The notes under the pieces are model-generated. The model saw only the letters and a list, made by a program, of their open reading frames with translations. It had not been told where the DNA came from and ran no database searches. Positions 1 through 64,000 of a stretch of 64,000 bases of DNA are shown in pieces (position 1 is the first letter of the stretch; each line of letters opens with the position of its first letter). The stretch covers positions 61,532-125,531 of IMG/VR virus record IMGVR_UViG_3300028412_000004. One strand, 5' to 3'. The position numbers were made by a program, and so were the translations under genes. This DNA is from a virus.

Positions 1-2
1 GT

Positions 3-284
3 TTCGCAGTAGATCCGGAAGGGGTTAAGAACCGCGTGACAGTCATTATAATTAAACAAGGTAGCAACCTTAACATCGACCAGTATCGTGCAGACTGTGT
101 TGCTGCTGGTAAGGAACTTGTTAAGAACGCTTCTTTCGATGCGCGGGCTTCTGTGCTTGCAGAAGCCTACGCGCAGTATCAACTTTCAGCAATTACAGAT
201 ATCGAAAATATAAAAGGCGCGTCTATAGATGAAGCTCAAAGGCTAGTATTTATCGGACATAACGCTCACTGTATTTTCGGTTGA
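3..284 (+). CDS. C-terminal part of an unrecognised protein (cut by left edge)
   Basis: The frame is open from the window edge, so this is probably the tail of a longer gene. An internal GTG at 36, with GGAAGGGG 11 bases upstream, could instead be the true start and would give 82 residues. The visible part is mostly helical and Ala-rich, and includes a K-N-A-S sequence. The stop overlaps the TTG of a longer reading of the next gene. Its place before a scaffold-like gene suggests a head-assembly role (portal, protease or core protein), but no motif supports a specific choice. Confidence 0.5.
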   Translation, partial: FAVDPEGVKNRVTVIIIKQGSNLNIDQYRADCVAAGKELVKNASFDARASVLAEAYAQYQLSAITDIENIKGASIDEAQRLVFIGHNAHCIFG

Positions 285-331
285 CAGTTTTTATAATCAC
301 CAGCAAAGTTAATCCACAACCAATAAACACC

Positions 332-1453
332 ATGCCAAGAAAATACGAAGACATCACAAAGAGAGTAGCCGACATTCAGACTAAACGAGCTTCGGCTGCT
401 AAGTCTGCTTCGGAGACTCCTGACGCAACCGACCCTACTGAAAAAGGAACGGTTACTCCTCCTAACCACCCTGATGGTGACAGCGCTGCGAAGAAGAATC
501 TTCCAGAAGGCACTGCCAACACTAAGGGCGATACCGCGCTTCCCGCAGGCACGACCACCAACCCATCTGGACACGGTGAGAATGTGCCGGGAGATGTTTG
601 CAGTGGGGATGCTAAGGACGTGCAGGCTACTAAGCCCAACGACCCAATTTCAAAAATCGCCGGTATTCTAGGACGCATTAATAAGCTCCGTGATACTGAT
701 GCCGATGCTAAGCAAGCTGGCGCACCTGCTTCCAAGACAGAACGTGAGTCTGAGGGTTCGCAACTCTCTTACGAGGTTCGCGTCAAGCTCGCCAATGAGA
801 TCTGCGCTTCTGAGGATGGCATGCTATTAGCAGAGCAAATTCTTAAACAAGCGTCCGGACGGGATGCCGCTCTTGAACTGATTAAGTCAGCGCACGAAGA
901 ATACGGTGCGCATCTGCAGCACATCCACCAAGAGGACGAGCAACAAAAGCAGGCGTCGCAAGAAATGGAAGCCTTGAATGGTTACTACGACGAGCTGACC
1001 AAGAATGCTTCTGAGGAGGATATGCAGAAGATCGCCAAGTTTCAGAAAGTTCACTCTGCTGTAATTGACTCGCTCGAATACGACTTCGAGAAACAAGCTT
1101 ACTTCAAATCCGCCATGGATGCCGCAGCCATGGAAGACGCTATGGTCGCAGGTGCTGCTCCTGAAGAAGCAATGATTCCTGAAGGTGGCGAAGAGCCCCT
1201 TTCTCCGGAAGCCATCATTGAACTTCTGGAAGCGCTTGTAGCATCTGGGCAGATGGATGAGGCGACTGCAGCCGCAGTAGCAGCTGAGATTCTCGGAGGT
1301 GGTGAAATGCTGCCTCCTGAAGCAGGTATGGAAGCAATGCCTCCTGAAGCAGGTATGGAAGCAATGCCTCCTGAAGCAGGTATGGAAGCAATGCCTGAGG
1401 AAGTTAAGGCTGCCAACGTAATCCTCGCAGAGCTAGAAGCGGAGAGTAAGTAA
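332..1453 (+). CDS. Acidic scaffold-like / head core protein
   Basis: This is a protein of about 373 residues, strongly acidic, low in aromatic residues and predicted largely disordered or coiled. The first 150 residues are rich in Thr, Asp, Pro and Ala, the middle is helical and Glu/Gln-rich, and the C-terminal third is Glu/Ala/Met-rich and ends in three copies of a nine-residue Met-Pro-Pro-Glu-Ala-Gly type repeat. Such composition, two genes upstream of the decoration and capsid genes, is typical of phage scaffolding or internal core proteins. The ATG at 332 is preferred over the in-frame TTG at 281, because the TTG overlaps the preceding stop and adds 17 residues unlike the rest. Function is inferred from composition and position only. 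Confidence 0.6.
   Translation: MPRKYEDITKRVADIQTKRASAAKSASETPDATDPTEKGTVTPPNHPDGDSAAKKNLPEGTANTKGDTALPAGTTTNPSGHGENVPGDVCSGDAKDVQATKPNDPISKIAGILGRINKLRDTDADAKQAGAPASKTERESEGSQLSYEVRVKLANEICASEDGMLLAEQILKQASGRDAALELIKSAHEEYGAHLQHIHQEDEQQKQASQEMEALNGYYDELTKNASEEDMQKIAKFQKVHSAVIDSLEYDFEKQAYFKSAMDAAAMEDAMVAGAAPEEAMIPEGGEEPLSPEAIIELLEALVASGQMDEATAAAVAAEILGGGEMLPPEAGMEAMPPEAGMEAMPPEAGMEAMPEEVKAANVILAELEAESK
1310..1390 (+). repeat. Three 27-bp tandem repeats inside the scaffold-like gene
   Basis: Three head-to-tail 27-bp units encode M/L-P-P-E-A-G-M-E-A. Units two and three are identical, and unit one differs at its first base. The repeats stay in frame and lie close to the C-terminus, where many scaffolds bind the capsid protein. 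Confidence 0.95.
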
Positions 1454-1488
1454 GCTCCGCTGCATCATCCCCGCACCGATTTATAATC

Positions 1489-1944
1489 ATGGCCAAAAAA
1501 GATACATACAAGAAAGCTGAAGTAGATCCTATTTTACAGGAAACTATGGAAGCGACGCAAGTACTCCTGGAGGACAACCAAAAGCAAGCGCAAGAGATTG
1601 AAGCCCACAAGGCTAGAATCTTAGAGCTTGAAAAGGCTTCCAATGTCTCGGAGGAAAGTAAGATCAACTTGGAAAAGGTAGCAGGCACAGACGGTCCAAA
1701 ACTGGACATGAGCCTGGTCAACAACCTTGTGGATCAATTGGCCGACCTGGGCTTCGTTGAGACGAGCAAAAGTGCTCGCGAGGAGCTTATAAATCACATC
1801 AAGGAAGACCCTTCAACTCACGCGCTGAAGCTCGCTTCACGCGTTATAAAACTTTCTTCTCCAGCCCCGGACTCGGGGTTTGGCGTTGAGAAATCGGCAT
1901 CGGCGCCCGAAACGGAAAATTCAGACTGGCAAGAATGGATCTAA
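1489..1944 (+). CDS. Small coiled-coil head-region protein, function unknown
   Basis: This is a 151-residue, charged, helical protein. Residues 15-65 form a heptad-like Glu/Lys/Leu stretch that looks like a coiled coil. The C-terminus is Ser/Pro-rich and ends in an acidic aromatic tail (Asp-Trp-Gln-Glu-Trp-Ile). It sits between the scaffold-like gene and the decoration-like gene, so a role as a head assembly cofactor or minor scaffold is likely. TTTATAATC immediately precedes the ATG and there is no Shine-Dalgarno sequence. I do not recognise the family. Confidence 0.75.
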   Translation: MAKKDTYKKAEVDPILQETMEATQVLLEDNQKQAQEIEAHKARILELEKASNVSEESKINLEKVAGTDGPKLDMSLVNNLVDQLADLGFVETSKSAREELINHIKEDPSTHALKLASRVIKLSSPAPDSGFGVEKSASAPETENSDWQEWI

Positions 1945-1991
1945 GTTACGCAACCGGTGATTTACACTAACAAAACAACACAGGACTAGTT

Positions 1992-2549
1992 ATGCCAACA
2001 TACGGTACAATACAGAGGGTAAACCCCTCGAAACCACGGCTGGAAGTTCTCAGAGGGTTTAATCCCAATGAGCCTTTTCAGCAGTCGGCTACGCACCCTG
2101 TCCAAGATGATGTTAACATCGCGAGCGGACAACTCATCGTGTTAGTCGGGGAAGAACTTTCCCCTACTGGATACGAATGGATTGTTTGCCCGACTGATTA
2201 CTCTGGAGGCGCGGTATACGTGGCTCAAAAGGATTCAGAAGATGAAGACATTTTATCTGCTGGCAATATGTCCGGGCTCTCATGCGCCGGCCAATACGAA
2301 TTAGAAATGGCTTTCTTTGATGGAGCTGCAACTGACTACACAGAAAGCGTCTACCTGACGCCTTCCGACACAGTTGCAGGTAACGTTATGCCTATAGCAG
2401 CAGCAGCAACCACCAATTTCCCGGCGGCTGCAGAAACTGTAATCGGTCAGATCACCCGCAAGGCTGGCAGCACCGATGGTATCAACTCCAACGTAGCCCC
2501 TACGGACGTCATCACGTGGCGTACAGTGTTCATCCCTCGCACAGCGTAA
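1992..2549 (+). CDS. Probable capsid decoration / head stabilisation protein
   Basis: This is a 185-residue beta-rich, Ala/Thr/Gly-rich protein with no charged helices. It lies directly upstream of the major capsid gene, the usual place for a decoration or head-stabilising protein. The middle is rich in short acidic and aromatic turns, and the C-terminal half contains an Ala-rich loop followed by Gly/Ser/Asn stretches, consistent with a compact surface-binding fold. A weak AGGA lies 8 bases before the ATG. Assignment rests on size, composition and order; a head fibre or minor capsid protein is the alternative. Confidence 0.6.
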   Translation: MPTYGTIQRVNPSKPRLEVLRGFNPNEPFQQSATHPVQDDVNIASGQLIVLVGEELSPTGYEWIVCPTDYSGGAVYVAQKDSEDEDILSAGNMSGLSCAGQYELEMAFFDGAATDYTESVYLTPSDTVAGNVMPIAAAATTNFPAAAETVIGQITRKAGSTDGINSNVAPTDVITWRTVFIPRTA

Positions 2550-2578
2550 GCTAGTGCTACAACACAAGGAATAACATT

Positions 2579-3526
2579 ATGTCACAAGAAGAACCACAAA
2601 TCGAAAACGTGGAAGTACTGAATCGCGAACTTCTAGACTCCATCCGGCAAGCTCCGGACGGCGTCCTTACGAAGCAAGCCTCGGCAGCAACGAATATGAT
2701 CCGCCGCAAAATCCGTGAGAACGGGTTCAGCCGGGTTATTATTCCGCACAAAACCGTGTCCGATGACGACCTCTCGTATCTCCCGAATACCGAGCTCCCT
2801 GTAGTAGTTGAAGAAATGGAACCAGAATCTACTGGTGCAAAATCCATCTCCTTCAACGACTCCGCGGATACTCGTTTCTACCGTAGTGATAAGTTCGTCG
2901 TTATCTTTAACAAGATCACGACAGACGAATACACCAAGAATGTTGATGAGCTGCGTTCCTACAAGGGCGATCTCCGAGGCGTTGTCACCGACAATGCCCT
3001 TAAGGAAATCCAAACCGAAGAGGACCGCGCATTCATCAGCACCGTCGATCGTCTCGTCGGTACTATTGACACTGCTGATGGCGCCACTGGCGGTATTCAA
3101 CACCATGGTATCGCAGGCGGTATTACCCGGTCATCCTACGTTGATTCGATCTCCTTCTTAGAGGACCGCGATCTCATCAACGGTATTTTCCTCATGAACC
3201 GTAAGACCGCGAAAGCGTTCCTTAAGTTCAAGCGGGACGAAATCGGGGGTGACCTGTCTCAGTCATTGTTCACTGATGGTCTAAGCTCTCTCTCCGAGGG
3301 TAAGGTCATGAGTGTGCGTCACATCTTCACCATCAAGGGTGATTTAGTTCCAAACGATGTTGTTTACCAATTCGCGGAACCAAACTACCTTGGACGTGCT
3401 TACATTCTTCAGAATGTAACCATGTATGTAGAGAAGAAGAAGGACATCCTTCGATTCTCCGCCATGGAAAAGATCGGCGTAACCATTGCCAACGTGGCAG
3501 CGGTTAACAAGGTCGACTTCAGCTAA
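2579..3526 (+). CDS. Major capsid protein (HK97-fold type, inferred)
   Basis: This 315-residue protein forms the head shell. It follows a decoration-like gene, has one of the clearest ribosome sites in the window (AAGGA, 8 bases before the ATG), and is followed by a strong terminator, all typical of a highly expressed capsid gene. The N-terminal 35 residues are helical and end in Thr-Lys-Gln-Ala-Ser, which could be the boundary of a removable delta-like segment. A long charged helix region near residues 100-150 resembles the spine helix area, and the C-terminal third is beta-rich. No catalytic motifs are present. Homology could not be tested, so the HK97-fold label is by family knowledge. Confidence 0.8.
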   Translation: MSQEEPQIENVEVLNRELLDSIRQAPDGVLTKQASAATNMIRRKIRENGFSRVIIPHKTVSDDDLSYLPNTELPVVVEEMEPESTGAKSISFNDSADTRFYRSDKFVVIFNKITTDEYTKNVDELRSYKGDLRGVVTDNALKEIQTEEDRAFISTVDRLVGTIDTADGATGGIQHHGIAGGITRSSYVDSISFLEDRDLINGIFLMNRKTAKAFLKFKRDEIGGDLSQSLFTDGLSSLSEGKVMSVRHIFTIKGDLVPNDVVYQFAEPNYLGRAYILQNVTMYVEKKKDILRFSAMEKIGVTIANVAAVNKVDFS

Positions 3527-3549
3527 GCGATAGTCTAAAACCACATTCC

Positions 3550-3585
3550 AAAGGCCGCTCCTTCACCGGGGCGGCCTTTTCATTT
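3550..3585 (+). terminator. Rho-independent terminator after the capsid gene
   Basis: A 12-bp stem, AAAGGCCGCTCC paired with GGGGCGGCCTTT (one T-G wobble), closes a six-base loop and runs straight into TTTTCATTTT. It ends the head-gene transcription unit about 24 bases after the capsid stop. Confidence 0.93.
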
Positions 3586-3627
3586 TCACACTTGCTCTAG
3601 CGGCTATGTGAGTCGTATTATCTCCCT

Positions 3628-4638
3628 ATGATTACACAGGATGGAAACTTTATCACAGGGTTCGTCAAACAATGCTTTGATGCAGGTCTCTCGGAAGACG
3701 AGACCACTCTTCTTTACGATGCTGCCGTGTGGCGTGAAGACTTGAAGGATCCTGACTTCAACAAAGGCTTCAAACAAGCCAGCGAGGACGGCGGGTTGAA
3801 TCCATTCTCCGTCATGAGCCCTACAGCCAAAGGTGTAGGCGGTGCAGGCGCGGGTGCGGCAATAGGCACTGGTATAGGCGGTTTAATCGCCCTTAGTAAA
3901 GGTAAATTAGGATTAGGCAAGCGTCTGCTAGGGTTCGGTGCTTCTGCCGGCGCGGCTGGTGGTGTTACGGGCGGAATTGTAGGCTCCACCTTGGGAAAAG
4001 GCGGGAAGAAACCCGAAGAATGGGTACCAGACTACCTCGTTCCCGGCATGTCGGACGTTAAGTCGCATACCGGCGGCGGAGGCAACGTCTTTGATAGTAT
4101 GTCTGGTTACGCCGATATAGGCGGAGCTGCAACGGCAGCTGCAACGACATCTGGTAACGCCGTACAACCTGTATTGTATGGACGCCAACTTACGCAAGAG
4201 CTGAGTTCTCTCGAGAAACAAATGGCTTCCTTAGAGGCTGGTATGTCCTCCGGGGAAGGTTTGTCGGGCGCTTTATCTAACCGCCGCATCCAGTCACAGC
4301 TGGACGCTTTAGAGAATAGACGATCCAAGCTTATGCGTGGAATAGGTGACACTTACAATGGAGTCCGCCAAGACCAAGCCAGATCCGCCAAGACGATAGC
4401 CGCAAGACTGGCCGCGGTAGAGGGAGAGATCGAAAGTAGGTCTGGTCGCGCTGGAGATATTGCAGCCTGGCTGGAAGCAACACGTAGTGGTACTCCAGGA
4501 GACCTCCCAGGACGTCTCTGGAACAAGGTGGTCGGAGCTGAACAGACTGCTTCTAATCTCAGTTACGAAATGCAGCGGCTTCAGGAGGAACGTAAAAGAC
4601 TTCTCGCCCTTCAAAGTCGTGTAGGTGGTATGCTCTAA
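3628..4638 (+). CDS. Gly/Ala-rich protein with coiled-coil C-terminus, function unknown
   Basis: A 336-residue protein with three parts. Residues 1-65 are acidic and soluble, with F-K-Q-A-S near residue 50. Residues 66-125 are almost entirely Gly, Ala, Val and Ile and could insert into or cross a membrane. Residues 180-336 are heptad-rich and likely coiled coil. A hydrophobic hairpin plus coiled coil is seen in injected or pilot proteins and in some neck proteins, but no family is recognised. It is the first gene after the head terminator; TATTAT lies six bases before the ATG, so any promoter would have to be very close. Confidence 0.65.
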   Translation: MITQDGNFITGFVKQCFDAGLSEDETTLLYDAAVWREDLKDPDFNKGFKQASEDGGLNPFSVMSPTAKGVGGAGAGAAIGTGIGGLIALSKGKLGLGKRLLGFGASAGAAGGVTGGIVGSTLGKGGKKPEEWVPDYLVPGMSDVKSHTGGGGNVFDSMSGYADIGGAATAAATTSGNAVQPVLYGRQLTQELSSLEKQMASLEAGMSSGEGLSGALSNRRIQSQLDALENRRSKLMRGIGDTYNGVRQDQARSAKTIAARLAAVEGEIESRSGRAGDIAAWLEATRSGTPGDLPGRLWNKVVGAEQTASNLSYEMQRLQEERKRLLALQSRVGGML

Positions 4639-4639
4639 T

Positions 4640-5344
4640 ATGTCATTTAAACAAGGCACATTCACTATACCGCCCAACGCGGTGAATCCAGTAACAGTCC
4701 CGTTCAACTATAATTTCGGGACAGCTCCTGAGCTTGTACTGGTTTCGATAACTTCAACACTGGCAAACCCTGCTGCTATTACCGCGGTGGTAGGGACCAT
4801 CGTTGCAACGGACTTCGAGGTAACTCTGTCCACACCGCCTGTGGTTACTGGTTACAGCATCAACTGGATTGCAGGGTCTCAGGCTGAGGTGGTGAACGCG
4901 TTAAGCGTATCTCGAAAACCAGTCAAGCTCACATATCTCACCGTAGAAGAAATGCGCATGTTTCTACTGGATAACAGCGCAGAGGACAACTCCCTGGACA
5001 TGGACCTGTCTTTCTCGGACGACGAGATTGCTTACTCCATGAGGCGCGCGGCCCGCGAGTATAACTCAACTCCACCGTTCGTTGGACGTGTAGATCCTAA
5101 CAGCCTGCCGATTGATACAAACCTTTTCCTACACGCGACAGCAGAGCAGCTTTACATTTCTGAACTGGCTCGATCGAAGCGTAACGACATGGACTACACC
5201 GCCGGCGGTGTAACTGTTAACATAGAGGCGAAACGCATCAAGCACTTTGAAGGTCTTGTCGCATACCACCGGGAACAGTGGAAGGATACTGCCACCAAGA
5301 TCAAGGTCTCAGCCAATCTGGCAAAAGCGTATCGTAAATTTTAG
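4640..5344 (+). CDS. Head completion/connector-like protein with N-terminal H-type-lectin-like domain
   Basis: This 234-residue protein appears to have two domains. Residues 1-80 have the feel of an H-type lectin fold: a short Phe-x-x-G-x-F start, a Pro-Glu-Leu-Val strand, and an ending of aromatic-Ser-Ile-x-Trp-Ile-Ala. Residues 95-234 are helical and charged, like phage head-tail connector proteins. The ATG at 4640 is one base after the upstream stop and is chosen over an in-frame GTG inside the previous gene. Its position between the head genes and tail sheath supports a neck role. The lectin-like part is unusual for a connector and may be a surface or interface module. Confidence 0.55.
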   Translation: MSFKQGTFTIPPNAVNPVTVPFNYNFGTAPELVLVSITSTLANPAAITAVVGTIVATDFEVTLSTPPVVTGYSINWIAGSQAEVVNALSVSRKPVKLTYLTVEEMRMFLLDNSAEDNSLDMDLSFSDDEIAYSMRRAAREYNSTPPFVGRVDPNSLPIDTNLFLHATAEQLYISELARSKRNDMDYTAGGVTVNIEAKRIKHFEGLVAYHREQWKDTATKIKVSANLAKAYRKF

Positions 5345-6175
5345 ATGAGTGTGTTCCGCAACATTACTGTACAGCCCTCCTATGGTAAACGAGCTGTGCT
5401 GCTTACTTGGGACGTTGCGCCAGATTACCAGACCGGCGACTTCTTCATATTCAAATCCCCGGACGGTTCCGGCGGGTGGGAACTTGTAAACTCGACGCCT
5501 GTAAGTGGAACTTCCTACGAGGTCGCAGACTTCGTAATACAGAACTTAAGCACCATCCCACACTTCCGAATTCTTTTAGAGTTTGAAGGGAATAGCTACG
5601 ACAGTCCCACCGTCGGCATCTTCGACGATATGACAAGGCGGGAGTATGCTGCTATGACGCAGATCATGCGTAGGGAATACCTTGGCGTGAGCCGGGGAAA
5701 TGGTATGCGTGTTCTTCACTACACTCCCAAAACTAAAGGAGAGCTTTGCGATAGTTCGGATCCCGACACAGGTCAAATCGTAGGTACCGACTGTCCGCCA
5801 GTTGATCCGGAAGAAGAATGCTTTGGCCAGAGGTATAAGGGAGGCTTCCGCACGCCGTATTACACTTGGTGTCGCTTGGACGAGACAGGCCCTACCATAA
5901 CAATGGATTACAAGGAGGGCCTGGGTGCCGTCGACGAATTCATGTCTCGGGCAAGATTTCTAGCGTTCCCACACCCTCGTAAAAACGACCTTATTGTAAA
6001 CCCGCGTACGGATGATCGCTACGCGGTCTCACCAATCGTAAAGCCCTATAAATTCAGAGGCTTGTTCCCTATTGCTTACGACGTGCAGTTAGAATTACTT
6101 CCTCGCAGCGATGTCCGCTACAGGGTCCCTATCCCGGACCCACTACCTGAATTAACGCCGACCGTATACCTATGA
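5345..6175 (+). CDS. Neck/head-tail adaptor-like protein with FN3-like N-terminus
   Basis: A 276-residue protein. Residues 8-85 read as a fibronectin-III-like beta sandwich: a Leu-Thr-Trp strand, a tyrosine/aspartate-rich turn, then a Ser-Tyr-x-Val-x-Asp strand. The remainder includes a Cys-containing segment (Cys at about 138, 150, 158 and 176) and a C-terminal region rich in Pro and Arg. It starts directly at the previous stop and overlaps the next gene by four bases (ATGA), so translation is coupled. By position it is a connector or tail-completion protein; no specific family is recognised. Confidence 0.55.
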   Translation: MSVFRNITVQPSYGKRAVLLTWDVAPDYQTGDFFIFKSPDGSGGWELVNSTPVSGTSYEVADFVIQNLSTIPHFRILLEFEGNSYDSPTVGIFDDMTRREYAAMTQIMRREYLGVSRGNGMRVLHYTPKTKGELCDSSDPDTGQIVGTDCPPVDPEEECFGQRYKGGFRTPYYTWCRLDETGPTITMDYKEGLGAVDEFMSRARFLAFPHPRKNDLIVNPRTDDRYAVSPIVKPYKFRGLFPIAYDVQLELLPRSDVRYRVPIPDPLPELTPTVYL

Positions 6176-6813
6176 GTGCTAGATTATCAGCTAAAGAATT
6201 TTTCGGAAACTGTGTCGATAAACCTTTGGATATGGTGATGCTTCGTCGTGTATTCCTTTTACACATGCGTATCCATTGGAGCGCTGGTGAAAACCACTAC
6301 CAGGATGATGCTGATTTTTCTTGCTTAGAATATTCCGACGACGCAACGAAGTCTAAGTTGGCTGTGGAACTCACCGACATTCTAAACGAGGATGACACCG
6401 ACAACTTCCCAGGAGTATTCGTCGGATTCAAAGGTGGCTACAAACTGCGTAAGAACATGCTCGACTACTCATCTAATTTGTCTGAGGATAATTCCAAGAC
6501 TTCTAAGAATGTTCAGTGGCGGGGAACATTGGCTATATCACACATACACAAATCCTCCGACACAGCCCTCGCGATGGCTGATTCTAGTTTCGTGTTTCTT
6601 ATGGCTGTGCGCGAGACGTTGATGGATCACTTCCCTATTGGTGTAATGGATTTCGAGGGTGTAACAGACCCGCAAAAATTGGATCCTAAGAAATCCAACA
6701 GCTTTTTCAAGGTTGACCTGTTGGTGAGCGTAGAGTTTACTGCAACCGTAAATATCAGCCTCGAAGGACACAGACTTAAAACCTATGGTATAGAGTTATC
6801 GCCAACCTCCTAA
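6172..6813 (+). CDS. Probable tail completion / neck protein
   Basis: A 213-residue mixed alpha/beta protein without catalytic motifs. It overlaps the preceding gene by ATGA and ends 42 bases before the sheath gene, the position normally held by tail terminator or neck proteins in myoviruses. It has a hydrophobic internal segment near residues 135-150 and an acidic middle. The assignment is from gene order only. Confidence 0.5.
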   Translation: MSARLSAKEFFGNCVDKPLDMVMLRRVFLLHMRIHWSAGENHYQDDADFSCLEYSDDATKSKLAVELTDILNEDDTDNFPGVFVGFKGGYKLRKNMLDYSSNLSEDNSKTSKNVQWRGTLAISHIHKSSDTALAMADSSFVFLMAVRETLMDHFPIGVMDFEGVTDPQKLDPKKSNSFFKVDLLVSVEFTATVNISLEGHRLKTYGIELSPTS

Positions 6814-6855
6814 TCTTCACTTGACCAAACCAAACACCACATACATCCTAATATT

Positions 6856-8937
6856 ATGAGCATCGCAAATTACGTAAGACCTCAGCTGACCATTAAGCAG
6901 CTTTTAGACCGCACTCCGGACACTGTAGGGGATCACTTGAACACCCTTTTAATTGGGGCTGAGTACTTCCTTAACATTTACGACGAGCTGGACATTCCTG
7001 GAGTGACTTTTGCAGCTGAGTCGGCAAGTCAAACTTTGGATTTTACATATTTCGACGAGCTTAAAACCACTCAAGAGTTGGATCACGGCGACTACACAGT
7101 CGACGAGGATTCTATCAGAGTGTTTGCAGAAGACTTGGAGGCTGTCGTAGCCACGTTCCTAGCGGACGGCACGACCGCAGGTAACCAATTCACAGTTCCC
7201 GGAGACTTATCTGTTCTTAATTTGACAGAAGTTGGCGCAGGCGATGTCGCTCCTTATGTGCGTGGGGCCTCTCTGGCCGGAGAGCTTGACGGACGCAATG
7301 TCTCTCTCGGAGACAGCGTGCGTATCACAGACGCTGATGGTGTTAAGCGTGTACGTACAGTTGTAGGATTCGCATCCGCGACGGTCGACGCGCAGGAACT
7401 CAATCAGATCATATTAAGCGGTCCAGCGGTCGGCGCGGGACACCTGCCTGCTGACAAAGTACTTGTTGATATCTTCCTTAAGTGGAGCGGCGAACTTACA
7501 GACTTCTCCCTCGAAGATCCAATCACAGGGGGTGTCACACTTGCCTCCGGACAATCTCTAAATGTTGTCGACAAAACAACTACTACAGTAGTTTTCTCGG
7601 ACAACGTTGGTAAGGTTTACCTAAGCTATCGTGCTCTCGAAGAGCCCGCCTCCGGTGAAGGAATCCTTGAAATAAAATCAGTTACAGACATCTTCAATCA
7701 ACTAGGGAGAATTTCCCTTTACAACGATCTGGCCTTTGCAGCCAATGAGGCTCTCAACGGCTCGCAAGGCAAACCTATCAAAGTACTTAAAGTAGCCTCC
7801 GATGACCTTGATGGCTTTCTTGAAGTTCTTCCGAAGATCGAAACCACGGATATGGTTTATGCCATTGCAGCTATCACGACCAATACGGACGCGATCGAAG
7901 CAGTTGTAAATCACGCAGAGGTAATGTCCAGTGAGGTTAACAAGAAGTTCCGCCGAGTTTACTTCGGCACTGACAGTCCTGGTGATTACCTTAAAGCTAC
8001 GAAGGACACCAGCGGATCCCCGATTCTAGTAACTATCGGAGCAGCTGGAGGTTCCGGGATTATAACACAGGTGACCACCACCAGCGCGGGAATCAACTTC
8101 CTCTCGCTTGGGTTAGTTGATGGAGACTTCCTTATGGTAGGCGGGACCAAGCATATCGTTGAGGAAGTTATCGACGCTACCACACTGCTGCTTAAGACAG
8201 CCACAGCGGCTGTAACCGACGTGAGTGCGGAGATCTGGAAGGCTGACACCCCTAGGAGTCAAATTGAATACGTAGCGGATATTTCAAAAGGTATCGCCAG
8301 CCGGCGCGCCGCTAACATATGGACCGAGGGCGGCACACGCATACTCGGCGGAGAGACTACCTCCATACCTAACAGGTTCCTCGCCGCTGAGATTGCCGGA
8401 CTTCGCTCCGCGCTGTTGCCGCAACAAGGCCTCACACGCACAGAAATCACCGCGATCACCGATGCCCCGGACATGTATATCCGTTACACCCCTACCATGC
8501 TCGACGATCTCGCTGCAGAGGGTGTGTTCATCGTAACGCAGGAAGTAGAGAACGGTGACGTATTCATCAGACACCAGCTCACCACTGACGTATCCAGTGG
8601 AAGCCTCTACTACGAGGACAGCGTCGGAACAAACATCGACAACATCTCCTATATCATTAAGGACACCCTTGATGGCTACATCGGAAGACGCAACGTCAAC
8701 AGGGCGACTTTAGTCGAGATTCGTGGCAATATGTATGAGATACTTAAGAGTCAGACTCTTGCAGATGCAGGCTTCGACAGGTCAATCGGTCCAGCCCTTA
8801 TAGGCTTTGACAATCTTGTGGTAGAAGCTGACGACGTTCTTAAGGACCGTATTAAGGTCTTTGCACGCGGGCTTATACCACTTCCACTCAACAACATCGC
8901 GGCGGCCCTTCAAGGTGCTGTAGATGTGAACATTTAA
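6856..8937 (+). CDS. Tail sheath protein (contractile)
   Basis: The product (693 residues) would polymerise around the tail tube and contract on infection. Support comes from length, from the tube-sized protein immediately downstream, and from a sheath-like C-terminal region. In that region a helix with Arg-Asn-Val-Asn-Arg-Ala-Thr precedes an ending with alternating hydrophobic strands and the terminal Val-Asp-Val-Asn-Ile arm. The middle carries extra beta-rich segments (about residues 90-260 and 380-460), as is common in long sheaths. No Shine-Dalgarno is visible before the ATG. Confidence 0.75.
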   Translation: MSIANYVRPQLTIKQLLDRTPDTVGDHLNTLLIGAEYFLNIYDELDIPGVTFAAESASQTLDFTYFDELKTTQELDHGDYTVDEDSIRVFAEDLEAVVATFLADGTTAGNQFTVPGDLSVLNLTEVGAGDVAPYVRGASLAGELDGRNVSLGDSVRITDADGVKRVRTVVGFASATVDAQELNQIILSGPAVGAGHLPADKVLVDIFLKWSGELTDFSLEDPITGGVTLASGQSLNVVDKTTTTVVFSDNVGKVYLSYRALEEPASGEGILEIKSVTDIFNQLGRISLYNDLAFAANEALNGSQGKPIKVLKVASDDLDGFLEVLPKIETTDMVYAIAAITTNTDAIEAVVNHAEVMSSEVNKKFRRVYFGTDSPGDYLKATKDTSGSPILVTIGAAGGSGIITQVTTTSAGINFLSLGLVDGDFLMVGGTKHIVEEVIDATTLLLKTATAAVTDVSAEIWKADTPRSQIEYVADISKGIASRRAANIWTEGGTRILGGETTSIPNRFLAAEIAGLRSALLPQQGLTRTEITAITDAPDMYIRYTPTMLDDLAAEGVFIVTQEVENGDVFIRHQLTTDVSSGSLYYEDSVGTNIDNISYIIKDTLDGYIGRRNVNRATLVEIRGNMYEILKSQTLADAGFDRSIGPALIGFDNLVVEADDVLKDRIKVFARGLIPLPLNNIAAALQGAVDVNI

Positions 8938-8957
8938 CAACTAGAGGATAAAACACT

Positions 8958-9404
8958 ATGACAAAAAATATATACGGATACGAGAGAACTGAAAAATCGG
9001 ACCCTGGTCAGATTGTTAGCTCTGACCACGCTCTTATCGACGTCGGAGGGGTTGTAGGCCTTGTGCAAAGCGTCACCGGCAACTACTCGCACAGAGTTGA
9101 ACCTAAGTTCGAAGCCGGATCCCCCAACCTCTATTGGGTAACGGGGCAAGCCAGCGGAACTATCGAGATAGGACGACTCCTCGGCGCAGGAAATTTCGAA
9201 GGCGGCCTGAGTCTAGGAGACGGGTGTGGTGTAATCTCCCCCATAACCATATCTATGGACGGCGGTTCCTGTGTGAAAGCTGGTGAATCGCAGACGATCG
9301 TATTCAGTGGAGCTGTCGTACAGTCTTACACGCTCGCCTTCAGTGTGGGTAATCTAGAAGTTACAGAAGGTTTGCGCATCATGATCGCCGAACTCGCGAG
9401 ATAA
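8958..9404 (+). CDS. Tail tube protein
   Basis: A 148-residue, beta-rich, Gly-rich protein directly downstream of the sheath gene, with a good AGAGG ribosome site. This is the standard sheath-then-tube order. It would form stacked rings inside the sheath. The strand pattern from residue 60 onward (Gly-x-Ile-Glu-Ile-Gly, then Ser-Pro-Ile-Thr-Ile) is consistent with the tube fold. A strong terminator follows. Confidence 0.75.
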   Translation: MTKNIYGYERTEKSDPGQIVSSDHALIDVGGVVGLVQSVTGNYSHRVEPKFEAGSPNLYWVTGQASGTIEIGRLLGAGNFEGGLSLGDGCGVISPITISMDGGSCVKAGESQTIVFSGAVVQSYTLAFSVGNLEVTEGLRIMIAELAR

Positions 9405-9436
9405 AAAGACGTCCCTGAGTTAGGACTTGCATCATC

Positions 9437-9472
9437 GCAGCGCTACGGATTATCGTAGCGCTGCATTTGTTT
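9437..9472 (+). terminator. Rho-independent terminator after sheath/tube genes
   Basis: An 11-bp perfect stem, GCAGCGCTACG paired with CGTAGCGCTGC, encloses a GATTAT loop and is followed by ATTTGTTT. It separates the sheath/tube unit from the spike and hub genes. Confidence 0.9.
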
Positions 9473-9482
9473 ACGCACACAT

Positions 9483-11969
9483 ATGAGTAGAACGTTCAAA
9501 AAAAAGACAGATCCAGAATCCGCGGAGACGCAGGGAGCTGAGATACGTGGGGAAGAAGCCTCTGAGCAGTTGAAGATGAACAGCCTGTACCGGGGTGTGG
9601 TGCAGGGTGTCGATCCTATCAACCTCAGCTACACCGTCAAGGTGGACGACAGAGACTCTGTTGTAGATAATTGTATGTGGGCGGCCGGCATCTTCTCGCA
9701 TATGTTTGGGATGCAGACTTCCTTTATCCCTACGGTAGGTACAGGCGTGATAATCCTCTACGGGGATGAGTCTATGATCATAGGAAGTTACCCGACAACC
9801 CCAGCGGACTTAAATTCCAGCAGCTTCAAAACACACACAGGTACCGGTAAGCTAAAGAAAGACATAAGTGCTTACACCAAGGATTTTGTGAATAAAGGGT
9901 CCCGCGCAGCGCCAGGGGCGACTATTCCCGGTGACATGCTAGAGGGCGAGTTTGATATAGGACATACCACAGGGTGTGGTATAGCCTTCCTGACCAACTT
10001 GGTTAAGATGCGGGCCAGCGACCGCGCTAAGGTTGAAACACATCTCCTGAACGACATGGTGCGTATTGTGAGCGAGACCTACAGGCACCACTCCAGTTTC
10101 GGAGACTTTGAGGTTTACAATGACGGGAGGCTTAATTGCCGCGTCAACGGTACAAGCTATGAACACGAAGCCTGGGGCAGGCTTGAGCCCTCTGATGCGA
10201 AGGTGAAGACAAAGCAAGAATACGCTGATTTGAAAGATATCGACCGTATTAAAGAAACGGGTAGGTGGCGGTTCAGCAACTACCTAGGCTTCTTGGGAGA
10301 CTTCTTACACCAGATCATTACAGACCCCACAGTAGTCATCGGAAAATACGCTACCGAAGCTGCGAGGTCAGGTAAGTCCCGCATGCAATTCATGAACGAC
10401 GGTTCTATACTAGCGCAGTCTGTTGGAGATATCGTCTTGGAAAGAGTTACTCGCATTGTCGCTCCAATTGAAAAGAATCGCAGCGACGACCCCGCAGGAA
10501 ACACCTACGAAGATTTCGAGAAGTTGGAGTCTAAATATCTAAAGATCTGGGAATACGGAGCAGATTTAGAAGACATGTCTAAGACCTGTTACCAGCTGCG
10601 GGAATACGCCAGATACCTTTCTGGATTCCATGCGTATGCCAGGTTCCTTCAACTTGACAAAGATTGGGACGTTCCCACAGAGGCCGAGTCCCCTATACCG
10701 GAGTGGTCTTCTAAGGAGAAAGACCGGGAAGCTGTGCACACGGGTCCTAACAACATTGATGTTTACTCAAGTATTCGAATCATGCGGGACGGCTCTCAAG
10801 TATTTATGGATGGTTACGGTTCCGCTGTGGTGATGTCGCGTGGTATTATACAGATATCAGCCTCCAAGCACATCGAACTGGAGGCGCCCGGTAATATCAA
10901 CATAAGAGCCGGCCAAGACGTCAATATCACTGCACGTAGGAATATCGACATCGTCTCAGTTGTAGGAGGTGTTATAATCAAATCTAGAACATGGCTTAAA
11001 GGACTTTGTGAGTGGGGCTCTATATGGCTTAAATCAGACGCTGACACAAAGACTGGTGCCACGCCGCCAGAACTAGGCGACGCAACTCAAGACCCTGCAC
11101 CAGAGATACTAACACACGGTATTGTGTTGGACGCTCCCAATAGTGGTATCCTTTGCGAGACAGACCACCAGGTCATGTTTAACCTCAGAGGTTATGAGGA
11201 GGCAGAGAAAGGTGCGTTCATCGTAAAGAATGCTGGGGGTGATGTTATGGTGGACGCGCGTAAGGATGTGGTTGTCAAAACACTGGGCGATATAAAAACA
11301 AAGTCTAATAATTTCAACGTGATCTCACGGAAAACTAATATTGGCGCGAACCAGTTCAACGTGGTCGGTAGGGAAGGTGTTCCTTTTCTCCATGTAAGGA
11401 GCGGACTTACGGAGATGCAACGCGTGCGTGCGGAGTCTGTAGATGCTACGCACTACCTATACGGACCCGAGTTTAAATACAATCACTACAGCTCCTTTGG
11501 TAATGCTTCGGAGAGTCCTGGAAACATGGTTTTCACCACACCAGGACAGGAAGTATTCGAGTCTGTGGATGTGGCGGATTTCGTAGCGTGGGAGGGCGAG
11601 GACGTTGATCTGGAGGTCCCAGAGCAAGAATCTGGTTGGAAGCTTCGCGAGGCCGCGGACTACCGATGGGACGTAGACTACGAATTCTTCGAGTCCCTCG
11701 CTCAGCAGACCATCAGACAGCTAAACCCAGCCGACGAGCATTACTTAGATCCGGATGCCTACGGGGACTGGAATGTAGGCGGCATGGTATTAAAAGCTGG
11801 ACTCAGAACGGAAATAAGCACTCCATGGCCCGGAGAATCAGCACAGCATTTCACACACACTGCCGGGGATGCTTTGTATAAGCCGCTGGAGAAGCATTAC
11901 AAAAACCTATCCAATAAACCAACGCCACTCCAACAACAATCCGCATCATGGAAATACCTAAAGAAGTAG
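9483..11969 (+). CDS. Baseplate central spike / gp5-like protein
   Basis: An 828-residue protein that probably forms the membrane-piercing spike. Residues 35-110 resemble the gp5/VgrG OB-fold: a Tyr-x-Gly-x-Val start, a Val-Lys-Val-Asp strand, then Pro-x-Val-Gly-Thr-Gly-Val-Ile and Asp-Glu-Ser-Met-Ile-Ile-Gly. From about residue 440 to 500 short alternating strands (Ile-Gln-Ile, His-Ile-Glu-Leu, Asn-Ile-Asn-Ile, Asp-Val-Asn-Ile, Asn-Ile-Asp-Ile) form the repeating pattern of the trimeric spike beta-helix. No lysozyme motif is obvious. The C-terminal 200 residues are acidic and Trp/Tyr-rich and are not recognised. It overlaps the next gene by 22 bases. Confidence 0.72.
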   Translation: MSRTFKKKTDPESAETQGAEIRGEEASEQLKMNSLYRGVVQGVDPINLSYTVKVDDRDSVVDNCMWAAGIFSHMFGMQTSFIPTVGTGVIILYGDESMIIGSYPTTPADLNSSSFKTHTGTGKLKKDISAYTKDFVNKGSRAAPGATIPGDMLEGEFDIGHTTGCGIAFLTNLVKMRASDRAKVETHLLNDMVRIVSETYRHHSSFGDFEVYNDGRLNCRVNGTSYEHEAWGRLEPSDAKVKTKQEYADLKDIDRIKETGRWRFSNYLGFLGDFLHQIITDPTVVIGKYATEAARSGKSRMQFMNDGSILAQSVGDIVLERVTRIVAPIEKNRSDDPAGNTYEDFEKLESKYLKIWEYGADLEDMSKTCYQLREYARYLSGFHAYARFLQLDKDWDVPTEAESPIPEWSSKEKDREAVHTGPNNIDVYSSIRIMRDGSQVFMDGYGSAVVMSRGIIQISASKHIELEAPGNINIRAGQDVNITARRNIDIVSVVGGVIIKSRTWLKGLCEWGSIWLKSDADTKTGATPPELGDATQDPAPEILTHGIVLDAPNSGILCETDHQVMFNLRGYEEAEKGAFIVKNAGGDVMVDARKDVVVKTLGDIKTKSNNFNVISRKTNIGANQFNVVGREGVPFLHVRSGLTEMQRVRAESVDATHYLYGPEFKYNHYSSFGNASESPGNMVFTTPGQEVFESVDVADFVAWEGEDVDLEVPEQESGWKLREAADYRWDVDYEFFESLAQQTIRQLNPADEHYLDPDAYGDWNVGGMVLKAGLRTEISTPWPGESAQHFTHTAGDALYKPLEKHYKNLSNKPTPLQQQSASWKYLKK

Positions 11970-12670
11970 CACCACAACCCAGCCCAGACCCTGAGGCTGT
12001 TAAACAGTTCATTAAGGACAACTCCAATAAAAAGGAGGCCCGCGAAGTGAAGCTGGATCTAGATCCTGCAGATTTAGCTCCTGCGAGTAAACACACGCCT
12101 AAGAAACAGGTGGACACTCCACTAGACCCGACTTTCACCAGCGACACTCCGAATGCGAACTCCCAAGACCCTTGGGTATTCACCTCCCCGGACGAGGCTT
12201 CTGTGAGTGTGGAGCAGGAAGAGAAGGACATATTCTTTAAAGCTGTACTTAACGACGATCCTGTAGTTATGGATATTAAGGTTTCTTTAGGGCCGAATCC
12301 TATACCCGTACGCTGCAGATCACTCAGTAACTTTGAGATAGACGTGATCTACGCTGCGATCGACAAGGATCGTTCAGCGGGTAATATAGTTAGCACTGCG
12401 CAGTTTATGACTATGCTGCAGCGCTACTCTATCATGTTACAGGTGTCTTCTTTTAACACGAAGTCTTTGAATGCAGTTTCAGTCACAGGTCTCGAAATCC
12501 CTGAAGCTGTAGAGGAGTTGCAAAGTAAGTATAATGCTTTAGTGCAGGGGGTCGATCAAGCGCGCTGGCAAGTCATACTGACAGCCCTGCGGCTTTTTTC
12601 CATCAAGCTTAAGATCTGCAACGATAATATCCTTAATGAAAATTTTTGGTGTCCCGCAGATACCGATTAA
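11948..12670 (+). CDS. Tail assembly chaperone, upstream (G-like) frame
   Basis: A 240-residue protein with a charged, Pro/Lys-rich, probably disordered first 90 residues and a helical C-terminal part. It lies just upstream of the tape measure gene, where tail assembly chaperones are found, and its 3' end carries a -1 frameshift signal. Normal termination gives this protein. A -1 slip at the site starting at 12640 would give a 351-residue fusion with the downstream frame, analogous to lambda gpG and gpGT. Function is inferred from position and the recoding signal, not from a sequence motif. Confidence 0.7.
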   Translation: MEIPKEVAPQPSPDPEAVKQFIKDNSNKKEAREVKLDLDPADLAPASKHTPKKQVDTPLDPTFTSDTPNANSQDPWVFTSPDEASVSVEQEEKDIFFKAVLNDDPVVMDIKVSLGPNPIPVRCRSLSNFEIDVIYAAIDKDRSAGNIVSTAQFMTMLQRYSIMLQVSSFNTKSLNAVSVTGLEIPEAVEELQSKYNALVQGVDQARWQVILTALRLFSIKLKICNDNILNENFWCPADTD

Positions 12671-12693
12671 TGCTTCTGGCATATCTGCGGGGC
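12640..12693 (+). promoter_or_regulatory. Programmed -1 frameshift signal in the tail chaperone genes
   Basis: The heptamer A AAT TTT (12640-12646) is in the correct phase of the upstream frame for -1 slippage. It lies in the short window where both frames are open (the downstream frame has a TGA just before it, at 12637). After a four-base gap a hairpin begins: bases 12651-12662 pair with 12682-12693, with a perfect 10-bp core CCCGCAGATA/TATCTGCGGG, and the 19-base loop contains the stop and the ATG of the second gene. Slippery site plus close hairpin is the classic arrangement. Confidence 0.8.
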
Positions 12694-13002
12694 TTATTAC
12701 GCCCAGACTATAAACAAGGCATGCGGTCTAAGGTTAGGGAGGAAGTAATCCTCGCAGCCTTAGATAAAGAACAGCGCGCTAAATACAGCGCGGACCTTAT
12801 AGCGTTGGAAGGCTCAATTTTGTCCAGTCTAAAGCCTGAGGCTACGCGCACGCATTACAGAAAATTGAATGAAGCGGTCTTACAAGTCGCGAACTTGAGA
12901 GAGTTCCTAGAGGCTGAAAACGATAATGTGAGCAACCTTAGCAGCATTGACGCTTCAGTAAAACTATACCATGCTTTAGAAAAAGCAGGAATTTTAAGCT
13001 GA
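12670..13002 (+). CDS. Tail assembly chaperone, downstream (T-like) frame
   Basis: This is a 110-residue helical frame directly before the tape measure gene. It is open from 12640, so it can be read as the C-terminal extension of the upstream chaperone after a -1 shift (118 added residues). A TAATG overlap with the upstream stop also allows independent initiation at 12670. No motif is seen beyond amphipathic helices. In other phages the shifted extension contacts the tail tube subunits while the upstream part coats the tape measure. Confidence 0.7.
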   Translation: MLLAYLRGLLRPDYKQGMRSKVREEVILAALDKEQRAKYSADLIALEGSILSSLKPEATRTHYRKLNEAVLQVANLREFLEAENDNVSNLSSIDASVKLYHALEKAGILS

Positions 13003-13003
13003 T

Positions 13004-16000
13004 ATGGCCGCACCAACACAGGAAAATTTTAAATACGCGCAAGACGCCAACGGGCCTCAAGCGGGTGGGTATAACCCTACCCAGGTTGAGATGCTCCATC
13101 AGGCTCTGCAAGACAACATAAACCGCGACAAGCGTAACTTCTGGTTACAACAAGACCAGCGCTCGCAGTTCCTCTCAGCTATGGTGCTTAAGAACACCCA
13201 CGGAGATACTGCCGCAGAAGCTTTTAACAGCGGAGAGGGTAGAGCTCTTCGCACCACGATAGGCATGGTTATGAATAGCCCTATGCTTGCCGGGTTCAAT
13301 GGAGGTAACATGCTGGACCTCTACAACGGGGTGAATACCGGTATGCTTAACTCGGGAATGTCCTTCGCCTCGATCGACGGCGCCGGCGCCTACTCCTACG
13401 GAGGTACTGGCTACATGCAGGACACAGTCGCTAAAAAAATTACACAGGAAATGCAACGTGAGTTTTTTACAGCTACTGGAGGCAGCCGCCTGGGGCGCAC
13501 CTCAGGCATGGACCGTACAGAGTTAGGGCAGATTTCAGCTTACATAGGTATGCGCGGAGGCTTCAGCGGCCTGGATAGTGTCGGAGATGTGCGAAACTTT
13601 TCTAACAGGAAAGAGATAGAGGCCGAGATGAAAAGCTTAAAAGAATCCGGCGGAGCGGACTCAACCTACATGAAAGAGTTGGAGAGCTTAGCCGGCTTAG
13701 AGCAAGACTTAGGCGGTACAGCATTCAAGCTCAACGACGCAGTTGTTAAAAAGTTTACCGCTAAAATTAGGGAAGGCACTAAAGCTTTGAGTGCTGTAAA
13801 GGACATCCTCGGAGAACGTGGTATCGGTGAGTTGGCCGACGTTGCGGAGAGTCTCACAGGCCTTAGCATCACCAACGTAGAGAATTCCAGAACCATCACA
13901 GAACGATTCCGGCGTATAAAACAGTTTTCTCAGGCTAATGGATTAAATGCCGAAGCCGTGGTGGGTCGGCAAATACAGGTTGGTGTAGGGCTCCAACAGC
14001 TAGGGCTTTCACAGCAAGCTTCGAGAGTCCTTAGCGAAGACGTAGACACAAATTCTCAGGCGGCGTTCAATGCCAACAGAGCTGCTAGAAACAACTTAAT
14101 CGGTCAAGGCCTTTACGTCCCGGAAACCACGCTAGCTGAAACAACTGCCATCAACCAGATGGATGTAGGTGCCATGCTTAAATCGGAGCCGCGTCTGGCG
14201 GCTTTGGCTTATAATATTGAAAACAACGCATTGATGTCCGCGGAGCAAAAGACCAATGCTTACGGAAACTTAGCAAATATAAGCAGCCGGATATCTCCAG
14301 ATCTTTCTGGCGCTTCGCAGAAAGAAGCTCTTACGAAAGAAATCAAGGCTATGGACGAGGCTAACGTCGCAGCAGGTGCTACATCTATAATGGACGCCTT
14401 TGCATCAGCAGGCGGCGATCCTTCGGCAGTTATACGCCGGGTGCAGGGGAGAGAATCGGCCAGCGCTATGGGGGCCGCAGCCTATGGGATCTCGCAGCGA
14501 AGGTTATTAGGCAACAACTTAGATGAAGCTTTACGTAACCGCGCTGTAGGTACACGTCTTCAGAAAGCGGGTATTCTGGACGAAGAGGCGCCCGCATCGG
14601 AGCTGTATCAGACACTTGCGGATTTCAGGACAGACACGCCGAGTGACGTCAGGCAGACCCCGATTAACCGCATGATGCGCGCATTACGTGGAGATTCTCC
14701 TGAGGCTGCTCTCAACAAAGTTATCAACGAATCGGACGTTAGCGCTGCGAGTAAGGTAGGGCTTAAAGAATATCTGAGTAGTGTTGAGGGTGTGAGTATG
14801 GGTGAGAATGGTGACCTCGTCCTCTCTGGAGACGGTCCTGCAAACACATTGAAGGCTATCGAGGATGGTCTAGGGGAAAGGGGCATAGGCAGCAGCGTAG
14901 AATCCACCGAGAGGTTGGCCAAGTCTATGATGCAATTCGACTCGGCAACTTCCGTCAACCGCATGATGCGCGCATTACGTGGAGATTCTCCTGAGGCTGC
15001 TCTCAACAAAGTTATCAACGAAGCAGACGTCAGTGATGCTACTAAAGCAAGGTTCAAAGAATCTCTGCATAGTGTTGTTGGTGTGAGTATGGGCGCGGAC
15101 GGTGACCTGTCTGTAGTCGGCGAAGGTGCTAAAAACGCGTTGTATGCTATCAACGAGATCGCAATGACACGCGAGGGTAACCCCATGCTTAATAATTTCT
15201 TAGGTGAGGAGACTAAGAACAAAAACGCACGCGCGCTCATATACAATTCTCTGAAATCTGGGTCAAGTAATTATGGGAAGACGGGCTTCCTGGAAGCTAT
15301 ATCAGAGGGTTTGTTAAAGGGTACGGACATTACCGCAGGGATGGCTATGGAGCATGCTGTGTTAACAGGTAAAGCCGACAGCTTTGTAAATATAGGAAAC
15401 ACCGGGGAAGATGGTTTATTCACCGACCTTGATGAGTCTCAAATGGACAGACTGGCCAAGATGTCTGGCATGGGTCTGAGTGATTTCAAGGAGAAGATAA
15501 AAACAGACCCAGGGCAGGCCGAGGTTATAACTAGCATGGAAAGTCGAGGGTCTCACCTTGTAGCGGATAAGTTGGGCGATGTTTACGCCGCAGCCTATGG
15601 GGATGAGACGCTCGCCGAGAGTGATCAGGCTCTACGCTCCGCAGCAAAGCTTAAGTCCTATCAGGAGGTTTCCGGAAAAGATACCGCCTACGATTGGGAG
15701 GGTGACGACCTGTCGGAGAAAGGGATGGCACAGCACGGGGCTGATATGAAGGCCAAAGCAGAAAATTTTGCTGAGCGTAGTGAAGATCTCGTTAAAGGGT
15801 CCTATAAAGCTTTGATTGATGGGAACGACGGGTGGGGCTGGTCCAAGGGTAACGCGAGAGATCTTAAAGAGCTTCAGAGCCTGTCTCCCGACACACGGAA
15901 CAGTATGATAGATCTACGCATGGACGTAGCCCGCGAAAAAGGAGATGACGAGCGTGTGGCAGATCTGCAAAAACTAAAACAACAGATGTCTACGGACGGT

Positions 16001-16063
16001 AACGAAGTCTCGCTTTTAACGCAGATACGTGATGTATTGCAACGCATGGAGAATGACAACTAA
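13004..16063 (+). CDS. Tail tape measure protein
   Basis: A 1019-residue, almost wholly helical, Ala/Gly/Ser/Glu-rich protein right after the chaperone pair; both features are hallmarks of the tape measure. At the usual 0.15 nm per residue it would fit a tail of roughly 150 nm. Residues 555-620 and 652-717 are an internal duplication (Asn-Arg-Met-Met-Arg-Ala-Leu-Arg-Gly start) that is still exact in DNA over 66 bp. No lysozyme, peptidase or clear transmembrane segment was seen. It stops two bases before the next start. Confidence 0.85.
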   Translation: MAAPTQENFKYAQDANGPQAGGYNPTQVEMLHQALQDNINRDKRNFWLQQDQRSQFLSAMVLKNTHGDTAAEAFNSGEGRALRTTIGMVMNSPMLAGFNGGNMLDLYNGVNTGMLNSGMSFASIDGAGAYSYGGTGYMQDTVAKKITQEMQREFFTATGGSRLGRTSGMDRTELGQISAYIGMRGGFSGLDSVGDVRNFSNRKEIEAEMKSLKESGGADSTYMKELESLAGLEQDLGGTAFKLNDAVVKKFTAKIREGTKALSAVKDILGERGIGELADVAESLTGLSITNVENSRTITERFRRIKQFSQANGLNAEAVVGRQIQVGVGLQQLGLSQQASRVLSEDVDTNSQAAFNANRAARNNLIGQGLYVPETTLAETTAINQMDVGAMLKSEPRLAALAYNIENNALMSAEQKTNAYGNLANISSRISPDLSGASQKEALTKEIKAMDEANVAAGATSIMDAFASAGGDPSAVIRRVQGRESASAMGAAAYGISQRRLLGNNLDEALRNRAVGTRLQKAGILDEEAPASELYQTLADFRTDTPSDVRQTPINRMMRALRGDSPEAALNKVINESDVSAASKVGLKEYLSSVEGVSMGENGDLVLSGDGPANTLKAIEDGLGERGIGSSVESTERLAKSMMQFDSATSVNRMMRALRGDSPEAALNKVINEADVSDATKARFKESLHSVVGVSMGADGDLSVVGEGAKNALYAINEIAMTREGNPMLNNFLGEETKNKNARALIYNSLKSGSSNYGKTGFLEAISEGLLKGTDITAGMAMEHAVLTGKADSFVNIGNTGEDGLFTDLDESQMDRLAKMSGMGLSDFKEKIKTDPGQAEVITSMESRGSHLVADKLGDVYAAAYGDETLAESDQALRSAAKLKSYQEVSGKDTAYDWEGDDLSEKGMAQHGADMKAKAENFAERSEDLVKGSYKALIDGNDGWGWSKGNARDLKELQSLSPDTRNSMIDLRMDVAREKGDDERVADLQKLKQQMSTDGNEVSLLTQIRDVLQRMENDN
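14666..15022 (+). repeat. Internal duplication in the tape measure gene
   Basis: Bases 14666-14731 and 14957-15022 are identical over 66 bp, 291 bp (97 codons) apart. Weaker similarity continues downstream at protein level. A duplication of a multiple of three inside a tape measure gene would lengthen the tail. Confidence 0.95.
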
Positions 16064-16065
16064 TT

Positions 16066-16512
16066 ATGAGCGACACACTATGGCCATCCCGCGGGTGCGT
16101 TTACAAAGTTGGAGAAGGTTCCAGCGGTCTGTATAAGTTGGGGTCGCTTGGCACCTCGCAAACTAAAAACCCCATACTGTTGCGCGCCGTTAATTTATCG
16201 GACTCAGACGTTATAGGACCAGTGACTACTATAAACGCAGATTTTAAAGTTCTCTACGTATTCGGAGAGGCTTTCGGTAACGCCAGTATACAGGGTGAGG
16301 TACTGCTTGGTAAAACAGACGCATCCGAAGACAGGCTCGCAGAGTTAATCGGATGGTTTAATAAAAACCGTGTGAGCGTGCTGAAAAGGCCTGTATCATT
16401 ATCTGTGAAAAACGAAGGTTACTCCTTATACGTCCACGGACTTGTAATAGGAGACACAGACCCGGAGCTGAATATACAGCGTTTCGCTATTAACGGATTA
16501 GTAACAAGGTGA
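16066..16512 (+). CDS. Baseplate/tail-tube-initiator-like protein
   Basis: A 148-residue beta-rich protein after the tape measure. Its size equals that of the tail tube protein, and myoviruses usually have tube-fold proteins here that cap the hub and start tube polymerisation (gp48/gp54 role). The C-terminal half has alternating strands (Ser-Leu-Ser-Val, Tyr-Ser-Leu-Tyr-Val-His-Gly-Leu-Val-Ile-Gly). Assignment is by position and fold-like pattern only. Confidence 0.5.
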   Translation: MSDTLWPSRGCVYKVGEGSSGLYKLGSLGTSQTKNPILLRAVNLSDSDVIGPVTTINADFKVLYVFGEAFGNASIQGEVLLGKTDASEDRLAELIGWFNKNRVSVLKRPVSLSVKNEGYSLYVHGLVIGDTDPELNIQRFAINGLVTR

Positions 16513-16516
16513 CATT

Positions 16517-17239
16517 ATGTTAAACGAAATAGTTCATAGACTCACTAACAAGGCATCAGCCTTCGTAGCAGGATTTCCAAAACAGTCTCTATTCCGACCC
16601 AGCATTGCTGATGAGTTTGAGACGGACATCAGAGACGCGTTGCGCGTAAACGACGATGACTACTACCTGCGCAGCTATATACAACTCCTGCACGCTTACC
16701 CAGATCTCTTAACAGCCCTGGGGGAGCGTCAAAGAACCTTCGATCCTGGGAGAGGTGCGTCGGCAGAAGGATCGATCAGCGGGGCTACACTGGTTGCTCA
16801 AGGTGATACAGAGCCTAAACTTTACAGAAAGTATAGCGAGTGGCCTGTAGTATTTTCGATAACTTACAGCTACCTAAGCGCCGAATTACTGCAAACAGAT
16901 TACTACGACGCGAAGGTGCCTTATACGATTGATGCTGGTGGTAACCTGGAGGTGCAGTGGCCCACCTGGAGCGGAGTCCGGGGCGGTGTTGTTGCTATGA
17001 CAGTTGGGCCTGGTATAAATCCTGGAGCGTCTTTCACCATTACACAGAACCCTGCTGAGTTCCCTAGCGAAAAACTGGTGTCCGAGCTGCTTCTGAAAAG
17101 AAACCTTGTAGTAGTTCTACGTAAGGCAGGGCTGCTGAACCACTTCCACCTTGCAGAGACTGATGATGAGCGTATAGCTGTCGTAGTGACCGCCCTATGT
17201 ATCTACAATAAATTAGAATACAGGTCTTTAACAACTTAG
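16517..17239 (+). CDS. Tail/baseplate protein of unknown function
   Basis: A 240-residue protein. The N-terminal 70 residues are helical with N-K-A-S near residue 12; the middle is aromatic-rich and beta-like; the C-terminal 60 residues are helical. It is encoded between a tube-initiator-like gene and a hub-like gene, so a baseplate hub role is likely. No family recognised. Confidence 0.55.
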   Translation: MLNEIVHRLTNKASAFVAGFPKQSLFRPSIADEFETDIRDALRVNDDDYYLRSYIQLLHAYPDLLTALGERQRTFDPGRGASAEGSISGATLVAQGDTEPKLYRKYSEWPVVFSITYSYLSAELLQTDYYDAKVPYTIDAGGNLEVQWPTWSGVRGGVVAMTVGPGINPGASFTITQNPAEFPSEKLVSELLLKRNLVVVLRKAGLLNHFHLAETDDERIAVVVTALCIYNKLEYRSLTT

Positions 17240-17249
17240 AATCTAAGCA

Positions 17250-18701
17250 ATGCCATACGTAGATGTCAGAAGACCAAATGCAGAGGTAAAGCTTCCAAGC
17301 GGTAAGGAGTTTGTCCCAGACAGTGTACGCATTGTGTATGCTGTCGACAGCTTCCCATACGCCACCGTGTCTATGCACGAGAAGCGGGGAGGGACCACTA
17401 GGGTTGACGATGTAAAATCGTCGGAGGCTGCTGGACCAGCGGGAGAATTGCAGAAAGTAATGTTTCAAGCTCGTTTTACGCCTGACGCCTCTTTGAGGCT
17501 CTTCGACGGGCACAGCGAGCTTGAGTTCGCAGGCTATGTGTCAGACCCTAGAGCAAACATGTCTCCCGGTAGTGTAGGTAATACGGTAACCATCGGGCAT
17601 GAGTCCTCGCTGATTAATGCGTTACGTTTGAGCTCCCTCCCAGAGATAAAGGGAGACTACCGCCTTAAGTTAGAAAGTGTTACGGGGGATCTCGCAGAAC
17701 GGTTCACCAAAGTAACAGATACCATCGTATCAAATTATGAGAGTGATCCAACCCAGTATTTAATAGAGCAATCCGGCGATAGTGGTGTTCTGTCTCAAAT
17801 ACACGAAACCAATAAGAAAATACTCCCGTTGTGGAAGACGCTACTAAAGAACAGTGTAGGGGGTGTAGGTTGGCCTGAGATCACAACACCCCCCACAACC
17901 GGTACGCAGTTGTCGCAGTTCAATCTAGGAGTTAACGATGCTATACGAAACACACTTAAACAAGGGACAGGTGGTTTTATGGGTACTATCCGAAGTCTCA
18001 CATCCGAGTTTCAACTAGCATTCGTACCTAGTAAATACGTGGGCTCTCTAGGAAAATTTATCAACTGGACGTCGATACTCGCAGAAGAATCTAATTTAGG
18101 ACCTTTAGATTTTACTCATGGTGAGTTCTCAGGAGGGTCACCCAGAATACTGCCAGTCTCTAATGTTATAGTATCCTTGACCGCAAATAGCTTCTACCGG
18201 GATTCGGTTGTGCCTTCTGTAGGCAAGGTTGCTAGTGTTAAAAACATAGCTATGTGGCCGGAAAAATTTCAGGGTGGTAACATCATTCCACTATCCGCCC
18301 CCAGGTGGTTTCCAACCATGCTAGACGTATCTAAGAACGACTTTCAGGAGCAGCCCAACCAAACTCTAGCGAACTACGAATCAAAGTTTAAAAAGGCGGT
18401 CGAACTTCGTAGCAAAATAGAGGATGAAGTTTATAGGGTTTTACTGCTGCGCTACGCCCGTAATTACTACAATTATGCTTCTCTGAGGGAATCGACTGCG
18501 AGTGTTACAATACCTATGGATCTCTCGATCGAGGTGGGTAAAAGATACGAGCTGAAGACCCAAGAAGGTGTCATAGGCAGCGGGTTCCTGCAAAGAGTCA
18601 CACACAACATGCATACTGGCGGTAATAACTCCAGCGCTGCTACAACTAGCTTGCTCTTCAGCCACGTAGAGTTTACTGGTTTTGAACTACCCGACAAATA
18701 A
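17250..18701 (+). CDS. Probable baseplate hub protein (gp27-like)
   Basis: A 483-residue protein whose opening (Tyr-Val-Asp-Val-Arg-Arg-Pro-Asn-Ala, then Leu-Pro-Ser-Gly and an Ile-Val-Tyr-Ala strand) looks like the tube-fold ring domain of gp27/gpD-type hubs. The C-terminal 70 residues (Ile-Pro-Met-Asp-Leu-Ser-Ile-Glu-Val-Gly-Lys-Arg-Tyr) resemble the second ring domain. It would link the tail tube to the spike. The evidence is a fold-like pattern and position among tail genes, not a proven match. Confidence 0.55.
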   Translation: MPYVDVRRPNAEVKLPSGKEFVPDSVRIVYAVDSFPYATVSMHEKRGGTTRVDDVKSSEAAGPAGELQKVMFQARFTPDASLRLFDGHSELEFAGYVSDPRANMSPGSVGNTVTIGHESSLINALRLSSLPEIKGDYRLKLESVTGDLAERFTKVTDTIVSNYESDPTQYLIEQSGDSGVLSQIHETNKKILPLWKTLLKNSVGGVGWPEITTPPTTGTQLSQFNLGVNDAIRNTLKQGTGGFMGTIRSLTSEFQLAFVPSKYVGSLGKFINWTSILAEESNLGPLDFTHGEFSGGSPRILPVSNVIVSLTANSFYRDSVVPSVGKVASVKNIAMWPEKFQGGNIIPLSAPRWFPTMLDVSKNDFQEQPNQTLANYESKFKKAVELRSKIEDEVYRVLLLRYARNYYNYASLRESTASVTIPMDLSIEVGKRYELKTQEGVIGSGFLQRVTHNMHTGGNNSSAATTSLLFSHVEFTGFELPDK

Positions 18702-18706
18702 ACTGT

Positions 18707-21700
18707 ATGGCCGATCGTGAAGATAGAGATAAGATACGCTCCGACGAGGACTGTGAAAAAGAATTCCAGCCCCCTGTGGATGATTTGTGTCTGCCGGCAG
18801 AGTCGGAACGCAGACCAGTTCCGTGTGAAGAATCTGACGAAGACTGTGTTGACGGCTTCAAGTTCCCCGAGGCTGTTATACCAGCAGAGCCTACCGACTT
18901 CGACACACCGGTCCCTCTCACACTTCGTAACATTGAGATCACACTGAATTGTCTCGAAGAGCTCAGCGATACAGTGGGAGTCTACCCCACCAACGTCGAC
19001 GACATCTTCTACTGGGAGACACTACCGGGAGTCAGTCCTGCACAGCTCACCTATATTGCTGCGTTGAGTCAGGCGGCTAGGAACAGTGTAATGGGGGCCA
19101 CCAATGCCACGATCGAAACCGCGCTGGACGTGTCCGCGGAGCAGGCAGAATATTTCAGCACTACATTCGATGCCGCTGTAGCGACCGCAGCTTCCAAAGG
19201 AGGTTACGGGACTTCGGTAACGACACCTGTCGGCTTGTTTACCGACAGCGTAGATTGGAGAACTATTCCTCGCATTACAGAATCTAAACTGGATTACATC
19301 AGCAAACTGCTTCCAGCTACGCAAGAGTCTGCTATCCTGATGTCGCCGACAGACTTGGAAGAGACTTTCAAACTCAGCACAACGCAAGCCACGTATTTCA
19401 GAGCATTTATAGATGCTAAGCTGAGTGACCTGAACGCTATAGCTTACGTGCAAACGGAGCTGAGTCTTCGCTGTTATTGGCAGAATGAGTTCCAAGATGC
19501 GGACTGCCCTGCTGCGAAATTAATAACTTCTCTAGGTGTCACTAGTTACGAGATAGTAGCAGGCGATTCTAGATTCCACTCATACAACAGCCAAGAGGAA
19601 GCGAACGCGCTGGCCTACACTGCCGCACTCGCCGAGCTAGAGTGTTGGTACGGTAACGATGCATTACAAGTAGACTGTGGTGACGAGGGGTTCCCAGACC
19701 TAGTTCCGGGTAATATTCACGTAGATAGTGTAGGAGGTGATATTGACAACACGGTGACGACATCAACCGGCCCAGGGCTGGATACCACAATACAGGTGGG
19801 CGTTGTTACAGTAGAAGCGCTCGACACAAGGTTCGCGTCACGTAGCGGCGCCGTCACAGCAACGGATGCAGCACGTGTTTACGCCATATCATTACTGGAA
19901 TGCCGCTATAGGAACGCATTAAGGTCGGCAACGTGTGCAGTCAATACAGGGCCTGACGAAGCCCCTATCACAATAGACCTTCAACCAGGGACGCCTTATG
20001 GTAATTTAGGACAAGTTGTAAACGTACTCCCGGACTACACTGTTTCTGAGATTTCTCAAATTGACGCTGACGGACTCGCGGCAACTCTGGCGGGGTCCCT
20101 CCTCGACTGCTACTACTCGAACCCCGAAGTAACTGCAACGTGTGGCAATATACCTATAGGTCCCGAGGAAGCGCCAGTTATATATATCCCAAACGAAACT
20201 GTTACTGTAGACAGGCACGGAGCGCTGGCCTACTCAAACACCATACCAGCCAACACAACCCGCTCATACATAAGTAAGCAAGAAGCAGAAGATCAGGCTG
20301 ACGCACTCGCAGCGGCGACTCTGTATTGCATGTATTGTTCTAAGGAGATAGATCCGCTTTGTGATAGCACCCCATCGTCACTCTCTTTAACTCTGGGTAT
20401 GGTAGAAGGTGCACTATGTGGCCCTGATCCAGCTTCTATACAAGAAGAAGCTAAAGCACTCGCACGCATTCCTGTAGTGGAGGGAGATCTATGTGAGTAC
20501 GGCAACGATGAAGTAGTTGGAGCGTGTGTTGCTGGCGCTGGTATAGATGCGTCGCGTTTCCCTGAAGGTACAGCAGGGGTGGCTACCGGAGTATACCCAC
20601 CTCTCGGGGAAACCGTCGTAATACCTGCTAACACTATAGTTGTAGCGGATGCAGCAATAAACGCAGCAGCAGCTAAGGCGAATGCGAACGCTCAGGCTGA
20701 AGCGCTCGCCCTAGCTGTAATGGATTGTTTCTACACAAATAACGATGTTACGCTCGAATGTGCTCAACCTGTCGTAAACGACAATTTCACACTACATACT
20801 AGTTCGGCAAAATATCCTGAAGGAGGTCCTGACGCCTCTCCTTTCGGAACCATATTTATTAAGAAAGACACCACCTTCTCCTACGTGAGCCAATCCGCCG
20901 CCCAAGATCAGGCAGCCGCTTTGGCGTTCAGTATGCAGGTGTGTTTATACGGGAATAATCAAGTGACGATTTACTGCGACACCCCTATAGACGAATACGG
21001 ACCAGGCTTCGACGACAGATCAAACATTGCCGGCAACGCCCCAACGCCTGTATTAGAGGATACAGTGGTTACTTTAGATGGTGTGCAATCCTACCAGCTG
21101 GCTAGTGTAATAGGGGCGGCGCGGTTAAAATGTTTATTTGAAAACGAGGTTGCATACACCCACACGTGTGGGAGTATGATTGGTAACAATATTGTATCAG
21201 TCGAGGTGGCCGGTTCTGCGGGCAAATACCCAGATAGCGAGTCGCCGGGTACAGTAAACGTAGCGGTAGGTACTGTACTTTCTTCTTTAAGTATAGCAGA
21301 CGCAGACGATCGTGCTGAGGTGTTAGGCCGATCTCATGTAAATTGTCAGTATACAAACCTAGCTTTCACGCTGGATTGTTTTGATACATACATGGGTGGA
21401 GATGGCAGCTCATACGACGCTACCGCTATGGCACCAGGGGCGAAAGGTACAGTAACCGTGGCGGCTGGCGCTGTTGTCGCTCCTACTATAGGCGGTGCGC
21501 AGGACGATACTGTATCTTTAGCAGCTTCACAGTTGCTATGTATTTACGTAGGTAAGGCGTCGGTGACGGGACGTTGTGATAGTAGTTCTGATATTGTTAT
21601 ACATGAGATAACTATACCACCAGGTATAATTTTATCCGCGGAAGGTGCCGACGACGCTGAAGCCCAAGCCCAAATCCTGGCGGACGCAATTACAATTTGC

Positions 21701-22168
21701 GGAGGTAGCAGCACCTCCACGAGCACCTCCACTGGCACCTCCACCGATCCTCCTCCGTCCGGTTCCAGTAAAGATACTGCGATTGTTTTAGCGCCGTGGT
21801 TGGGGGAGGGCGGCTACACAGCTCTCTTCGTGGAAGAGCAACCTGAGGTTGTATTCAGCGACCACTTCGATGCGAAGATAGAAAAAAGAGTTTCCAGGTT
21901 TAAACTAGACTCTAGATTTTTCGATGTTTGTGAAAGGAACACGGTGAAAGTGGTAGGTGTCGTACCTAATAGACCGGGAGTGGTTGGTGTTGAGGTGGAC
22001 CTTGAAACCAACGAACTTATTGTGCGCGTGGGATGGTTCTCCAGTATAACGCGAGTGACTGGTCGTATAGCTGGTGTGCGGAAAGGGTTTGACCGCCTAA
22101 GATTCCCAACTAAAACTAGGGAAGACTTCGAATTAAACGAAGATTGGCTTAACCGAGATAAAAGATAA
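18707..22168 (+). CDS. Giant virion protein with about eleven two-cysteine repeats
   Basis: An 1153-residue protein, probably a tail fibre or other virion surface protein. Residues 1-55 are acidic. From about residue 250 to 980 it is built of about eleven units of 50-95 residues. Each ends in Leu-x-Cys-x-Tyr-x-Asn followed by a second Cys six to nine residues after the Tyr, and units are joined by Gly/Pro/Val-rich beta segments and an Ala-rich helix. A Ser/Thr/Pro linker (about 1000-1025) precedes a C-terminal domain of about 130 residues rich in Val and Arg. Paired cysteines suggest disulphide-stapled or metal-bound small domains outside the cell. The family is not recognised. It ends in an ATG overlap with the next gene. 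Confidence 0.7.
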   Translation: MADREDRDKIRSDEDCEKEFQPPVDDLCLPAESERRPVPCEESDEDCVDGFKFPEAVIPAEPTDFDTPVPLTLRNIEITLNCLEELSDTVGVYPTNVDDIFYWETLPGVSPAQLTYIAALSQAARNSVMGATNATIETALDVSAEQAEYFSTTFDAAVATAASKGGYGTSVTTPVGLFTDSVDWRTIPRITESKLDYISKLLPATQESAILMSPTDLEETFKLSTTQATYFRAFIDAKLSDLNAIAYVQTELSLRCYWQNEFQDADCPAAKLITSLGVTSYEIVAGDSRFHSYNSQEEANALAYTAALAELECWYGNDALQVDCGDEGFPDLVPGNIHVDSVGGDIDNTVTTSTGPGLDTTIQVGVVTVEALDTRFASRSGAVTATDAARVYAISLLECRYRNALRSATCAVNTGPDEAPITIDLQPGTPYGNLGQVVNVLPDYTVSEISQIDADGLAATLAGSLLDCYYSNPEVTATCGNIPIGPEEAPVIYIPNETVTVDRHGALAYSNTIPANTTRSYISKQEAEDQADALAAATLYCMYCSKEIDPLCDSTPSSLSLTLGMVEGALCGPDPASIQEEAKALARIPVVEGDLCEYGNDEVVGACVAGAGIDASRFPEGTAGVATGVYPPLGETVVIPANTIVVADAAINAAAAKANANAQAEALALAVMDCFYTNNDVTLECAQPVVNDNFTLHTSSAKYPEGGPDASPFGTIFIKKDTTFSYVSQSAAQDQAAALAFSMQVCLYGNNQVTIYCDTPIDEYGPGFDDRSNIAGNAPTPVLEDTVVTLDGVQSYQLASVIGAARLKCLFENEVAYTHTCGSMIGNNIVSVEVAGSAGKYPDSESPGTVNVAVGTVLSSLSIADADDRAEVLGRSHVNCQYTNLAFTLDCFDTYMGGDGSSYDATAMAPGAKGTVTVAAGAVVAPTIGGAQDDTVSLAASQLLCIYVGKASVTGRCDSSSDIVIHEITIPPGIILSAEGADDAEAQAQILADAITICGGSSTSTSTSTGTSTDPPPSGSSKDTAIVLAPWLGEGGYTALFVEEQPEVVFSDHFDAKIEKRVSRFKLDSRFFDVCERNTVKVVGVVPNRPGVVGVEVDLETNELIVRVGWFSSITRVTGRIAGVRKGFDRLRFPTKTREDFELNEDWLNRDKR

Positions 22169-22998
22169 TGCCTAGTTACTCATCACAGGGATCCTCTAAA
22201 AGCGGCAGTTCCAGCTCCAGTTCGAGCGGCAGTTCCAGCTCCAGTTCGAGCGGCAGTTCCAGTTCAAGTGGTAGCACTAGCTCAAGTGGTAGTGTTAGCG
22301 GCAGCGTGAGCGGCAGCGGCAGCGTGAGCGGCAGCGTGAGCGGCAGCGGCAGCGTGAGCGGCAGCGGCAGCGTGAGCGGCAGCGTGAGCGGCAGCGGCAG
22401 CGTGAGCGGCAGCGGCAGCGTGAGCGGCAGCGGCAGCGGCAGCGTTTCCGGATCTGGATCTGGTAGCGCAGAGTGTAGCTGTCTGGCACAAACCGACGTA
22501 TACACTGAAGGCGGTAATAATGGAGAAGGTTCTGGGGCCAGAAGCTACAGGACGGCTATTAGTGGTAGTTGGTCAAATCGTACGGGGAACGTGTTCAGCG
22601 ATACTGCAGCCGGTTATCAAGAAGTGTCAGTTAATTTTTCGGTGTGTGACGTAGAATCCGCGAGATTCTCTATAGTCATGGACCCGGACCTCCCCGGCCA
22701 GGTCGCTAGCATCACATGTTCGGTAAATGGTACAACACTCTCTGCCCTTGATCTATCTATAAACGGAGATGCGTACACAGCCACGCCGGCCACAGTGGAC
22801 ATAGATTTCAACTCCAGTCAAATAGATATCTTCTCTCCTAGACGTCTCTCCGTCTATTCCAGCGGCAGCGCTACGGATACAACTAATTTTATGAATAATG
22901 ACAGCTGTGCGGCTGCTATTGAAGTAACCGTAACCTGTAATAATGACGGCGGGTTTAACGCTTTAGTGTTAACGTATGAAGGAGTCACTACGTTATAG
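22168..22998 (+). CDS. Ser/Gly-stalk virion protein with C-terminal beta domain
   Basis: A 276-residue protein in two parts. Residues 5-105 consist almost only of Ser, Gly and Val, first as poly-Ser/Gly and then as Val-Ser-Gly-Ser-Gly repeats, forming a long flexible stalk. Residues 106-276 are a beta-rich domain with several Cys (Cys-Ser-Cys at its start, and others near 170, 190, 250 and 260). The start overlaps the preceding gene by one base, so both are likely parts of one fibre or appendage. A Ser-rich stalk beside glycosyltransferase genes suggests possible O-glycosylation, which is an inference. Confidence 0.7.
   Translation: MPSYSSQGSSKSGSSSSSSSGSSSSSSSGSSSSSGSTSSSGSVSGSVSGSGSVSGSVSGSGSVSGSGSVSGSVSGSGSVSGSGSVSGSGSGSVSGSGSGSAECSCLAQTDVYTEGGNNGEGSGARSYRTAISGSWSNRTGNVFSDTAAGYQEVSVNFSVCDVESARFSIVMDPDLPGQVASITCSVNGTTLSALDLSINGDAYTATPATVDIDFNSSQIDIFSPRRLSVYSSGSATDTTNFMNNDSCAAAIEVTVTCNNDGGFNALVLTYEGVTTL
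22198..22462 (+). repeat. Ser/Gly codon microsatellite
   Basis: The region is a low-complexity array of AGCGGCAGCGTG-type units preceded by AGTTCCAGCTCC-type units. It stays in one frame over about 265 bp. Long mirror frames on the other strand are by-products of this composition. Such arrays change length easily by slippage. Confidence 0.95.
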
Positions 22999-23020
22999 AT
23001 TTAAACTCGAATGTGTGATT

Positions 23021-24085
23021 ATGTTAAAAGACCATTTCAGCAAAACCGTTATATTAACTACCAAAGGTCGTGAGGATAGAGCAGAGCAAGCTCTGTCTAA
23101 GATGCGGCGGCAGGGGCTTATAGAGAGTCCTGACGACATTGAACTAGTCTACGGGATTATGGGTAGCGACCTACCGCCTCCAGCATGGTGGCGCGCCGGA
23201 GGCGGTGCGTGGGGTTGTCTTTCGTCACACATAAGAATACTGCAGGATGCTTGGCAGCTGGGCGTCCCTGAGATACTTATTTTAGAGGATGACGTATGCT
23301 GGGTGCCTGAAGCCTTAGATATCCTAGACAGCAGCATGCCCTACGCTCCGGATAACTGGGGACAAATGTACCTAGGAGGACAACACAGAAAAAGACCTCA
23401 AGTAGTGTCGGACTTTTGGCTGGCGGCGCAGAGTGTTAATAGAACGCACGCTTACGCTGTCAGCAGGAAGACTATACCGCGTATGTTACAGCACATCCAA
23501 TACGCCCCGGACTACATCAACAGCCCGTGGCCGAGGCATATTGATCACCAATTAGAGGTGGCACATCAACGCGGTGATTGGAACATCATAGCCCCAAACT
23601 ACTGGATTGCAGGACAAGATGAAAATCACTCTGCGATAAATGGACGGCACCATTTTAAACAGTGGTGGGACTGGTATGAGCCCTCTGCCCCGGGAGAATC
23701 TCCGTTTGTAGTCATCCCCAAGGACTTTAATTACGACCCTCACATAACTATGCTGCACGAGGGTTATGAAGAGGATCTTAAAGAAAAAGTTTCCAACAGC
23801 TTGCACCGAGCGGCGGTGTTTTTAGCTATGAAAACTGTGGCGCAGCAAGCGTGGGGTTTACGGAGGATGCCTGCTATACGCGTGGAAGACAAAGACATGC
23901 TGGCGGTGCGTGAAACTTGCTGGAGCTCTGGGATCGTTGATATAGAGGATATGACACAAAGTAAATTCCAAGAGTTCTTAAAACCAGATACTTTTAGATT
24001 CAAACCATTGTCTACTACCGCCCCAGAAGAGACGGATACCTCCGCAGAGGTTCCGGAACCAGCAGTGCTAGACGACAGATTGTAA
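23021..24085 (+). CDS. Family-25-like glycosyltransferase
   Basis: A 354-residue enzyme expected to transfer a sugar from a nucleotide donor. It shows the landmarks of the LPS-type GT25 family: an early Val-Ile-Leu-Thr-Thr-Lys-Gly-Arg segment, Gly-Cys-Leu-Ser-Ser-His near residue 65, and the acidic Leu-Ile-Leu-Glu-Asp-Asp-Val motif near residues 86-92 that serves as the metal/donor site. A His-rich segment (Asp-His-Gln-Leu, His-Ser-Ala) follows. The C-terminal 100 residues are not recognised. The ATG at 23021 is preferred because 15 upstream in-frame residues overlap the previous gene. It is the first gene of a glycan-modification cassette placed between fibre-like and baseplate genes. Confidence 0.8.
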   Translation: MLKDHFSKTVILTTKGREDRAEQALSKMRRQGLIESPDDIELVYGIMGSDLPPPAWWRAGGGAWGCLSSHIRILQDAWQLGVPEILILEDDVCWVPEALDILDSSMPYAPDNWGQMYLGGQHRKRPQVVSDFWLAAQSVNRTHAYAVSRKTIPRMLQHIQYAPDYINSPWPRHIDHQLEVAHQRGDWNIIAPNYWIAGQDENHSAINGRHHFKQWWDWYEPSAPGESPFVVIPKDFNYDPHITMLHEGYEEDLKEKVSNSLHRAAVFLAMKTVAQQAWGLRRMPAIRVEDKDMLAVRETCWSSGIVDIEDMTQSKFQEFLKPDTFRFKPLSTTAPEETDTSAEVPEPAVLDDRL

Positions 24086-24104
24086 AACCTTAAGCCTGAC
24101 AGAC

Positions 24105-26516
24105 ATGCCACTTAATTTTAAACCTTTAGAGTTGCAAAAAACTGATATCTTCATCGAAACCGGAACACATGTAGGAAACACTATAGCGAAGATAAAAGAC
24201 GACTACAGTGAGATACACACTGTGGAAATAGTGCCGGAGTGTTACGAAGCTGTAAGGAAGAAATATACAACTGACCCCCACATAAATTTTCACTTAGATG
24301 ATTCCCCAACAGGACTTACCAAAATACTAAAGAATGTAACAACACCAGTTACATTCTGGCTAGACGCGCATGTCCAAGATATGTCCCAGCCCGCCGGGAC
24401 AGGGGCTCCTTTATTGGAGGAGTTGGAAGTTATTAAAAATCACGTTGTGAAAACACACATGCTATTAATAGACGACGTGCGCCTTTTCAAAAAGTATGGG
24501 ACTACGGTGGAAAAGGTTAAGAGTAAAATACTGGAGATTAACAAAGACTACACATTCGAATTCGGTCGAGGTTACATTGCTAATGACGTGTTAATAGCAA
24601 GAGTAGGAGGTGCTAAAACCAAAGAGAACAATACCACAATGTTGAGTGAAGCTTTAAGAATATTAAAGGATACCGGTCACCCGACTCGCAGCGTTGTGCA
24701 TGTAGGCATGCATAACGCTACGGAAGTTGACGCCTACAAACGTGCCGGATTTTCGGATATTGTATACATAGAAGCTGACGAAGCACTTTGTGTCGCGCAG
24801 GCAGGGCGGAAAGATATAGAGGTCATCAACGCAGTGGTTAGCGACGTGGAAGGGGAGGTCTCGTTTTATAAAGCTTCGAACCGGGGTGTATCCTCGTCTA
24901 TTTTAAAACCAACCGCGCACCTGGATAACTTTCGTAATGTAAAGTTCGACGCCCCGGTAAAGCTCAGAGCAGAAACACTGGATCAGGCGCTTCAACGCTC
25001 CGGCAACTATAACGCGGATACAATAGACTTACTGGTATTAGACATCCAGGGAGCAGAGCTTCTCGCACTTAAATCATTTTCAGATCTACACAAGGTAGCT
25101 GTGGTGAAGGTAGACGTGCATACGAAAAGCTTCTACAAAGGCGCCACCACAATAAATTCGCTGTTAAATTTCTTCACCAAAAATAATTTCAGAATGGTTA
25201 AATATAGCAGATCTAAATACGGATCGGCTATATTTGTGAACTCCGCGCGACGGCAAGTGCGGGATTACACTTTTGCAGTGCCTGTTAACGAGCCCTACTA
25301 CGCCGGGTCGCACGGGGGCTTGATGGATCAAATCCTTGCAATGTTTGAGAATAGGTTGTACGCCGAGACAGCTCTGAACACTCGTGTAGCCTTTAGGGTG
25401 ACTGTCAACGACCACTGTCCAGGTTCTCTATTGGATTTCTTCGAGCCTATACCTCGTGTAACTTATTTCAACGATGAGGCGCCTTACAGTGAGCCCTTCG
25501 CACACAATAGGTCCCCCAGGTGGTTGTCTAGGTATCCCAACGCTAGTATAATTGCACGCACTCAAGATCTTAAAGTCAAACCTAAGATCGAACAACATGT
25601 TATAGACATACTGAACAACAACCCTAACCTACTAGCGGTACATGTCCGAAAAACAGATAGAGGCTGGCGACACCGCCTCTCACTAAATACAAAAGAAGTC
25701 TACAGAAGATGCGACGAGCATACCGGCCCTATATACTTAGCGACGTGCTCTCCCGCGATACAGCGTAGTATGGCGGAACGATACGGAGGGCGTCTCGTCA
25801 GTTTTGGTCCTGTCGAGAATAAAGGTGGTCGTAGGTGTACCAGCCTAGAACACGCGGTCGTAGACCTCGCCGTATGCTTAGAAGCGCCTGAATCGCTACC
25901 AGATCCTTGCAGCGGGTGGTGTTACTTTACAAGAGCATTCAGGGAGGCGGGCAACTCCCTTTTAAAGACTTCTAAAAGTCTGGCACTTAAAAAGGAGGTT
26001 AAGATAATTAGTTTCTATTCTGAGCCAGAGGAGTTCTCGACTTATTACACCAAGCACAGCCAGCGCTTCGTCGAAAATTGTCGTCAACTCGGGTTGGATT
26101 GTTTTGTAGAACACTTGGAGGGACACGGCGATTACTGTAAAAATACGCTTCTTAAACCTAAATTTATAAAAGAATGTTTATTGAAATTTAAAACGCCTGT
26201 TTTGTGGTTAGACGTAGACTCTACTCTAGAAACTAGACCTGACTTCAACAGCTTCAGAGATAGTGACTTTGCAGCCGTCAGACAGCGCAGTAAGTTGGGA
26301 CTGCATGCTTACTGTTTGTATTTTAACGATACGGCAAAGTCACACGAGATACTGGATAGGTGGATTGCTAAATGCGCTGCGTGCGAGGACCCGCTCACGG
26401 CAGATCACCAGCATCTGGCGTGGTCGGTAGAAAAGAAAGACATACACTTTATGAAAACAGCCCCAAAATTAGTGTTCTCACCTAAGTCCGAGATTGTAAG
26501 TAAGAAATGGACGTAA
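24105..26516 (+). CDS. Four-domain methyltransferase/glycosyltransferase fusion
   Basis: An 803-residue multifunctional protein. Residues 1-170 look like a SAM-dependent methyltransferase (Ile-Glu-Thr-Gly-Thr-His-Val-Gly-Asn-Thr at 17-26). Residues 183-365 form a second, FkbM-type methyltransferase (Val-Val-His-Val-Gly-Met, and Asp-Ile-Gln-Gly-Ala-Glu). Residues 390-625 resemble a GT23/NodZ-like fucosyltransferase (Val-His-Val-Arg-Lys-Thr-Asp-Arg at about 512). Residues 630-803 resemble a nucleotide-sugar transferase with Leu-Trp-Leu-Asp-Val-Asp near 701-706. It likely builds or caps a methylated glycan. The two middle domains are repeated as a separate gene downstream. Domain calls are by motif; the fucosyl specificity is an inference. 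Confidence 0.7.
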   Translation: MPLNFKPLELQKTDIFIETGTHVGNTIAKIKDDYSEIHTVEIVPECYEAVRKKYTTDPHINFHLDDSPTGLTKILKNVTTPVTFWLDAHVQDMSQPAGTGAPLLEELEVIKNHVVKTHMLLIDDVRLFKKYGTTVEKVKSKILEINKDYTFEFGRGYIANDVLIARVGGAKTKENNTTMLSEALRILKDTGHPTRSVVHVGMHNATEVDAYKRAGFSDIVYIEADEALCVAQAGRKDIEVINAVVSDVEGEVSFYKASNRGVSSSILKPTAHLDNFRNVKFDAPVKLRAETLDQALQRSGNYNADTIDLLVLDIQGAELLALKSFSDLHKVAVVKVDVHTKSFYKGATTINSLLNFFTKNNFRMVKYSRSKYGSAIFVNSARRQVRDYTFAVPVNEPYYAGSHGGLMDQILAMFENRLYAETALNTRVAFRVTVNDHCPGSLLDFFEPIPRVTYFNDEAPYSEPFAHNRSPRWLSRYPNASIIARTQDLKVKPKIEQHVIDILNNNPNLLAVHVRKTDRGWRHRLSLNTKEVYRRCDEHTGPIYLATCSPAIQRSMAERYGGRLVSFGPVENKGGRRCTSLEHAVVDLAVCLEAPESLPDPCSGWCYFTRAFREAGNSLLKTSKSLALKKEVKIISFYSEPEEFSTYYTKHSQRFVENCRQLGLDCFVEHLEGHGDYCKNTLLKPKFIKECLLKFKTPVLWLDVDSTLETRPDFNSFRDSDFAAVRQRSKLGLHAYCLYFNDTAKSHEILDRWIAKCAACEDPLTADHQHLAWSVEKKDIHFMKTAPKLVFSPKSEIVSKKWT

Positions 26517-27930
26517 TCAAAAATAATAATTGCTACCCTGAATGAATCAAGAGACTCTGTAGCATCTTCCCATTAAACCCACACTAGCGCTACTACAATG
26601 CTGCACGCCGCTTTAAAAATATTCAAGGATACTGGACACCCGACTCGCAGCGTTGTGCATGTGGGTATGGGGCGTATGGACGAGTTATCACACTACAAAA
26701 AAACAGGATTCTCCAACGTCCTGTTCGTAGAAGCTGACGAAGTGCTTTGTGTCGCGCAGGCAGGTCGGAAAGATGTGGAAATCATCAACGCTGTAATCAG
26801 TGACGTTGCCGAAGAGGTCTCGTTTTATAGAGCTTCGAACCGGGGCCTGTCCTCATCTATCCTAAAGCCAGAAAAGCATATAAAACACTTCCCAGGTGTA
26901 AAGTTCGCCGCCCCGGTAAAGCTCAGAGCAGAAACACTGGATCAGGCGCTTCAACGCTCTAATAACTATAACTCGGATACCATAGACTTACTGGTATTAG
27001 ACATCCAGGGAGCAGAGCTTCTCGCGCTTAAATCATTTTCAGATCTGCACAAGGTAGCTGTGGTGCAGTTGGAAGTAAACTTTGTGGAGCTGTACAAGGG
27101 TGGCGCTAAAATGAACGAAACACTAGAATTCTTCTACAAAAACAATTTTAGACTGGTTAAATTCAATAGCACTAGGCATGGGTACGGGGATGCAATTTTT
27201 GTAAACTCCTCCAGGTGGCAGGTGGCGGATTACACTTTTGTGGTTCATACTGCTGAGCCTTTTTGTACACGTGTAGAGGGTGGTATGGTGGACCAACTAG
27301 GGCACATATTTAAAGGACGTCTATTTGCTGAGACAAGCGCAGGCGTCTATTTAGAGACTAGCTTAAGAAGCCTCCACACTCCCGGTCGCGGAGGTATCTT
27401 TGACTTCTTTGAGCCTATAGCTCGTGTAAATTTCAGCAAGCAGCCGAGGAAAGACGCGTGTATGTTTAAACAGCATGAGCCTTGGTGTAATGCGAAGAAT
27501 CACTGGAGCATAACAGCGCGCGCTGGGGATCTTAAAGTAAAACCTAAGATCGAACAACATGTTATAGCCATACTGAATAACAATCCGAACCTGTTAGCGG
27601 TACATGTCCGCAGGGGTGATAAAGGTTGGGAAAACCCGCTCGCGGTTTCTATGGAGGAAGTCCTTCACAGGTGCGACGCTCATGACGGTCCTATCTATCT
27701 CGCAACGGATACCCCCGAAGTCCAGCAAGACATGATACAACGTTACGGGGAAAGACTCATTTATTTCGACACCGTGCGCCCCTCGTCTTCGTGGAGGAAG
27801 ACAAGCCTAGAACACGCGGTTGTAGACCTCGCCGTATGTGTAGAAGCTCCCGAAGTGTTGCCAGACACGTGCAGTGGTTGGTATCACTTGATTACAGCTT
27901 TCAGAGAAGTAGGAGCTTCCCTGCTGCGTA
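24650..27930 (+). repeat. Diverged gene-internal duplication (FkbM + GT23 modules)
   Basis: Segment 24650-25970 and segment 26603-27930 align throughout in protein and have long near-identical DNA blocks. Examples are the block around 24964 against 26922 and the block around 25588 against 27547. The spacing is about 1.95 kb. The copies were probably made by tandem duplication of part of the longer gene, followed by loss of the flanking domains in the second copy. Confidence 0.9.
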
Positions 27931-27959
27931 CTTCAAAAAAGCACACCCCAAGCGCGTGA
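26598..27959 (+). CDS. FkbM methyltransferase / fucosyltransferase-like fusion (paralogue)
   Basis: A 453-residue paralogue of residues 183-625 of the preceding protein. Residues 1-185 are the FkbM-like methyltransferase and 205-445 the GT23-like domain, with the more canonical Val-His-Val-Arg-Arg-Gly-Asp-Lys at about 335-342. It lacks the flanking first methyltransferase and last transferase domains. Long stretches are still identical in DNA, so the duplication is recent. Divergence is concentrated around residues 215-300, the probable acceptor side, which suggests a different acceptor or donor. The 81-bp gap upstream holds only a weak hairpin. Confidence 0.7.
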   Translation: MLHAALKIFKDTGHPTRSVVHVGMGRMDELSHYKKTGFSNVLFVEADEVLCVAQAGRKDVEIINAVISDVAEEVSFYRASNRGLSSSILKPEKHIKHFPGVKFAAPVKLRAETLDQALQRSNNYNSDTIDLLVLDIQGAELLALKSFSDLHKVAVVQLEVNFVELYKGGAKMNETLEFFYKNNFRLVKFNSTRHGYGDAIFVNSSRWQVADYTFVVHTAEPFCTRVEGGMVDQLGHIFKGRLFAETSAGVYLETSLRSLHTPGRGGIFDFFEPIARVNFSKQPRKDACMFKQHEPWCNAKNHWSITARAGDLKVKPKIEQHVIAILNNNPNLLAVHVRRGDKGWENPLAVSMEEVLHRCDAHDGPIYLATDTPEVQQDMIQRYGERLIYFDTVRPSSSWRKTSLEHAVVDLAVCVEAPEVLPDTCSGWYHLITAFREVGASLLRTSKKHTPSA

Positions 27960-27968
27960 ATAGAAACC

Positions 27969-28511
27969 ATGCATAAGAAACCTATGTCACCACAAACAGC
28001 TTGCAATAAGGCCAAGACCGCATTCCCGGAAGACCCTGACGAAGCTCTAGGTCCTATAGTCCGGATGCAGTGGCTCATGATCAAATCCCGCAGAAAAGGT
28101 CTAAGTGAGGAGGAGTTCCGGGAATACGTTGACATAGTGGACAAGAACTCCGAAGAGATATCGAAGTGGCACGAACGCTGGTTGTGCTCAGTGTTTGACA
28201 CCTACGCTGAGAATGGTGAAGCTGTTTTTCTCGTGTTTAGTGTGATGCGTATGATGGAAAAGATGGCGTGTCCGCGTAAGAGTATTTCTGATCAATTTGT
28301 ACGTTCCGTAAGTCTGAACAACATGGACATACACACAGCACTGGCGTATAGGATAAAAAAACTTCAGAAAGGGCACCCTTACATGTCTAAACTTACAACC
28401 AGTATGCTTAAACAAATCGAAGCAGATAAAGGATCTGTATTGGGCCGAGTTTCTCTTCTAAGGAAGCCTGGTGAGTCTGTTGTAGACGGTATGAATCGTA
28501 TACTAAAATGA
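27969..28511 (+). CDS. Unrecognised helical protein in the glycan cassette
   Basis: A 180-residue, basic, largely helical protein. It has no catalytic motif, no membrane segment and no signal peptide. A Met-Arg-Met-Met-Glu-Lys-Met-Ala-Cys stretch near residue 95 is the only conspicuous feature. It overlaps the sulfotransferase gene by four bases (ATGA), implying coupled translation, but whether it helps that enzyme is unknown. Confidence 0.65.
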   Translation: MHKKPMSPQTACNKAKTAFPEDPDEALGPIVRMQWLMIKSRRKGLSEEEFREYVDIVDKNSEEISKWHERWLCSVFDTYAENGEAVFLVFSVMRMMEKMACPRKSISDQFVRSVSLNNMDIHTALAYRIKKLQKGHPYMSKLTTSMLKQIEADKGSVLGRVSLLRKPGESVVDGMNRILK

Positions 28512-29098
28512 TTGATCTGACTAGAAATTGGGTGTTCCTGCATCCTTCCAAGACGGGCGGCTCCTCTGTAGAAGTAGCTTTGATGGAAAGTGCCTTAAAC
28601 ACTGGATCTGAGGTGGAATCAGTCTTCGGTCCTCTTTTCGCGGTGTGGGGTCCCGATGGTAAGCAGCACTGGTCCTACGAGAAGATGGTATGCCATTTTC
28701 ACTTTACCGCACATTGGAAGAAGTTTGCGACAGTCCGCCACCCTTACACACGTGTGCTATCTGAGTTTCGCTATCAGCTCTCCGGTAACAGACGCAAGGA
28801 TGGTAACCAGGAGTGCTACGCCTCCGCTGATATTAACGCAGCTATAAAGTCTAAGACTTTGTGGCGCTGCGCGTGGCCCTGGCACGGTATGTCGCAATTT
28901 GCATACCTTAGCGACGACGTTGAGTTAATACGGTTCGAGAACCTTACGGAGGATTTTAAAAAAGTGACAGGGCTGGACAACCTCAAACATGTGCTGAAAT
29001 CGCCTGAGGTTGAGCTTGACGAGCTGGACGATGAGTCTAAATCTATCATTCAGAAGAAATTTCCTTTGGATTTTCTGAAACTAAACTACGATCCATAA
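28508..29098 (+). CDS. Sulfotransferase
   Basis: A 196-residue enzyme expected to transfer sulfate from PAPS to a glycan. The 5'-phosphosulfate loop is clear near residues 11-20 (Leu-His-Pro-Ser-Lys-Thr-Gly-Gly-Ser-Ser), and the 3'-phosphate motif near 78-90 (Val-Arg-His-Pro-Tyr-Thr-Arg-Val-Leu-Ser-Glu-Phe) is also complete. It is short compared with cellular carbohydrate sulfotransferases, but both PAPS-binding elements are present. It sits at the end of a run of glycosyltransferase genes, so the substrate is probably the same glycan, either on the virion or on the infected cell surface. Confidence 0.85.
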   Translation: MIDLTRNWVFLHPSKTGGSSVEVALMESALNTGSEVESVFGPLFAVWGPDGKQHWSYEKMVCHFHFTAHWKKFATVRHPYTRVLSEFRYQLSGNRRKDGNQECYASADINAAIKSKTLWRCAWPWHGMSQFAYLSDDVELIRFENLTEDFKKVTGLDNLKHVLKSPEVELDELDDESKSIIQKKFPLDFLKLNYDP

Positions 29099-29101
29099 TA
29101 T

Positions 29102-29482
29102 ATGCAGGAGAACGTCATATTATTTTTATCAGGGTTGATTTGTGTGGGCTGGGTGCTGGAGCTGTGGTTCAAGGACGCTCCGCCGACCTGGTTAATCAAG
29201 TCATTGGCTGTAGCAACATTTACGTCGAGGCAGACGCCGCAATACTCGAATGAGGATGAGTGGTTGATCTACGCCAATTTGAACCTGGGACTGCTCGGAG
29301 GGCTGCTTACTTGCAGACAATGCCTCAGCCAGCACGTGTCCTTCTGGGGCGCGCTATTCTTACAAGTGTTCCTGGATTCTGCGGACGTATACACACGGTG
29401 TGGGTTATTCTTAACCTGCGCGCTAGGTTGGCCTTATCTGTTAAACATCATGTCCAGTATATTAGAAAAAAATGAGTACTAG
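29102..29482 (+). CDS. Small membrane protein with Cys-x-x-Cys
   Basis: A 126-residue protein with a hydrophobic N-terminal helix (residues 3-21) and two further hydrophobic segments (about 58-80 and 88-115). The sequence Leu-Leu-Thr-Cys-Arg-Gln-Cys-Leu lies at the start of the second, somewhat like DUF1360 proteins. It probably lies in the host inner membrane. It starts three bases after the sulfotransferase stop and overlaps the next gene by 11 bases. Confidence 0.65.
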   Translation: MQENVILFLSGLICVGWVLELWFKDAPPTWLIKSLAVATFTSRQTPQYSNEDEWLIYANLNLGLLGGLLTCRQCLSQHVSFWGALFLQVFLDSADVYTRCGLFLTCALGWPYLLNIMSSILEKNEY

Positions 29483-29837
29483 AAACTTGCATCTGTTCCG
29501 TATGGTGGACGGTAAAAAAACACCAGTAATTATAACCGTGGACAAAGACATGATTATTCTGTCCGAGCGCGAAGACGGTGCGTCCAACCAAGGCATTATT
29601 ATGGGGGACCGGTTCGATGAGGAAGGTAATAAGATAGGGCTCGCGATACAGCCAGGGGAGTCGGAAGTTCTCAGATTCTTTACACCGGGATACAAATGTA
29701 CGACCGCGGGGTGTCAAAAGCTCCATGATGAGTATCAACGGAAAGTAGATACTGCTAAAGCCGCTAATTGTAAAAACTGCGAGTTAGGGGCCTTGATAAG
29801 AGAATACGCCCCTAGGGTGCGAGAGATCCTAAAGTAA
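29472..29837 (+). CDS. Unrecognised protein with a C-terminal four-cysteine cluster
   Basis: A 121-residue protein. The first 75 residues are beta-rich. Residues 76-107 hold Cys-x4-Cys and, about 20 residues later, Cys-x2-Cys, a plausible zinc site. It overlaps the upstream membrane-protein gene by 11 bases and the downstream small gene by one base (TAATG). No function can be assigned. Confidence 0.6.
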   Translation: MSTRNLHLFRMVDGKKTPVIITVDKDMIILSEREDGASNQGIIMGDRFDEEGNKIGLAIQPGESEVLRFFTPGYKCTTAGCQKLHDEYQRKVDTAKAANCKNCELGALIREYAPRVREILK

Positions 29838-30010
29838 TGGAATTACCTGGATTAGATGCGGATCTGCAGCGTAAGCTGGCTGTAGAGATCTCTAGACCCG
29901 GTTGCAGATCCTGCGCCAAGTCTAAAACTATCCGAAAGTATAAAAAAATCCAGGACGCTCGAAATGCATCCCCACAAAACAACCTTGATAAGAAGCGTAA
30001 TCACAGGTAG
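29837..30010 (+). CDS. 57-residue basic protein
   Basis: A short frame starting inside the TAATG junction with the preceding gene. It is very basic (many Lys and Arg after residue 20) with Cys-Arg-Ser-Cys at residues 23-26, echoing the Cys pair at the end of its neighbour. The tight junctions on both sides and the lack of other coding make it a credible gene. Function unknown. Confidence 0.55.
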   Translation: MELPGLDADLQRKLAVEISRPGCRSCAKSKTIRKYKKIQDARNASPQNNLDKKRNHR

Positions 30011-30019
30011 CTATAGTAT

Positions 30020-30739
30020 GTGGATACCAATGAACCCTTAGAACCTTACGACCGCTGGAAGCAAGATCCCTCTCCTGGAAACCTCAAGGTTGCTGTGGAT
30101 AGTCTCTCTCCGACGATCGACAATGTCCTGCGCAGTATAGGAGCTGCGGGTGATCCGTATCTAAAAACAAAGGCCAGAGTTCTGGCGTCTGGTGCGGTAA
30201 AGTCCTACGATCCGCAGTATGGGGCCAATATGCACACCTGGGTGTCCCGCCAGCTTTTACCTCTACGACGCATGAAGCGCCGAAACCAATCCGTTGTCGA
30301 TATTCCTGAGAGTATCCAACTGGACGCCTTTAAACTTATGAAGGCTGAGAATAAATTCTTAGATGAGAACGACCGGGAGCCTGATCTTATTGAGCTCTCT
30401 GATATCACAAACCTCCCGAAGAAACGCATAGAGAAGGTGAGGGCGCTGCAGATGCCCACGCCCGCTGAGGGGGCTTATGTCGATGATTCAGGAGCTGCGG
30501 TAGGCCTTCCGGGAGGTAATTCCGACTACTTATCTGAGGCGATGGATTACGTCTACCACGACCTAGATTATACAGACCGTAAGATCATGGAGTATAAATC
30601 AGGTTATGGCGGCTCCAGAATACTCCCATCGATCGAAATTGCTAAGAGGTTAAAACTGACACCGTCGCAACTCACCCGACGCAGCGCTAAACTAGGGTAT
30701 AAAGTGCAGGAAATCGAGAACGCACTATCCAGCACATGA
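30020..30739 (+). CDS. Phage RNA polymerase sigma-like factor
   Basis: A 239-residue protein resembling region 3-4 of sigma70-type factors. Residues 75-145 include a region-3-like helix run (Ile-Pro-Glu-Ser-Ile-Gln, then a helix-turn-helix with Leu-Pro-Lys-Lys-Arg-Ile-Glu-Lys-Val). Residues 175-235 look like region 4: Leu-Asp-Tyr-Thr-Asp-Arg-Lys-Ile-Met-Glu followed by a helix-turn-helix with Ile-Ala-Lys-Arg-Leu. It would direct host polymerase to phage, probably late, promoters. The start is GTG at 30020; the ATG two bases earlier gives only eight codons. It lies among tail genes and overlaps the next gene by ATGA. Confidence 0.7.
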   Translation: MDTNEPLEPYDRWKQDPSPGNLKVAVDSLSPTIDNVLRSIGAAGDPYLKTKARVLASGAVKSYDPQYGANMHTWVSRQLLPLRRMKRRNQSVVDIPESIQLDAFKLMKAENKFLDENDREPDLIELSDITNLPKKRIEKVRALQMPTPAEGAYVDDSGAAVGLPGGNSDYLSEAMDYVYHDLDYTDRKIMEYKSGYGGSRILPSIEIAKRLKLTPSQLTRRSAKLGYKVQEIENALSST

Positions 30740-31089
30740 AATACGAAGCTACAATTTATTTTGACAAAGACTCCAAGATCAAAGGTCTTAAGGATGAAGC
30801 AAATTACGCGGCTGGCGCTGTGTCAATACTGCCCCCGTTTTCTGACGAGGCAGCCACACTGGAATTTGAAGATTTAGAGGCAGAATTAGATGCAGCTGAC
30901 GCCGCTATCACATCGTCTAACTTTAACTCACATCCTGAGAGAATAAACTTAGTTCATGCTGCGGCCATGCTTCGAGACGCAGAGTATGCTACAGCATCTC
31001 GCAGGTTTGTGAAGGCCTTAGGAGTGCAGGGCTCTTTCAGGCATCTATACGAGGTAGGTAAATCTCACATCGATACGAACGGAATATAA
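30736..31089 (+). CDS. Unrecognised acidic protein before the baseplate wedge genes
   Basis: A 117-residue acidic protein, helical from about residue 45, rich in Ala, Asp and Glu. Translation is coupled to the sigma-like gene by an ATGA overlap, and the next gene begins two bases after its stop. No motif is recognised; position suggests a baseplate accessory or chaperone. Confidence 0.6.
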   Translation: MKYEATIYFDKDSKIKGLKDEANYAAGAVSILPPFSDEAATLEFEDLEAELDAADAAITSSNFNSHPERINLVHAAAMLRDAEYATASRRFVKALGVQGSFRHLYEVGKSHIDTNGI

Positions 31090-31091
31090 AC

Positions 31092-31493
31092 ATGAAAAAA
31101 AGTATCCGCATAGACTTTACAGGAAACGCTCCAAAGCTGGATTTCAACAGACCTGTGGAAGGTTTCGAAAACACCATTCAACGCGCACTGGTTAACATAG
31201 GCACGCATCGTAATGATCTAAACTTATTCGAGAATAAAGGCACAGATTTATTGCGGAGGGGTGTAGAGGGTTCCTTAATCTCCATCCAAGCTGCGCAACA
31301 CCAATCCAATTTCGCGGCTATTGAGACCTTGCTGTTCATGCGAGAGGAGGCTGCAAATACACTCGACGCAGGTGAGGGCCTGAGCAAAATAGGATTAGAA
31401 CCCGCCTCACCTCTAGAAAATGGGCGGTTGAACATAAACGCAATATTCACCTCTGACACAGGAGAGGTGGTTGGCGCTGCCGGCAACATATAA
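31092..31493 (+). CDS. Baseplate wedge protein, gp25-like
   Basis: A 133-residue protein with the layout of the gp25/GPW family: a short beta start, a helix containing Ile-Gln-Arg-Ala-Leu, then Asn-Leu-Phe-Glu-Asn-Lys-Gly-Thr-Asp-Leu-Leu (the family usually has a Pro-x-x-Gly-x-x-Leu-x-x-Leu-Leu-Phe here), followed by a long helix. It joins sheath to baseplate in myoviruses. It lies directly before the gp6/J-like gene, its normal neighbour. Confidence 0.6.
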   Translation: MKKSIRIDFTGNAPKLDFNRPVEGFENTIQRALVNIGTHRNDLNLFENKGTDLLRRGVEGSLISIQAAQHQSNFAAIETLLFMREEAANTLDAGEGLSKIGLEPASPLENGRLNINAIFTSDTGEVVGAAGNI

Positions 31494-31494
31494 T

Positions 31495-33234
31495 ATGAAT
31501 TACCCAGACATCTTAGACATTTACTTCCCCGAAATCGGAGAGATTGATAAATCTCGGGTATTGGACACTCGTGCGCGTGTGGTTGCTTACCTAGCCCGCG
31601 GTTGGCCAGACGTGGACATGAGTCCTGGATCCGTCTTCGGAGATACCTACATAGACCCTGCGGCTTACCTCTTCGCAGCGCTGGAGACGGCTATGGGGCG
31701 TTACATGAGCGACCTAGACTTAGAGAACGTCGCACAAGGTATAATCTACAACTGCGACTTTGTAGAAAAATACTTGGGTAATTTTGTAGATTCCCACAAC
31801 CAATACTTAAAGGCCTCCGGAGTGGTGCGGCTTGTGTTTAACACAGATAAGGCCTACACGCTGGATCGCGGAATCCGTTTCAGGACGAGCGAAACGGACA
31901 TCACGAACAACTTCAGCATAAGGCTCCCTTTCCCGGGAGACTGTGAAATACTCCCTACGGATGGTGCGGTAGTCGTTGGAGAAAATTCACAAACTCTTAA
32001 GAAGGTAGGAGCGAACACTTTCGTCGTGGATGTGCCAGTCGTAGGCGACATGAACTCACCGCTACTGTCTGGAGCCTTACTAGCCACCAACCAACTTGTC
32101 CAGGAGTTGGTGTCTGTTACAGCTCTTTACGATTTCTTCGACGCATCCGAGGCCCTTTCTCTACGTGTATTGGCGCAGCGATCGCGACAGACATATTACT
32201 CTAAAGGACTGACAAGCAGAGGCAACGCCGCAAGCCTCATACGTAAAGAGTTCCCAGGCGTCACAGGCGTGTCACCTGTATTATCTGGGGATGATATTAT
32301 GCTGCGTACAGCTGCTAATTTATTCGGGGTATTCGACGGCGGTGTGGACCTCTACGTCAAATCACAAGGGTTCACTTTCAAAGAGACTGCTGTCATCAAA
32401 CTAATTTACTCTCCCTACGACGCGAGCGCTCCTGGTGTGGATGAAAGTTTCAAAGGGATATTGGAGCTGCCTGAGATACCGTATGTGGTAGACTCCGTCA
32501 AATGGGTCGGTGATACCAATGTAGCACTGTCCTACGATTTCATCATGTCTTCCTCCGACATTTCCAGAGCGCCTATGCTCTCTGCCGCATACTCTATGTT
32601 AGACAAGACCTACATTAACGTGCAGATGCCAACAGACATCGATGGTGATGTTATAACTACACAAGTCGATGGAGATGGTAAAGAATACGCCGAGTTTGAA
32701 ATAACTTACCGTGCGGATCCTCTGCTGAAAGGTATCGCTGCTTTTGTGCAGGGTCCTGATGTCGCGCCGGTTGGTGTAGATGTGCTGGTAAAAGGTTTTG
32801 TACCTATCGTCATAAGCAATATGACGGTCGTGTATAGAAAGGATGCGGGAAGGTCTTTCAACCGCAGAAAAGCTAGAGAAGAGATACTGGAGTATCTTCG
32901 AACATTGGCTTACCCAGATACTATCACACTGAGTAAGTTGGCAGACTCGATGTTCTACGCAGGAGCCGCTGATGTTAAAGACGTGCTTATCACGGCCGAG
33001 ATCCGGTGGTCCTTAGGAACTCGGGTCAGCAGTGTAGCGGTAACTGGTACAGATCTCATCGAGCAGGACACCGTGGTAGTACCACCGCAGGCTATAACTA
33101 CCTTGTCCGGGTTGAAGGCTACTCAAATAGACCCTGATCTAGGATTTGCTACAGAAAGCTTTAAAGCGGGTAGTGTTAGAAACTTCTGCTACGTTATAGA
33201 TCCTGAAAACATTAACTTCAGTGAAGAACTTTAA
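31495..33234 (+). CDS. Baseplate wedge protein, gp6/J-like
   Basis: A 579-residue protein with a baseplate-J-like build. It has an N-terminal helical part (Ser-Pro-Gly-Ser-Val-Phe-Gly-Asp near residue 45, typical of the family), central beta domains, and a C-terminal helical segment (residues 460-500: Asn-Arg-Arg-Lys-Ala-Arg-Glu-Glu-Ile-Leu) that precedes a last beta part. The ATG at 31495 is one base after the previous stop and is chosen over an upstream in-frame TTG. It overlaps the next gene by one base. It would form the ring that triggers sheath contraction. Confidence 0.7.
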   Translation: MNYPDILDIYFPEIGEIDKSRVLDTRARVVAYLARGWPDVDMSPGSVFGDTYIDPAAYLFAALETAMGRYMSDLDLENVAQGIIYNCDFVEKYLGNFVDSHNQYLKASGVVRLVFNTDKAYTLDRGIRFRTSETDITNNFSIRLPFPGDCEILPTDGAVVVGENSQTLKKVGANTFVVDVPVVGDMNSPLLSGALLATNQLVQELVSVTALYDFFDASEALSLRVLAQRSRQTYYSKGLTSRGNAASLIRKEFPGVTGVSPVLSGDDIMLRTAANLFGVFDGGVDLYVKSQGFTFKETAVIKLIYSPYDASAPGVDESFKGILELPEIPYVVDSVKWVGDTNVALSYDFIMSSSDISRAPMLSAAYSMLDKTYINVQMPTDIDGDVITTQVDGDGKEYAEFEITYRADPLLKGIAAFVQGPDVAPVGVDVLVKGFVPIVISNMTVVYRKDAGRSFNRRKAREEILEYLRTLAYPDTITLSKLADSMFYAGAADVKDVLITAEIRWSLGTRVSSVAVTGTDLIEQDTVVVPPQAITTLSGLKATQIDPDLGFATESFKAGSVRNFCYVIDPENINFSEEL

Positions 33235-34547
33235 TGGCCACACAACTCAACAACAAGCATGAGATAAGACCCCGGCTGGGCTCTTTCTGGTATGACCAGA
33301 TGGATACCGAGCAGGCAAAGGGTATTACTGCCATGCAACACCTTGTGGACCATTCCCGAGCGCAGAATCAACTGCAGGCTTCTGGGGATTGGGCACTGAA
33401 TGCAGAATACGCCCGAGAGAATGATATTACACTACACTACGATCCGAGAGACGTTGTGAAGGTAGGAAGCATGTGGGAGATAACTCTATCGGATGATATC
33501 TACGCATCTGCCGTAATGACGGCCGACGGTCGCACGATGTTGCGCGGGATAGGTTTCGACGCGAACAACACCACAATCAGCTTCCACGACCACCCAGACA
33601 CACTTTTCAAAAACAACTCAATCCTACTAGTGTCCGCTGAGGTTGGTAGAAGGAACCTGCTGTCCTATACCATGCAGCTGGACGACATAAAAGGACCTGT
33701 CGATTATGTAAGGGACTACTACAGAGGCAGTCAGTCCCCATTAAAATTTGAACGTGCGCTCGCCCAGGCAGCTGGTTTAAAAATCACACCTCAGGACGGG
33801 TTCCTATTGCGAGCCACTACGACTGACGAGGGCATTTGTTACGAGTTCGACTACGGCTCTATCTGTGTATCTTACGCACACGACTTTTTATTAGCACATA
33901 CCTACTACTACGCGCACACCATAATAGGCGACCAGGTTAAAGTGTTTGCGTCGAACATAAGTGACGGCGCTTCCGCGGCTGATGGTTACGACCTGTATGA
34001 TAACTTAGTGGATTGGAGTGACGGACTCTTACTGGACAGCATTTGCCCTATAAAGGAAGTCACCGTTCCTTTCGGAGATGTCGGCTTCACTACCGTAGTG
34101 TCTGGAAGCTCTGTACATTTAAAGTTTGATGCTTCCGACACGGCGCAGCCTAATAATTTACTTACCCCTACCACCGCTGTAGACGATAAATTTCACGGGT
34201 GGTTATGGAACAGTGAGAAACGCTCAGGGTTGTATCTAAACTCCTTGCTGCCGGCTCCTTTTTCAACAGCCGGACAAACAGGGTCTGTAAACCTGCTGCA
34301 GTTGATGTTCCAACATCTGCTAGGGCGGCGTGGTTTAGTAATCGACCTTAGAACCGAGAGTATAGGAGAAGAATACCACAACCGTGCTTTGAAGTTCATT
34401 TACCGAGAAAAGCCTATGGGAGTTATCCCTATCGTACGAGGGTTTGCAGCAAACTACCCAGACCCGAGCAACACCGAGTTCGTCTCAGCGGGTTACGGCT
34501 GGCAGGACTCAGGACAGTGGATAGACACCTCTAACTGGATTGATTAA
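33234..34547 (+). CDS. Baseplate wedge/structural protein ending in a Trp-rich motif
   Basis: A 437-residue protein coupled to the J-like gene by a one-base overlap. The body is beta-rich with several Tyr-rich segments (Tyr-Tyr-Tyr near 223). The last 17 residues read Tyr-Gly-Trp-Gln-Asp-Ser-Gly-Gln-Trp-Ile-Asp-Thr-Ser-Asn-Trp-Ile-Asp. A similar Trp pattern recurs inside the protein two genes downstream. By position it is likely a wedge or fibre-attachment protein, although no family is recognised. Confidence 0.55.
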   Translation: MATQLNNKHEIRPRLGSFWYDQMDTEQAKGITAMQHLVDHSRAQNQLQASGDWALNAEYARENDITLHYDPRDVVKVGSMWEITLSDDIYASAVMTADGRTMLRGIGFDANNTTISFHDHPDTLFKNNSILLVSAEVGRRNLLSYTMQLDDIKGPVDYVRDYYRGSQSPLKFERALAQAAGLKITPQDGFLLRATTTDEGICYEFDYGSICVSYAHDFLLAHTYYYAHTIIGDQVKVFASNISDGASAADGYDLYDNLVDWSDGLLLDSICPIKEVTVPFGDVGFTTVVSGSSVHLKFDASDTAQPNNLLTPTTAVDDKFHGWLWNSEKRSGLYLNSLLPAPFSTAGQTGSVNLLQLMFQHLLGRRGLVIDLRTESIGEEYHNRALKFIYREKPMGVIPIVRGFAANYPDPSNTEFVSAGYGWQDSGQWIDTSNWID

Positions 34548-34549
34548 TT

Positions 34550-34942
34550 ATGAGCATCACACTAACAAGAGCAGCAGTCTCAGAAGAAACATTAGGCGGG
34601 CGTCATGTCTGGCCTCTTAAGGTTACAGCAGTTTCCGACACCTCCGGACTACCTTCGGATATCTTTGTGTATCACGCCGACGCCGGCGGGGACCTGCTTA
34701 ACGGAGATATGTTCGAGTGCGTGGCCAGCGTGTCGCAGCTGGATGATCTAGGCACGGAACCTGACTTCATAAGCGATCCAGTGGTTCCTTACTACCGCGG
34801 TGACTTCCTAGAGTTCAACTGCCGATCTGCGCGTGACCTAGAGCTGCTGTGGTCTAAGATACAAGAGGAAGTACAGTCCCTTCACAATAACTTCACCTCC
34901 TGGGAAAGAATACAGGACGCGACTACCGTTGAAATAACATGA
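34550..34942 (+). CDS. Small baseplate-region protein, unknown
   Basis: A 130-residue mixed alpha/beta, acidic protein. The C-terminal 30 residues form a helix with two aromatic positions. It starts two bases after the preceding stop and overlaps the next gene by four bases (ATGA), so it belongs to the baseplate operon. Function unknown. Confidence 0.6.
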   Translation: MSITLTRAAVSEETLGGRHVWPLKVTAVSDTSGLPSDIFVYHADAGGDLLNGDMFECVASVSQLDDLGTEPDFISDPVVPYYRGDFLEFNCRSARDLELLWSKIQEEVQSLHNNFTSWERIQDATTVEIT

Positions 34943-35493
34943 GCTTCGATAAAGTAAAATTCTCCTACCCCGGGTTAATGCCAGTGGGATCCCCCAAGCA
35001 AGCCTCCTCGGTTAAGCTAAACGACGATGGAAGCTGCAACATACTTATCCACTCTCAGACAATGGATCCAGGAGTAGTCACTACCTTTGGGTGGAGGGAC
35101 TCTGGGGATTGGGAGGATGACGCGCAGTGGGTTGATGAGCTTAACGGTGTTGTAATTGTACACATCAACGATGTTATAATAACCATGGCGGGAGTGCGCG
35201 GGGCGGACCTTTACGTCGCCGGAGGTACTCAAGTAGTTCGGGAGCCTGCTGTGGTGGATTTGGACTCCCCGCAATTCTTCGTCGACTCTTCCGCAGAGCC
35301 CATCACCTACAACGGCACGACCTTGAAGCTGGCAGATATCCCGAGTGAAGGCTCTGATGTACACAATTACTTTCTCAGACTACCTGCGGGATTCTTTAAC
35401 CCGGGAACAAGTCGCTTGTTCGTTACAGTTAATGGGGTTGTTAGAGCCCTCACTTTAAACCGTACAATACTGAAGAGTTTCGAAGGCTACTAG
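34939..35493 (+). CDS. Baseplate-region protein with internal Trp-rich motif
   Basis: A 184-residue beta-rich protein, last gene of the baseplate operon. Residues 50-67 (Phe-Gly-Trp-Arg-Asp-Ser-Gly-Asp-Trp-Glu-Asp-Asp-Ala-Gln-Trp-Val-Asp) match the spacing of the motif that ends the protein two genes upstream. It may be a fibre or baseplate decoration protein. Its stop lies four bases from the stop of the convergent reverse gene, with a short AGGCTA/TAGCCT palindrome across the junction but no T-tract. Confidence 0.6.
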   Translation: MSFDKVKFSYPGLMPVGSPKQASSVKLNDDGSCNILIHSQTMDPGVVTTFGWRDSGDWEDDAQWVDELNGVVIVHINDVIITMAGVRGADLYVAGGTQVVREPAVVDLDSPQFFVDSSAEPITYNGTTLKLADIPSEGSDVHNYFLRLPAGFFNPGTSRLFVTVNGVVRALTLNRTILKSFEGY

Positions 35494-35497
35494 CCTG

Positions 35498-38026
35498 CTA
35501 GCCTAGTGCTTCCAGTTTGGCGGCTAGATCGCCCACATTGATAGGTGCGATGCGTACGTTGTCTTGGTAGAAATTATTGAGTAGCTCGGTAACGCCTTGC
35601 GGATCCATCTCGAAATAACCCTCGCGCTCCACAAGACCTTCGACCAGCGTGCTGAGCTCTAAGAATAAATCGCGGATCTGGCCTTTCTTCGCGATGTCTT
35701 TGTGGTAGAAATAAACTTTCTGTTTGGCGAGATCGTGCGCGAAGTAGGTGCTTACATCATCCACTGAGATACTGCGTAGTATACTTTCCAGTGTCTCGTA
35801 AGGCAGCTCGGTCTGAGGCCAAGCCACTAGGTCAAAAGTCCTACGAATAAGAGCAGCACCCTCCCGAACCAACTCACTCTCGTATAGGACGCTGCTGCTG
35901 AACTTTACAGGAGTTTCCTCCTTTAAGAGGTTGCTGACTACTTTAACGAGGATTGTGTGGAGAATTTTACCCAGCGTGCTGTAGAATTTAGGATCAAACC
36001 TACCGAAGGAATAGCCCGCGTCTGAGAGTATAAAAGCGGAGGCCTCGCAGTTACTGCGGCGGCTACGGTCGAGGCCTATAGCCATTACAGGATACCCCGC
36101 TACACCAGTGATATCTAACTTACCTCGGGTATTGTTGTTGAGTTGGATGGGTTTAATTTGACCAAGCCCTTTGAATACAGATAGCAGCAACTTTTCATTC
36201 TCCGGGGTGTTGCGGATGAACACAGGGGACACCTTCCTTCCGGAGCGGTAGCGGGCGACCATAGCAACAGCCTGACTAAAAAGATCGCAAATCGGTTCTG
36301 GAAGGTTCTCATACATTTCCTCCTCGGTGCGCTCCCCGAAATCGAAGAACTTAAATGTAGGGGTTGTGGGGTGGGGTGTGTGTTGCGCATAGTTACAGTT
36401 GTTCTGGGTGATAGTGAAGCCACGGCCTGTAAACACCTCACGCATACCATCCCACCCAAGGGTGGACACTCCAGACTCTACTTTAAGGTCAGCGACCTGT
36501 GTGCGGAAATTGGGAAGCAGCGATCGTGCCGCAGAGTGATCGATAAAAGTAGGTATACTAGTCTGCCCGGAGTTAGCACGAGGGTAGAGTATATCCGCCT
36601 GCTTGAGCGCGGCGTCTAGCTTCTTAATGGATTCCAAATCAGAGCTGTGCAGCATGAAGGGTATCTCTCGATCCGTCATCAAAATGTGCCCTGTGTGATA
36701 CATAGCGTCTACCTCGGGGAAGACTATGTTACTCTTGAATTTCAGTGTGAAATTGGAGACTGTAGTCTGTCCGCCCTCGTTACCAGTTTCGATAGCAGTA
36801 TAACCCTGGAGGGTGGACATTATAATCTTTCGACCTTGTGCGACTACAACACCCTCCGGCATGAGCTGTTCCATATCCCGCAGAGCGAAAGCCATACCCT
36901 CTTGCTTCAAAGCTTTGATCAGATTCTGACGAGAGTCACCTGTTACATTGACGTTGCGTATGATAGCTTTTGTATCTTTACCGACGCGACCTACGGATTT
37001 AATCTTCGAGATGACCAGATCCAACACAAAAGCATCAAAAGGCTGTCTAACTCTAGAGGACACAGTAATAGGTTCCCCAGCAGGTAATACAAACACCTCG
37101 GTGTTTTCTTTAACCAACGCAGCCGGCACCGCTAGGTCGAACACACAACGTCCGTCGGCTTTGTAGATATACTGAAGCTGTTCTGGCAGCCAGCCAGATG
37201 TGTGTGAATGTTGTGGGAGGTAAGTGATATCACAGCCAGTCACCCCAGGAGCAAAGCTTTTATGTTGTCCGTTAAAACTCAGAGCTTCCATAGCACCTGG
37301 GATAAGAAACATCTGCTGCGTGGGACTCACATCCAGCAATCCGAAGGTGGCATACTTAGCCGGGGTTATGGAGCGTGCGCCGTTAATAGCACCGCTGGCG
37401 TCCTCGCTGTATTTCAAGTAGGAGACGGTGTGGTGGTTGCTGTAGTAGGGGTAGAGCACTCCGTTACTAGGTGGGATGGGGTTGATTTCCATATCCAGCA
37501 GGATTCCGTTCACATCCGACATCTGTTTGTGGTTTAGTATGCTGACGTAGTATGGGGTGTCGTAAACGTTTACTCCTGTGTCTAGGAACCTAGATAAGAA
37601 GCCTTGCTGAATAGCAGTTCGGTCCCCTGGGGAATTCATACCATCGCAGGATATAATCTCGAAGAGCATACGCCGCTGTCGCACCTCTTCCGCCAAATCG
37701 ATAGTGACTCCTGGTGTCAGGAAGTTTGACAACCTGTCAGGGAATAGTGCCGACAGCTTATCTATAGCAGCGGTGTAAAGTTGAGGACCTCTAATGTCGC
37801 GCTCCTTAAGGATCGTCAGCGCTGTCAGATCCACAATAGAACCTGCACGGAAAGAGGACCCAGAGCGCAGGGACAGGAAGCCTCCCTCAAGCAACCACAA
37901 CCACCCCTCCCCTGGGACTTGAACCTGGTAGTGCTCATCCTCTGTGATACGGGTACTGAGTTGCAGGGCCCCGACTAACTCGTAGGGGCTCACTATTTTC
38001 TCAAGGGTTTCTAGATTCTTAGACAT
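35498..38026 (-). CDS. Large reverse-strand protein of unknown function
   Basis: An 842-residue protein, one of only two loci on this strand. I cannot assign it. Residues 30-100 (Gly-Trp-Leu-Trp-Leu-Leu-Glu-Gly-Gly-Phe-Leu-Ser-Leu-Arg-Ser-Gly, then Gly-Ser-Ile-Val-Asp-Leu) are faintly like a primase CHC2 domain that has lost its cysteines. Residues 240-275 (Leu-Ile-Pro-Gly-Ala-Met-Glu-Ala-Leu) faintly resemble a Toprim start. Neither would be catalytically complete. The C-terminal 150 residues are helical. A weak sigma70-like promoter lies 23 bases upstream. A virion or DNA-metabolism role is equally possible. Confidence 0.7.
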   Translation of the reverse strand: MSKNLETLEKIVSPYELVGALQLSTRITEDEHYQVQVPGEGWLWLLEGGFLSLRSGSSFRAGSIVDLTALTILKERDIRGPQLYTAAIDKLSALFPDRLSNFLTPGVTIDLAEEVRQRRMLFEIISCDGMNSPGDRTAIQQGFLSRFLDTGVNVYDTPYYVSILNHKQMSDVNGILLDMEINPIPPSNGVLYPYYSNHHTVSYLKYSEDASGAINGARSITPAKYATFGLLDVSPTQQMFLIPGAMEALSFNGQHKSFAPGVTGCDITYLPQHSHTSGWLPEQLQYIYKADGRCVFDLAVPAALVKENTEVFVLPAGEPITVSSRVRQPFDAFVLDLVISKIKSVGRVGKDTKAIIRNVNVTGDSRQNLIKALKQEGMAFALRDMEQLMPEGVVVAQGRKIIMSTLQGYTAIETGNEGGQTTVSNFTLKFKSNIVFPEVDAMYHTGHILMTDREIPFMLHSSDLESIKKLDAALKQADILYPRANSGQTSIPTFIDHSAARSLLPNFRTQVADLKVESGVSTLGWDGMREVFTGRGFTITQNNCNYAQHTPHPTTPTFKFFDFGERTEEEMYENLPEPICDLFSQAVAMVARYRSGRKVSPVFIRNTPENEKLLLSVFKGLGQIKPIQLNNNTRGKLDITGVAGYPVMAIGLDRSRRSNCEASAFILSDAGYSFGRFDPKFYSTLGKILHTILVKVVSNLLKEETPVKFSSSVLYESELVREGAALIRRTFDLVAWPQTELPYETLESILRSISVDDVSTYFAHDLAKQKVYFYHKDIAKKGQIRDLFLELSTLVEGLVEREGYFEMDPQGVTELLNNFYQDNVRIAPINVGDLAAKLEALG

Positions 38027-38048
38027 GCAAAAAGCACCCGTTTCAGGT

Positions 38049-38077
38049 TATATAGAATTAGCAGACAGTCTAGTCTA
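38049..38077 (-). promoter_or_regulatory. Weak sigma70-like promoter for the reverse 842-codon gene
   Basis: On the reverse strand TAGACT and TATATA are separated by 17 bases, each matching four of six consensus positions, 23 bases before the ATG. The 195-bp divergent spacer must contain starts for both directions. Confidence 0.3.
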
Positions 38078-38136
38078 TTCATGAGTGAAGCGATATGGCA
38101 AGCCCATAGCAAATCCTCGAACTGTCCTAAACATTA

Positions 38137-38158
38137 GAATCTTCGGATTCCATTTTTT
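38137..38158 (+). terminator. Short UUCG hairpin with T-tract in the divergent spacer
   Basis: GAATC-TTCG-GATTC forms a five-pair stem with the very stable UUCG loop, followed after two bases by TTTTTT. It points rightward but no rightward gene ends here, so it could be an attenuator in the leader of the gene at 38222 or a chance hairpin. Confidence 0.3.
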
Positions 38159-38221
38159 ACCTATGCGATACCAGTCTCCTACAGACTTGACTATACCGAC
38201 TAAAAAGATGATTCTACCACT

Positions 38222-39319
38222 ATGAGCAATTTTGATTTTGTACGAGACCAGAACCCAGGCTTTCTGAAACTGGCGTTCCGCACCAACGGTGTGGGAGTCC
38301 CGTCCTATGTTAGTAAGACCAATGTTATGGAGGAATCCGACCTCCCAAGAACACCTGTAGCCTTTGCTGACCCTCACGCCAAGCTACACCCGATCCACAC
38401 TAAAGCAGCCACATGGTTGTCTGCCGCATACGTTTTCTCACACGGTCTGGAGACTCCGGAGATTGAAGCAAGCCTTACCAAGGCAGCAAAACTGTGGGGT
38501 ATACAAGAGGACCTGGAAACTTTGAAGGTGTTAAAGCCGGAAGTTGAAAAGAAAGCCTCCAACACCTCAGAGCGTCAATTCGCGTTGCAGGTGGATTTTG
38601 GCGAAACGCGTGGTGGGTTTAAAAACATCTACCCAATCAACAACTGCGGCGAGGTGATCACCAGTGCAGAGACCCTGATGAAGGACGCAAGTATCTATAC
38701 TAAGAAGATGCCCGTAGAGTTCTTTCGGGACGCATCCCTGGCGATCGTTAAGGCTGCTCTAAAGCATGGTGTTACTGAAGATGAACTACATCCACGCATC
38801 CTCGCCAGCGGTGTAGACCGTATGCCTAACTTCGACCACGCGCGCGAGGTCGCCCGTATGCGTAAGTATGCCGGCGCTAACGACGAGGAAGTGTCCATAT
38901 ACACAGACATCGTAAATGCTGCTGAGGATGAGTGGGATAAGAAAGGCTCGCTGGATAACAAGAATGAACTTTTTGAACCTCTCGCAAATCTATGGCACGC
39001 CGCGGACGAGCAACTAGGAGTCAAGTATGCACGCTTGGCCCCGGACTTTTACACAGCCATGTTCTCCGGGGAACCGGTGGAAGGTATCGTTAAAGCTGCT
39101 CGCGAGGTAGTTGTGATCTCTGGTGTCATGATCCCTAAGACAGAGATCGCCTCCCTGTCGGACCGACGTATCGAGCAGAATTTCACGAAAAGCGCACAGG
39201 AGGAAATTAAAACACTGCGTGACTTGGCTATGGAAAAGCCGGAGCAGGTCACAAAGAAAGCAGCCGAAATGGAGAATGAAGCCAGAGTGGCTCTACTCTC
39301 CGTACTCTCCAGTATGTAA
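38222..39319 (+). CDS. Unrecognised 365-residue protein, possibly head-associated
   Basis: A helical, Ala/Glu/Lys-rich protein with several Lys/Asp-Ala-Ser sites (near residues 112 and 155) like those in the head-assembly proteins at the left of the window. It contains no catalytic motif. It starts the + strand unit after the divergent spacer and is followed within four bases by another unknown gene. It may be an internal head or structural protein; this rests on composition alone. Confidence 0.65.
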   Translation: MSNFDFVRDQNPGFLKLAFRTNGVGVPSYVSKTNVMEESDLPRTPVAFADPHAKLHPIHTKAATWLSAAYVFSHGLETPEIEASLTKAAKLWGIQEDLETLKVLKPEVEKKASNTSERQFALQVDFGETRGGFKNIYPINNCGEVITSAETLMKDASIYTKKMPVEFFRDASLAIVKAALKHGVTEDELHPRILASGVDRMPNFDHAREVARMRKYAGANDEEVSIYTDIVNAAEDEWDKKGSLDNKNELFEPLANLWHAADEQLGVKYARLAPDFYTAMFSGEPVEGIVKAAREVVVISGVMIPKTEIASLSDRRIEQNFTKSAQEEIKTLRDLAMEKPEQVTKKAAEMENEARVALLSVLSSM

Positions 39320-39322
39320 TTC

Positions 39323-39934
39323 ATGCTAACCCAAGATTTTAAGTTCGACAGGCAGAACTGTCGTGAGTTGCTAGAGTCTCCTGATACACACGGCTCCGTC
39401 GTGTTATCAATTCTCCTGGCTGCTTATAATGAAGATATGATGGCCTTGCTGTCAGAATATGGAGGAGCTCCTGATCAGGAGATTGATGTGGTCGACATAT
39501 ACCTCAACATCAAAGAGGACTTCCGTGTTGTGATGCCGGAAGAACTTGAAAACAAATTGAACGCTATCATGACAGCTCTGGCTTCAGATTTGTTCTATGA
39601 TGATGAAGTGGTATTTCGATCGGTCTGCTTGGCTCTCTACGACGGCGACGTCGGTGATATGGTCAACAGTATACTAGAAGACATCACAGTTCCAGAAATT
39701 TTATGGGCCACCTATGAGGTTGGTCTCGTCCGTGATGACGAATCAGAATTTTCTACCAAGGTTCAGGCAGTGATAGATGATATAATTAACGAAGAAGCAG
39801 AATCCAACGACGGGTTGGAAAGTGCTGAAGTGATACCTTATTACGTCAGGTTCTTGGAAGAAATGAAGCAGAGTATGGTGGACCAGTTTAGAAAACTAGG
39901 TGTCTCCAAAGACACTCTCTTCCAGATAGAGTAA
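39323..39934 (+). CDS. Unrecognised acidic helical protein
   Basis: A 203-residue, very acidic protein made of short helices, without cysteines in motif spacing or membrane segments. It starts three bases after the preceding stop, so both are co-expressed. The acidic repeating helices could be a binding scaffold, but no role is proposed. Confidence 0.65.
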   Translation: MLTQDFKFDRQNCRELLESPDTHGSVVLSILLAAYNEDMMALLSEYGGAPDQEIDVVDIYLNIKEDFRVVMPEELENKLNAIMTALASDLFYDDEVVFRSVCLALYDGDVGDMVNSILEDITVPEILWATYEVGLVRDDESEFSTKVQAVIDDIINEEAESNDGLESAEVIPYYVRFLEEMKQSMVDQFRKLGVSKDTLFQIE

Positions 39935-39951
39935 AATAAAAAAAATAAGAT

Positions 39952-40155
39952 ATGAGTAAAAGAAATAGACAGTTAAAACCGCACGAAGAGGACGCCCAGA
40001 TGGACGTCCTTAATCTTGTTGGGTTGGAGAGTCGTAAAGAGCTCAGCATGCGTGTACGAGTCGCAGTCGATAAAAAGACTGGGGCTGCCGTATACCGGGG
40101 GAAGGTTTCCGCCGCGCAGATGTTGGGGCTTGCTCCACTCCCTAGCCCGAAATAA
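39952..40155 (+). CDS. 67-residue basic protein before the convergent terminase
   Basis: A small basic protein rich in Lys and Arg with a Val-Arg-Val-Ala-Val-Asp strand. Its last 14 bases overlap the 3' end of the terminase gene on the other strand, so the two transcripts converge and would be complementary at their ends. An A-rich leader precedes the ATG. Function unknown. Confidence 0.55.
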   Translation: MSKRNRQLKPHEEDAQMDVLNLVGLESRKELSMRVRVAVDKKTGAAVYRGKVSAAQMLGLAPLPSPK

Positions 40156-42796
40156 CCGGAGGAACTCTATGCCCTAAGTGGGACCCTCCCATCACGCCCC
40201 CGCTAAGTTTGGACCGCACTTGTTCCATAAGTGCTCTGTCCTCCAGCAGGGGTTCGCCCTTAAGTAGACGTCCTAGAATGTAAGCAAAGTTGACCGCATG
40301 CAGTGTGTCATCTGTTTTAGATCCATGGCGTTGGTACTTAAACTCTGTGGCGCCAGTAGTCTGATTCTCCACCGGTACACGGTATAAATTTAAAAAGTCA
40401 TCCATGTAGGTAGCGCACTCGTCCCAAGGAAAGCATTTGATGCGGGGATCTACGCGCCTAATATCTGTATACAGTTTCGTAATAGATTCTGTTCGGTTGA
40501 TTGAAAATTGATTATACCAGCTATGTCCGGAGGGAGGGGCTATTGGCGCTGCTTTAGGGCCTACATACCCTAGGATCAAGTGTTGGTCCGAGTTAATGTA
40601 TGGAGACTCTCGCAGCAGCATGTTGTAAGCAGCGCCTACGCCGAAGTCAGACGCCATAGCCGTACCGCGGTACCTTTTATGGTCCTTGATGATCTCGTTG
40701 ATGACCTCCTGGTATTTCATACCAGAGTATCTACGGATGTGTAAAATATGGAAGTCTCCGTTTTTGGCGAGGCCTAGTATAGCATGCACCGTGTAGGACA
40801 GTTTAGTTCGTGTGGCCGGATTGTAATCCGAACCACCCCAGTCACATCCTGAAATGATGTACTTATATTTTTTACCTATAACATCCTTCATCAGCTGATC
40901 CTTAGAAGGGAGGACGCACATGTCCTTGAGATCCTGCTCGGTTATTTCGCGAGCACCCTCAGCTGTAGGAATACCTAGGATCTCTTGAAGGAACTTCTTG
41001 CGGTCATACTCGCAGAAAGCCTTCCAAATTTCATTCCACTTATTCGGCTTACCAACAAAGTCAGGGATAACAATCTGAGGTATGTGCAAACCCTTATACC
41101 CGGCCTTGAGGAGGTTGGGGAACGCATGAACAAACTCCCCCTGACTTGGATCCAGTATCTTGCTGGTATGCGGGCAAGTAAGACCCTCAGGTTGTATCAT
41201 TTTGATCGCTTCGTCCGGGTCTGCGCAATTAATCCAGTTCTTACCATCACCTGCCCGTATATGCCAGCTGCCTTGGCTCGACATATCCCACTTAGCTTCC
41301 AACAGCGTATCGATCGTCAGCGATGTACCTGAGTAAACCGTGGACGGCATCGGGGAAGCTTTCTGTACCTGCTCAAGCTCTGGCATCAGAGATGCGTCCA
41401 TGTGTTGGCAGTTATGAACTAGTATACCGTTGGCGAAGAACGTGTGGTGATCCTCAACCTCGATATCGTAAACGTCCTGTTTTCCGGCGTATGTGATGGT
41501 CTCAAGACCTACAGGTGTCAGCAGTGAGGAATCCCTGCCACTTTCAACACCTTGCCGGAATCGACATCCGTCTTGTAGCCGAGGACCTGTATAAAATTGA
41601 ACGCAGGAGTTGTTAGTGTGCTGCCGGCACAGCTGACTTTCCCACACCCCATATTCTCTCGGAACCTCAGAGGTGTCTTCATGTAGCAGCACAACAATTC
41701 CTGTATCTTCAACGCGAACTCCAATTGTTTGTAACTCTGGCTTATTCGGTAACGCATCCCGGAGCCACTTAATAGGCTCATGCTCGCGTCTCCAGGGAGT
41801 GTCCCCAGTAAAAGCTGTTTCTGCTGCGGTGATAAGGGATTTAATTTTGTAAGTTCTACCACACCTGCTGGCTTCTTCTGGAGTAATAAACTCGCACAGA
41901 TGCTGGAAACCTTTGTCGGTTCTAAACCGGGTACTTCCTGTACAAGTGATCTTACTTCCGTCGGAGAATACGACATCCCAGACATGCTGCGCCCCTTTGT
42001 TGTAGAAGTCTGTAACTTTTCTTTTATGTGTTCTATCTTCTGCATCAGCCGAGACTACACAGTCTCCTACCAGCATTTCGCCGATCTTTTTATCTACAAC
42101 CTTATAGCCCTCTCCTGCAGCGGAGAGCGAAGAAACTAGTGTACATCCACACACCGATTCGTCCACCACAATCTCGTCCGATGTTTTACCTCGGGCCTCT
42201 GCCGCAGTAGAGAGCATACGAATCAGTTCAATAACCGAACCATTGGGATACTCCTTATAATTAAGGTTCTGTCTGTGGCTGGGGGAGTTTACCGGGAACG
42301 CGAATGCGCGCTCCATCTCGCGTAGTCGGTTGGCGTAAGTTTTACGATGCTCCTCGTGAGGCACGACGTATAAACTGCGGTATTTAGGAAGTAGTGAAGC
42401 GTTCACCAACTGCCTCACGCCTAGCGTGGTGCTGTTGTGGGACAGAAGCCCACCAGTGTAATACAAGTGGTCTGGGGTGTCTATCTCCATATCATAGAAC
42501 TGTTCCCATGCGTCCTCGTCTTTAGGAGGTGTGATCTTTACGACAAGCTGTGGGCCTGTCTCGCTATCAACGAGGTCCCCGGGCTGCAGGTCCGACAACC
42601 ACACACAGGGACCTCCTACCAGCTTCACCCGGTGCTGCTGTGCGCCACGTAAGGTGTAGTCAGTTGTCTGGAGCTCCCATACAGCCATGTGTAGAGTCCG
42701 GAACATACGGAGCACATCTACAAAACCACTAGGTGTATCCACCTGCAGGGTTCCTGGCGCAACTTCAACTACTTTGTCTATTTGCCAATCTTGCAT
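40142..42796 (-). CDS. terL: Terminase large subunit, C-terminal piece with C-intein and a second intein
   Basis: An 884-residue precursor. Residues 1-121 are the C-terminal half of a split intein. Residues 122-213 continue the ATPase from Walker A (Ser-Thr-Thr-Leu-Gly-Val-Arg) to Walker B (Ile-Val-Val-Asp-Glu). Residues 214-462 are a second intein, and 463-884 resume with Cys-Gln-His-Met-Asp and contain the headful nuclease (Gly-Cys-Asp-Trp-Gly-Gly near 640, Ala-Ser-Asp-Phe-Gly near 710, Asp-Asp-Thr-Leu-His near 835). After trans- and cis-splicing with the upstream piece the enzyme would be about 619 residues, normal for a large terminase. It would pump DNA into the prohead and cut it. No close ribosome site precedes its ATG. 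Confidence 0.92.
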   Translation of the reverse strand: MQDWQIDKVVEVAPGTLQVDTPSGFVDVLRMFRTLHMAVWELQTTDYTLRGAQQHRVKLVGGPCVWLSDLQPGDLVDSETGPQLVVKITPPKDEDAWEQFYDMEIDTPDHLYYTGGLLSHNSTTLGVRQLVNASLLPKYRSLYVVPHEEHRKTYANRLREMERAFAFPVNSPSHRQNLNYKEYPNGSVIELIRMLSTAAEARGKTSDEIVVDESVCGCTLVSSLSAAGEGYKVVDKKIGEMLVGDCVVSADAEDRTHKRKVTDFYNKGAQHVWDVVFSDGSKITCTGSTRFRTDKGFQHLCEFITPEEASRCGRTYKIKSLITAAETAFTGDTPWRREHEPIKWLRDALPNKPELQTIGVRVEDTGIVVLLHEDTSEVPREYGVWESQLCRQHTNNSCVQFYTGPRLQDGCRFRQGVESGRDSSLLTPVGLETITYAGKQDVYDIEVEDHHTFFANGILVHNCQHMDASLMPELEQVQKASPMPSTVYSGTSLTIDTLLEAKWDMSSQGSWHIRAGDGKNWINCADPDEAIKMIQPEGLTCPHTSKILDPSQGEFVHAFPNLLKAGYKGLHIPQIVIPDFVGKPNKWNEIWKAFCEYDRKKFLQEILGIPTAEGAREITEQDLKDMCVLPSKDQLMKDVIGKKYKYIISGCDWGGSDYNPATRTKLSYTVHAILGLAKNGDFHILHIRRYSGMKYQEVINEIIKDHKRYRGTAMASDFGVGAAYNMLLRESPYINSDQHLILGYVGPKAAPIAPPSGHSWYNQFSINRTESITKLYTDIRRVDPRIKCFPWDECATYMDDFLNLYRVPVENQTTGATEFKYQRHGSKTDDTLHAVNFAYILGRLLKGEPLLEDRALMEQVRSKLSGGVMGGSHLGHRVPPVISG
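41411..42157 (-). other. Second TerL intein, in Walker B, with Ser as first residue
   Basis: This 249-residue element lies between Asp-Glu and Cys-Gln of Walker B. Block A reads Ser-Val-Cys-Gly-Cys-Thr-Leu-Val, so Ser replaces the usual Cys1. Block F/G is Val-Tyr-Asp-Ile-Glu-Val then Gly-Ile-Leu-Val-His-Asn, followed by Cys+1. Excision restores Val-Val-Asp-Glu-Cys-Gln-His. No LAGLIDADG motif is visible in the 100-residue centre, so it is a mini-intein or has a decayed insert. An alternative N-boundary two residues later, at Cys, would leave Ser-Val in the extein and is less likely. Confidence 0.82.
42434..42796 (-). other. C-terminal half of a split intein in TerL Walker A
   Basis: These 121 residues end in the intein block G sequence Gly-Leu-Leu-Ser-His-Asn, and the +1 residue is Ser of the Walker A Gly-Lys-Ser-Thr. 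Block F is Phe-Tyr-Asp-Met-Glu-Ile-Asp. A His in the block B position (Gln-Gln-His-Arg-Val) is present, without the usual Thr three residues before. The large C-part and small N-part match the atypical split architecture known from the AceL-TerL intein, which interrupts the same protein. Confidence 0.9.
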
Positions 42797-42913
42797 TTAT
42801 GAATTTTACACATTGTTCAACCTCACACGCAGGATGACTGTATCAGGGCAGGTGTCCACAGTTTCTTTCTCGTGCGACAAGTCGTGTTGCCGGGATAGAT
42901 TGAGAGCTTATTG

Positions 42914-43351
42914 TTATGCACGCTTATCCGCGGCCTCCGCAAGGCTGAAAGCCTCCCCAACTGACATTTTCTTTTCTACCACTGTAGAAGCGGATTCCGA
43001 CACCTTAAAATTACATAAAGTGTTGAATGTAAGGCATTTGCCAATCTGGCGAGATGCTCTTATTACAGTGTAACCTCCGAACTGAAAATCAAGCATCGCG
43101 ACCGAGAAGGGTCTAGACAACATGGAGAGTGGTTTGTCGTAGGGATACTTGGGAAAGAAATAAGGTACAAGCAGTGTGGGGTTGTATTGACAAAGGCGGT
43201 AGATGTCCGCCATCCTCTCTGCGATGGCCGTATTATGTGCTGGATCTGTTTTAACACGTTTCTCTAGCGTTGAGATCTCTGTTGCCAAACTCTGTATCTT
43301 GTGCCTGAATACGCCTTCGGAACTGAAAGTTTTATATAAATCTAAATACAT
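42914..43351 (-). CDS. terL: Terminase large subunit, N-terminal piece with N-intein
   Basis: A 145-residue protein. Residues 1-105 are the start of the terminase ATPase, ending in Arg-Ala-Ser-Arg-Gln-Ile-Gly-Lys, the first half of Walker A. Residues 106-145 are an N-intein. The downstream piece begins in the same reading phase 117 bases after this stop. Neither piece has a complete P-loop, so both need protein trans-splicing to give an active packaging motor. The ATG is only five bases from that of a divergent small gene, so its ribosome signals overlap coding DNA. Confidence 0.92.
   Translation of the reverse strand: MYLDLYKTFSSEGVFRHKIQSLATEISTLEKRVKTDPAHNTAIAERMADIYRLCQYNPTLLVPYFFPKYPYDKPLSMLSRPFSVAMLDFQFGGYTVIRASRQIGKCLTFNTLCNFKVSESASTVVEKKMSVGEAFSLAEAADKRA
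42917..43036 (-). other. N-terminal half (40 residues) of the TerL split intein
   Basis: The element begins Cys-Leu-Thr-Phe-Asn-Thr-Leu-Cys, a block A with Cys1, directly after Gly-Lys of Walker A, and ends at the stop codon. At 40 residues it is much shorter than canonical N-inteins of about 100 residues, and close to the short fragments of atypically split inteins. Confidence 0.9.
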
Positions 43352-43356
43352 AGTGT

Positions 43357-43530
43357 ATGTCTAAAAATAAGTCACCCATTAACTTTATCGAAGTGGATCC
43401 AAACAGGTTCCCCATCGAGCGATTGGGTGGCATTAAATGGGAAAAAGAAGTGAATGAGCAAGAAGAAAACATTACAGCGCCAACCGTCGAAGAACAAGAA
43501 GTCGCCGATAGAGAATCTAGATACGACTAA
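43357..43530 (+). CDS. 57-residue acidic protein divergent from terL
   Basis: A short frame beginning Met-Ser-Lys-Asn-Lys-Ser and ending in a Glu-rich tail. It overlaps the next + gene by 77 bases in another frame, which makes it less certain, but it fills the only gap between that gene and terL. No ribosome site is visible. Confidence 0.4.
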   Translation: MSKNKSPINFIEVDPNRFPIERLGGIKWEKEVNEQEENITAPTVEEQEVADRESRYD

Positions 43531-44044
43531 GTGCACTTCTCTGGTGTGGCAGGATGAATACGAGGGCTCCAATAAAGGCCTTTGCCTAAAGGGCGTGAGC
43601 GGGGCCCTGGCCACTCTGCAGAAGCAGATAGACGCAGTCGCCACAGAGTTAGGGCTGCCTCCTCGTAAAGCAGGAGATACTGGCGCTCTAGACTTGCTAC
43701 GGCAGGATCTAGATGCGGACGAATACATCCTAGAATACGATGTTAAGTTAGTCAGTAAAAAGAAAGATATTATAACACTCCGTGGAAGATCGACTGTGTC
43801 GAATCTATACGGCGGAGAGGCTATAGGGGCCGCGCCGGACCGTATGCAGACTACGTTCTACACGGCCGTTGTGCAGCCCTTTAATATTAAATTCCAGAAA
43901 TCCTTGGCCGCGCACCAGGACGAAGGTAGTAGAACACTGAGTGTAGATAGCGCGGCAGGAATGCATCATGAGCAGAACGAAACCTTCAACTCCCCCATGC
44001 GAATCTCCTCAACACAAGGAGCCTCCGGTATGGGCAGAGGCTAA
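43454..44044 (+). CDS. Unrecognised protein at the start of the replication/recombination cluster
   Basis: A 196-residue protein. The first 30 residues are Lys-rich. Residues 30-150 are a mixed domain with Tyr-Ile-Leu-Glu-Tyr-Asp-Val-Lys-Leu and Ile-Ile-Thr-Leu-Arg-Gly strands, and the C-terminal 40 residues are Ser/Gln-rich and likely disordered. It overlaps the RNase H gene by 77 bases. No function is recognised. Confidence 0.6.
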   Translation: MSKKKTLQRQPSKNKKSPIENLDTTKCTSLVWQDEYEGSNKGLCLKGVSGALATLQKQIDAVATELGLPPRKAGDTGALDLLRQDLDADEYILEYDVKLVSKKKDIITLRGRSTVSNLYGGEAIGAAPDRMQTTFYTAVVQPFNIKFQKSLAAHQDEGSRTLSVDSAAGMHHEQNETFNSPMRISSTQGASGMGRG

Positions 44045-44528
44045 AAATTACGGGCTCGCTCTTTATACAGACGGGTCTTGCTACCACAAAGACAAGATAG
44101 GCGGCTGCGCCTCCGTAGCTGTAAGCTCCAAGTTCGGAGTGTTCGAGATCGCCAAGGTGGCGTCTACGCACACCACAGTCGAGCGTATGGAGTTGGAAGG
44201 ATTGATGACAGGGCTGCAGTCTTTTTTGGAGGCTGCTGGTCTTAAAGGTATCAAGAGCCTCCCCACACTGCGCGTTGCGCCGGTCCGCGTGTTCTGGCTT
44301 ACGGACAGGTTGAACCTATGTCAGTCAGTGAACAAGGAACTGCCGCGTAACGCCAACGGCGACATGTGGGCGCGTCTTGAGTGGTATGAACGCTACTTCA
44401 AAATTTCTGGCTTCCACGCAGCTAGAAATTCAAACAGCTATCAGGCCCTAACGGATTTGATCTCATCAGAGTGTCGAGTCTTAATGAGGGACCACGAAAT
44501 AAAATATAAAAATCTAGGTAAAAGATGA
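43968..44528 (+). CDS. rnhA: RNase H-like nuclease
   Basis: A 186-residue protein with an RNase HI fold signature: Leu-Tyr-Thr-Asp-Gly-Ser-Cys at about residue 31 (first Asp), Val-Glu-Arg-Met-Glu-Leu-Glu-Gly near 67 (catalytic Glu), Phe-Trp-Leu-Thr-Asp near 107 (second Asp), and a C-terminal Asp-His near 175. It would remove RNA primers or R-loop RNA during phage replication. The first 28 residues overlap the preceding gene and could be absent if translation begins later, but no better in-frame start exists before the first Asp. Confidence 0.75.
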   Translation: MSRTKPSTPPCESPQHKEPPVWAEAKNYGLALYTDGSCYHKDKIGGCASVAVSSKFGVFEIAKVASTHTTVERMELEGLMTGLQSFLEAAGLKGIKSLPTLRVAPVRVFWLTDRLNLCQSVNKELPRNANGDMWARLEWYERYFKISGFHAARNSNSYQALTDLISSECRVLMRDHEIKYKNLGKR

Positions 44529-44535
44529 ACAATTA

Positions 44536-45177
44536 ATGAAGTCGTACAAAATAATATACATAGCCGGCCCTATCACAGGGAAGATAGATGACAACAGACC
44601 TGCATTCGCTGCGGCTGAGAAGTATTTAAGGGAACAATTTCCGGATGCGGAAATAATAAACCCTGTGTATAACTTCGGACGTATACAAATGTCACAAGAG
44701 GTTTACATGCGGCGAAGTGCGCAGCAGTTGGCTATATCCACACACATCTACGTGTTAGAGGGGTGGGAAGAATCTAAAGGGGCTTGTTGGGAAGTGAACT
44801 CCGCTAAAGTATTTGGAGTTTTTACAGCGTTCCAAGTAACAAAGGAACACTACCTGACTAACACTGTGGTGGATGCTGTATCCAATGCTTTCGGACTGGC
44901 GGCTTCTGAGTGGCTGTCCGACACACGAAGAGAGCCGCATGTCACCGCACGGCAAATGTATATGTACTGGTTATACCAGCATGAGGATGTGACGTTACAA
45001 GGTGTTATGCGCTTTGTGTTCGGTAAAGCTCATGGGACGGCAATTACTGCCAAACAAAAGATAGAGAAGCTGTTAAAAAATAACGCAGCCGCGCAGAATA
45101 AATATAGAGTTATAGACAGGGAGTTAGCCCCAGCTAGAGACGCTCTAGAAAACATCAAATGGAGATTACAAGATTGA
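44536..45177 (+). CDS. DUF4406 / DnaA domain IV-like fusion protein
   Basis: A 213-residue protein with two recognisable halves. Residues 1-105 look like the DUF4406 / nucleoside-deoxyribosyltransferase-like family: Ile-Tyr-Ile-Ala-Gly-Pro-Ile-Thr-Gly at the start, then Gly-Trp-Glu-Glu-Ser-Lys-Gly-Ala and a Glu-Val-Asn helix. Residues 135-182 read like the DNA-binding domain of DnaA: Thr-Ala-Arg-Gln-Met-Tyr-Met-Tyr, then Phe-Gly-Lys-Ala-His-Gly-Thr-Ala-Ile. A role at the replication origin, or as a regulator responding to a nucleotide, is possible. It is followed directly by sbcD. Confidence 0.65.
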   Translation: MKSYKIIYIAGPITGKIDDNRPAFAAAEKYLREQFPDAEIINPVYNFGRIQMSQEVYMRRSAQQLAISTHIYVLEGWEESKGACWEVNSAKVFGVFTAFQVTKEHYLTNTVVDAVSNAFGLAASEWLSDTRREPHVTARQMYMYWLYQHEDVTLQGVMRFVFGKAHGTAITAKQKIEKLLKNNAAAQNKYRVIDRELAPARDALENIKWRLQD

Positions 45178-46284
45178 ATGATTATTAAATTAGCACACAC
45201 CGCAGACAACCACCTACGGGATACGCAGTACTCAAGGAAACACCGGGGTGTAGATTTTGCCCACAGCTTTACATACATGGTCGACAAGTGTATAGAGAAG
45301 AAGGTGTCGGCCATTTTAAACAGCGGGGACATCATCGATACGACCCGGCCTTCTCCAGACGTATTGACCACGCTGAAAGCGGTTCACAAAAAACTGATGG
45401 CCGCACGGATACCGCTCTATGTTATATCCGGCAACCACGATAAAACACGACCACACTGGGTAAGTATTCTATCGGCAACAGATCACAACAGCGGCGGTAT
45501 TATATGCATCGACGGAGAGACTGTAAATATAGAAGGTGTCACCATACGAGGTATGCCTCATATGTCTCGTGATATGTTCTTAGAGCAGGAAGCTTTACAT
45601 GACCCTGCGGATATTCTATTATGGCACGGGGCTATCATTGAGTTCATAGACTTCCCGTCCAAAAAGGCTCTCAACCTGTCCGAGCTTCCACAGAACCGAT
45701 ACAAACTTATCGCGATGGGAGACATTCACGTGCACGAGTCTAAGAACCTGGAGGACGGTACCATCGTAGCATATCCTGGATCAACAGAGATTTGCCGGGT
45801 TAATGAGAATCCTAAAAAGTTTGTAGACATCTACGAGATCGACACCGATAACGGTAACAAAATAAACGGTGTGCAGGCTATTCCACTGCCGTGTCGTAAA
45901 CTGTTCTACGAACTTATCTTAGATGAAGAACAGTTTGCAGAATTGCTGCCGCGGCTTGAGGCTGCGAAGGGAGAGTTCCCTATCGTGCACATTCGCTACA
46001 ACAAGCACACTGTGGAGAATGTATCGGCAAGAGTTCGAGCCATTATGGACTCTGATCGGTGCATCATTCGTACAATACCATTCTCAGATAAGTTCTCGCT
46101 ACCTAACAGAGGAGCTTCGACTGAAGATTTGCTGGCACCGGTCGAATTCGTAGAGAGATTCATTATCAGAGGTTCTAAGCTTTATGAGCTGGGGGAGTCG
46201 TTGGCGCAGAAGCACAACGACGCAGAGAAAATACTAAACACGTACATCGAGGAGCAGCTCGGTAGAACAGAATTAACAGGATAA
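45178..46284 (+). CDS. sbcD: SbcD/Mre11-like recombination nuclease (gp47-like)
   Basis: A 368-residue metallophosphoesterase. Motifs appear in order: Ala-Asp-Asn-His near residue 9, Ser-Gly-Asp-Ile-Ile-Asp near 45, Ser-Gly-Asn-His-Asp near 85, Trp-His-Gly near 145, and Gly-Asp-Ile-His-Val-His near 182. It forms the nuclease half of the complex with the SbcC/Rad50-like protein encoded one base downstream, processing double-strand ends for recombination-dependent replication. The length is normal. The start codon directly abuts the preceding stop. Confidence 0.9.
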   Translation: MIIKLAHTADNHLRDTQYSRKHRGVDFAHSFTYMVDKCIEKKVSAILNSGDIIDTTRPSPDVLTTLKAVHKKLMAARIPLYVISGNHDKTRPHWVSILSATDHNSGGIICIDGETVNIEGVTIRGMPHMSRDMFLEQEALHDPADILLWHGAIIEFIDFPSKKALNLSELPQNRYKLIAMGDIHVHESKNLEDGTIVAYPGSTEICRVNENPKKFVDIYEIDTDNGNKINGVQAIPLPCRKLFYELILDEEQFAELLPRLEAAKGEFPIVHIRYNKHTVENVSARVRAIMDSDRCIIRTIPFSDKFSLPNRGASTEDLLAPVEFVERFIIRGSKLYELGESLAQKHNDAEKILNTYIEEQLGRTELTG

Positions 46285-46285
46285 T

Positions 46286-48859
46286 ATGCATATTACAGAA
46301 ATTGAGCTAAAGGACTGGGGACCACACAAACACATACACGAGCACCTGTCAGATCCCGTCGTTGGGTTGCTAGGTCCCAATGGTAGTGGTAAGACTAATG
46401 TGTTGGAGGCGATCGAGTTTGCCTTCACTGGTTTGCTAAAAGAAAATCAAGAGACCTATGTCAGACACTTCGGAGAAGAGTTCGGAGCCAACAACGCTTC
46501 AGTGCGTATTTCATTCGTAAAGAACGGTATGCACGGGAATATATTTCGACAGGTAGGTAAAAGCAATAAACGAAAAATCACATGGGATAATCGCACAGAG
46601 AGATCTGATAAAGGTTGTAACGCGTTGATGGCTGAGATATTTGAAGCCGACCGGGAGGCTGTGGCCAACGCTGTCTTCATCAACCAGGGAAGTCTGGATA
46701 AGATGTTGTTCGGTAAACCTTCCGAGCGCTACGAACTCTTTGTCAAACTCATCCTTTTGGGTTACTTGGAAAAACGCTCGAAGCTGGTCGAATCTAAATA
46801 CATGGCTCTGTCTAATGGGTTGCAGGACTTCAGCATCCTAGCGGACGACCTAAATAGACAGGAGAGTGAGATTAATAACACCATCGCGGCTTTAGAAGGA
46901 GAGACCGCTCAGACAATCAACTGGAGCGAAGACATTAAGAAGTGGACTGCCTTCAAAGACTGTGAAGCGGACCTGTTGGAAACCGCCGGACAGGTGTCCC
47001 AACTTCGCGCGGATGTTTCTCAAACAGAGCGAAGCTTAAAACAATCGCTCAGCGAATTGGGTGAGTCTATTACTCTGGATACCCTGGAGGAGTCTGTGGA
47101 GGAGCTGCAGGTGCGGAAGGACGCTCTCAACAAAGAGCTGCTGGCAGTGCAAGATATGCGCCGTATTATGCAGGAGCATGCTTCTGCTTCCGAAGATGTC
47201 GCACGTTGTGATAAGCACCTTAATGAAACAGATGAGAGTCTGAAAGATGTTGTTGGTAAAATTGGAGACGACTCCTCTTCTAACAAAAAGAAACTGCTGG
47301 ATCTGGTAAAATCGCATACAGCGGTGGAGAGTGTGTTAGATTCTAAATCACAGGAGGCTCACACGCTCAGAGATACTCTGGAAAAAGCGGAAGCGGTCGA
47401 ACTGCCATTAACAGAGTGTGAAGTGGAGCAACTGCACAAGCGTCTGGAGACTCTTTCCGCGGAACTGGCAGAAGCTCGTATCCGTGCGAACCTGCTTGCA
47501 GAAGCTTCAAAGAGCGGGTTCGACTCCAAGGATAATTGCTGTCCTGTTTGTAAAAGTGCTGTTGGTGAGGATCTGTTGAGCGAGGACAACGTGTCCAAAG
47601 CCCACGACGAACACATGCGTAAAAAATCAGACGCGGATAAAATTTCTGCTGAGATTAGCGAGTACAACACCGCGGTCAAAAACAAGCACACTAGCGTAGA
47701 CAACGCCAGCAAAGATCTTACAAAGGTCACTAAAGAGATTCTAGCAGCTATCAAGGAGCAGAAGGAACTGGACACACGCCCGTCCGAAACTGCTGAAGAG
47801 TTACAGGAAAGAATCACAACCCTGGAGGGTCTCGAGCGTAGAAAGATTGTTCTGGAATCCGAGCTAGCAAACGCTGATCGCAACAAGCGTGTGGCGCAGA
47901 GTAAGCTGGACGCAATAAACCCAATCGATGTGGAGAAGTCTGGGCAAGTCTCAGAGGAAGCGGAAATCGCTCTACGGGAGGAGGTTGATAAAATAACCGC
48001 TAAACGGGACCTGCATAAGACCCAAGTCGGAAACATAAAACCAGTCAGCGACCTCCTTAAAAACAAGCGTGGAGCACTTGAGCACCAACAGAGCCTCCTA
48101 GTTAATCTAAGAAGTGAGTTAACCTCAGCGGTAGATGCTATACCAGCCAGAGTTCTTAAGATAGCAGAAAAACACCACAAAGTTATTCTCAAGGATATTA
48201 AAACCGAACATGTTGCCGAGTCCTCTAAAGATGAGGTGTTGTTGGTAACTCAAGACCTAGAGGATAAGCAAAATGCGTGGAACTCTCTACAGGGTAGCTT
48301 AAAACAGGCTCTACAAACTAAGGCTAGTATAACTGCGCGTCGTAAAGAAATGGAAGCATCTATGGAGGCAGATAAAAATAAGCGGAAGCTTATAGATAGC
48401 CTGAAGACCGTAAAGGAAATGCTTGGAAAGAACGGCATCATCACTGAGATTATCAATGATCGATACGCTCGCATCATCGAGCTCACACAAGACCACCTCA
48501 CGCGTCTGGACTCATCGTTCATGATTGAGCAGGACCCGGATAACCCAGTGTCTGTTAGGTTTTGGCGAGTGGATGATGATTCCGAATATGTCATGGCTCA
48601 GAATAAATTGTCTGGCGGACAGCGCGTCCGTTACACAGTCGCGTTTCTTCTAGCTGTACAACAGCTCATCATACCAGAGGTTGGCTTCCTCGTACTCGAC
48701 GAACCTTCAGTGCACGTAGACGAACCTGGGGTTGAGAGTATTAAAGAATTGTTGCTTAGCTTGGGAGACCAGTTAAGCAGCGCAGAGTCCCAGGTCATCG
48801 TATGCGACCATAACAAAGCTCTCGAACCAGCGTTCGGCGAAACCATACGCATTAAATAA
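46286..48859 (+). CDS. sbcC: SbcC/Rad50-like ATPase (gp46-like)
   Basis: An 857-residue SMC-like ATPase. Walker A (Gly-Pro-Asn-Gly-Ser-Gly-Lys-Thr) is at residues 30-37. Long coiled-coil arms flank a zinc hook Cys-Pro-Val-Cys near residue 419. The ABC signature Leu-Ser-Gly-Gly-Gln-Arg is near 774 and Walker B Leu-Val-Leu-Asp-Glu-Pro near 800. Together with the adjacent SbcD-like nuclease it tethers and resects DNA ends. All essential motifs are intact and the length is usual for phage homologues. Confidence 0.93.
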   Translation: MHITEIELKDWGPHKHIHEHLSDPVVGLLGPNGSGKTNVLEAIEFAFTGLLKENQETYVRHFGEEFGANNASVRISFVKNGMHGNIFRQVGKSNKRKITWDNRTERSDKGCNALMAEIFEADREAVANAVFINQGSLDKMLFGKPSERYELFVKLILLGYLEKRSKLVESKYMALSNGLQDFSILADDLNRQESEINNTIAALEGETAQTINWSEDIKKWTAFKDCEADLLETAGQVSQLRADVSQTERSLKQSLSELGESITLDTLEESVEELQVRKDALNKELLAVQDMRRIMQEHASASEDVARCDKHLNETDESLKDVVGKIGDDSSSNKKKLLDLVKSHTAVESVLDSKSQEAHTLRDTLEKAEAVELPLTECEVEQLHKRLETLSAELAEARIRANLLAEASKSGFDSKDNCCPVCKSAVGEDLLSEDNVSKAHDEHMRKKSDADKISAEISEYNTAVKNKHTSVDNASKDLTKVTKEILAAIKEQKELDTRPSETAEELQERITTLEGLERRKIVLESELANADRNKRVAQSKLDAINPIDVEKSGQVSEEAEIALREEVDKITAKRDLHKTQVGNIKPVSDLLKNKRGALEHQQSLLVNLRSELTSAVDAIPARVLKIAEKHHKVILKDIKTEHVAESSKDEVLLVTQDLEDKQNAWNSLQGSLKQALQTKASITARRKEMEASMEADKNKRKLIDSLKTVKEMLGKNGIITEIINDRYARIIELTQDHLTRLDSSFMIEQDPDNPVSVRFWRVDDDSEYVMAQNKLSGGQRVRYTVAFLLAVQQLIIPEVGFLVLDEPSVHVDEPGVESIKELLLSLGDQLSSAESQVIVCDHNKALEPAFGETIRIK

Positions 48860-48906
48860 ATCATCAGCTAGGAGGTCCGACCCCTCCTGCACAACCCACA
48901 CACAAT

Positions 48907-49044
48907 ATGCACGTAATAATACCAGGTTACGAATATCAACTACAGAATTTCGAAGCGGATCAAGACGATGGTGCGCTTCTATTCCAGAATCTTTATTTTA
49001 TCCGTCAGGGGGTAAGCGCCTATTCTAAGAATATTATTAGTTGA
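48907..49044 (+). CDS. 45-residue hypothetical protein
   Basis: A small frame in the spacer after sbcC, acidic and aromatic. A GGAGG-containing hairpin lies upstream, with AGGAGGT about 30 bases before the ATG, too far for a normal ribosome site. It is included because it is the only plausible coding in this gap. Confidence 0.35.
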   Translation: MHVIIPGYEYQLQNFEADQDDGALLFQNLYFIRQGVSAYSKNIIS

Positions 49045-49074
49045 CTACGAGGTTGTGGGATACATTTTAAACCC

Positions 49075-49578
49075 ATGCTGCTCTGTGTTAAAATTAAGCT
49101 TAAGAAGCCTTTTCTCGGAAACTGTCGCACCACTGATAAAATCAGGCGCTTCGACAGATCTAAAGCGTTCAAACACAATATCCAGGTGGATATGCTGCGT
49201 TGGAATTGGACAATTGAAGAAGCAATATCAGCGTTGGAGTTGGATCTGGATCCCTCATCCATCAGGGTTAACCCGACATACTCGGCCCCTAAAATAGAAC
49301 TATTCGTGCGCCGATGGCGTGACGGTAAATCAGGTAAACAAAGAGAGGAAATGTTCGAGGCTATAAAAGCTGGAGCTGTTCTATCTTTCGAGGTGTTGGT
49401 GATAAATAATAAAGAGCCTGAAGGTAGTAATGCCGACGACACTTTCAAGAAACCTACAATAAAAGACCTCTATAAAATTCTCACCCTTGTGGGTGAGATT
49501 CTAGGACTCAGCCCTTGGGGCAGTAAATTCGGCTACGGTCGTTTTGAAGTGCTTTCCATTGAGCCTGTAAAAAAGTAA
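49075..49578 (+). CDS. Unrecognised 167-residue protein
   Basis: A basic protein starting with a Val-Lys-Ile-Lys-Leu-Lys strand and ending in a Gly/Trp/Phe-rich loop (Leu-Ser-Pro-Trp-Gly-Ser-Lys-Phe-Gly-Tyr-Gly-Arg-Phe) and a final strand. It lies between sbcC and an SF2 helicase and could belong to nucleic acid metabolism. No family is recognised. A hairpin follows the stop, without a T-tract. Confidence 0.65.
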   Translation: MLLCVKIKLKKPFLGNCRTTDKIRRFDRSKAFKHNIQVDMLRWNWTIEEAISALELDLDPSSIRVNPTYSAPKIELFVRRWRDGKSGKQREEMFEAIKAGAVLSFEVLVINNKEPEGSNADDTFKKPTIKDLYKILTLVGEILGLSPWGSKFGYGRFEVLSIEPVKK

Positions 49579-49628
49579 ACAGCCTCTCGGGGATTCCCGT
49601 GCTGTGCTGTCTTCAGTTATAAAGTATT

Positions 49629-51125
49629 ATGAGTAATATACCGCTACCCGGGTTCGGGACTAAGCCGGTGAGCGTCCTGTGGGATGACACCATTCTATCT
49701 ATAGTAAATCCTTTTTCTGCGTTAGAAAAGACGATGTGCATCTACGAAAAGCGCATGGTTGCCAACGAAGAATCACCATGGATTAGAGACATAAAACGAA
49801 CTAGGAGAGATCTGTTTAATGTGATCTCTGAAAGTTCTCCCAGGGTACTTCAGACCTATCACGGACTCCTCGAGCATGTGAAAGAGGTCTGTGCCCAACA
49901 CGGAGTCCCGTGCAAAGTTTACGACAAGCGTTTAGAATTTGCTAAACCACAGTATTCCCTTATGCACGGTTTCCGGTTCAGTCAGGAGGAGCTGCTTATA
50001 CAAGGGTTGGTGCAGAATAAGAGCGGCTTGATAGGCGCGCCGACGAGGTTTGGTAAGACAGCGCTACTGATTAACACAGCGCGAGCATACCCAGGCCTGG
50101 TGACTGTCATCACACAACCGGGAGCCGATCTCACCTCTCAGATGTATGAGGCCGTCAAAAAATGCTTCCCCCATCGAAAAGTGGCTAAGATAGGCGCTGG
50201 ATCCAAACAGAAGTTCTGCGAAGATTTGAACGTGGTGTCTATGGACTCGCTCGACAAGTGTGACTTTGGTCGTACGGAGTTGATCCTGATTGATGAACCT
50301 CATGCCTTGGTTACAGACAAAAGGCTTGGCTTTATTAACCAGTTCACCAAAGCACGTAGGATAGGTTTCGGCGCTACGTTGAAAGGTCGTTTCGACGGTC
50401 GTGATAAATTAATCGAGGCGGTGGTAGGGCCGGTGCTCGCCGAGCGTACATACACAGAAGCTGTAGCGGAAGGTGCGATCTGTCCGCTTGTAGTGTTCTG
50501 TTTGAGAATAAACATACCTTGGAGCGAAACATGTGGAACGCGCGACGCGGCTTACAATCGGTATCTGTTTAAGAGCTCCGAGATGGCTGCTCTTACTGCC
50601 AGAATCTGTCATGAGGTGTTTCCAAAGGATTGGCAGACTCTGGTATTCATTAAGCACGAGAAACAGGCTGAGCTCTACAAAGAAGCAATGGGAAAGGACG
50701 GCACAATCGCAATGGCGAAGCGGCTGACCAAGAAAGAGAGAGATCACCTCTTTGAGTTAATGCAGGCAGATAAGGTGAAGCGTTGCCTAGCCTCCAACAT
50801 TTACGCGCAAGGGGTGACCTTCAGCCAGATTAGGGCTATTATAAATTGCGAGGGCGGAGGCGATAATACGACCGCCATCCAAAAACCTGGACGCCTGGCT
50901 GAGATCATCGAAGGTAAGAAAATCGGGGTGATTGTAGACTACCTCTTCGACTGCCCGGAAGTAGCCCTCAAAGAGTTAACCAGAGATGATTATGATAACC
51001 GGGAGTGGTTGAATATTGTGCGTGACAGTCGTAACCGCATTAAAGCCTATAAGGCTAAAGGTTATGAAATTGTTGAGTGTGAAAATACAACCGAGTTAGC
51101 GGAAGAAATTAATAAGCGAGTGTGA
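49629..51125 (+). CDS. SF2 DNA helicase (UvsW-like)
   Basis: A 498-residue ATP-dependent helicase. Walker A is Gly-Ala-Pro-Thr-Arg-Phe-Gly-Lys-Thr at residues 136-144, motif II is Leu-Ile-Asp-Glu-Pro-His near 217-223, motif III is Gly-Phe-Gly-Ala-Thr near 243, and a motif VI-like Gln-Lys-Pro-Gly-Arg-Leu is near 420. The N-terminal 110 residues form an extra domain, as in UvsW. It would remodel branched recombination or replication intermediates with the SbcCD pair. TTATAAAG precedes the start but no Shine-Dalgarno is seen. Confidence 0.8.
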   Translation: MSNIPLPGFGTKPVSVLWDDTILSIVNPFSALEKTMCIYEKRMVANEESPWIRDIKRTRRDLFNVISESSPRVLQTYHGLLEHVKEVCAQHGVPCKVYDKRLEFAKPQYSLMHGFRFSQEELLIQGLVQNKSGLIGAPTRFGKTALLINTARAYPGLVTVITQPGADLTSQMYEAVKKCFPHRKVAKIGAGSKQKFCEDLNVVSMDSLDKCDFGRTELILIDEPHALVTDKRLGFINQFTKARRIGFGATLKGRFDGRDKLIEAVVGPVLAERTYTEAVAEGAICPLVVFCLRINIPWSETCGTRDAAYNRYLFKSSEMAALTARICHEVFPKDWQTLVFIKHEKQAELYKEAMGKDGTIAMAKRLTKKERDHLFELMQADKVKRCLASNIYAQGVTFSQIRAIINCEGGGDNTTAIQKPGRLAEIIEGKKIGVIVDYLFDCPEVALKELTRDDYDNREWLNIVRDSRNRIKAYKAKGYEIVECENTTELAEEINKRV

Positions 51126-51129
51126 TAGT

Positions 51130-51780
51130 ATGGATAATTTAACAGATACAGAGTTAGTTTACATAGGTAGACAGGTTAGAGATACATTCGTCGAGATTGT
51201 TTTCGAAGAGCGTAAGGCTAAGCATAAAAGTCCCAAAAGACCTAACATAAGTGGAATGCTTAACACGCCTGAGTTCTTAAAAAAGATAGGGCGTATTGTT
51301 GCGCAACACGAGCAGGATCCTGTTCGGTTTGCAGCAACCGTAAGAAGAGTTTTACTTAGGAATAATAATAAATTCTACTTCAACATGTACGGCTCGCCTG
51401 CTACGGTGGCGCGTGCTCTGAAGGAAGCTGAATACGAGTTCGAAGTAGTTAACACACACTTCAAGCGAGGGGCGACTTCCGATGACGTAGCAACTAAGGA
51501 ACTACCTGCAGAGTTAGAGTTAGTAAGCCGTATCTCTGTTTTGAAAACGTTCCTTTATCTCAGGAATAAAACGACAGATTTGTCGGACGAAAATATAAAA
51601 GTAATGTCCAGTTCCTTGATGGATTTAGACTCGCTGGCTTGTCTGATTCTTTCTAGAGGAGAGAGCGAATCAATACGGGAGCTACACTACACTAGTGCTA
51701 GCTACGAACTATCCACACGCCCAGACATATTAGCCGCTGTGAAGAAATTAAAACTTAACTGGAAAGGATTACTAGACTGA
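51130..51780 (+). CDS. Unrecognised protein between helicase genes
   Basis: A 216-residue, mainly helical, basic protein. No catalytic or metal motif is seen. A helicase loader or ssDNA-binding role would fit the position just before dnaB but is not supported by motifs. Its last 52 coding bases are part of an exact 99-bp duplication that is repeated 209 bp downstream. Confidence 0.6.
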   Translation: MDNLTDTELVYIGRQVRDTFVEIVFEERKAKHKSPKRPNISGMLNTPEFLKKIGRIVAQHEQDPVRFAATVRRVLLRNNNKFYFNMYGSPATVARALKEAEYEFEVVNTHFKRGATSDDVATKELPAELELVSRISVLKTFLYLRNKTTDLSDENIKVMSSSLMDLDSLACLILSRGESESIRELHYTSASYELSTRPDILAAVKKLKLNWKGLLD

Positions 51781-52036
51781 CATGACACCTGAGATAAAGA
51801 AAATTATAGAGAATCAAGGAGCTACTTGTCTGGGCGAAGGTACTCCTGTAGTCATGCATAACGGAAGTATTAAGAAAGTTGAGGATGTTGTGTGCGGCGA
51901 CTTACTAATGGGTCCTGACAGCAAGCCTAGAAGAGTGATTAGCCGCTGTGAAGAAATTAAAACTTAACTGGAAAGGATTACTAGACTGACATGACACCTG
52001 AGATAAAGAAAATTATAGAGAATCAAGGAGCTACTT
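51729..52036 (+). repeat. Mosaic duplication: dnaB start region twice, with an intein fragment between
   Basis: Bases 51729-51827 and 51938-52036 are identical (99 bp). They cover the end of the upstream gene, the junction and the first 15 codons of dnaB. Between them, 51827-51937 is identical to 52723-52833 (111 bp), the first 37 codons of the dnaB intein. Both joints have at most one base of microhomology. Net effect: a 209-bp insertion that leaves an intact dnaB downstream. Confidence 0.97.
51782..51967 (+). pseudogene. DnaB N-terminus fused to a DnaB N-intein fragment
   Basis: A 61-codon frame created by the mosaic duplication. Codons 1-15 equal the DnaB start, codons 16-52 equal the first 37 residues of the DnaB intein (Cys-Leu-Gly-Glu-Gly-Thr-Pro-Val-Val onward), and codons 53-61 are read out of frame from the duplicated upstream gene. 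It has its own copy of the dnaB leader, so it should be translated. The fragment contains splicing block A but not block B. It may be a harmless by-product, or an N-intein able to interfere in trans, or an assembly artefact. Confidence 0.7.
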
Positions 52037-54291
52037 TCGAGCAGCTACTTCTGTGCTTGATTTATTTTAATAGAGAATTCTACGATAAACATTGTAAGTA
52101 TCTGTGCAAAGCTATTACACCTCCTCAAGAAATGTCTTCTGGTAAAGGCGGGGTTTTTAAATCTGAGGGCGAGGTTAGATTTATTGATGACTTCACAGTG
52201 CCTCAACACAACGCGCTGTTCCATGTGATCGACACGTACTACAGGCAGATAAGCACCTCCAGGCTGAAGACGTCTCCTATTAACGCAGACGTATTTAAAA
52301 TTCTCTTAAGGAACTGTGCCATCGAATCTGATAAAGGAATTAACGAGGACGAGCTTGAAGAAGTATCCGCAATGATGGCGGACATTGTAGAAATGCAGGA
52401 GAATGATATTCTCCTCGCGCTAGTTGCAGAAGGATTTTCATACTGGTTCAAACGCCAACGCGTAGCGCGGCTAACAAATGAAGTGGGGCTGCGCGACGAC
52501 TGGAACCCGGACGATATTCAGAATGAACTTACACACTTCAACCGGGTAGTTGTTGGAAGCACTGACGATATTAAAACCCAATACTTCGGGGAGGGTATTG
52601 ATACGATTCGTAGAATTGTCGATCGCTACCCTACCGGTATTCAATCAGTCGACACTATGCTAGGTGGAGGAGTAGCCAAGAAAGAGCACATGCTTGTAAT
52701 CGCCCCAACTGGTTGTGGTAAATGTCTGGGCGAAGGTACTCCTGTAGTCATGCATAACGGAAGTATTAAGAAAGTTGAGGATGTTGTGTGCGGCGACTTA
52801 CTAATGGGTCCTGACAGCAAGCCTAGAAGAGTGGCTTCGTTGGTTAAAGGTCGTGAGATGTTATACGATGTAAACCAGACAGAAGCAGATGATTACGTGG
52901 TGAACGAGTCACATATCCTGAGCCTTAAAACAAATGTGTCGGACGATGTTTGCAACATCTCTGTTGTGGAATATTTGCAGAAATCCGACGCAGATAGAAA
53001 ATCGTTTAAAGGCTGGATGCCAGAGGGCGGGGTAGAATTTGAAGCTGTTGAGCGTGCATCACGGCTTCAACCTTATAAATTAGGTGCATGGCTGGGATTA
53101 ATACAGAAGAACGATTTCTTTAACCTAACACTAGATGGGAATATCCTGCGAGACAAATACATCCCGGAGGTGTTCCTAAAGGCCGCTAGAAGCGTCCGAT
53201 TAGAGGTTCTGGCCGGGCTGTTAGATGCCGGTGGTTCTTATAACCAACAAGGTGTTTACGAGATCGACTTAGAAGGTAGTAGACTCGTAAGCGATATTAA
53301 ACGACTGGCCAGGTCTTGCGGGTTCTGTGTGACACAGAGTGCGTCTGGAGAACTCAACGGGTCTCAACACACTCGGTTTAGGATAACAGGCCTTGTGAGT
53401 GATATTCCGTGTATGCTACCAGGTAAGGTGGTAACAGCTGGCACCTGTCAGCGTTCTCACATGTGGGATATTACTGTAACTCCGAAAGGTGTAGGCGATT
53501 ACTACGGTTTCACCCTGGAAGGTCCTGATAGATTGTTTCTGTTGGGGGATTACACCGTCACGCATAACACAGTCATGGCGACGCAGCTTGGGTCCAGCTT
53601 TGGGTTGTCTAAACTAAAAGGGATGATTATCACAACCGAGGAGGATGCGGAAGCTCTCGAGCTGCGTATCATATCTGCGCGCTGCGGTATACCCTTCAAG
53701 ATGATCAAGGACGGGCTCGACCGCAGCAAGCTCACACCAGATCAATGCAACCGCGTAGACGAGCTTAGGGCGAACCTAGACGGGTATCTGTTCATAAGGG
53801 AGTGGTCTGTCAACAGTGACGCTAAGAGCTTCACAGAGGAATTGAGAGCAATCTGCGAGAATTTCGTAGACGAGCATGGAACTCTGGACTTCATCATATT
53901 CGACTGGATTGGAGGTGCTTTAACCAAAGACATCTCTAATAATCCGAACATGGTGAGAATCATTTACCAACTCGCCGCGGACTTTATGGCAGACTATGCT
54001 AAAGAGGCTAATATCGCAACCATATCATTCGCGCAAGCGCATCCTACACAATCACTTAACAAACTCAAAGTAGACAATACGACGATATCAGAATGTAAGA
54101 CAATGGGTAACAAAGCCTCATACATGGTGGGTATAACTGCAATGTTTGCTGGGGAAGAAGAAGACGCCACGTTCTCGGACGATCAGTGGTTGTACTTCTC
54201 TAAAGGACGAAAGATCAAAAACATGAAAATACCTATAACCCGTAAATTCGACTTCCAGAAGTTCGAAGACCGGGGAAGGGTGAGGCGGTAG
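51991..54291 (+). CDS. dnaB: Replicative DNA helicase, DnaB-like, with intein
   Basis: A 766-residue precursor that splices to about 484 residues. Residues 1-200 are the helical N-terminal part. Residue 244 is the Lys of Walker A (Pro-Thr-Gly-Cys-Gly-Lys), where a 282-residue intein is inserted; the RecA-fold ATPase resumes with Thr. Walker B is Phe-Ile-Ile-Phe-Asp-Trp near 638-643, and a Gln-Ala-His motif follows near 670. It would unwind the phage fork and load primase. It precedes the initiator and primase genes, forming a replication operon. The ATG at 51991 has the same leader as the truncated copy. Confidence 0.88.
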   Translation: MTPEIKKIIENQGATFEQLLLCLIYFNREFYDKHCKYLCKAITPPQEMSSGKGGVFKSEGEVRFIDDFTVPQHNALFHVIDTYYRQISTSRLKTSPINADVFKILLRNCAIESDKGINEDELEEVSAMMADIVEMQENDILLALVAEGFSYWFKRQRVARLTNEVGLRDDWNPDDIQNELTHFNRVVVGSTDDIKTQYFGEGIDTIRRIVDRYPTGIQSVDTMLGGGVAKKEHMLVIAPTGCGKCLGEGTPVVMHNGSIKKVEDVVCGDLLMGPDSKPRRVASLVKGREMLYDVNQTEADDYVVNESHILSLKTNVSDDVCNISVVEYLQKSDADRKSFKGWMPEGGVEFEAVERASRLQPYKLGAWLGLIQKNDFFNLTLDGNILRDKYIPEVFLKAARSVRLEVLAGLLDAGGSYNQQGVYEIDLEGSRLVSDIKRLARSCGFCVTQSASGELNGSQHTRFRITGLVSDIPCMLPGKVVTAGTCQRSHMWDITVTPKGVGDYYGFTLEGPDRLFLLGDYTVTHNTVMATQLGSSFGLSKLKGMIITTEEDAEALELRIISARCGIPFKMIKDGLDRSKLTPDQCNRVDELRANLDGYLFIREWSVNSDAKSFTEELRAICENFVDEHGTLDFIIFDWIGGALTKDISNNPNMVRIIYQLAADFMADYAKEANIATISFAQAHPTQSLNKLKVDNTTISECKTMGNKASYMVGITAMFAGEEEDATFSDDQWLYFSKGRKIKNMKIPITRKFDFQKFEDRGRVRR
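52723..53568 (+). mobile_element. Intein in DnaB Walker A with LAGLIDADG-type endonuclease remnant
   Basis: The 282-residue element starts with Cys (Cys-Leu-Gly-Glu-Gly-Thr-Pro), has block B Asn-Glu-Ser-His, and ends Tyr-Thr-Val-Thr-His-Asn before Thr+1. Splicing residues are intact. Inside, Val-Leu-Ala-Gly-Leu-Leu-Asp-Ala-Gly-Gly-Ser is a recognisable LAGLIDADG motif, and an earlier Leu-Gly-Ala-Trp-Leu-Gly-Leu-Ile is a weakened first motif lacking its acidic residue. The homing domain is therefore probably inactive. Confidence 0.92.
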
Positions 54292-54321
54292 TTTAGTCGA
54301 AGCCTCCGGCATTAATCGAAT

Positions 54322-55695
54322 ATGAGTAATAAATTCTTACCTTTAAGGTATGATGATACCTATGTCCTTATAGGAGATATGTTAGCCACACTCATATTCG
54401 AAGCCATCGATTATGAGACAAGGGGGCTACCTGAAGTAGGAAAGCTCGTGGAGCAAGAAAACGAGTTCCACAAGCTGGAAATAAATCCAACAGTCAGCGA
54501 TATGACCTACGGATGGATTCCAACGTCAGCCAGAGTTCTGGTCGGAAAATACTTCAAAAAAGAAAGTATTAGAACAGTAGAGAGAAAATTAAATGCATTA
54601 ACCCGAGAAAAATTCCTACTAAAACGCGCCGGGGTGAGGTGTGGTAGCGAAGGAGGAAGACCCCCCAGTTTGTATAGAATTAACATCAGAAAATACATGC
54701 AAGATTTGGCGGATTTAGAGCCGAGTGTCAAACACCAAACGTGGTGTAAACTTGGTTTATTAAGTCCTTCAGACCTGCTTAAAAAAGAGGGTACTTCACG
54801 ACAAATTGACGCTAACACTTCACGACAAATTGTCGGGACTTCACGACAAATTGTCGCGACTTCACGACAAATTGACGCTTCGCATATATATAAAAAGAAG
54901 AGAAGAAGAGAAGAAGGCTTTTCTCTCTCTTTTTCTAAAGCTTCTGAAACGCAGAAAACAGAGAACTTATCTCCAGAGAATGATGCTTTAAAACTCTCGT
55001 TCAGAAAACTTAACCCTGAATGGAACCCGGCAGTCTGGAACCCAACAACGAGAGCTAAGTTCGACAGGATATCCGACAGATACCCGGAACTCCAAGAGTG
55101 GATTTTCATGCTGAAAAACATGGAGTTTTATTTTAGGCGGGAATTTATTAAAAAAGACTTGCCAAGCACTTTGGAGTTGATCAACTTCAACCTCGTCAAG
55201 TCGAAGAAAGCCATTTTGGAATACTTCGAGTTGGAACGAAAAGAGCTAAAAGCTAGAAAATTAATAGAAGAAGAAAGTAATGAAAACGGAGATTATGGCG
55301 TATGGACGCAACTTAGAGGTTTAGCAAAAATCCAGATAAAGAAATCGATAGTAAGGCATGAAGGAGACGTTGAATTTTACACTCTGAACAAAGGTACCGT
55401 AGACTCGAAGAGCATACTGTTGGAACTGATTGCAGAGGAGAAATTATCAATAGACGAAAACTTCAGAAAAATACTTATTAGCGGCGTCAAAATAGAACTG
55501 GAAAGATCTAAAAACCTGTTGCGTCTTTGCCGGAAGAAATCACTAGAAGAATTAAAAATTTATGGGCTGCGGTCTGAGGATTTAGATTTTGCGGAAACCT
55601 ACCTTTACGAGGCTGGTGAAAGTGTTTATCGCTGTATTCTAGCTGCCCAAAGTATTCCAGAGCCGAGAAACAAAAAAATGAGATGTGAGATATGA
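54322..55695 (+). CDS. Replication initiator (lambda O-like) carrying origin iterons
   Basis: A 457-residue protein. Residues 60-115 form a winged helix-turn-helix (Ser-Ala-Arg-Val-Leu-Val-Gly-Lys-Tyr, Thr-Val-Glu-Arg-Lys-Leu-Asn-Ala-Leu, then Phe-Leu-Leu-Lys-Arg), a DNA-binding domain as in phage and plasmid initiators. Residues 158-186 are four copies of Thr-Ser-Arg-Gln-Ile plus two residues, whose DNA is a set of palindromic iterons. Residues 190-457 are a charged helical C-terminal part that could contact the helicase. It lies between dnaB and primase. Resemblance to lambda O is architectural; sequence homology is not claimed. Confidence 0.7.
   Translation: MSNKFLPLRYDDTYVLIGDMLATLIFEAIDYETRGLPEVGKLVEQENEFHKLEINPTVSDMTYGWIPTSARVLVGKYFKKESIRTVERKLNALTREKFLLKRAGVRCGSEGGRPPSLYRINIRKYMQDLADLEPSVKHQTWCKLGLLSPSDLLKKEGTSRQIDANTSRQIVGTSRQIVATSRQIDASHIYKKKRRREEGFSLSFSKASETQKTENLSPENDALKLSFRKLNPEWNPAVWNPTTRAKFDRISDRYPELQEWIFMLKNMEFYFRREFIKKDLPSTLELINFNLVKSKKAILEYFELERKELKARKLIEEESNENGDYGVWTQLRGLAKIQIKKSIVRHEGDVEFYTLNKGTVDSKSILLELIAEEKLSIDENFRKILISGVKIELERSKNLLRLCRKKSLEELKIYGLRSEDLDFAETYLYEAGESVYRCILAAQSIPEPRNKKMRCEI
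54793..54879 (+). repeat. Four 21-bp palindromic iterons (candidate origin)
   Basis: Copies begin at 54793, 54817, 54838 and 54859; only the first pair is spaced by three extra bases. All share ACTTCACGACAAATTG. The two middle copies contain CGACAAATTGTCG, an inverted repeat around one central base, and the outer two have GACG instead of GTCG. Spacing of 21 bp puts the sites on one face of the helix. They lie inside the initiator gene between its two domains, as in lambda. Confidence 0.95.
54880..54936 (+). other. AT-rich purine/pyrimidine tract, candidate DNA unwinding element
   Basis: Directly after the last iteron comes CATATATATA, then 26 consecutive purines (54892-54917), then 19 consecutive pyrimidines (54918-54936). 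The two tracts are partly complementary, so each strand can fold back. An AT-rich, purine-asymmetric segment beside iterons is where lambda ori melts. The segment is also coding (Lys/Arg/Glu-rich, then Phe/Ser-rich). Confidence 0.6.
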
Positions 55696-55698
55696 GAT

Positions 55699-56961
55699 AT
55701 GAGTGACAACACGTTTGTAGGAACATCAGGAGAGGTAACATCCCAAGAAATACCAAAGAAAATAATGGACCTCGCTGTGGCGCTTTCAAAACGCCACGGA
55801 GACATTTACATAAGCCGGGAATCTGGTGGTATTCACTTGAACATGGCGTCACCGGCACGCTTAGAGATAGACGGGCCGGCAGAGCTAAACAAACGCCACC
55901 TGGCTTTAAACGCTGAGAAATACTTAGGTTTAGGAAAGTGGGCTAAGTTAAAAGGAACATACAACGCAGAGTATACTGCGAATTGTATGAAGTCGAACAA
56001 GGCTTACAGCGTTGAAGAATTGCTGAAGACGCCGACTCTTGCGAAGCGTGGTATTTCCACAGATGGGGAAACCAAAGTACAGGTCAGTGTGTCTGATAAG
56101 AACCTTGTGGATGATGGTTCCGGAAATATGATTCCGGAGCACCCAGGCAAGGTGTTGGCGTTTAAAGATGTGCATGGGTACTGCCCTGGTATCGAATTCC
56201 TAAAAGGGCGTCATTACGACTTGGATGCTTTGACGCGTCAGTTCCGCTGCGGTTACTGTATTCAGGAGTTGGAAGAAAGCCGTGCAGCTGGTCGCTTTTA
56301 CAAGAGGCTGCCTGATGGTTTCAAAGACACCCCGCAAGGTCGTGTTATATTCTTCGTAGATATGATGGGTATACAGAAAGGATGGCAGGCTCGTATAATA
56401 GAGCGAATCCGTGATGAAAGTTTTCACGAGGTGTGGCATCCATACCGTATGGAGTGGACAACTATTAGAGTTAAGCTAGGTAAAGAGTGGAGAACACTTC
56501 CAAAGTTCGCTAACCCAGAGCGCTACGAGTGGAACCCTTCTAAATATAAAACTGCTTTAGGAGCTCAACGTAACTCTATGTTGATGGGGTTAGACGCTGC
56601 TATACGTTGGAATATGGAGCGTGGTCGTATTCAGAACTCTGTATGCATTCTGTCAGAAGGGCCACTAGACGCTGGAAGATTCATGGAGCCTGGTTTGGCG
56701 CTGCTTGGTAAGTTCCTGTCGGAGAACCAAGCTTTAATTATAGCCAAGCATTTCAGAGAGGTTCTGTTTGTGGGAGATAATGACACGGCTGGCCAAAAGA
56801 CCCGTAGACGTATCAAAAGTCTACTCGGTACGAAAGTGAAGCTGCGTGATGTGGAGATTCCCAGTAATTGGGTTAGTCCTATAACCAACAAACAACCGAA
56901 GGACCCAGGCGATCTGAGTTACGAGATGGCTCGTGACTTAGTGGACCCCTACTTATTATGA
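55699..56961 (+). CDS. DnaG-type DNA primase (Toprim)
   Basis: A 420-residue primase. Residues 316-330 hold the Toprim Glu motif (Cys-Ile-Leu-Ser-Glu-Gly-Pro-Leu-Asp-Ala) and residues 356-364 the Asp-x-Asp motif (Val-Gly-Asp-Asn-Asp-Thr-Ala-Gly). A Gly-Tyr-Cys-Pro and Cys-Gly-Tyr-Cys pair near 158 and 188 could bind zinc, although not in the canonical N-terminal place. It would make primers in concert with the DnaB-like helicase. It starts three bases after the initiator stop and overlaps the next small gene by four bases. Confidence 0.8.
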   Translation: MSDNTFVGTSGEVTSQEIPKKIMDLAVALSKRHGDIYISRESGGIHLNMASPARLEIDGPAELNKRHLALNAEKYLGLGKWAKLKGTYNAEYTANCMKSNKAYSVEELLKTPTLAKRGISTDGETKVQVSVSDKNLVDDGSGNMIPEHPGKVLAFKDVHGYCPGIEFLKGRHYDLDALTRQFRCGYCIQELEESRAAGRFYKRLPDGFKDTPQGRVIFFVDMMGIQKGWQARIIERIRDESFHEVWHPYRMEWTTIRVKLGKEWRTLPKFANPERYEWNPSKYKTALGAQRNSMLMGLDAAIRWNMERGRIQNSVCILSEGPLDAGRFMEPGLALLGKFLSENQALIIAKHFREVLFVGDNDTAGQKTRRRIKSLLGTKVKLRDVEIPSNWVSPITNKQPKDPGDLSYEMARDLVDPYLL

Positions 56962-57179
56962 ATACTTCACAAGGAATACAACTTGCCGAGGAGGCTTTTA
57001 ATTCACTCAACAAGTATAGTTGTGAGACTTTGAACGCTCGGTGGAAGGGTATTGAATTACAGCACACCAAGACAGCCTCAGAATCCACAGACCCGGATAA
57101 GATTCAGTACTTCGAGAATCTAGCGCTTCCTTATAGGAACGCGCGGGAGCACTTAGAAAAGTTAATAATGAAAGAATAG
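56958..57179 (+). CDS. 73-residue protein between primase and polymerase
   Basis: A small acidic helical protein coupled to primase by an ATGA overlap and ending one base before the polymerase start. Lys-Thr-Ala-Ser lies in its middle. No motif is recognised; a replisome accessory role is possible from position alone. Confidence 0.55.
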   Translation: MNTSQGIQLAEEAFNSLNKYSCETLNARWKGIELQHTKTASESTDPDKIQYFENLALPYRNAREHLEKLIMKE

Positions 57180-57180
57180 A

Positions 57181-59623
57181 ATGAATGAAATGAAATTTAA
57201 TGTCCCTGTGTTGGACGAGTCTGCTATATCAGCAGAGCTTAAGAAAATGCAAACTTCTGGAGAAGCAGAAGTTGTGGAGAGTCCTGATGAGAACTCTCCT
57301 AAGAACGTCAGAAAGACTCGTCGCTACGGTAACCGGCTTTACGTGGCCGGCGAGGGGTCCAGAGATGCCCGCGTCATGTTAATAGCTACTTCACTCCTTG
57401 AGGAGGAGGCTGTTGAAGAACGTACGTTGACTTACGGCAAGTCCATTAAAGAGCAGGCGCGTTACCTAAAAGGCCCTACAGGTGCAATCCTGTCAGACCT
57501 TATGGGTGCGCACGGACTGGAGCTTAAGCATTGCTACTACACTGCCTTGTGTAAGTGGCTCCTCCCCCGACCCAACCGTCTTAAACCTAAAAAAGAAGAT
57601 CTAGCCTGGGGACGCGAAGCTCTTATAAATGAGATACGGGAAATTAACCCGGATGTCATTATATGTTTCGGCAAACCTGTGTTTGACCTGTTGACCGGTC
57701 TCAAACTTAAAATGAGTGACGTAGCCGGCGCGTGGTTTAATCTAGACTTACCAAAGTCAATCGAGCACCAGGTTATGCAGGAGGTTGAGGTTCCTACAAC
57801 GGAGTACGATGAGAACAATAATGCTATACTAGTTAAGGAGATGCAGATGGTTACCACCAGCGTCACTAAACTTAAAAGGCTTAATGCGCGAGTTTACCCG
57901 ATGGAGGATATCACCAAACTGCTGACCAAACCGGAGACTGTTCTTAAGTTCAAAAAGGACTTCATCGAGGTTAAACGTACTCTGGATAAAGTAGACGGTA
58001 TACACGTTGATGAGTATGAGCAGAAGTATGAGGTTATCCGCGATGTTGACGCCTTGCAGGAGTTGATAGCCCGCTTAGCGCGGGATAATAGAACAATCTT
58101 GTCGGTAGACTGTGAATGGCATGGTAATACGCCGATCGACGGTAAGCTCAGATCTTTACAGATCGCGTGGGCTCCTGGAGAGGCAGCTTACATCCGGTTT
58201 ATGGATGATGCGCTCAACTACACCTTCGATGTTCCTTATAAAGTAGCAGGGGCTGTTTTAGGACAACATCTAGATAATGAGGATGTGAGATACGTCGGTC
58301 ATCATCTGGCGGCCGATTTACCTTGGATGTACTACACACTCGGACTCAACTGGTATAAGAAAGCATTCTTAGACACAGAGTTTGCAGAGCAGTGCGTAGA
58401 TGAGCACCAGGAGCTTGGACTAGAACGTCTTGGTATGCATTACACAGATCTCGGGCGTTACGACATCGATCTAACACTATGGGTTAAGAAGAATGCACAC
58501 CTCGTCAAAGATGGTTACGGGTTCATACCCGACGAGATTCTTATACCTTACGCCACTAAAGACGTTGATGTTTGTATAAGGGCTTACCCGCAGATTCTTA
58601 AAAAGATGAGGCAGGATCCTGGTGACAGATTGTTGGCATACTACTACAATATATTCCACCCTTTCGTCACAGATGTGTTCACAAACTTCGCTATAAACGG
58701 ACTTCCTATGGATATCCAGAGGATGGACGAGTTACGCGATGTTTTCCATTATGCTCGTAAAGAAATGAGTAAGGACTTCCGAGAGAAGATGGCTGCCGAG
58801 AGTAATAAAATGCTTGAGGAATATCTTAAGGAAGTAACTGAGCTGGAGGAGCCTGAGCTAACTGTGATGGATATGGAGGAGCGTATTATGAGTGGAGATC
58901 CTGACGCCGCATTCTCTATATTTAAAGAGGCTGTGGGTGTACAGAAATTGAAAGATGCGCAGCCGTTCTACGATCACTTTGTCGTGGCAGCTGATTTCAA
59001 TATAAGATCTCCGGATCAGATGCGTAGGTGGTTGTTTAAGGTTAAAGGTTACACGCCTATCAAATCTACCAACAATAAAGAAAAGGGATTCCCGTCTATG
59101 CCTTGGGAGAAGGTTGCGGACTTGCCGGAGGATCGTCGTAAGGATTATAAACCATCCACCGACAAGCAGTCTTTAGAGATTCTCAAAGCACAACACCAAG
59201 ACCCGACACTAGACTATCTACTTAAGCTTAATGCTGTGGGAAACCTGTGTAAGGCTTTCCTAAAAGAGGCTGATGTAGATGAAGAAGGAGAGACCATCAG
59301 AGAGAATGGCCTTCACTTCTGGTTAGCGTCCGATGGTAAGGTTCATGGTCAGACGAGTACGACGGAAACGGGTCGTCCAAGAAGTTGGAAGCCAAATACG
59401 TTAAACTGGCCAGGCTGGATCAACGATAAGATAGCCACCGGAGTCGGGGATATTATGATTAAGAGACGTGAACAGGGGTGTCTCCCAACACGGTTTAACC
59501 ACTACCTCAGTAAGGACGGGGAAAAGTTCGAAGCTAAGATACCTAGCATTCGTTCCTGCGTTAAAGCGCCGGACGGTTGGTGTCTCGTGGAGAGTGATTA
59601 TCAGACCGCAGAAATACGAGGGT
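57181..59623 (+). CDS. polA: Family A DNA polymerase, exon 1 (UDG-like, 3'-5' exonuclease, start of polymerase domain)
   Basis: The first 814 codons of the phage replicative polymerase. Residues 50-190 resemble a uracil-DNA glycosylase-like domain (Val-Met-Leu-Ile-Ala-Thr, Thr-Ala-Leu-Cys-Lys-Trp, Asp-Val-Ile-Ile-Cys-Phe-Gly-Lys-Pro). Residues 300-480 are the proofreading exonuclease (Val-Asp-Cys-Glu; Gly-His-His-Leu-Ala-Ala-Asp; Tyr-Ala-Thr-Lys-Asp-Val-Asp). The polymerase domain follows and reaches motif A, Ser-Asp-Tyr-Gln-Thr-Ala-Glu-Ile-Arg-Gly. There an apparent TGA stop marks the group I intron junction: T59623 is the last exon base. Joined to exon 2 the precursor is 1321 residues, and 1163 after intein removal. 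Confidence 0.9.
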
Positions 59624-61135
59624 GATTTTGTCGTTGACAAACTACCCAATTTAAAGAAAATTAATACTATGGAATTAGAGAAGAAACAATGTCAGTGCTG
59701 CAGTAACACGTTCGTCCCTAAAAGACGCACGCGTCGCTACTGTTATGATTGCGATGTTAAAACTCGCGAGAAAGCAGCACGTGCTTCTAAGGTGAAAACT
59801 AAGAAGTGTGTACATTGCTCTTCAGAGTTTTCAACGACTCGAGCTACTCAGAAGTTCTGCTCAAAATCTTGCACTGTAAGCTTCCATACAAGGAGGTCTT
59901 TCGCAGACAAGAAGATACTTACTGAGTGCGTCGAGTGTGGGACAGAGTTCGTCCCTATAAGTAAAACAAATAAAACTTGCTCGACTAAGTGTTCAAGAGC
60001 GAGGTCATACAAAAGGAGCAAGGAAGTGAAAGTACCTAAACCTTGTGTTGTTTGTGCAACTGAGTTCCTCCCAAGGCGTGTACTAGACGTATGCTGCTCT
60101 AAGGAGTGTTCCAACAAGCGAGCACGCAAGGCTCAGGACAAGGAGATCACGTGTATAGACTGTGAGGACGTTTTTACACATAGCACTACTGGGACGCCAA
60201 AGAGGTGTCCCAGCTGTAGAGTTAAACCTAAGATGATGTCTCTCAAACCCTGCGAAGGGTGTGGGAAGCATTTCAAACACAACCGCACCGACTACACCCG
60301 GTTCTGCAGTTTAACCTGCGCTACCTTAGGTATACATGCGGAGGGTCTAGCGAACGGTCTAAACAAGGATGTGATACAGGGTATAATGGTAGAGTTCATT
60401 AAGAACGCCAGACACACACCCACGATCGAAGAAGCTTCTGAAGCTGCCGGCGTTGGAGAGAACTACCACTCCCAGGTTTTAAATCTGACCGTGGAAGATC
60501 TGTTCGAGTTAGCAGGGAGAAAGAACAAGAGCCTGTTTCCTAGTAAGTTCGAAGAGCGGGTATACTACAGCATGCTGGATCTTGGGTTTACGAATACTGA
60601 CATCAATCGTCAGAAGTCTTACCCAGGTTTAAAAGGCCCGTCGGGAAGATGGCCTGTTAGATTCGACTTCTATATTAATAGTTTGAACCTCCTGGTCGAA
60701 GCCGACGGGGAGCAACACACCATGGACAAACATCTAATGTTTGACTGTGAAAGCACAAAAGCCTGCGACGCGTTGAAAGACGCGTATGCCGATGAGCACG
60801 GTATCAAGCTGGTTAGAATTCCATACCACCCCACATTTAAGGGTGTCTTTAAATTGGTGAGTCAACTACTCAGCCCCTATATACAGCAATGAATATAGCA
60901 AAGTTCTTTAATTCAGGGGACACCTCCTCGGAGGCAATCCTGAGCCAAGCCGCGGACAATCATGTCCCGGAAGGTGCAACGACTATCCCCGTCGGGGGAG
61001 TAGAGCTAAGCGGCTCGAAATGGGAACCACCCCACGTGGGTGAAGATATAGTCTGGTCTGCAAATATAATACATAAATTGCAGCAGGTGCTTACAGGCAC
61101 CGGGCTTGGGTTTGCGCCCCAAGTTGAACATAACG
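59624..61135 (+). mobile_element. Group I intron (IA2-like) in polymerase motif A, with endonuclease gene
   Basis: Splicing T59623 to T61136 restores Glu-Ile-Arg-Gly-Leu-Ala-Phe-Ile-Ser-Gly-Asp-Glu without gap. The catalytic core lies after the endonuclease gene and resembles the T4 td intron. P7 is GACTAT (60981) with ATAGTC (61048), inside the conserved AAGATATAGTCT. P7.1 (TCCCC/GGGGA), P7.2 (GAGC/GCTC), P8 (CACCC/GGGTG), P9 (CTGCAA/TTGCAG), P9.1 (GGTGC/GCACC) and P9.2 (CTTGGG/CCCAAG) can all form. The 3' end, TTGAACATAACG, ends in the required G. The 5' exon ends in U, but the visible P1 partner (ACCC, 59647-59650) would give U-A rather than U-G. Confidence 0.9.
59669..60892 (+). CDS. Intron-encoded homing endonuclease, Vsr-like EDxHD family, with zinc-finger array
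   Basis: A 407-residue protein inside the intron. Residues 1-210 hold about six Cys-x2-Cys...Cys-x3-Cys modules of 25-35 residues, a DNA-binding zinc array. Residues 245-285 look like a helix-turn-helix (Thr-Ile-Glu-Glu-Ala-Ser-Glu-Ala-Ala-Gly). Residues 290-400 are the catalytic domain: Phe-Glu-Glu-Arg-Val, Arg-Phe-Asp-Phe-Tyr, then Glu-Ala-Asp-Gly-Glu-Gln-His and a later Asp, as in Vsr-like EDxHD enzymes such as I-Bth0305I. It would cut intronless polymerase alleles. The ATG at 59669 is chosen over in-frame ATG and other codons inside exon 1. Confidence 0.85.
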   Translation: MELEKKQCQCCSNTFVPKRRTRRYCYDCDVKTREKAARASKVKTKKCVHCSSEFSTTRATQKFCSKSCTVSFHTRRSFADKKILTECVECGTEFVPISKTNKTCSTKCSRARSYKRSKEVKVPKPCVVCATEFLPRRVLDVCCSKECSNKRARKAQDKEITCIDCEDVFTHSTTGTPKRCPSCRVKPKMMSLKPCEGCGKHFKHNRTDYTRFCSLTCATLGIHAEGLANGLNKDVIQGIMVEFIKNARHTPTIEEASEAAGVGENYHSQVLNLTVEDLFELAGRKNKSLFPSKFEERVYYSMLDLGFTNTDINRQKSYPGLKGPSGRWPVRFDFYINSLNLLVEADGEQHTMDKHLMFDCESTKACDALKDAYADEHGIKLVRIPYHPTFKGVFKLVSQLLSPYIQQ

Positions 61136-62658
61136 TAGCCTTCATCTCAGGAGATGAAGACCTAATTGACCTGGTGACGAAGCCAGATCCTTGTTTTGTA
61201 AAAGTCAAACCCAGCGCCGCCCCGGAAGACGACGCTGTGTGTCGGGTGAAATATCCGAAATACTTGGTAAACTACTCATTCGAAGAAGAAGCTTCTAAGT
61301 TCCTGATGGCTTACGGTAAAGAGGGTGAATTGGTTAAGACATTCACTGAAGAAGACCTACAACGCAATGAGGATGGAACGTGGGCCCATTACAAGCATGA
61401 CCTGCATTGGTCTCTGGCTGAGATGGTGCATAAGGTTCCTCGTGAGAAGCTTCACAACAAGCGAGATAGAGGTGCGGCGAAGGTAGGGAACTTTTCGTGT
61501 TTTCCTGCTCACACCCGTATAACCACTAATAAAGGAGAAAAAGATATTGTTAATGTAACGCTTGTCGATCTCCTGTGGGACGGTCTAGCGTGGGTTTCTC
61601 ACGAAGGTGTACAATATCAAGGAGAACGATATACAATCGAGTATGCAGGCTTTCGAGCCACACCCGACCACGTTGTGTGGCTTGAAGATGGGCGAGAGTC
61701 TTGCTTTGGTGATGCCGCTCTTGAAGACGCGGACATCGCTCGCAGCCACTCGGGTTGCGTGGTGTTACAACAACGACACACAAGCTCGAGTCAGGAGGAT
61801 CAAATTGAGCATCAACGCCAGTTATACAAGCGTGTTGATGAAGAAGGGTCTGTTGGAATAAGAGCTCGTAGCGCGTTCAAGCACTTCAAACTGAAGGTGG
61901 AAAAAGTCTACGACATCATCAACGCCGGCCCTCGGCACCGCTTCACCGCCGAAGGATATCTAGTATCCAACAGTGCATATGGGGCCGTCGGCGCGACGCT
62001 AGAGAGAAAGATCGAATCCGACACCGGAGTCAAACCAGCCGAAGGGACTGGAGAGGCTCTACTACAGGCCTTGGCAGAACGTCAACCTAGAGCCACCGCA
62101 TACTTACTGTCTATGGAAGATATTCCGGAGACCCCAGGTTACATTACAGCAGCATCAGGACGCACACGCCACTTCCACTTACACGACCAAAAGTTGTATG
62201 GGATTAAATCCCGCACGCACCAAGGTATGTTGTCGGCTATGGGACGCGAGTGCAGAAATTTCCCTATGCAAGAGAGTGTTGCTTCTACAGCAGCGCGCGC
62301 TGGCGTATGGCTTCTGGAGTTTGGTCGCAAGAACGGATTACAGGGAAGTCCTATGACAATCCTGTATGACGCCGTAGTAACCAACTGCCCGGAAGAAGAA
62401 AGAGAGATATGGAGCAAAGCACACGACGTGTTCATGTTCCTAAAGAATGGTTGGAGCTACCACGGACGAATATTGACATACCCGATCGACACAGAGTTGA
62501 ATCAGGCATGGTCATGGAAACCCAGTAAGGAAAGGCTGGCCCAACTACAAGACCCTAACTTCAAACCCACGCCCGAAAGGTTTCAACACCTGCTGAAAGG
62601 GCTGGACGCAATGATAGAAGTATACAGCGCGGCGCCAAATCTGGCACTGCGTGACTAA
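61136..62658 (+). CDS. polA: Family A DNA polymerase, exon 2, with O-helix intein
   Basis: The remaining 506 complete codons of the polymerase. The frame is open upstream to an ATG at 60889, but those 82 codons are intron structure, not protein-like. The exon begins Ala-Phe-Ile-Ser-Gly-Asp-Glu-Asp-Leu (end of motif A). It reaches the O-helix at Arg-Gly-Ala-Ala-Lys-Val-Gly-Asn-Phe-Ser, where a 158-residue intein is inserted, and resumes Ser-Ala-Tyr-Gly-Ala. Motif C is Leu-Tyr-Asp-Ala-Val, with Tyr in place of the usual His and Ala in place of Glu. The C-terminus is complete. Confidence 0.9.
61498..61971 (+). other. Mini-intein in the polymerase O-helix
   Basis: A 158-residue element without endonuclease. 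It begins Cys-Phe-Pro-Ala-His-Thr, has block B Ala-Thr-Pro-Asp-His, block F Val-Tyr-Asp-Ile-Ile-Asn-Ala-Gly, and ends Tyr-Leu-Val-Ser-Asn before Ser+1. The penultimate residue is Ser instead of His, a variation known among phage polymerase inteins. Removal joins Asn-Phe-Ser to Ser-Ala-Tyr-Gly. Confidence 0.93.
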
Positions 62659-62708
62659 TTTGGCTAAGATGCCAGAAATAAAAACAAAACAAAATAACAA
62701 AGAAATAT

Positions 62709-64000
62709 ATGAGCAATAAATCATTCCGAATTCAAGGAGGATCCCAAGGACAAGAGTCCGTAGCAAGCGGTTCAGCTAATTACCTGAGCATGTTCCAAAA
62801 AGATGTGAACTATGTTTATCCCTCTGGGAAGAACATTCTACGTGGTCGCATACTGCCGGCGCGTGACACAAGCTTCACAGAATCAGACGATGCCTACAAA
62901 GGTAGCGTAGTTCCATACCGAGACCTCGCGTGCGGTATTCTAGACAAGGAGACTCTAACGCCTGCTTTCACACCGTGGTATGTTTTTGTGCGTGCCTACA
63001 AGTTCTTCGGCACATCGGGGGATTCTTTTATCTCCCCACAAACTCTGAAGCAAGCGACGGATAATCCGATGGACTGGGAGGACCCTGTCCGGGATTGTTT
63101 CAATTACGCGCAAAACCATAGTGATCCGTCAATCAAAGCGTTGACGGCTAAGCCTACGGATAAGATGGGAAGTTCTGTCATACCTCTAGCGAGCGACATA
63201 GCTCTCATTAATATGTACTTACAGGACCCGAAGGATAATGTCTGGAAGGTGGCTATCGTACCAGTGACCAAGACTGCTATCAACGACCTGAAGGATAAGT
63301 TGAGCAGACCAACACCTATGTCTCTAGGTGAAGCTTACGATCCTAACTTCCCTGACTATCTTTACGGGGATATTACGGACGCGGCTCGCGGCTTGCTTGT
63401 ATCAACAGCTCAAATCACTACGTCTACTGGTAACAAGTTCAATGGTTTCACCATCGGTACTGGTGCTGGACGAGATTTGTCAGGTGTTCAAGCGTTCCCA
63501 GTGGATGAACAGACTCTGTACAATCGCTACGATCTTCAGAGTGCGGACACTCTCCGCATTCTGTCTTACCAGGAGCTGGTTGAATTCATGGTCTCTGACG
63601 GGGCTATCCCGCTTGAGGTGATTAAGGCAGCTTGTTCTGAGAAGGCGAACGTGCCCTCCAAAGGTGCGATTACACAGAAGACAGCGGCGGGTCCCGCCAA
63701 TCCTCCGGCGCAACAAGCGCCCGCTGGATCACTAGGACCCTCCACACCTCAGCAAGCGGCCACAACTCCGCCAGCTACACCAACCACACCTCCACCGGTA
63801 ATACCTGCGGCTCCTAAAAAGGAGCCTGTGTTCCCGCCAGAGGGTTGGACGCAACATCCTGATAATGCCCAGTATTATTACAAAGGCAGTGAAGTTGTGA
63901 CTGAAGAGGATCTCCGCAAGCGGGCAGCAGCGCGTCCGGCAGTAGCTGTACCACCTGCAGCCCCTGCTGCGACACCCGCTTCGACTCCGTCTCAAGCAGC
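62709..64000 (+). CDS. Possible ssDNA-binding protein, cut by right edge
   Basis: At least 430 residues, continuing beyond the window. Residues 1-320 are a mixed globular domain with Tyr/Phe-rich strands (Ile-Leu-Arg-Gly-Arg-Ile-Leu-Pro, Trp-Tyr-Val-Phe-Val-Arg-Ala-Tyr). From about 335 the chain is rich in Pro, Ala and Gln, interrupted by a short module Gly-Trp-Thr-Gln-His-Pro-Asp-Asn-Ala-Gln-Tyr-Tyr-Tyr-Lys-Gly that ends in a helix. A globular domain with a disordered tail, directly after polymerase, fits a phage ssDNA-binding protein, but this is inference. A recombinase mediator or structural protein is possible. Confidence 0.55.
   Translation, partial: MSNKSFRIQGGSQGQESVASGSANYLSMFQKDVNYVYPSGKNILRGRILPARDTSFTESDDAYKGSVVPYRDLACGILDKETLTPAFTPWYVFVRAYKFFGTSGDSFISPQTLKQATDNPMDWEDPVRDCFNYAQNHSDPSIKALTAKPTDKMGSSVIPLASDIALINMYLQDPKDNVWKVAIVPVTKTAINDLKDKLSRPTPMSLGEAYDPNFPDYLYGDITDAARGLLVSTAQITTSTGNKFNGFTIGTGAGRDLSGVQAFPVDEQTLYNRYDLQSADTLRILSYQELVEFMVSDGAIPLEVIKAACSEKANVPSKGAITQKTAAGPANPPAQQAPAGSLGPSTPQQAATTPPATPTTPPPVIPAAPKKEPVFPPEGWTQHPDNAQYYYKGSEVVTEEDLRKRAAARPAVAVPPAAPAATPASTPSQA

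What the first reader, a model, noticed from the sequence alone, without database searches (positions are those of the whole stretch)
22168..29098. Glycan-modifying cassette directly follows a Ser-rich stalk protein
The Ser/Gly stalk gene is followed by a GT25-like enzyme, a four-domain methyl/glycosyltransferase, its paralogue and a sulfotransferase, all inside the tail-gene operon. A simple hypothesis is that these enzymes decorate the Ser-rich stalk, or another virion protein, with a methylated and sulfated glycan. The alternative is modification of the host surface to block superinfection.
Basis: inference. Interest (0 to 1): 0.6.

Follow-up and report, generated by a model that had tools for sequence, protein, structure and literature searches.

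The report
Phage Ser-rich stalk with sugar-modifying cassette
In a large uncultured tailed phage, the gene for a serine-rich tail stalk is followed by genes for enzymes that look able to build a methylated and sulfated sugar, and a distantly related phage carries the same stalk and lead enzyme in the same place, so the phage probably sugar-coats its own tail; the sugar itself has not been seen.

Summary
Window 22168-29098 encodes a 276-aa protein (first 102 residues 58% Ser), a GT25-like enzyme, an 803-aa protein with an FkbM methyltransferase core, a 61%-identical 453-aa paralogue, an unreported 180-aa ORF and a PAPS-type sulfotransferase, inserted in the tail operon.

Kin phages changed the picture. 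In most, the place between the large adhesin and a small membrane protein is empty or holds other ORFs. Record G027, of a different deep lineage (terminase 42% identical), has the same order: adhesin, Ser-rich stalk, GT25, second GT25, sulfotransferase. The adhesin's last 137 aa (63%) and GT25 (51%) are the most alike of all syntenic pairs (others 21-43%). Stalk repeats differ (SGSVSG against SSASQ) but both are 58% Ser and their end domains are homologous. Two further kin have an FkbM gene directly behind a Ser-rich or GPT-repeat fibre.

Best reading: a module in which the phage O-glycosylates its own Ser-rich stalk in the cytoplasm and caps the glycan with methyl and sulfate. Module linkage is shown; acceptor and glycan are inferred. 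The main rivals are modification of the host surface, and an unmodified Ser-rich linker beside cargo genes.

The parts
18707..22168 (+). 1153-aa Cys-rich adhesin-like tail protein (DUF5977 repeats); Ser/Thr-rich linker about 21698-21772; conserved end domain 21749-22156
   Evidence: PF19404 1.2e-6; end domain 63% identical in G027 while the rest is about 24%
22168..22473 (+). Ser/Gly-rich N-terminal tract of the stalk (residues 1-102, 59 Ser)
   Evidence: Composition and codons; tandem repeats of 12-30 bases
22474..22998 (+). Cys-containing end domain of the stalk, probably all beta
   Evidence: 34% identical to G027 stalk end domain; shuffle z 12.5, 0 of 2000; AlphaFold model all-beta but pLDDT 46
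23021..24085 (+). GT25-like glycosyltransferase (ORF opens at 22976; likely start 23021)
   Evidence: PF01755 7.3e-7; 51% identical to G027 enzyme, E 2e-105; EDD motif
24105..26516 (+). 803-aa multidomain enzyme: methyltransferase-like (about 24105-24599), FkbM methyltransferase (24636-25238), fucosyltransferase-like? (25242-25979, motif only), GT-A-like with DxD (25989-26513, motif only)
   Evidence: PF05050 1.4e-9; TIGR01444 3.8e-8, below cut-off; for the first domain; motifs
26598..27959 (+). 453-aa paralogue: FkbM methyltransferase + the same third domain
   Evidence: PF05050 4.5e-10; 61% identical
27969..28511 (+). 180-aa ORF, helical by reading, no family
   Evidence: No Pfam, PHROG (best E 0.03) or NCBIfam match; absent from kin
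28508..29098 (+). Sulfotransferase, PAPS-dependent type
   Evidence: PF03567 3.7e-5 over cut-off, phrog_3347 3e-6; 5'PSB HPSKTGGS and 3'PB RHPYTRVLS; E 3e-10 to G027 protein
29102..29482 (+). Small membrane protein that marks the far edge of the variable spot
   Evidence: Hydrophobic segment; similar gene at this place in kin
30020..30739 (+). Sigma-factor-like protein, syntenic anchor (context)
   Evidence: phrog_351 4.9e-6; 42-45% identical in kin

Best explanation
The region is an exchangeable tail-tip module: adhesin end domain, Ser-rich stalk and dedicated stalk-modifying enzymes. The stalk, whose start codon overlaps the adhesin's stop codon, is made with the adhesin and becomes a virion part. 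In the cytoplasm before assembly, GT25 adds or extends a sugar on Ser hydroxyls of the repeat, the multidomain protein and its paralogue extend and O-methylate it, and the sulfotransferase caps it with host PAPS. The result would be a stiff, hydrated, negatively charged stalk, protected from proteases and perhaps tuned for adhesion or shielding. Shown: gene content, conservation as a unit in a second lineage, conserved Ser content with diverged repeats. Inferred: stalk in the virion, stalk as acceptor, order of reactions, benefit.
For: Same module in G027 of a separate deep lineage. Adhesin end domain 63% and GT25 51% identical against 21-43% for other syntenic genes. Both occur in the same 2 of 30 kin records and no other. 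Stalk repeats differ but Ser is 58% in both, from both codon boxes; end domains homologous. Both phages have the adhesin TAA overlapping the stalk ATG by one base. Ser-rich linkers also precede the adhesin end domain in both. Other kin: Ser-rich fibres then FkbM (G010); GPT-repeat fibre then FkbM (G024); GxT collagen-like fibre, then a 144-aa ORF, an acyltransferase and GT2 (G001). Tail-embedded glycan enzyme in 3 of 3 Ser-rich records against 2 of 15 others, p 0.012; 0.022 without near-identical kin. No transmembrane segments in the enzymes. Precedent: giant-virus L230, GT part similar to human GLT25D1, glucosylates viral collagen-like peptides; PBCV-1 A064R is a GT-GT-methyltransferase building its capsid glycan (PMC9614988).
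Against: No biochemical evidence. Only two phages share the full stalk-GT25 unit, and the large FkbM proteins and the 180-aa ORF are not in G027. GT23-like and GT-A domains unproven. No initiating Ser O-glycosyltransferase of known kind is identifiable. Kin carry similar enzymes away from tail genes. Kin with collagen-like tails mostly lack such enzymes. The association test is post hoc, on few records, classed partly by eye.
Confidence: 0.6

Rival explanations
1. Host-surface modification: the enzymes change a host surface glycan late in infection, so that progeny do not rebind debris or rival phages are shut out; they travel with the adhesin because both concern one receptor.
For: Kin carry glycan loci outside tail genes, for example the 35-kb locus of G012 with NeuA, NeuB, a UDP-galactopyranose-mutase-like gene and several sulfotransferases. 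Adhesin end domain co-occurs with GT25. FkbM and GT25 families also act on bacterial surface glycans (established knowledge).
Against: No membrane-bound transferase, flippase or acyltransferase in the cassette; position in the late operon directly behind the stalk in two lineages; does not explain why Ser content is kept while the repeat diverges.
Confidence: 0.2
2. The Ser-rich tract is only a flexible, unmodified linker, and the enzymes are cargo genes in a permissive insertion spot with an unrelated acceptor.
For: The spot is clearly variable: empty in G006 and G017, other ORFs in G008, G014, G018. Ser-rich linkers without sugar are known in other bacterial proteins (own knowledge).
Against: Stalk, adhesin end domain and GT25 are kept together across lineages at higher identity than the neighbouring core genes; enzymes follow repeat-rich tail proteins in four to five separate records.
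Confidence: 0.15
3. The enzymes glycosylate another virion protein, such as the adhesin's own Ser/Thr linker or a capsid protein, rather than the stalk.
For: Both adhesins have a Ser/Thr-rich linker before the conserved end domain. Glycans on capsid and tail tube are reported for mycobacteriophages (Freeman 2023, as cited in PMC12619734).
Against: The stalk is far richer in Ser and lies next to GT25 in both phages; this differs from the best explanation only in the acceptor.
Confidence: 0.05

Closest known systems
Serine-rich repeat glycoproteins (SRRP: Fap1, GspB) with their glycosyltransferase clusters
   Same: A Ser-rich adhesive protein encoded next to its own set of transferases that O-glycosylate Ser/Thr (PMC6973325)
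   Different: No GtfA/GtfB priming pair, no SecA2/SecY2 system, no wall anchor in the cassette; here methyl- and sulfotransferases; in a phage tail operon
Chlorovirus PBCV-1 A064R/A061L capsid glycan enzymes
   Same: Virus-encoded fused transferases with methyltransferase domain that decorate the virus's own structural protein (PMC9614988)
   Different: N-glycan of a capsid protein of an algal virus; no homology tested or claimed; no Ser-rich acceptor
Giant-virus L230 and human GLT25D1 collagen glycosyltransferases (GT25-like)
   Same: GT25-type enzyme with EDD motif acting on a low-complexity structural protein (PMC9614988)
   Different: Acts on hydroxylysine of collagen; the window stalk has no collagen repeat and one Lys in its tract
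Mycobacteriophage virion glycosylation (Freeman et al. 2023, cited in PMC12619734)
   Same: Phage-encoded glycosylation of virion proteins
   Different: Capsid and tail-tube C-termini; the paper itself was not readable here; no Ser-rich stalk, methyl or sulfo enzymes known to me

Membership tests
Glycosyltransferase family 25 (PF01755) | Profile match over curated cut-off | tested here: met
   29.7 bits against 24, E 7.3e-7, but only over 44 of 199 positions
Glycosyltransferase family 25 (PF01755) | Catalytic acidic motif (EDD) | tested here: met
   LILEDDV in both G000 and G027
FkbM methyltransferases (PF05050) | Profile match over curated cut-off | tested here: met
   38.7 and 40.4 bits against 22.7; NCBIfam TIGR01444 below its cut-off
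Sulfotransferases (PF03567) | Profile match and both PAPS-binding motifs | tested here: met
   24.4 bits against 22; motifs at residues 12 and 77
GT23 / NodZ-type fucosyltransferase (third domain) | Profile or fold match | tested here: inconclusive
   No Pfam or PDB sequence match; hhalign against NodZ-like G024 protein probability 0.6%; AlphaFold model unusable, pLDDT 35
GT-A glycosyltransferase (fourth domain) | Profile or fold match | tested here: inconclusive
   No Pfam match; only the DxD-like motif
SRRP glycosylation systems | Ser-rich repeat protein beside its transferases | tested here: met
SRRP glycosylation systems | GtfA/GtfB pair and accessory Sec genes in the cluster | tested here: not met
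   No such match among cassette proteins: not filed as a member
Phage virion glycosylation | Sugar demonstrated on a virion protein | not testable with these tools
   Needs mass spectrometry of virions

The most novel reading that the evidence does not exclude
A tailed phage builds a sulfated and methylated O-glycan on a mucin-like Ser-rich tail stalk with its own enzyme set, and the stalk plus its enzymes are swapped between phage lineages as one adhesin-tip module.
Probability: 0.35. Interest if true: 0.78.

Novelty: new variant of a known kind. Interest (0 to 1): 0.6.

Why it matters
If true, it gives tailed phages a counterpart of the Ser-rich repeat glycoprotein systems of bacteria, with a sulfated and methylated glycan on the tail, and names a two-gene minimal pair (stalk + GT25) that can be tested in E. 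coli. It also offers a reason for the many orphan FkbM, GT25 and sulfotransferase genes in large environmental phages: look for a repeat-rich tail protein directly upstream. No paper on such a pairing was found in the library searched, which lacks most subscription journals.

Tried and rejected
Single-sequence searches for close relatives of GT25, sulfotransferase, adhesin and the paralogue pair in viral contigs found nothing useful; the kin came from the terminase and polymerase alignments. Searches of bacterial genomes with the terminase and GT25 alignments found no relative, so the host is unknown. AlphaFold of the FkbM + third + fourth domains failed (pLDDT 35); the stalk end-domain model is all-beta but weak (pLDDT 46), and its Foldseek matches to jelly rolls, lectins and carbohydrate-binding modules are too poor to use. 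PDB sequence searches gave only chance matches. The idea that collagen-like fibres in general bring glycan enzymes was rejected: several kin have the fibre and no enzyme. APS kinase was sought in this phage and is absent, so sulfate donor would come from the host. Promoter and terminator scans show no clear excess over shuffles. DNA glucosylation as the role was considered and set aside: the cassette is in the tail operon and away from the replication genes.

Full report
What the window is. It is bases 61532-125531 of a 125,531-base virus record. The record encodes a T4/Ackermann-like terminase, SbcCD, helicases and a UDG-exonuclease-PolA fusion, and has no relative in 50,697 isolate phage records for the two tail proteins tested. 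Genes lack a Shine-Dalgarno signal (31 of 109, random 24%), so the host is probably of a group that does without it; it was not found.

The region itself. Reading along the + strand: adhesin 18707-22168, stalk 22168-22998, GT25-like 23021-24085, 803-aa enzyme 24105-26516, paralogue 26598-27959, 180-aa ORF 27969-28511, sulfotransferase 28508-29098, membrane protein 29102-29482. All are on one strand; gaps are mostly under 25 bases, the largest 81. The adhesin stop TAA and the stalk ATG overlap by one base. The first 102 residues of the stalk hold 59 Ser. Ser codons come from AGY (43) and TCN (16) boxes, which cannot be exchanged by one silent change, so selection on the amino acid is likelier than slippage of one repeat (inference).

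Kin. Alignments of the terminase and polymerase gave about 30 records. The tail operon is collinear, as far as each record reaches, in G006, G008, G014, G017, G018, G021, G022, G024, G026, G027 and G028. Between adhesin and membrane protein lies a variable spot: nothing in G006 and G017, small or unrelated ORFs in G008, G014 and G018, the 7-kb cassette in the window's phage. Adhesin ends differ too: collagen-like in G006 and G008, Ser/Gly-rich in G014.

The second copy. G027 has, in the same spot, adhesin 1201 aa, Ser-rich stalk 348 aa, GT25 331 aa, a second GT25-like 210 aa, and a 449-aa protein with a sulfotransferase part (PF03567 2e-12) fused to a Caps_synth part (PF05704 6e-26). Identity to the window: adhesin end domain 63%, GT25 51%, against 21-43% for twenty or so other syntenic pairs, terminase 42%. 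The stalk repeats are unlike (SGSVSG, SSASQ) but Ser is 58% in both; the end domains align at 34% with the same spacing of the last two cysteines and score 12.5 standard deviations above shuffles. In the terminase tree the window's phage sits in a 14-record clade (support 100/98) that excludes G027 and G010. The adhesin end domain and this GT25 were found in no other of 30 records. Either the module moved between lineages or it was lost often; in both cases it behaves as a unit.

Wider pattern. Across all proteins of the kin read here, the only tracts with 30 or more Ser in 60 residues are in G010, the window's phage and G027. In G010 two large fibres with poly-Ser/Lys linkers are followed, one base after the stop, by an FkbM gene. 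G024 has a (GPT)n fibre followed by FkbM (4e-20). G001 has a GxT collagen-like fibre, then a 144-aa ORF, a hexapeptide acyltransferase and GT2 (5e-23). G022 has three GPP collagen-like proteins followed by a 2OG-Fe(II) oxygenase (1e-14), the superfamily of prolyl hydroxylases. So a repeat-rich tail protein with an enzyme suited to that repeat recurs. Counting by hand, a tail-embedded glycan enzyme occurs in 3 of 3 Ser-rich records and 2 of 15 others (p 0.012; 0.022 after removing near-identical kin). This test was made after seeing the data.

Mechanism. Shown: the gene set, motifs, conserved order and composition. From family knowledge: GT25 transfers hexoses and includes enzymes that glycosylate collagen-type structural proteins, among them a viral one (PMC9614988); FkbM enzymes O-methylate sugars; PF03567 enzymes use PAPS to sulfate sugars. 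Inferred: Ser of the stalk is the acceptor; the 803- and 453-aa proteins extend and methylate; sulfate caps. No enzyme of the cassette has a membrane segment, as expected for a soluble acceptor made and assembled in the cytoplasm. The record has no APS kinase, so PAPS would come from the host; kin G019 does carry one, next to a GT8/sulfotransferase-like protein.

Against. Kin also hold glycan loci far from tail genes, above all a 35-kb locus of more than 30 genes in G012 with several sulfotransferases, NeuA and NeuB. Such phages may remodel host glycans as well, and the cassette could do so. The two glycosyltransferase domains of the 803-aa protein remain unproven, and no known initiating Ser transferase was recognised.

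Verdict. A real and conserved module. It is a new variant of virion glycosylation; it works like the Ser-rich repeat glycoprotein systems but is not a member of them.

Noticed in passing
window 40142-42796 (-): Terminase large subunit carries an intein-like insert (PF14890 7e-8); kin such as G001 lack residues about 214-454.
   Followed up: partly
window 51991-54291 (+): DnaB-like helicase with an intein (Hom_end_hint 4e-19) and weak homing endonuclease match.
   Followed up: no
window 57181-59625 and 60889-62658 (+): Uracil-DNA glycosylase, 3'-5' exonuclease and N part of DNA polymerase A fused in one ORF; the rest of the polymerase is in a second ORF, with another ORF (59468-60892) between.
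   Followed up: no
whole record G000 (window plus L002-L005): No Shine-Dalgarno signal upstream of genes: 31 of 109 against 24% at random places.
   Followed up: partly
L126 9218-11156 (-): Three collagen-like (GPP)n proteins in a tail operon followed by a 2OG-Fe(II) oxygenase, a possible phage prolyl hydroxylase for its own collagen.
   Followed up: partly
L062-L064 (G012 55-91 kb): A 35-kb glycan locus in a phage: several sulfotransferases, FkbM, NeuA, NeuB, LicD-like, UDP-galactopyranose-mutase-like, epimerase, caspase-like gene (some names by reading only).
   Followed up: partly
L141 5585-7716 (-) (G019 33585-35716): Phage-encoded APS kinase (PF01583 2e-25) next to a GT8/sulfotransferase-like 538-aa protein; epimerase like GDP-fucose synthase at L140 7665-8609.
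   Followed up: partly
L092 11284-12991 (-) (G019): FkbM and weak GT9-like genes between terminase and the 212-aa conserved gene, away from any repeat-rich fibre: a counterexample to the adjacency rule.
   Followed up: partly
L076 369-9341 (+) (G010): Two fibres of about 1450-1535 aa with poly-Ser/Lys linkers; the second has DUF285 repeats (9e-51) between the linkers.
   Followed up: partly
G000 record 47159-48229 (outside the window, L004): 356-aa protein with BspA-like leucine-rich repeats by reading.
   Followed up: no

What the first reader, a model, noticed from the sequence alone, without database searches (positions are those of the whole stretch)
54793..54936. Candidate replication origin inside the initiator gene, built like lambda ori
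Four 21-bp palindromic iterons followed by an AT-rich strand-asymmetric tract lie between the N-terminal winged-helix part and the C-terminal part of a 457-residue protein encoded between dnaB and primase. Lambda has four iterons and an AT-rich element at the same place in gene O. The iterons encode a Thr-Ser-Arg-Gln-Ile linker, so the DNA serves two functions. An internal O-type origin in a large myovirus beside its own DnaB and primase would be unusual.
Basis: partly seen in the sequence, partly recalled or inferred. Interest (0 to 1): 0.8.

Follow-up and report, generated by a model that had tools for sequence, protein, structure and literature searches.

The report
Lambda-type origin inside phage initiator gene
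A large phage whose DNA-copying genes are arranged like those of T5 appears to keep its replication start site inside the gene for the protein that recognises it, as phage lambda does; the design is widespread, but here the protein and its sites differ almost completely between related phages while the neighbouring replication genes stay alike.

Summary
Four repeats ACTTCACGACAAATTG(A/T)CG (54793-54877, spacing 24/21/21), each centred on a 13-bp palindrome, lie in the linker of a 457-aa ORF between dnaB and primase; CACGACAAATTG occurs exactly nowhere else in the 125.5-kb record. Comparison supports the origin reading. (1) Of 69 phage initiators chosen by protein, 65 carry repeats at this place (3 in a control region); their core is CAAA[AT]TG with variable palindromic arms, the window's design, and lambda's annotated iterons share it. 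(2) Relatives with the same operon have an ORF here; three hit replication-initiation PHROGs. One has three different palindromic iterons; in a seven-phage sister clade synonymous-codon identity rises from about 0.45 to 1.00 in the linker. (3) The four units use identical codons (P about 6e-9 if independent). Binding and initiation are untested. Internal origins beside a phage's own DnaB are known (P22, SPP1), so the kind is not new. New here: a T5-like replisome operon in a phage of at least 125 kb, and an initiator/origin unit without detectable similarity between relatives whose primases are 37-46% identical. 'Myovirus' is unsupported; there is no GC-skew switch.

The parts
54322..55695 (+). 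Candidate replication initiator P0001, 457 aa, with the origin inside its coding sequence
   Evidence: ORF; position between dnaB and primase; syntenic ORFs of relatives hit replication-initiation PHROGs; no family hit of its own
54352..54696 (+). N-terminal domain, predicted winged helix
   Evidence: AF2 with alignment A8: H-H-E-H-H-E-E, pLDDT 83-88 in the helix-turn-helix; Foldseek neighbours mostly HTH/winged helix, none at E<=0.001
54793..54811 (+). Iteron 1, ACTTCACGACAAATTGACG (palindromic core 54799-54811, one pair broken)
54817..54835 (+). Iteron 2, ACTTCACGACAAATTGTCG (core 54823-54835)
54838..54856 (+). Iteron 3, ACTTCACGACAAATTGTCG (core 54844-54856)
54859..54877 (+). Iteron 4, ACTTCACGACAAATTGACG (core 54865-54877, one pair broken)
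54882..54936 (+). Candidate unwinding tract: ATATATATAAAAAG, a purine run, then a pyrimidine run; holds an inverted repeat AGAGAAGAAGGCTTTTCTCT
   Evidence: sequence; AT content top 1.3%, purine run top 0.5% of the window
51991..54291 (+). DnaB-like helicase interrupted by an intein
   Evidence: phrog_19 3.5e-19, Hom_end_hint
51130..51780 (+). 216-aa ORF in a position conserved in all relatives examined; possible helicase loader (inference)
   Evidence: 199-219-aa counterparts in relatives; no family hit
55699..56961 (+). Primase (TOPRIM)
   Evidence: phrog_47 6e-17; 37-46% identical in relatives

Best explanation
54793-54936 is a lambda-type replication origin embedded in its own initiator gene. 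Inferred steps: a dimer of the 457-aa protein binds each palindromic iteron (CGA-CAAATTG-TCG) with its N-terminal winged helix; four bound dimers form a compact complex; strain opens the adjacent AT-rich, purine/pyrimidine-asymmetric tract; the C-terminal part, directly or through a loader that may be the 216-aa neighbour, brings the phage's own DnaB onto the exposed strand, after which the phage primase and polymerase A extend. The linker peptide (TSRQI repeats) is probably a by-product of the DNA sites. Shown by sequence: the array, signs of DNA-level constraint, its place, and the same anatomy in many phage initiators. Not shown: binding, melting, helicase loading, start of replication.
For: Array unique in the record; identical codons and palindrome clustering beyond synonymous shuffles; same place and core as linker iterons of phage initiators (65 of 69 with linker repeats against 3 in control) and as lambda's annotated iterons; syntenic ORFs of relatives hit replication-initiation PHROGs; a different palindromic array in L043, unusual linker palindromes in L040 and L092, and synonymous identity of 1.00 in the linker of the L038 clade; winged-helix model of the N-domain.
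Against: No binding or replication data. P0001 has no significant sequence match to any initiator family; profile scores are marginal and the AF2 model used an alignment made of the family in question. The AT tract is only modestly AT-rich. No GC-skew switch. In L038 the palindrome-cluster statistic is not unusual. One relative-like contig, L102, lacks an initiator-sized ORF between dnaB and primase.
Confidence: 0.8

Rival explanations
1. The iterons are binding sites of the 457-aa protein used mainly to repress or time its own operon; replication starts elsewhere.
For: Sites inside a transcribed operon could block or attenuate transcription; the data show DNA-level constraint, not which function it serves.
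Against: In lambda, P22, SPP1 and pSK41 the arrays at this place in the initiator gene are origins; the array lies about 470 bp inside the gene and is followed by an asymmetric AT tract.
Confidence: 0.1
2. A coding repeat: recent tandem duplication of a TSRQI linker with no DNA function.
For: All spacings are multiples of three and the codons are identical, as after duplication; other coding repeats exist in the record.
Against: Palindromy beyond synonymous shuffles; core and place shared with unrelated initiators that read the repeats in other frames; a different palindromic array or frozen synonymous codons at the same place in relatives.
Confidence: 0.05
3. The array is one of two or more origins or serves only the first rounds; later replication starts elsewhere or is recombination-driven.
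For: The phage has its own polymerase, ligase, SbcCD and a D10/UvsW-like helicase; SPP1 has a second origin away from its initiator gene (129); ICP1's coverage peak shifts late in infection (PMC7145576). This is compatible with the best explanation.
Against: No second CACGACAAATTG array in the record, though the record may be incomplete.
Confidence: 0.35

Closest known systems
Phage lambda ori in gene O (and other lambdoid phages)
   Same: Four iterons, each an inverted repeat with a CAAA-centred core, in the middle of the initiator gene, then an asymmetric AT-rich tract (PMC7466680)
   Different: No sequence similarity of the protein; own DnaB and primase instead of the host's; no lambda P recognised
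Phage P22 gene 18 origin with gene 12 (DnaB)
   Same: Internal origin in an O-like initiator gene next to a phage-encoded DnaB
   Different: About 42-kb temperate phage; gene order initiator then DnaB; no primase or polymerase gene in the stretch read; iteron core differs
SPP1 oriL in gene 38
   Same: Lytic phage, origin inside the initiator gene, AT-rich unwinding element, own loader gp39 and DnaB-type gp40 (PMC6316719)
   Different: 44 kb, host primase and polymerases, second origin oriR
Phage winged-helix initiators with Phg_2220 or DnaD C-terminal domains (L004, L105-L184)
   Same: Winged helix, then linker iterons with CAAA[AT]TG core and palindromic arms, spacing mostly 22-23
   Different: C-terminal domain unrelated; mostly contigs of 10-57 kb; downstream gene often a DnaC- or DnaB-like protein
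RepA_N plasmids (pSK41, pPR9)
   Same: Four Rep boxes centrally in rep, bound by the N-terminal domain; linker dispensable; pPR9 shows exchange of N-domain plus origin (PMC5703833); palindromic iterons around a poly-A tract (PMC7145576)
   Different: Plasmid; no RepA_N (Pfam) hit for P0001
T5 replisome operon
   Same: DnaB-like helicase, primase, family A polymerase in this order, with a D10-type helicase, SbcCD and NAD ligase genes
   Different: T5 has an HNH endonuclease, not an initiator, between helicase and primase; polymerase about 24% identical over the best segment

Membership tests
Lambda-type origin within the initiator gene (functional class) | Several iterons in the middle of the initiator gene | tested here: met
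   Four repeats at codons about 158-186 of 457
Lambda-type origin within the initiator gene (functional class) | Each iteron is an inverted repeat; CAAA-centred core | tested here: met
   CGACAAATTG[T/A]CG; lambda fetched for comparison
Lambda-type origin within the initiator gene (functional class) | Adjacent AT-rich, strand-asymmetric tract | tested here: met
   54882-54936; modest AT content, strong purine bias
Lambda-type origin within the initiator gene (functional class) | N-terminal winged-helix DNA-binding domain | tested here: inconclusive
   AF2 winged-helix topology; Foldseek without E<=0.001; profile scores marginal
Lambda-type origin within the initiator gene (functional class) | Initiator binds the iterons; replication starts there | not testable with these tools
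   Needs footprinting and marker-frequency sequencing
Lambda-type origin within the initiator gene (functional class) | C-terminal part recruits helicase or loader | not testable with these tools
   Own DnaB and a conserved 216-aa neighbour are adjacent; interaction not testable
Lambda O protein family by sequence | Significant match to a Pfam or PHROG replication-O family | tested here: not met
   0 families for P0001; L043's counterpart matches a PHROG named replication initiation O-like at 2e-4
RepA_N initiators | RepA_N domain by Pfam | tested here: not met
   No Pfam hit up to E 10
Phg_2220 / DnaD-domain phage initiators | Phg_2220_C or DnaD-domain C-terminus | tested here: not met
   No hit for P0001; L105 and L119 do hit TIGR02220 and DnaD_dom
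T5-like phages (Demerecviridae) | T5-type replisome gene order | tested here: met
   DnaB - (initiator) - primase - polymerase A; structural genes not compared, so no family membership claimed
Myovirus | Contractile-tail genes | tested here: inconclusive
   No structural PHROG hit among the large ORFs scanned

The most novel reading that the evidence does not exclude
Between a conserved helicase and primase, this phage group carries a hypervariable initiator-origin unit: recognition domain and internal iterons turn over or are exchanged together between relatives (as in plasmid pPR9), so that a T5-like replisome operon is re-addressed to new origin sequences. The window's unit may come from the pool of CAAA[AT]TG-iteron initiators seen in smaller phages.
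Probability: 0.45. Interest if true: 0.6.

Novelty: new variant of a known kind. Interest (0 to 1): 0.45.

Why it matters
It gives a testable origin for a group of large uncultivated phages with a T5-like replisome operon. It also suggests a simple rule, a conserved CAAA[AT]TG centre with variable palindromic arms inside the initiator gene, for finding phage origins from sequence, and it shows origin specificity diverging far faster than the replisome it serves.

Tried and rejected
Direct homologues of P0001: none by tblastn in phages or by pattern scan of viral contigs, none in PDB sequences. AF2 on the single sequence failed (pLDDT 34). A GC-skew switch was sought and not found. I recalled an origin-binding protein between helicase and primase in T5; the T5 record shows an HNH endonuclease there, so this was dropped. 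Homology of P0001 with its syntenic counterparts: no BLAST or profile support in either domain. Its relation to the winged-helix profile is only suggestive (87 against 101). Related large phages by RNA polymerase similarity (Arash, Vibrio D69) gave no match to DnaB or P0001. Intergenic CGACAAATTG pairs in L002, L006 and L008 were not followed.

Full report
Observation. The repeat finder gives four copies at 54790-54878 with spacing 24, 21, 21. The common unit is ACTTCACGACAAATTG[A/T]CG; its centre CGACAAATTGTCG is a near-palindrome, perfect in copies 2 and 3 apart from the middle base and with one broken pair in copies 1 and 4. CACGACAAATTG occurs exactly nowhere else in the 125,531-base record. 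The array lies in a 457-aa ORF between a DnaB-like helicase and a TOPRIM primase. Codon choice argues against a mere coding repeat: all four TSRQI units use the same five codons, P about 5.7e-9 under the phage's codon usage if codons were chosen independently. Recent duplication would also give identical codons, so the palindrome test matters: 1 of 400 synonymous shuffles reaches the observed clustering. The AT-rich tract that follows is modest; its purine/pyrimidine asymmetry is stronger. GC skew is positive over nearly all of the record, with no switch here.

The protein. P0001 has no hit in Pfam, PHROGs, NCBIfam or PDB sequences and no homologue by tblastn in phage records. A single-sequence AF2 model was useless. 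With an alignment to phage-initiator winged-helix domains (A8) the N-domain folds as H-H-E-H-H-E-E with pLDDT 83-88 in the helix-turn-helix. Foldseek neighbours are mostly HTH/winged-helix proteins, including phage replication proteins, but none reaches E 0.001. The alignment came from the family in question, so this is support, not independent proof. Profile tests are weak: best among all ORFs of the record at E 0.005 with one profile, E 0.2 and not best with a larger one; hhalign E 5e-4, probability 31.

The general pattern. A scan for tandem CGACAAATTG in viral contigs hit L004/L005 and L007, where the repeats lie in the linker of other phage initiator-like proteins and are partly read in other frames. 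tblastn with the L004 protein found 511 phage records, many annotated as replication initiation. Of twelve fetched examples most carry repeats of about 21-25 bp just after the winged helix, and several then show 12-mer ACAGAGA-type repeats. A survey of 69 non-redundant viral-contig loci chosen by protein similarity has linker repeats in 65, against 3 in an equal stretch of winged-helix coding DNA. Their centres are commonly CAAA[AT]TG with palindromic arms that differ from phage to phage; the strict motif occurs at least twice in 35 of 69 linkers, in none of the controls and in 6.6% of synonymous shuffles, with spacing mostly 22-23. In the window four of seven plus-strand matches to this motif are the iterons. 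Lambda's annotated iterons have the same centre and are followed by ACAAAAGAAAAAAGAAAAG. The motif was defined after seeing the window's core, but the survey loci were picked by protein, not by DNA; the 69 loci are not independent of one another.

Relatives of this phage. Polymerase and primase alignments brought in related contigs with the same operon: helicase, about 212 aa, DnaB without intein, a 344-542-aa ORF, primase, polymerase A. That ORF hits 'replication initiation protein' or 'replication initiation O-like' PHROGs in L092 (3e-6), L043 (2e-4) and L040 (4e-3). L043 has three different palindromic iterons, GTGTGCCCTCCAGGGCACAC and two variants, period 33/32, in the linker and then the most AT-rich 40 bp of the gene; none of 400 synonymous shuffles matches its clustering. 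L092 (4 of 400) and L040 (6 of 400) also have unusual linker palindromes; L038 does not by this statistic. In the clade L038/L039/L042/L095/L096/L097/L100, however, synonymous identity is about 0.45 in the preceding codons and 1.00 at codons 143-157, the linker with GGAGAGTATTAACTCTCC and a second inverted repeat TTCTCTGgAAATCAGAGAA; the only other such block overlaps the start of the primase gene. DNA in this linker is therefore under selection of its own. L102, on a 212-kb contig, has no initiator-sized ORF there.

Turnover. Against relatives the window's helicase is 40-52%, primase 37-46% and the DnaB C-part 29-34% identical, while the initiator gives no match; among relatives L038, L040, L043, L092 and L100 the initiator is also by far the least alike. 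Iteron sequences differ correspondingly. This fits divergence or exchange of initiator and origin as one unit; pPR9 is a documented case in plasmids (PMC5703833).

Mechanism and known systems. The best explanation is a lambda-like origin: initiator dimers on palindromic iterons, opening of the adjacent asymmetric tract, loading of the phage's DnaB. Every biochemical step is inferred. Lambda (PMC7466680), P22, SPP1 (PMC6316719) and RepA_N plasmids (PMC5703833) work this way or share the anatomy; P22 and SPP1 also encode DnaB. T5 shares the gene order but has an HNH endonuclease where the initiator sits here. So this is a new variant of a known kind: a sequence-unrelated initiator in a T5-like replisome operon of a phage that also encodes RNA polymerase beta-like proteins.

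Noticed in passing
51729-52036 and 52723-52833: A 99-nt stretch (end of the 216-aa ORF plus start of dnaB) occurs twice, 100% identical, 209 nt apart, and the 111 nt between the copies are an exact copy of the first 111 nt of the dnaB intein. Looks like an assembly artefact or a recombination scar.
   Followed up: partly
51991-54291: The dnaB-like gene holds an intein with a homing-endonuclease domain; DnaB ORFs of relatives (474-504 aa) lack it.
   Followed up: partly
57181-62658: Polymerase A is split: N part with a UDG-like domain and exonuclease (57181-59625), a zinc-finger, endonuclease-like ORF (59468-60892) and a C part that seems to hold an intein (60889-62658); relatives mostly have one ORF of 1054-1106 aa.
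   Followed up: no
L029:1596-2747 and L029:10056-13061 (record positions 41.6 and 50.1 kb): RNA polymerase beta-like proteins, the second apparently fused to or interrupted by other sequence; nearest annotated relative Salmonella phage Arash, 34% identity.
   Followed up: no
L102:4789-5965: A 212-kb viral contig with related helicase, DnaB and primase but no initiator-sized ORF between DnaB and primase.
   Followed up: no
L104:5450-5720: A contig of a Verrucomicrobia metagenome bin holds a relative of the primase, with many CTTTTGTCC / GGACAAAAG repeats just upstream; possibly another iteron origin.
   Followed up: no
L115, L116, L117, L118, L119 and similar loci, just after the iterons: Repeated ACAGAGA[C/T]TACT-like 12-mers follow the iterons in many phage initiator genes, encoding TETTETT-like peptides; perhaps part of the unwinding element.
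   Followed up: no
L002:4951-4981, L006:3413-3443, L008:3878-3908: Pairs of CGACAAATTGTC outside any long ORF in other viral contigs.
   Followed up: no
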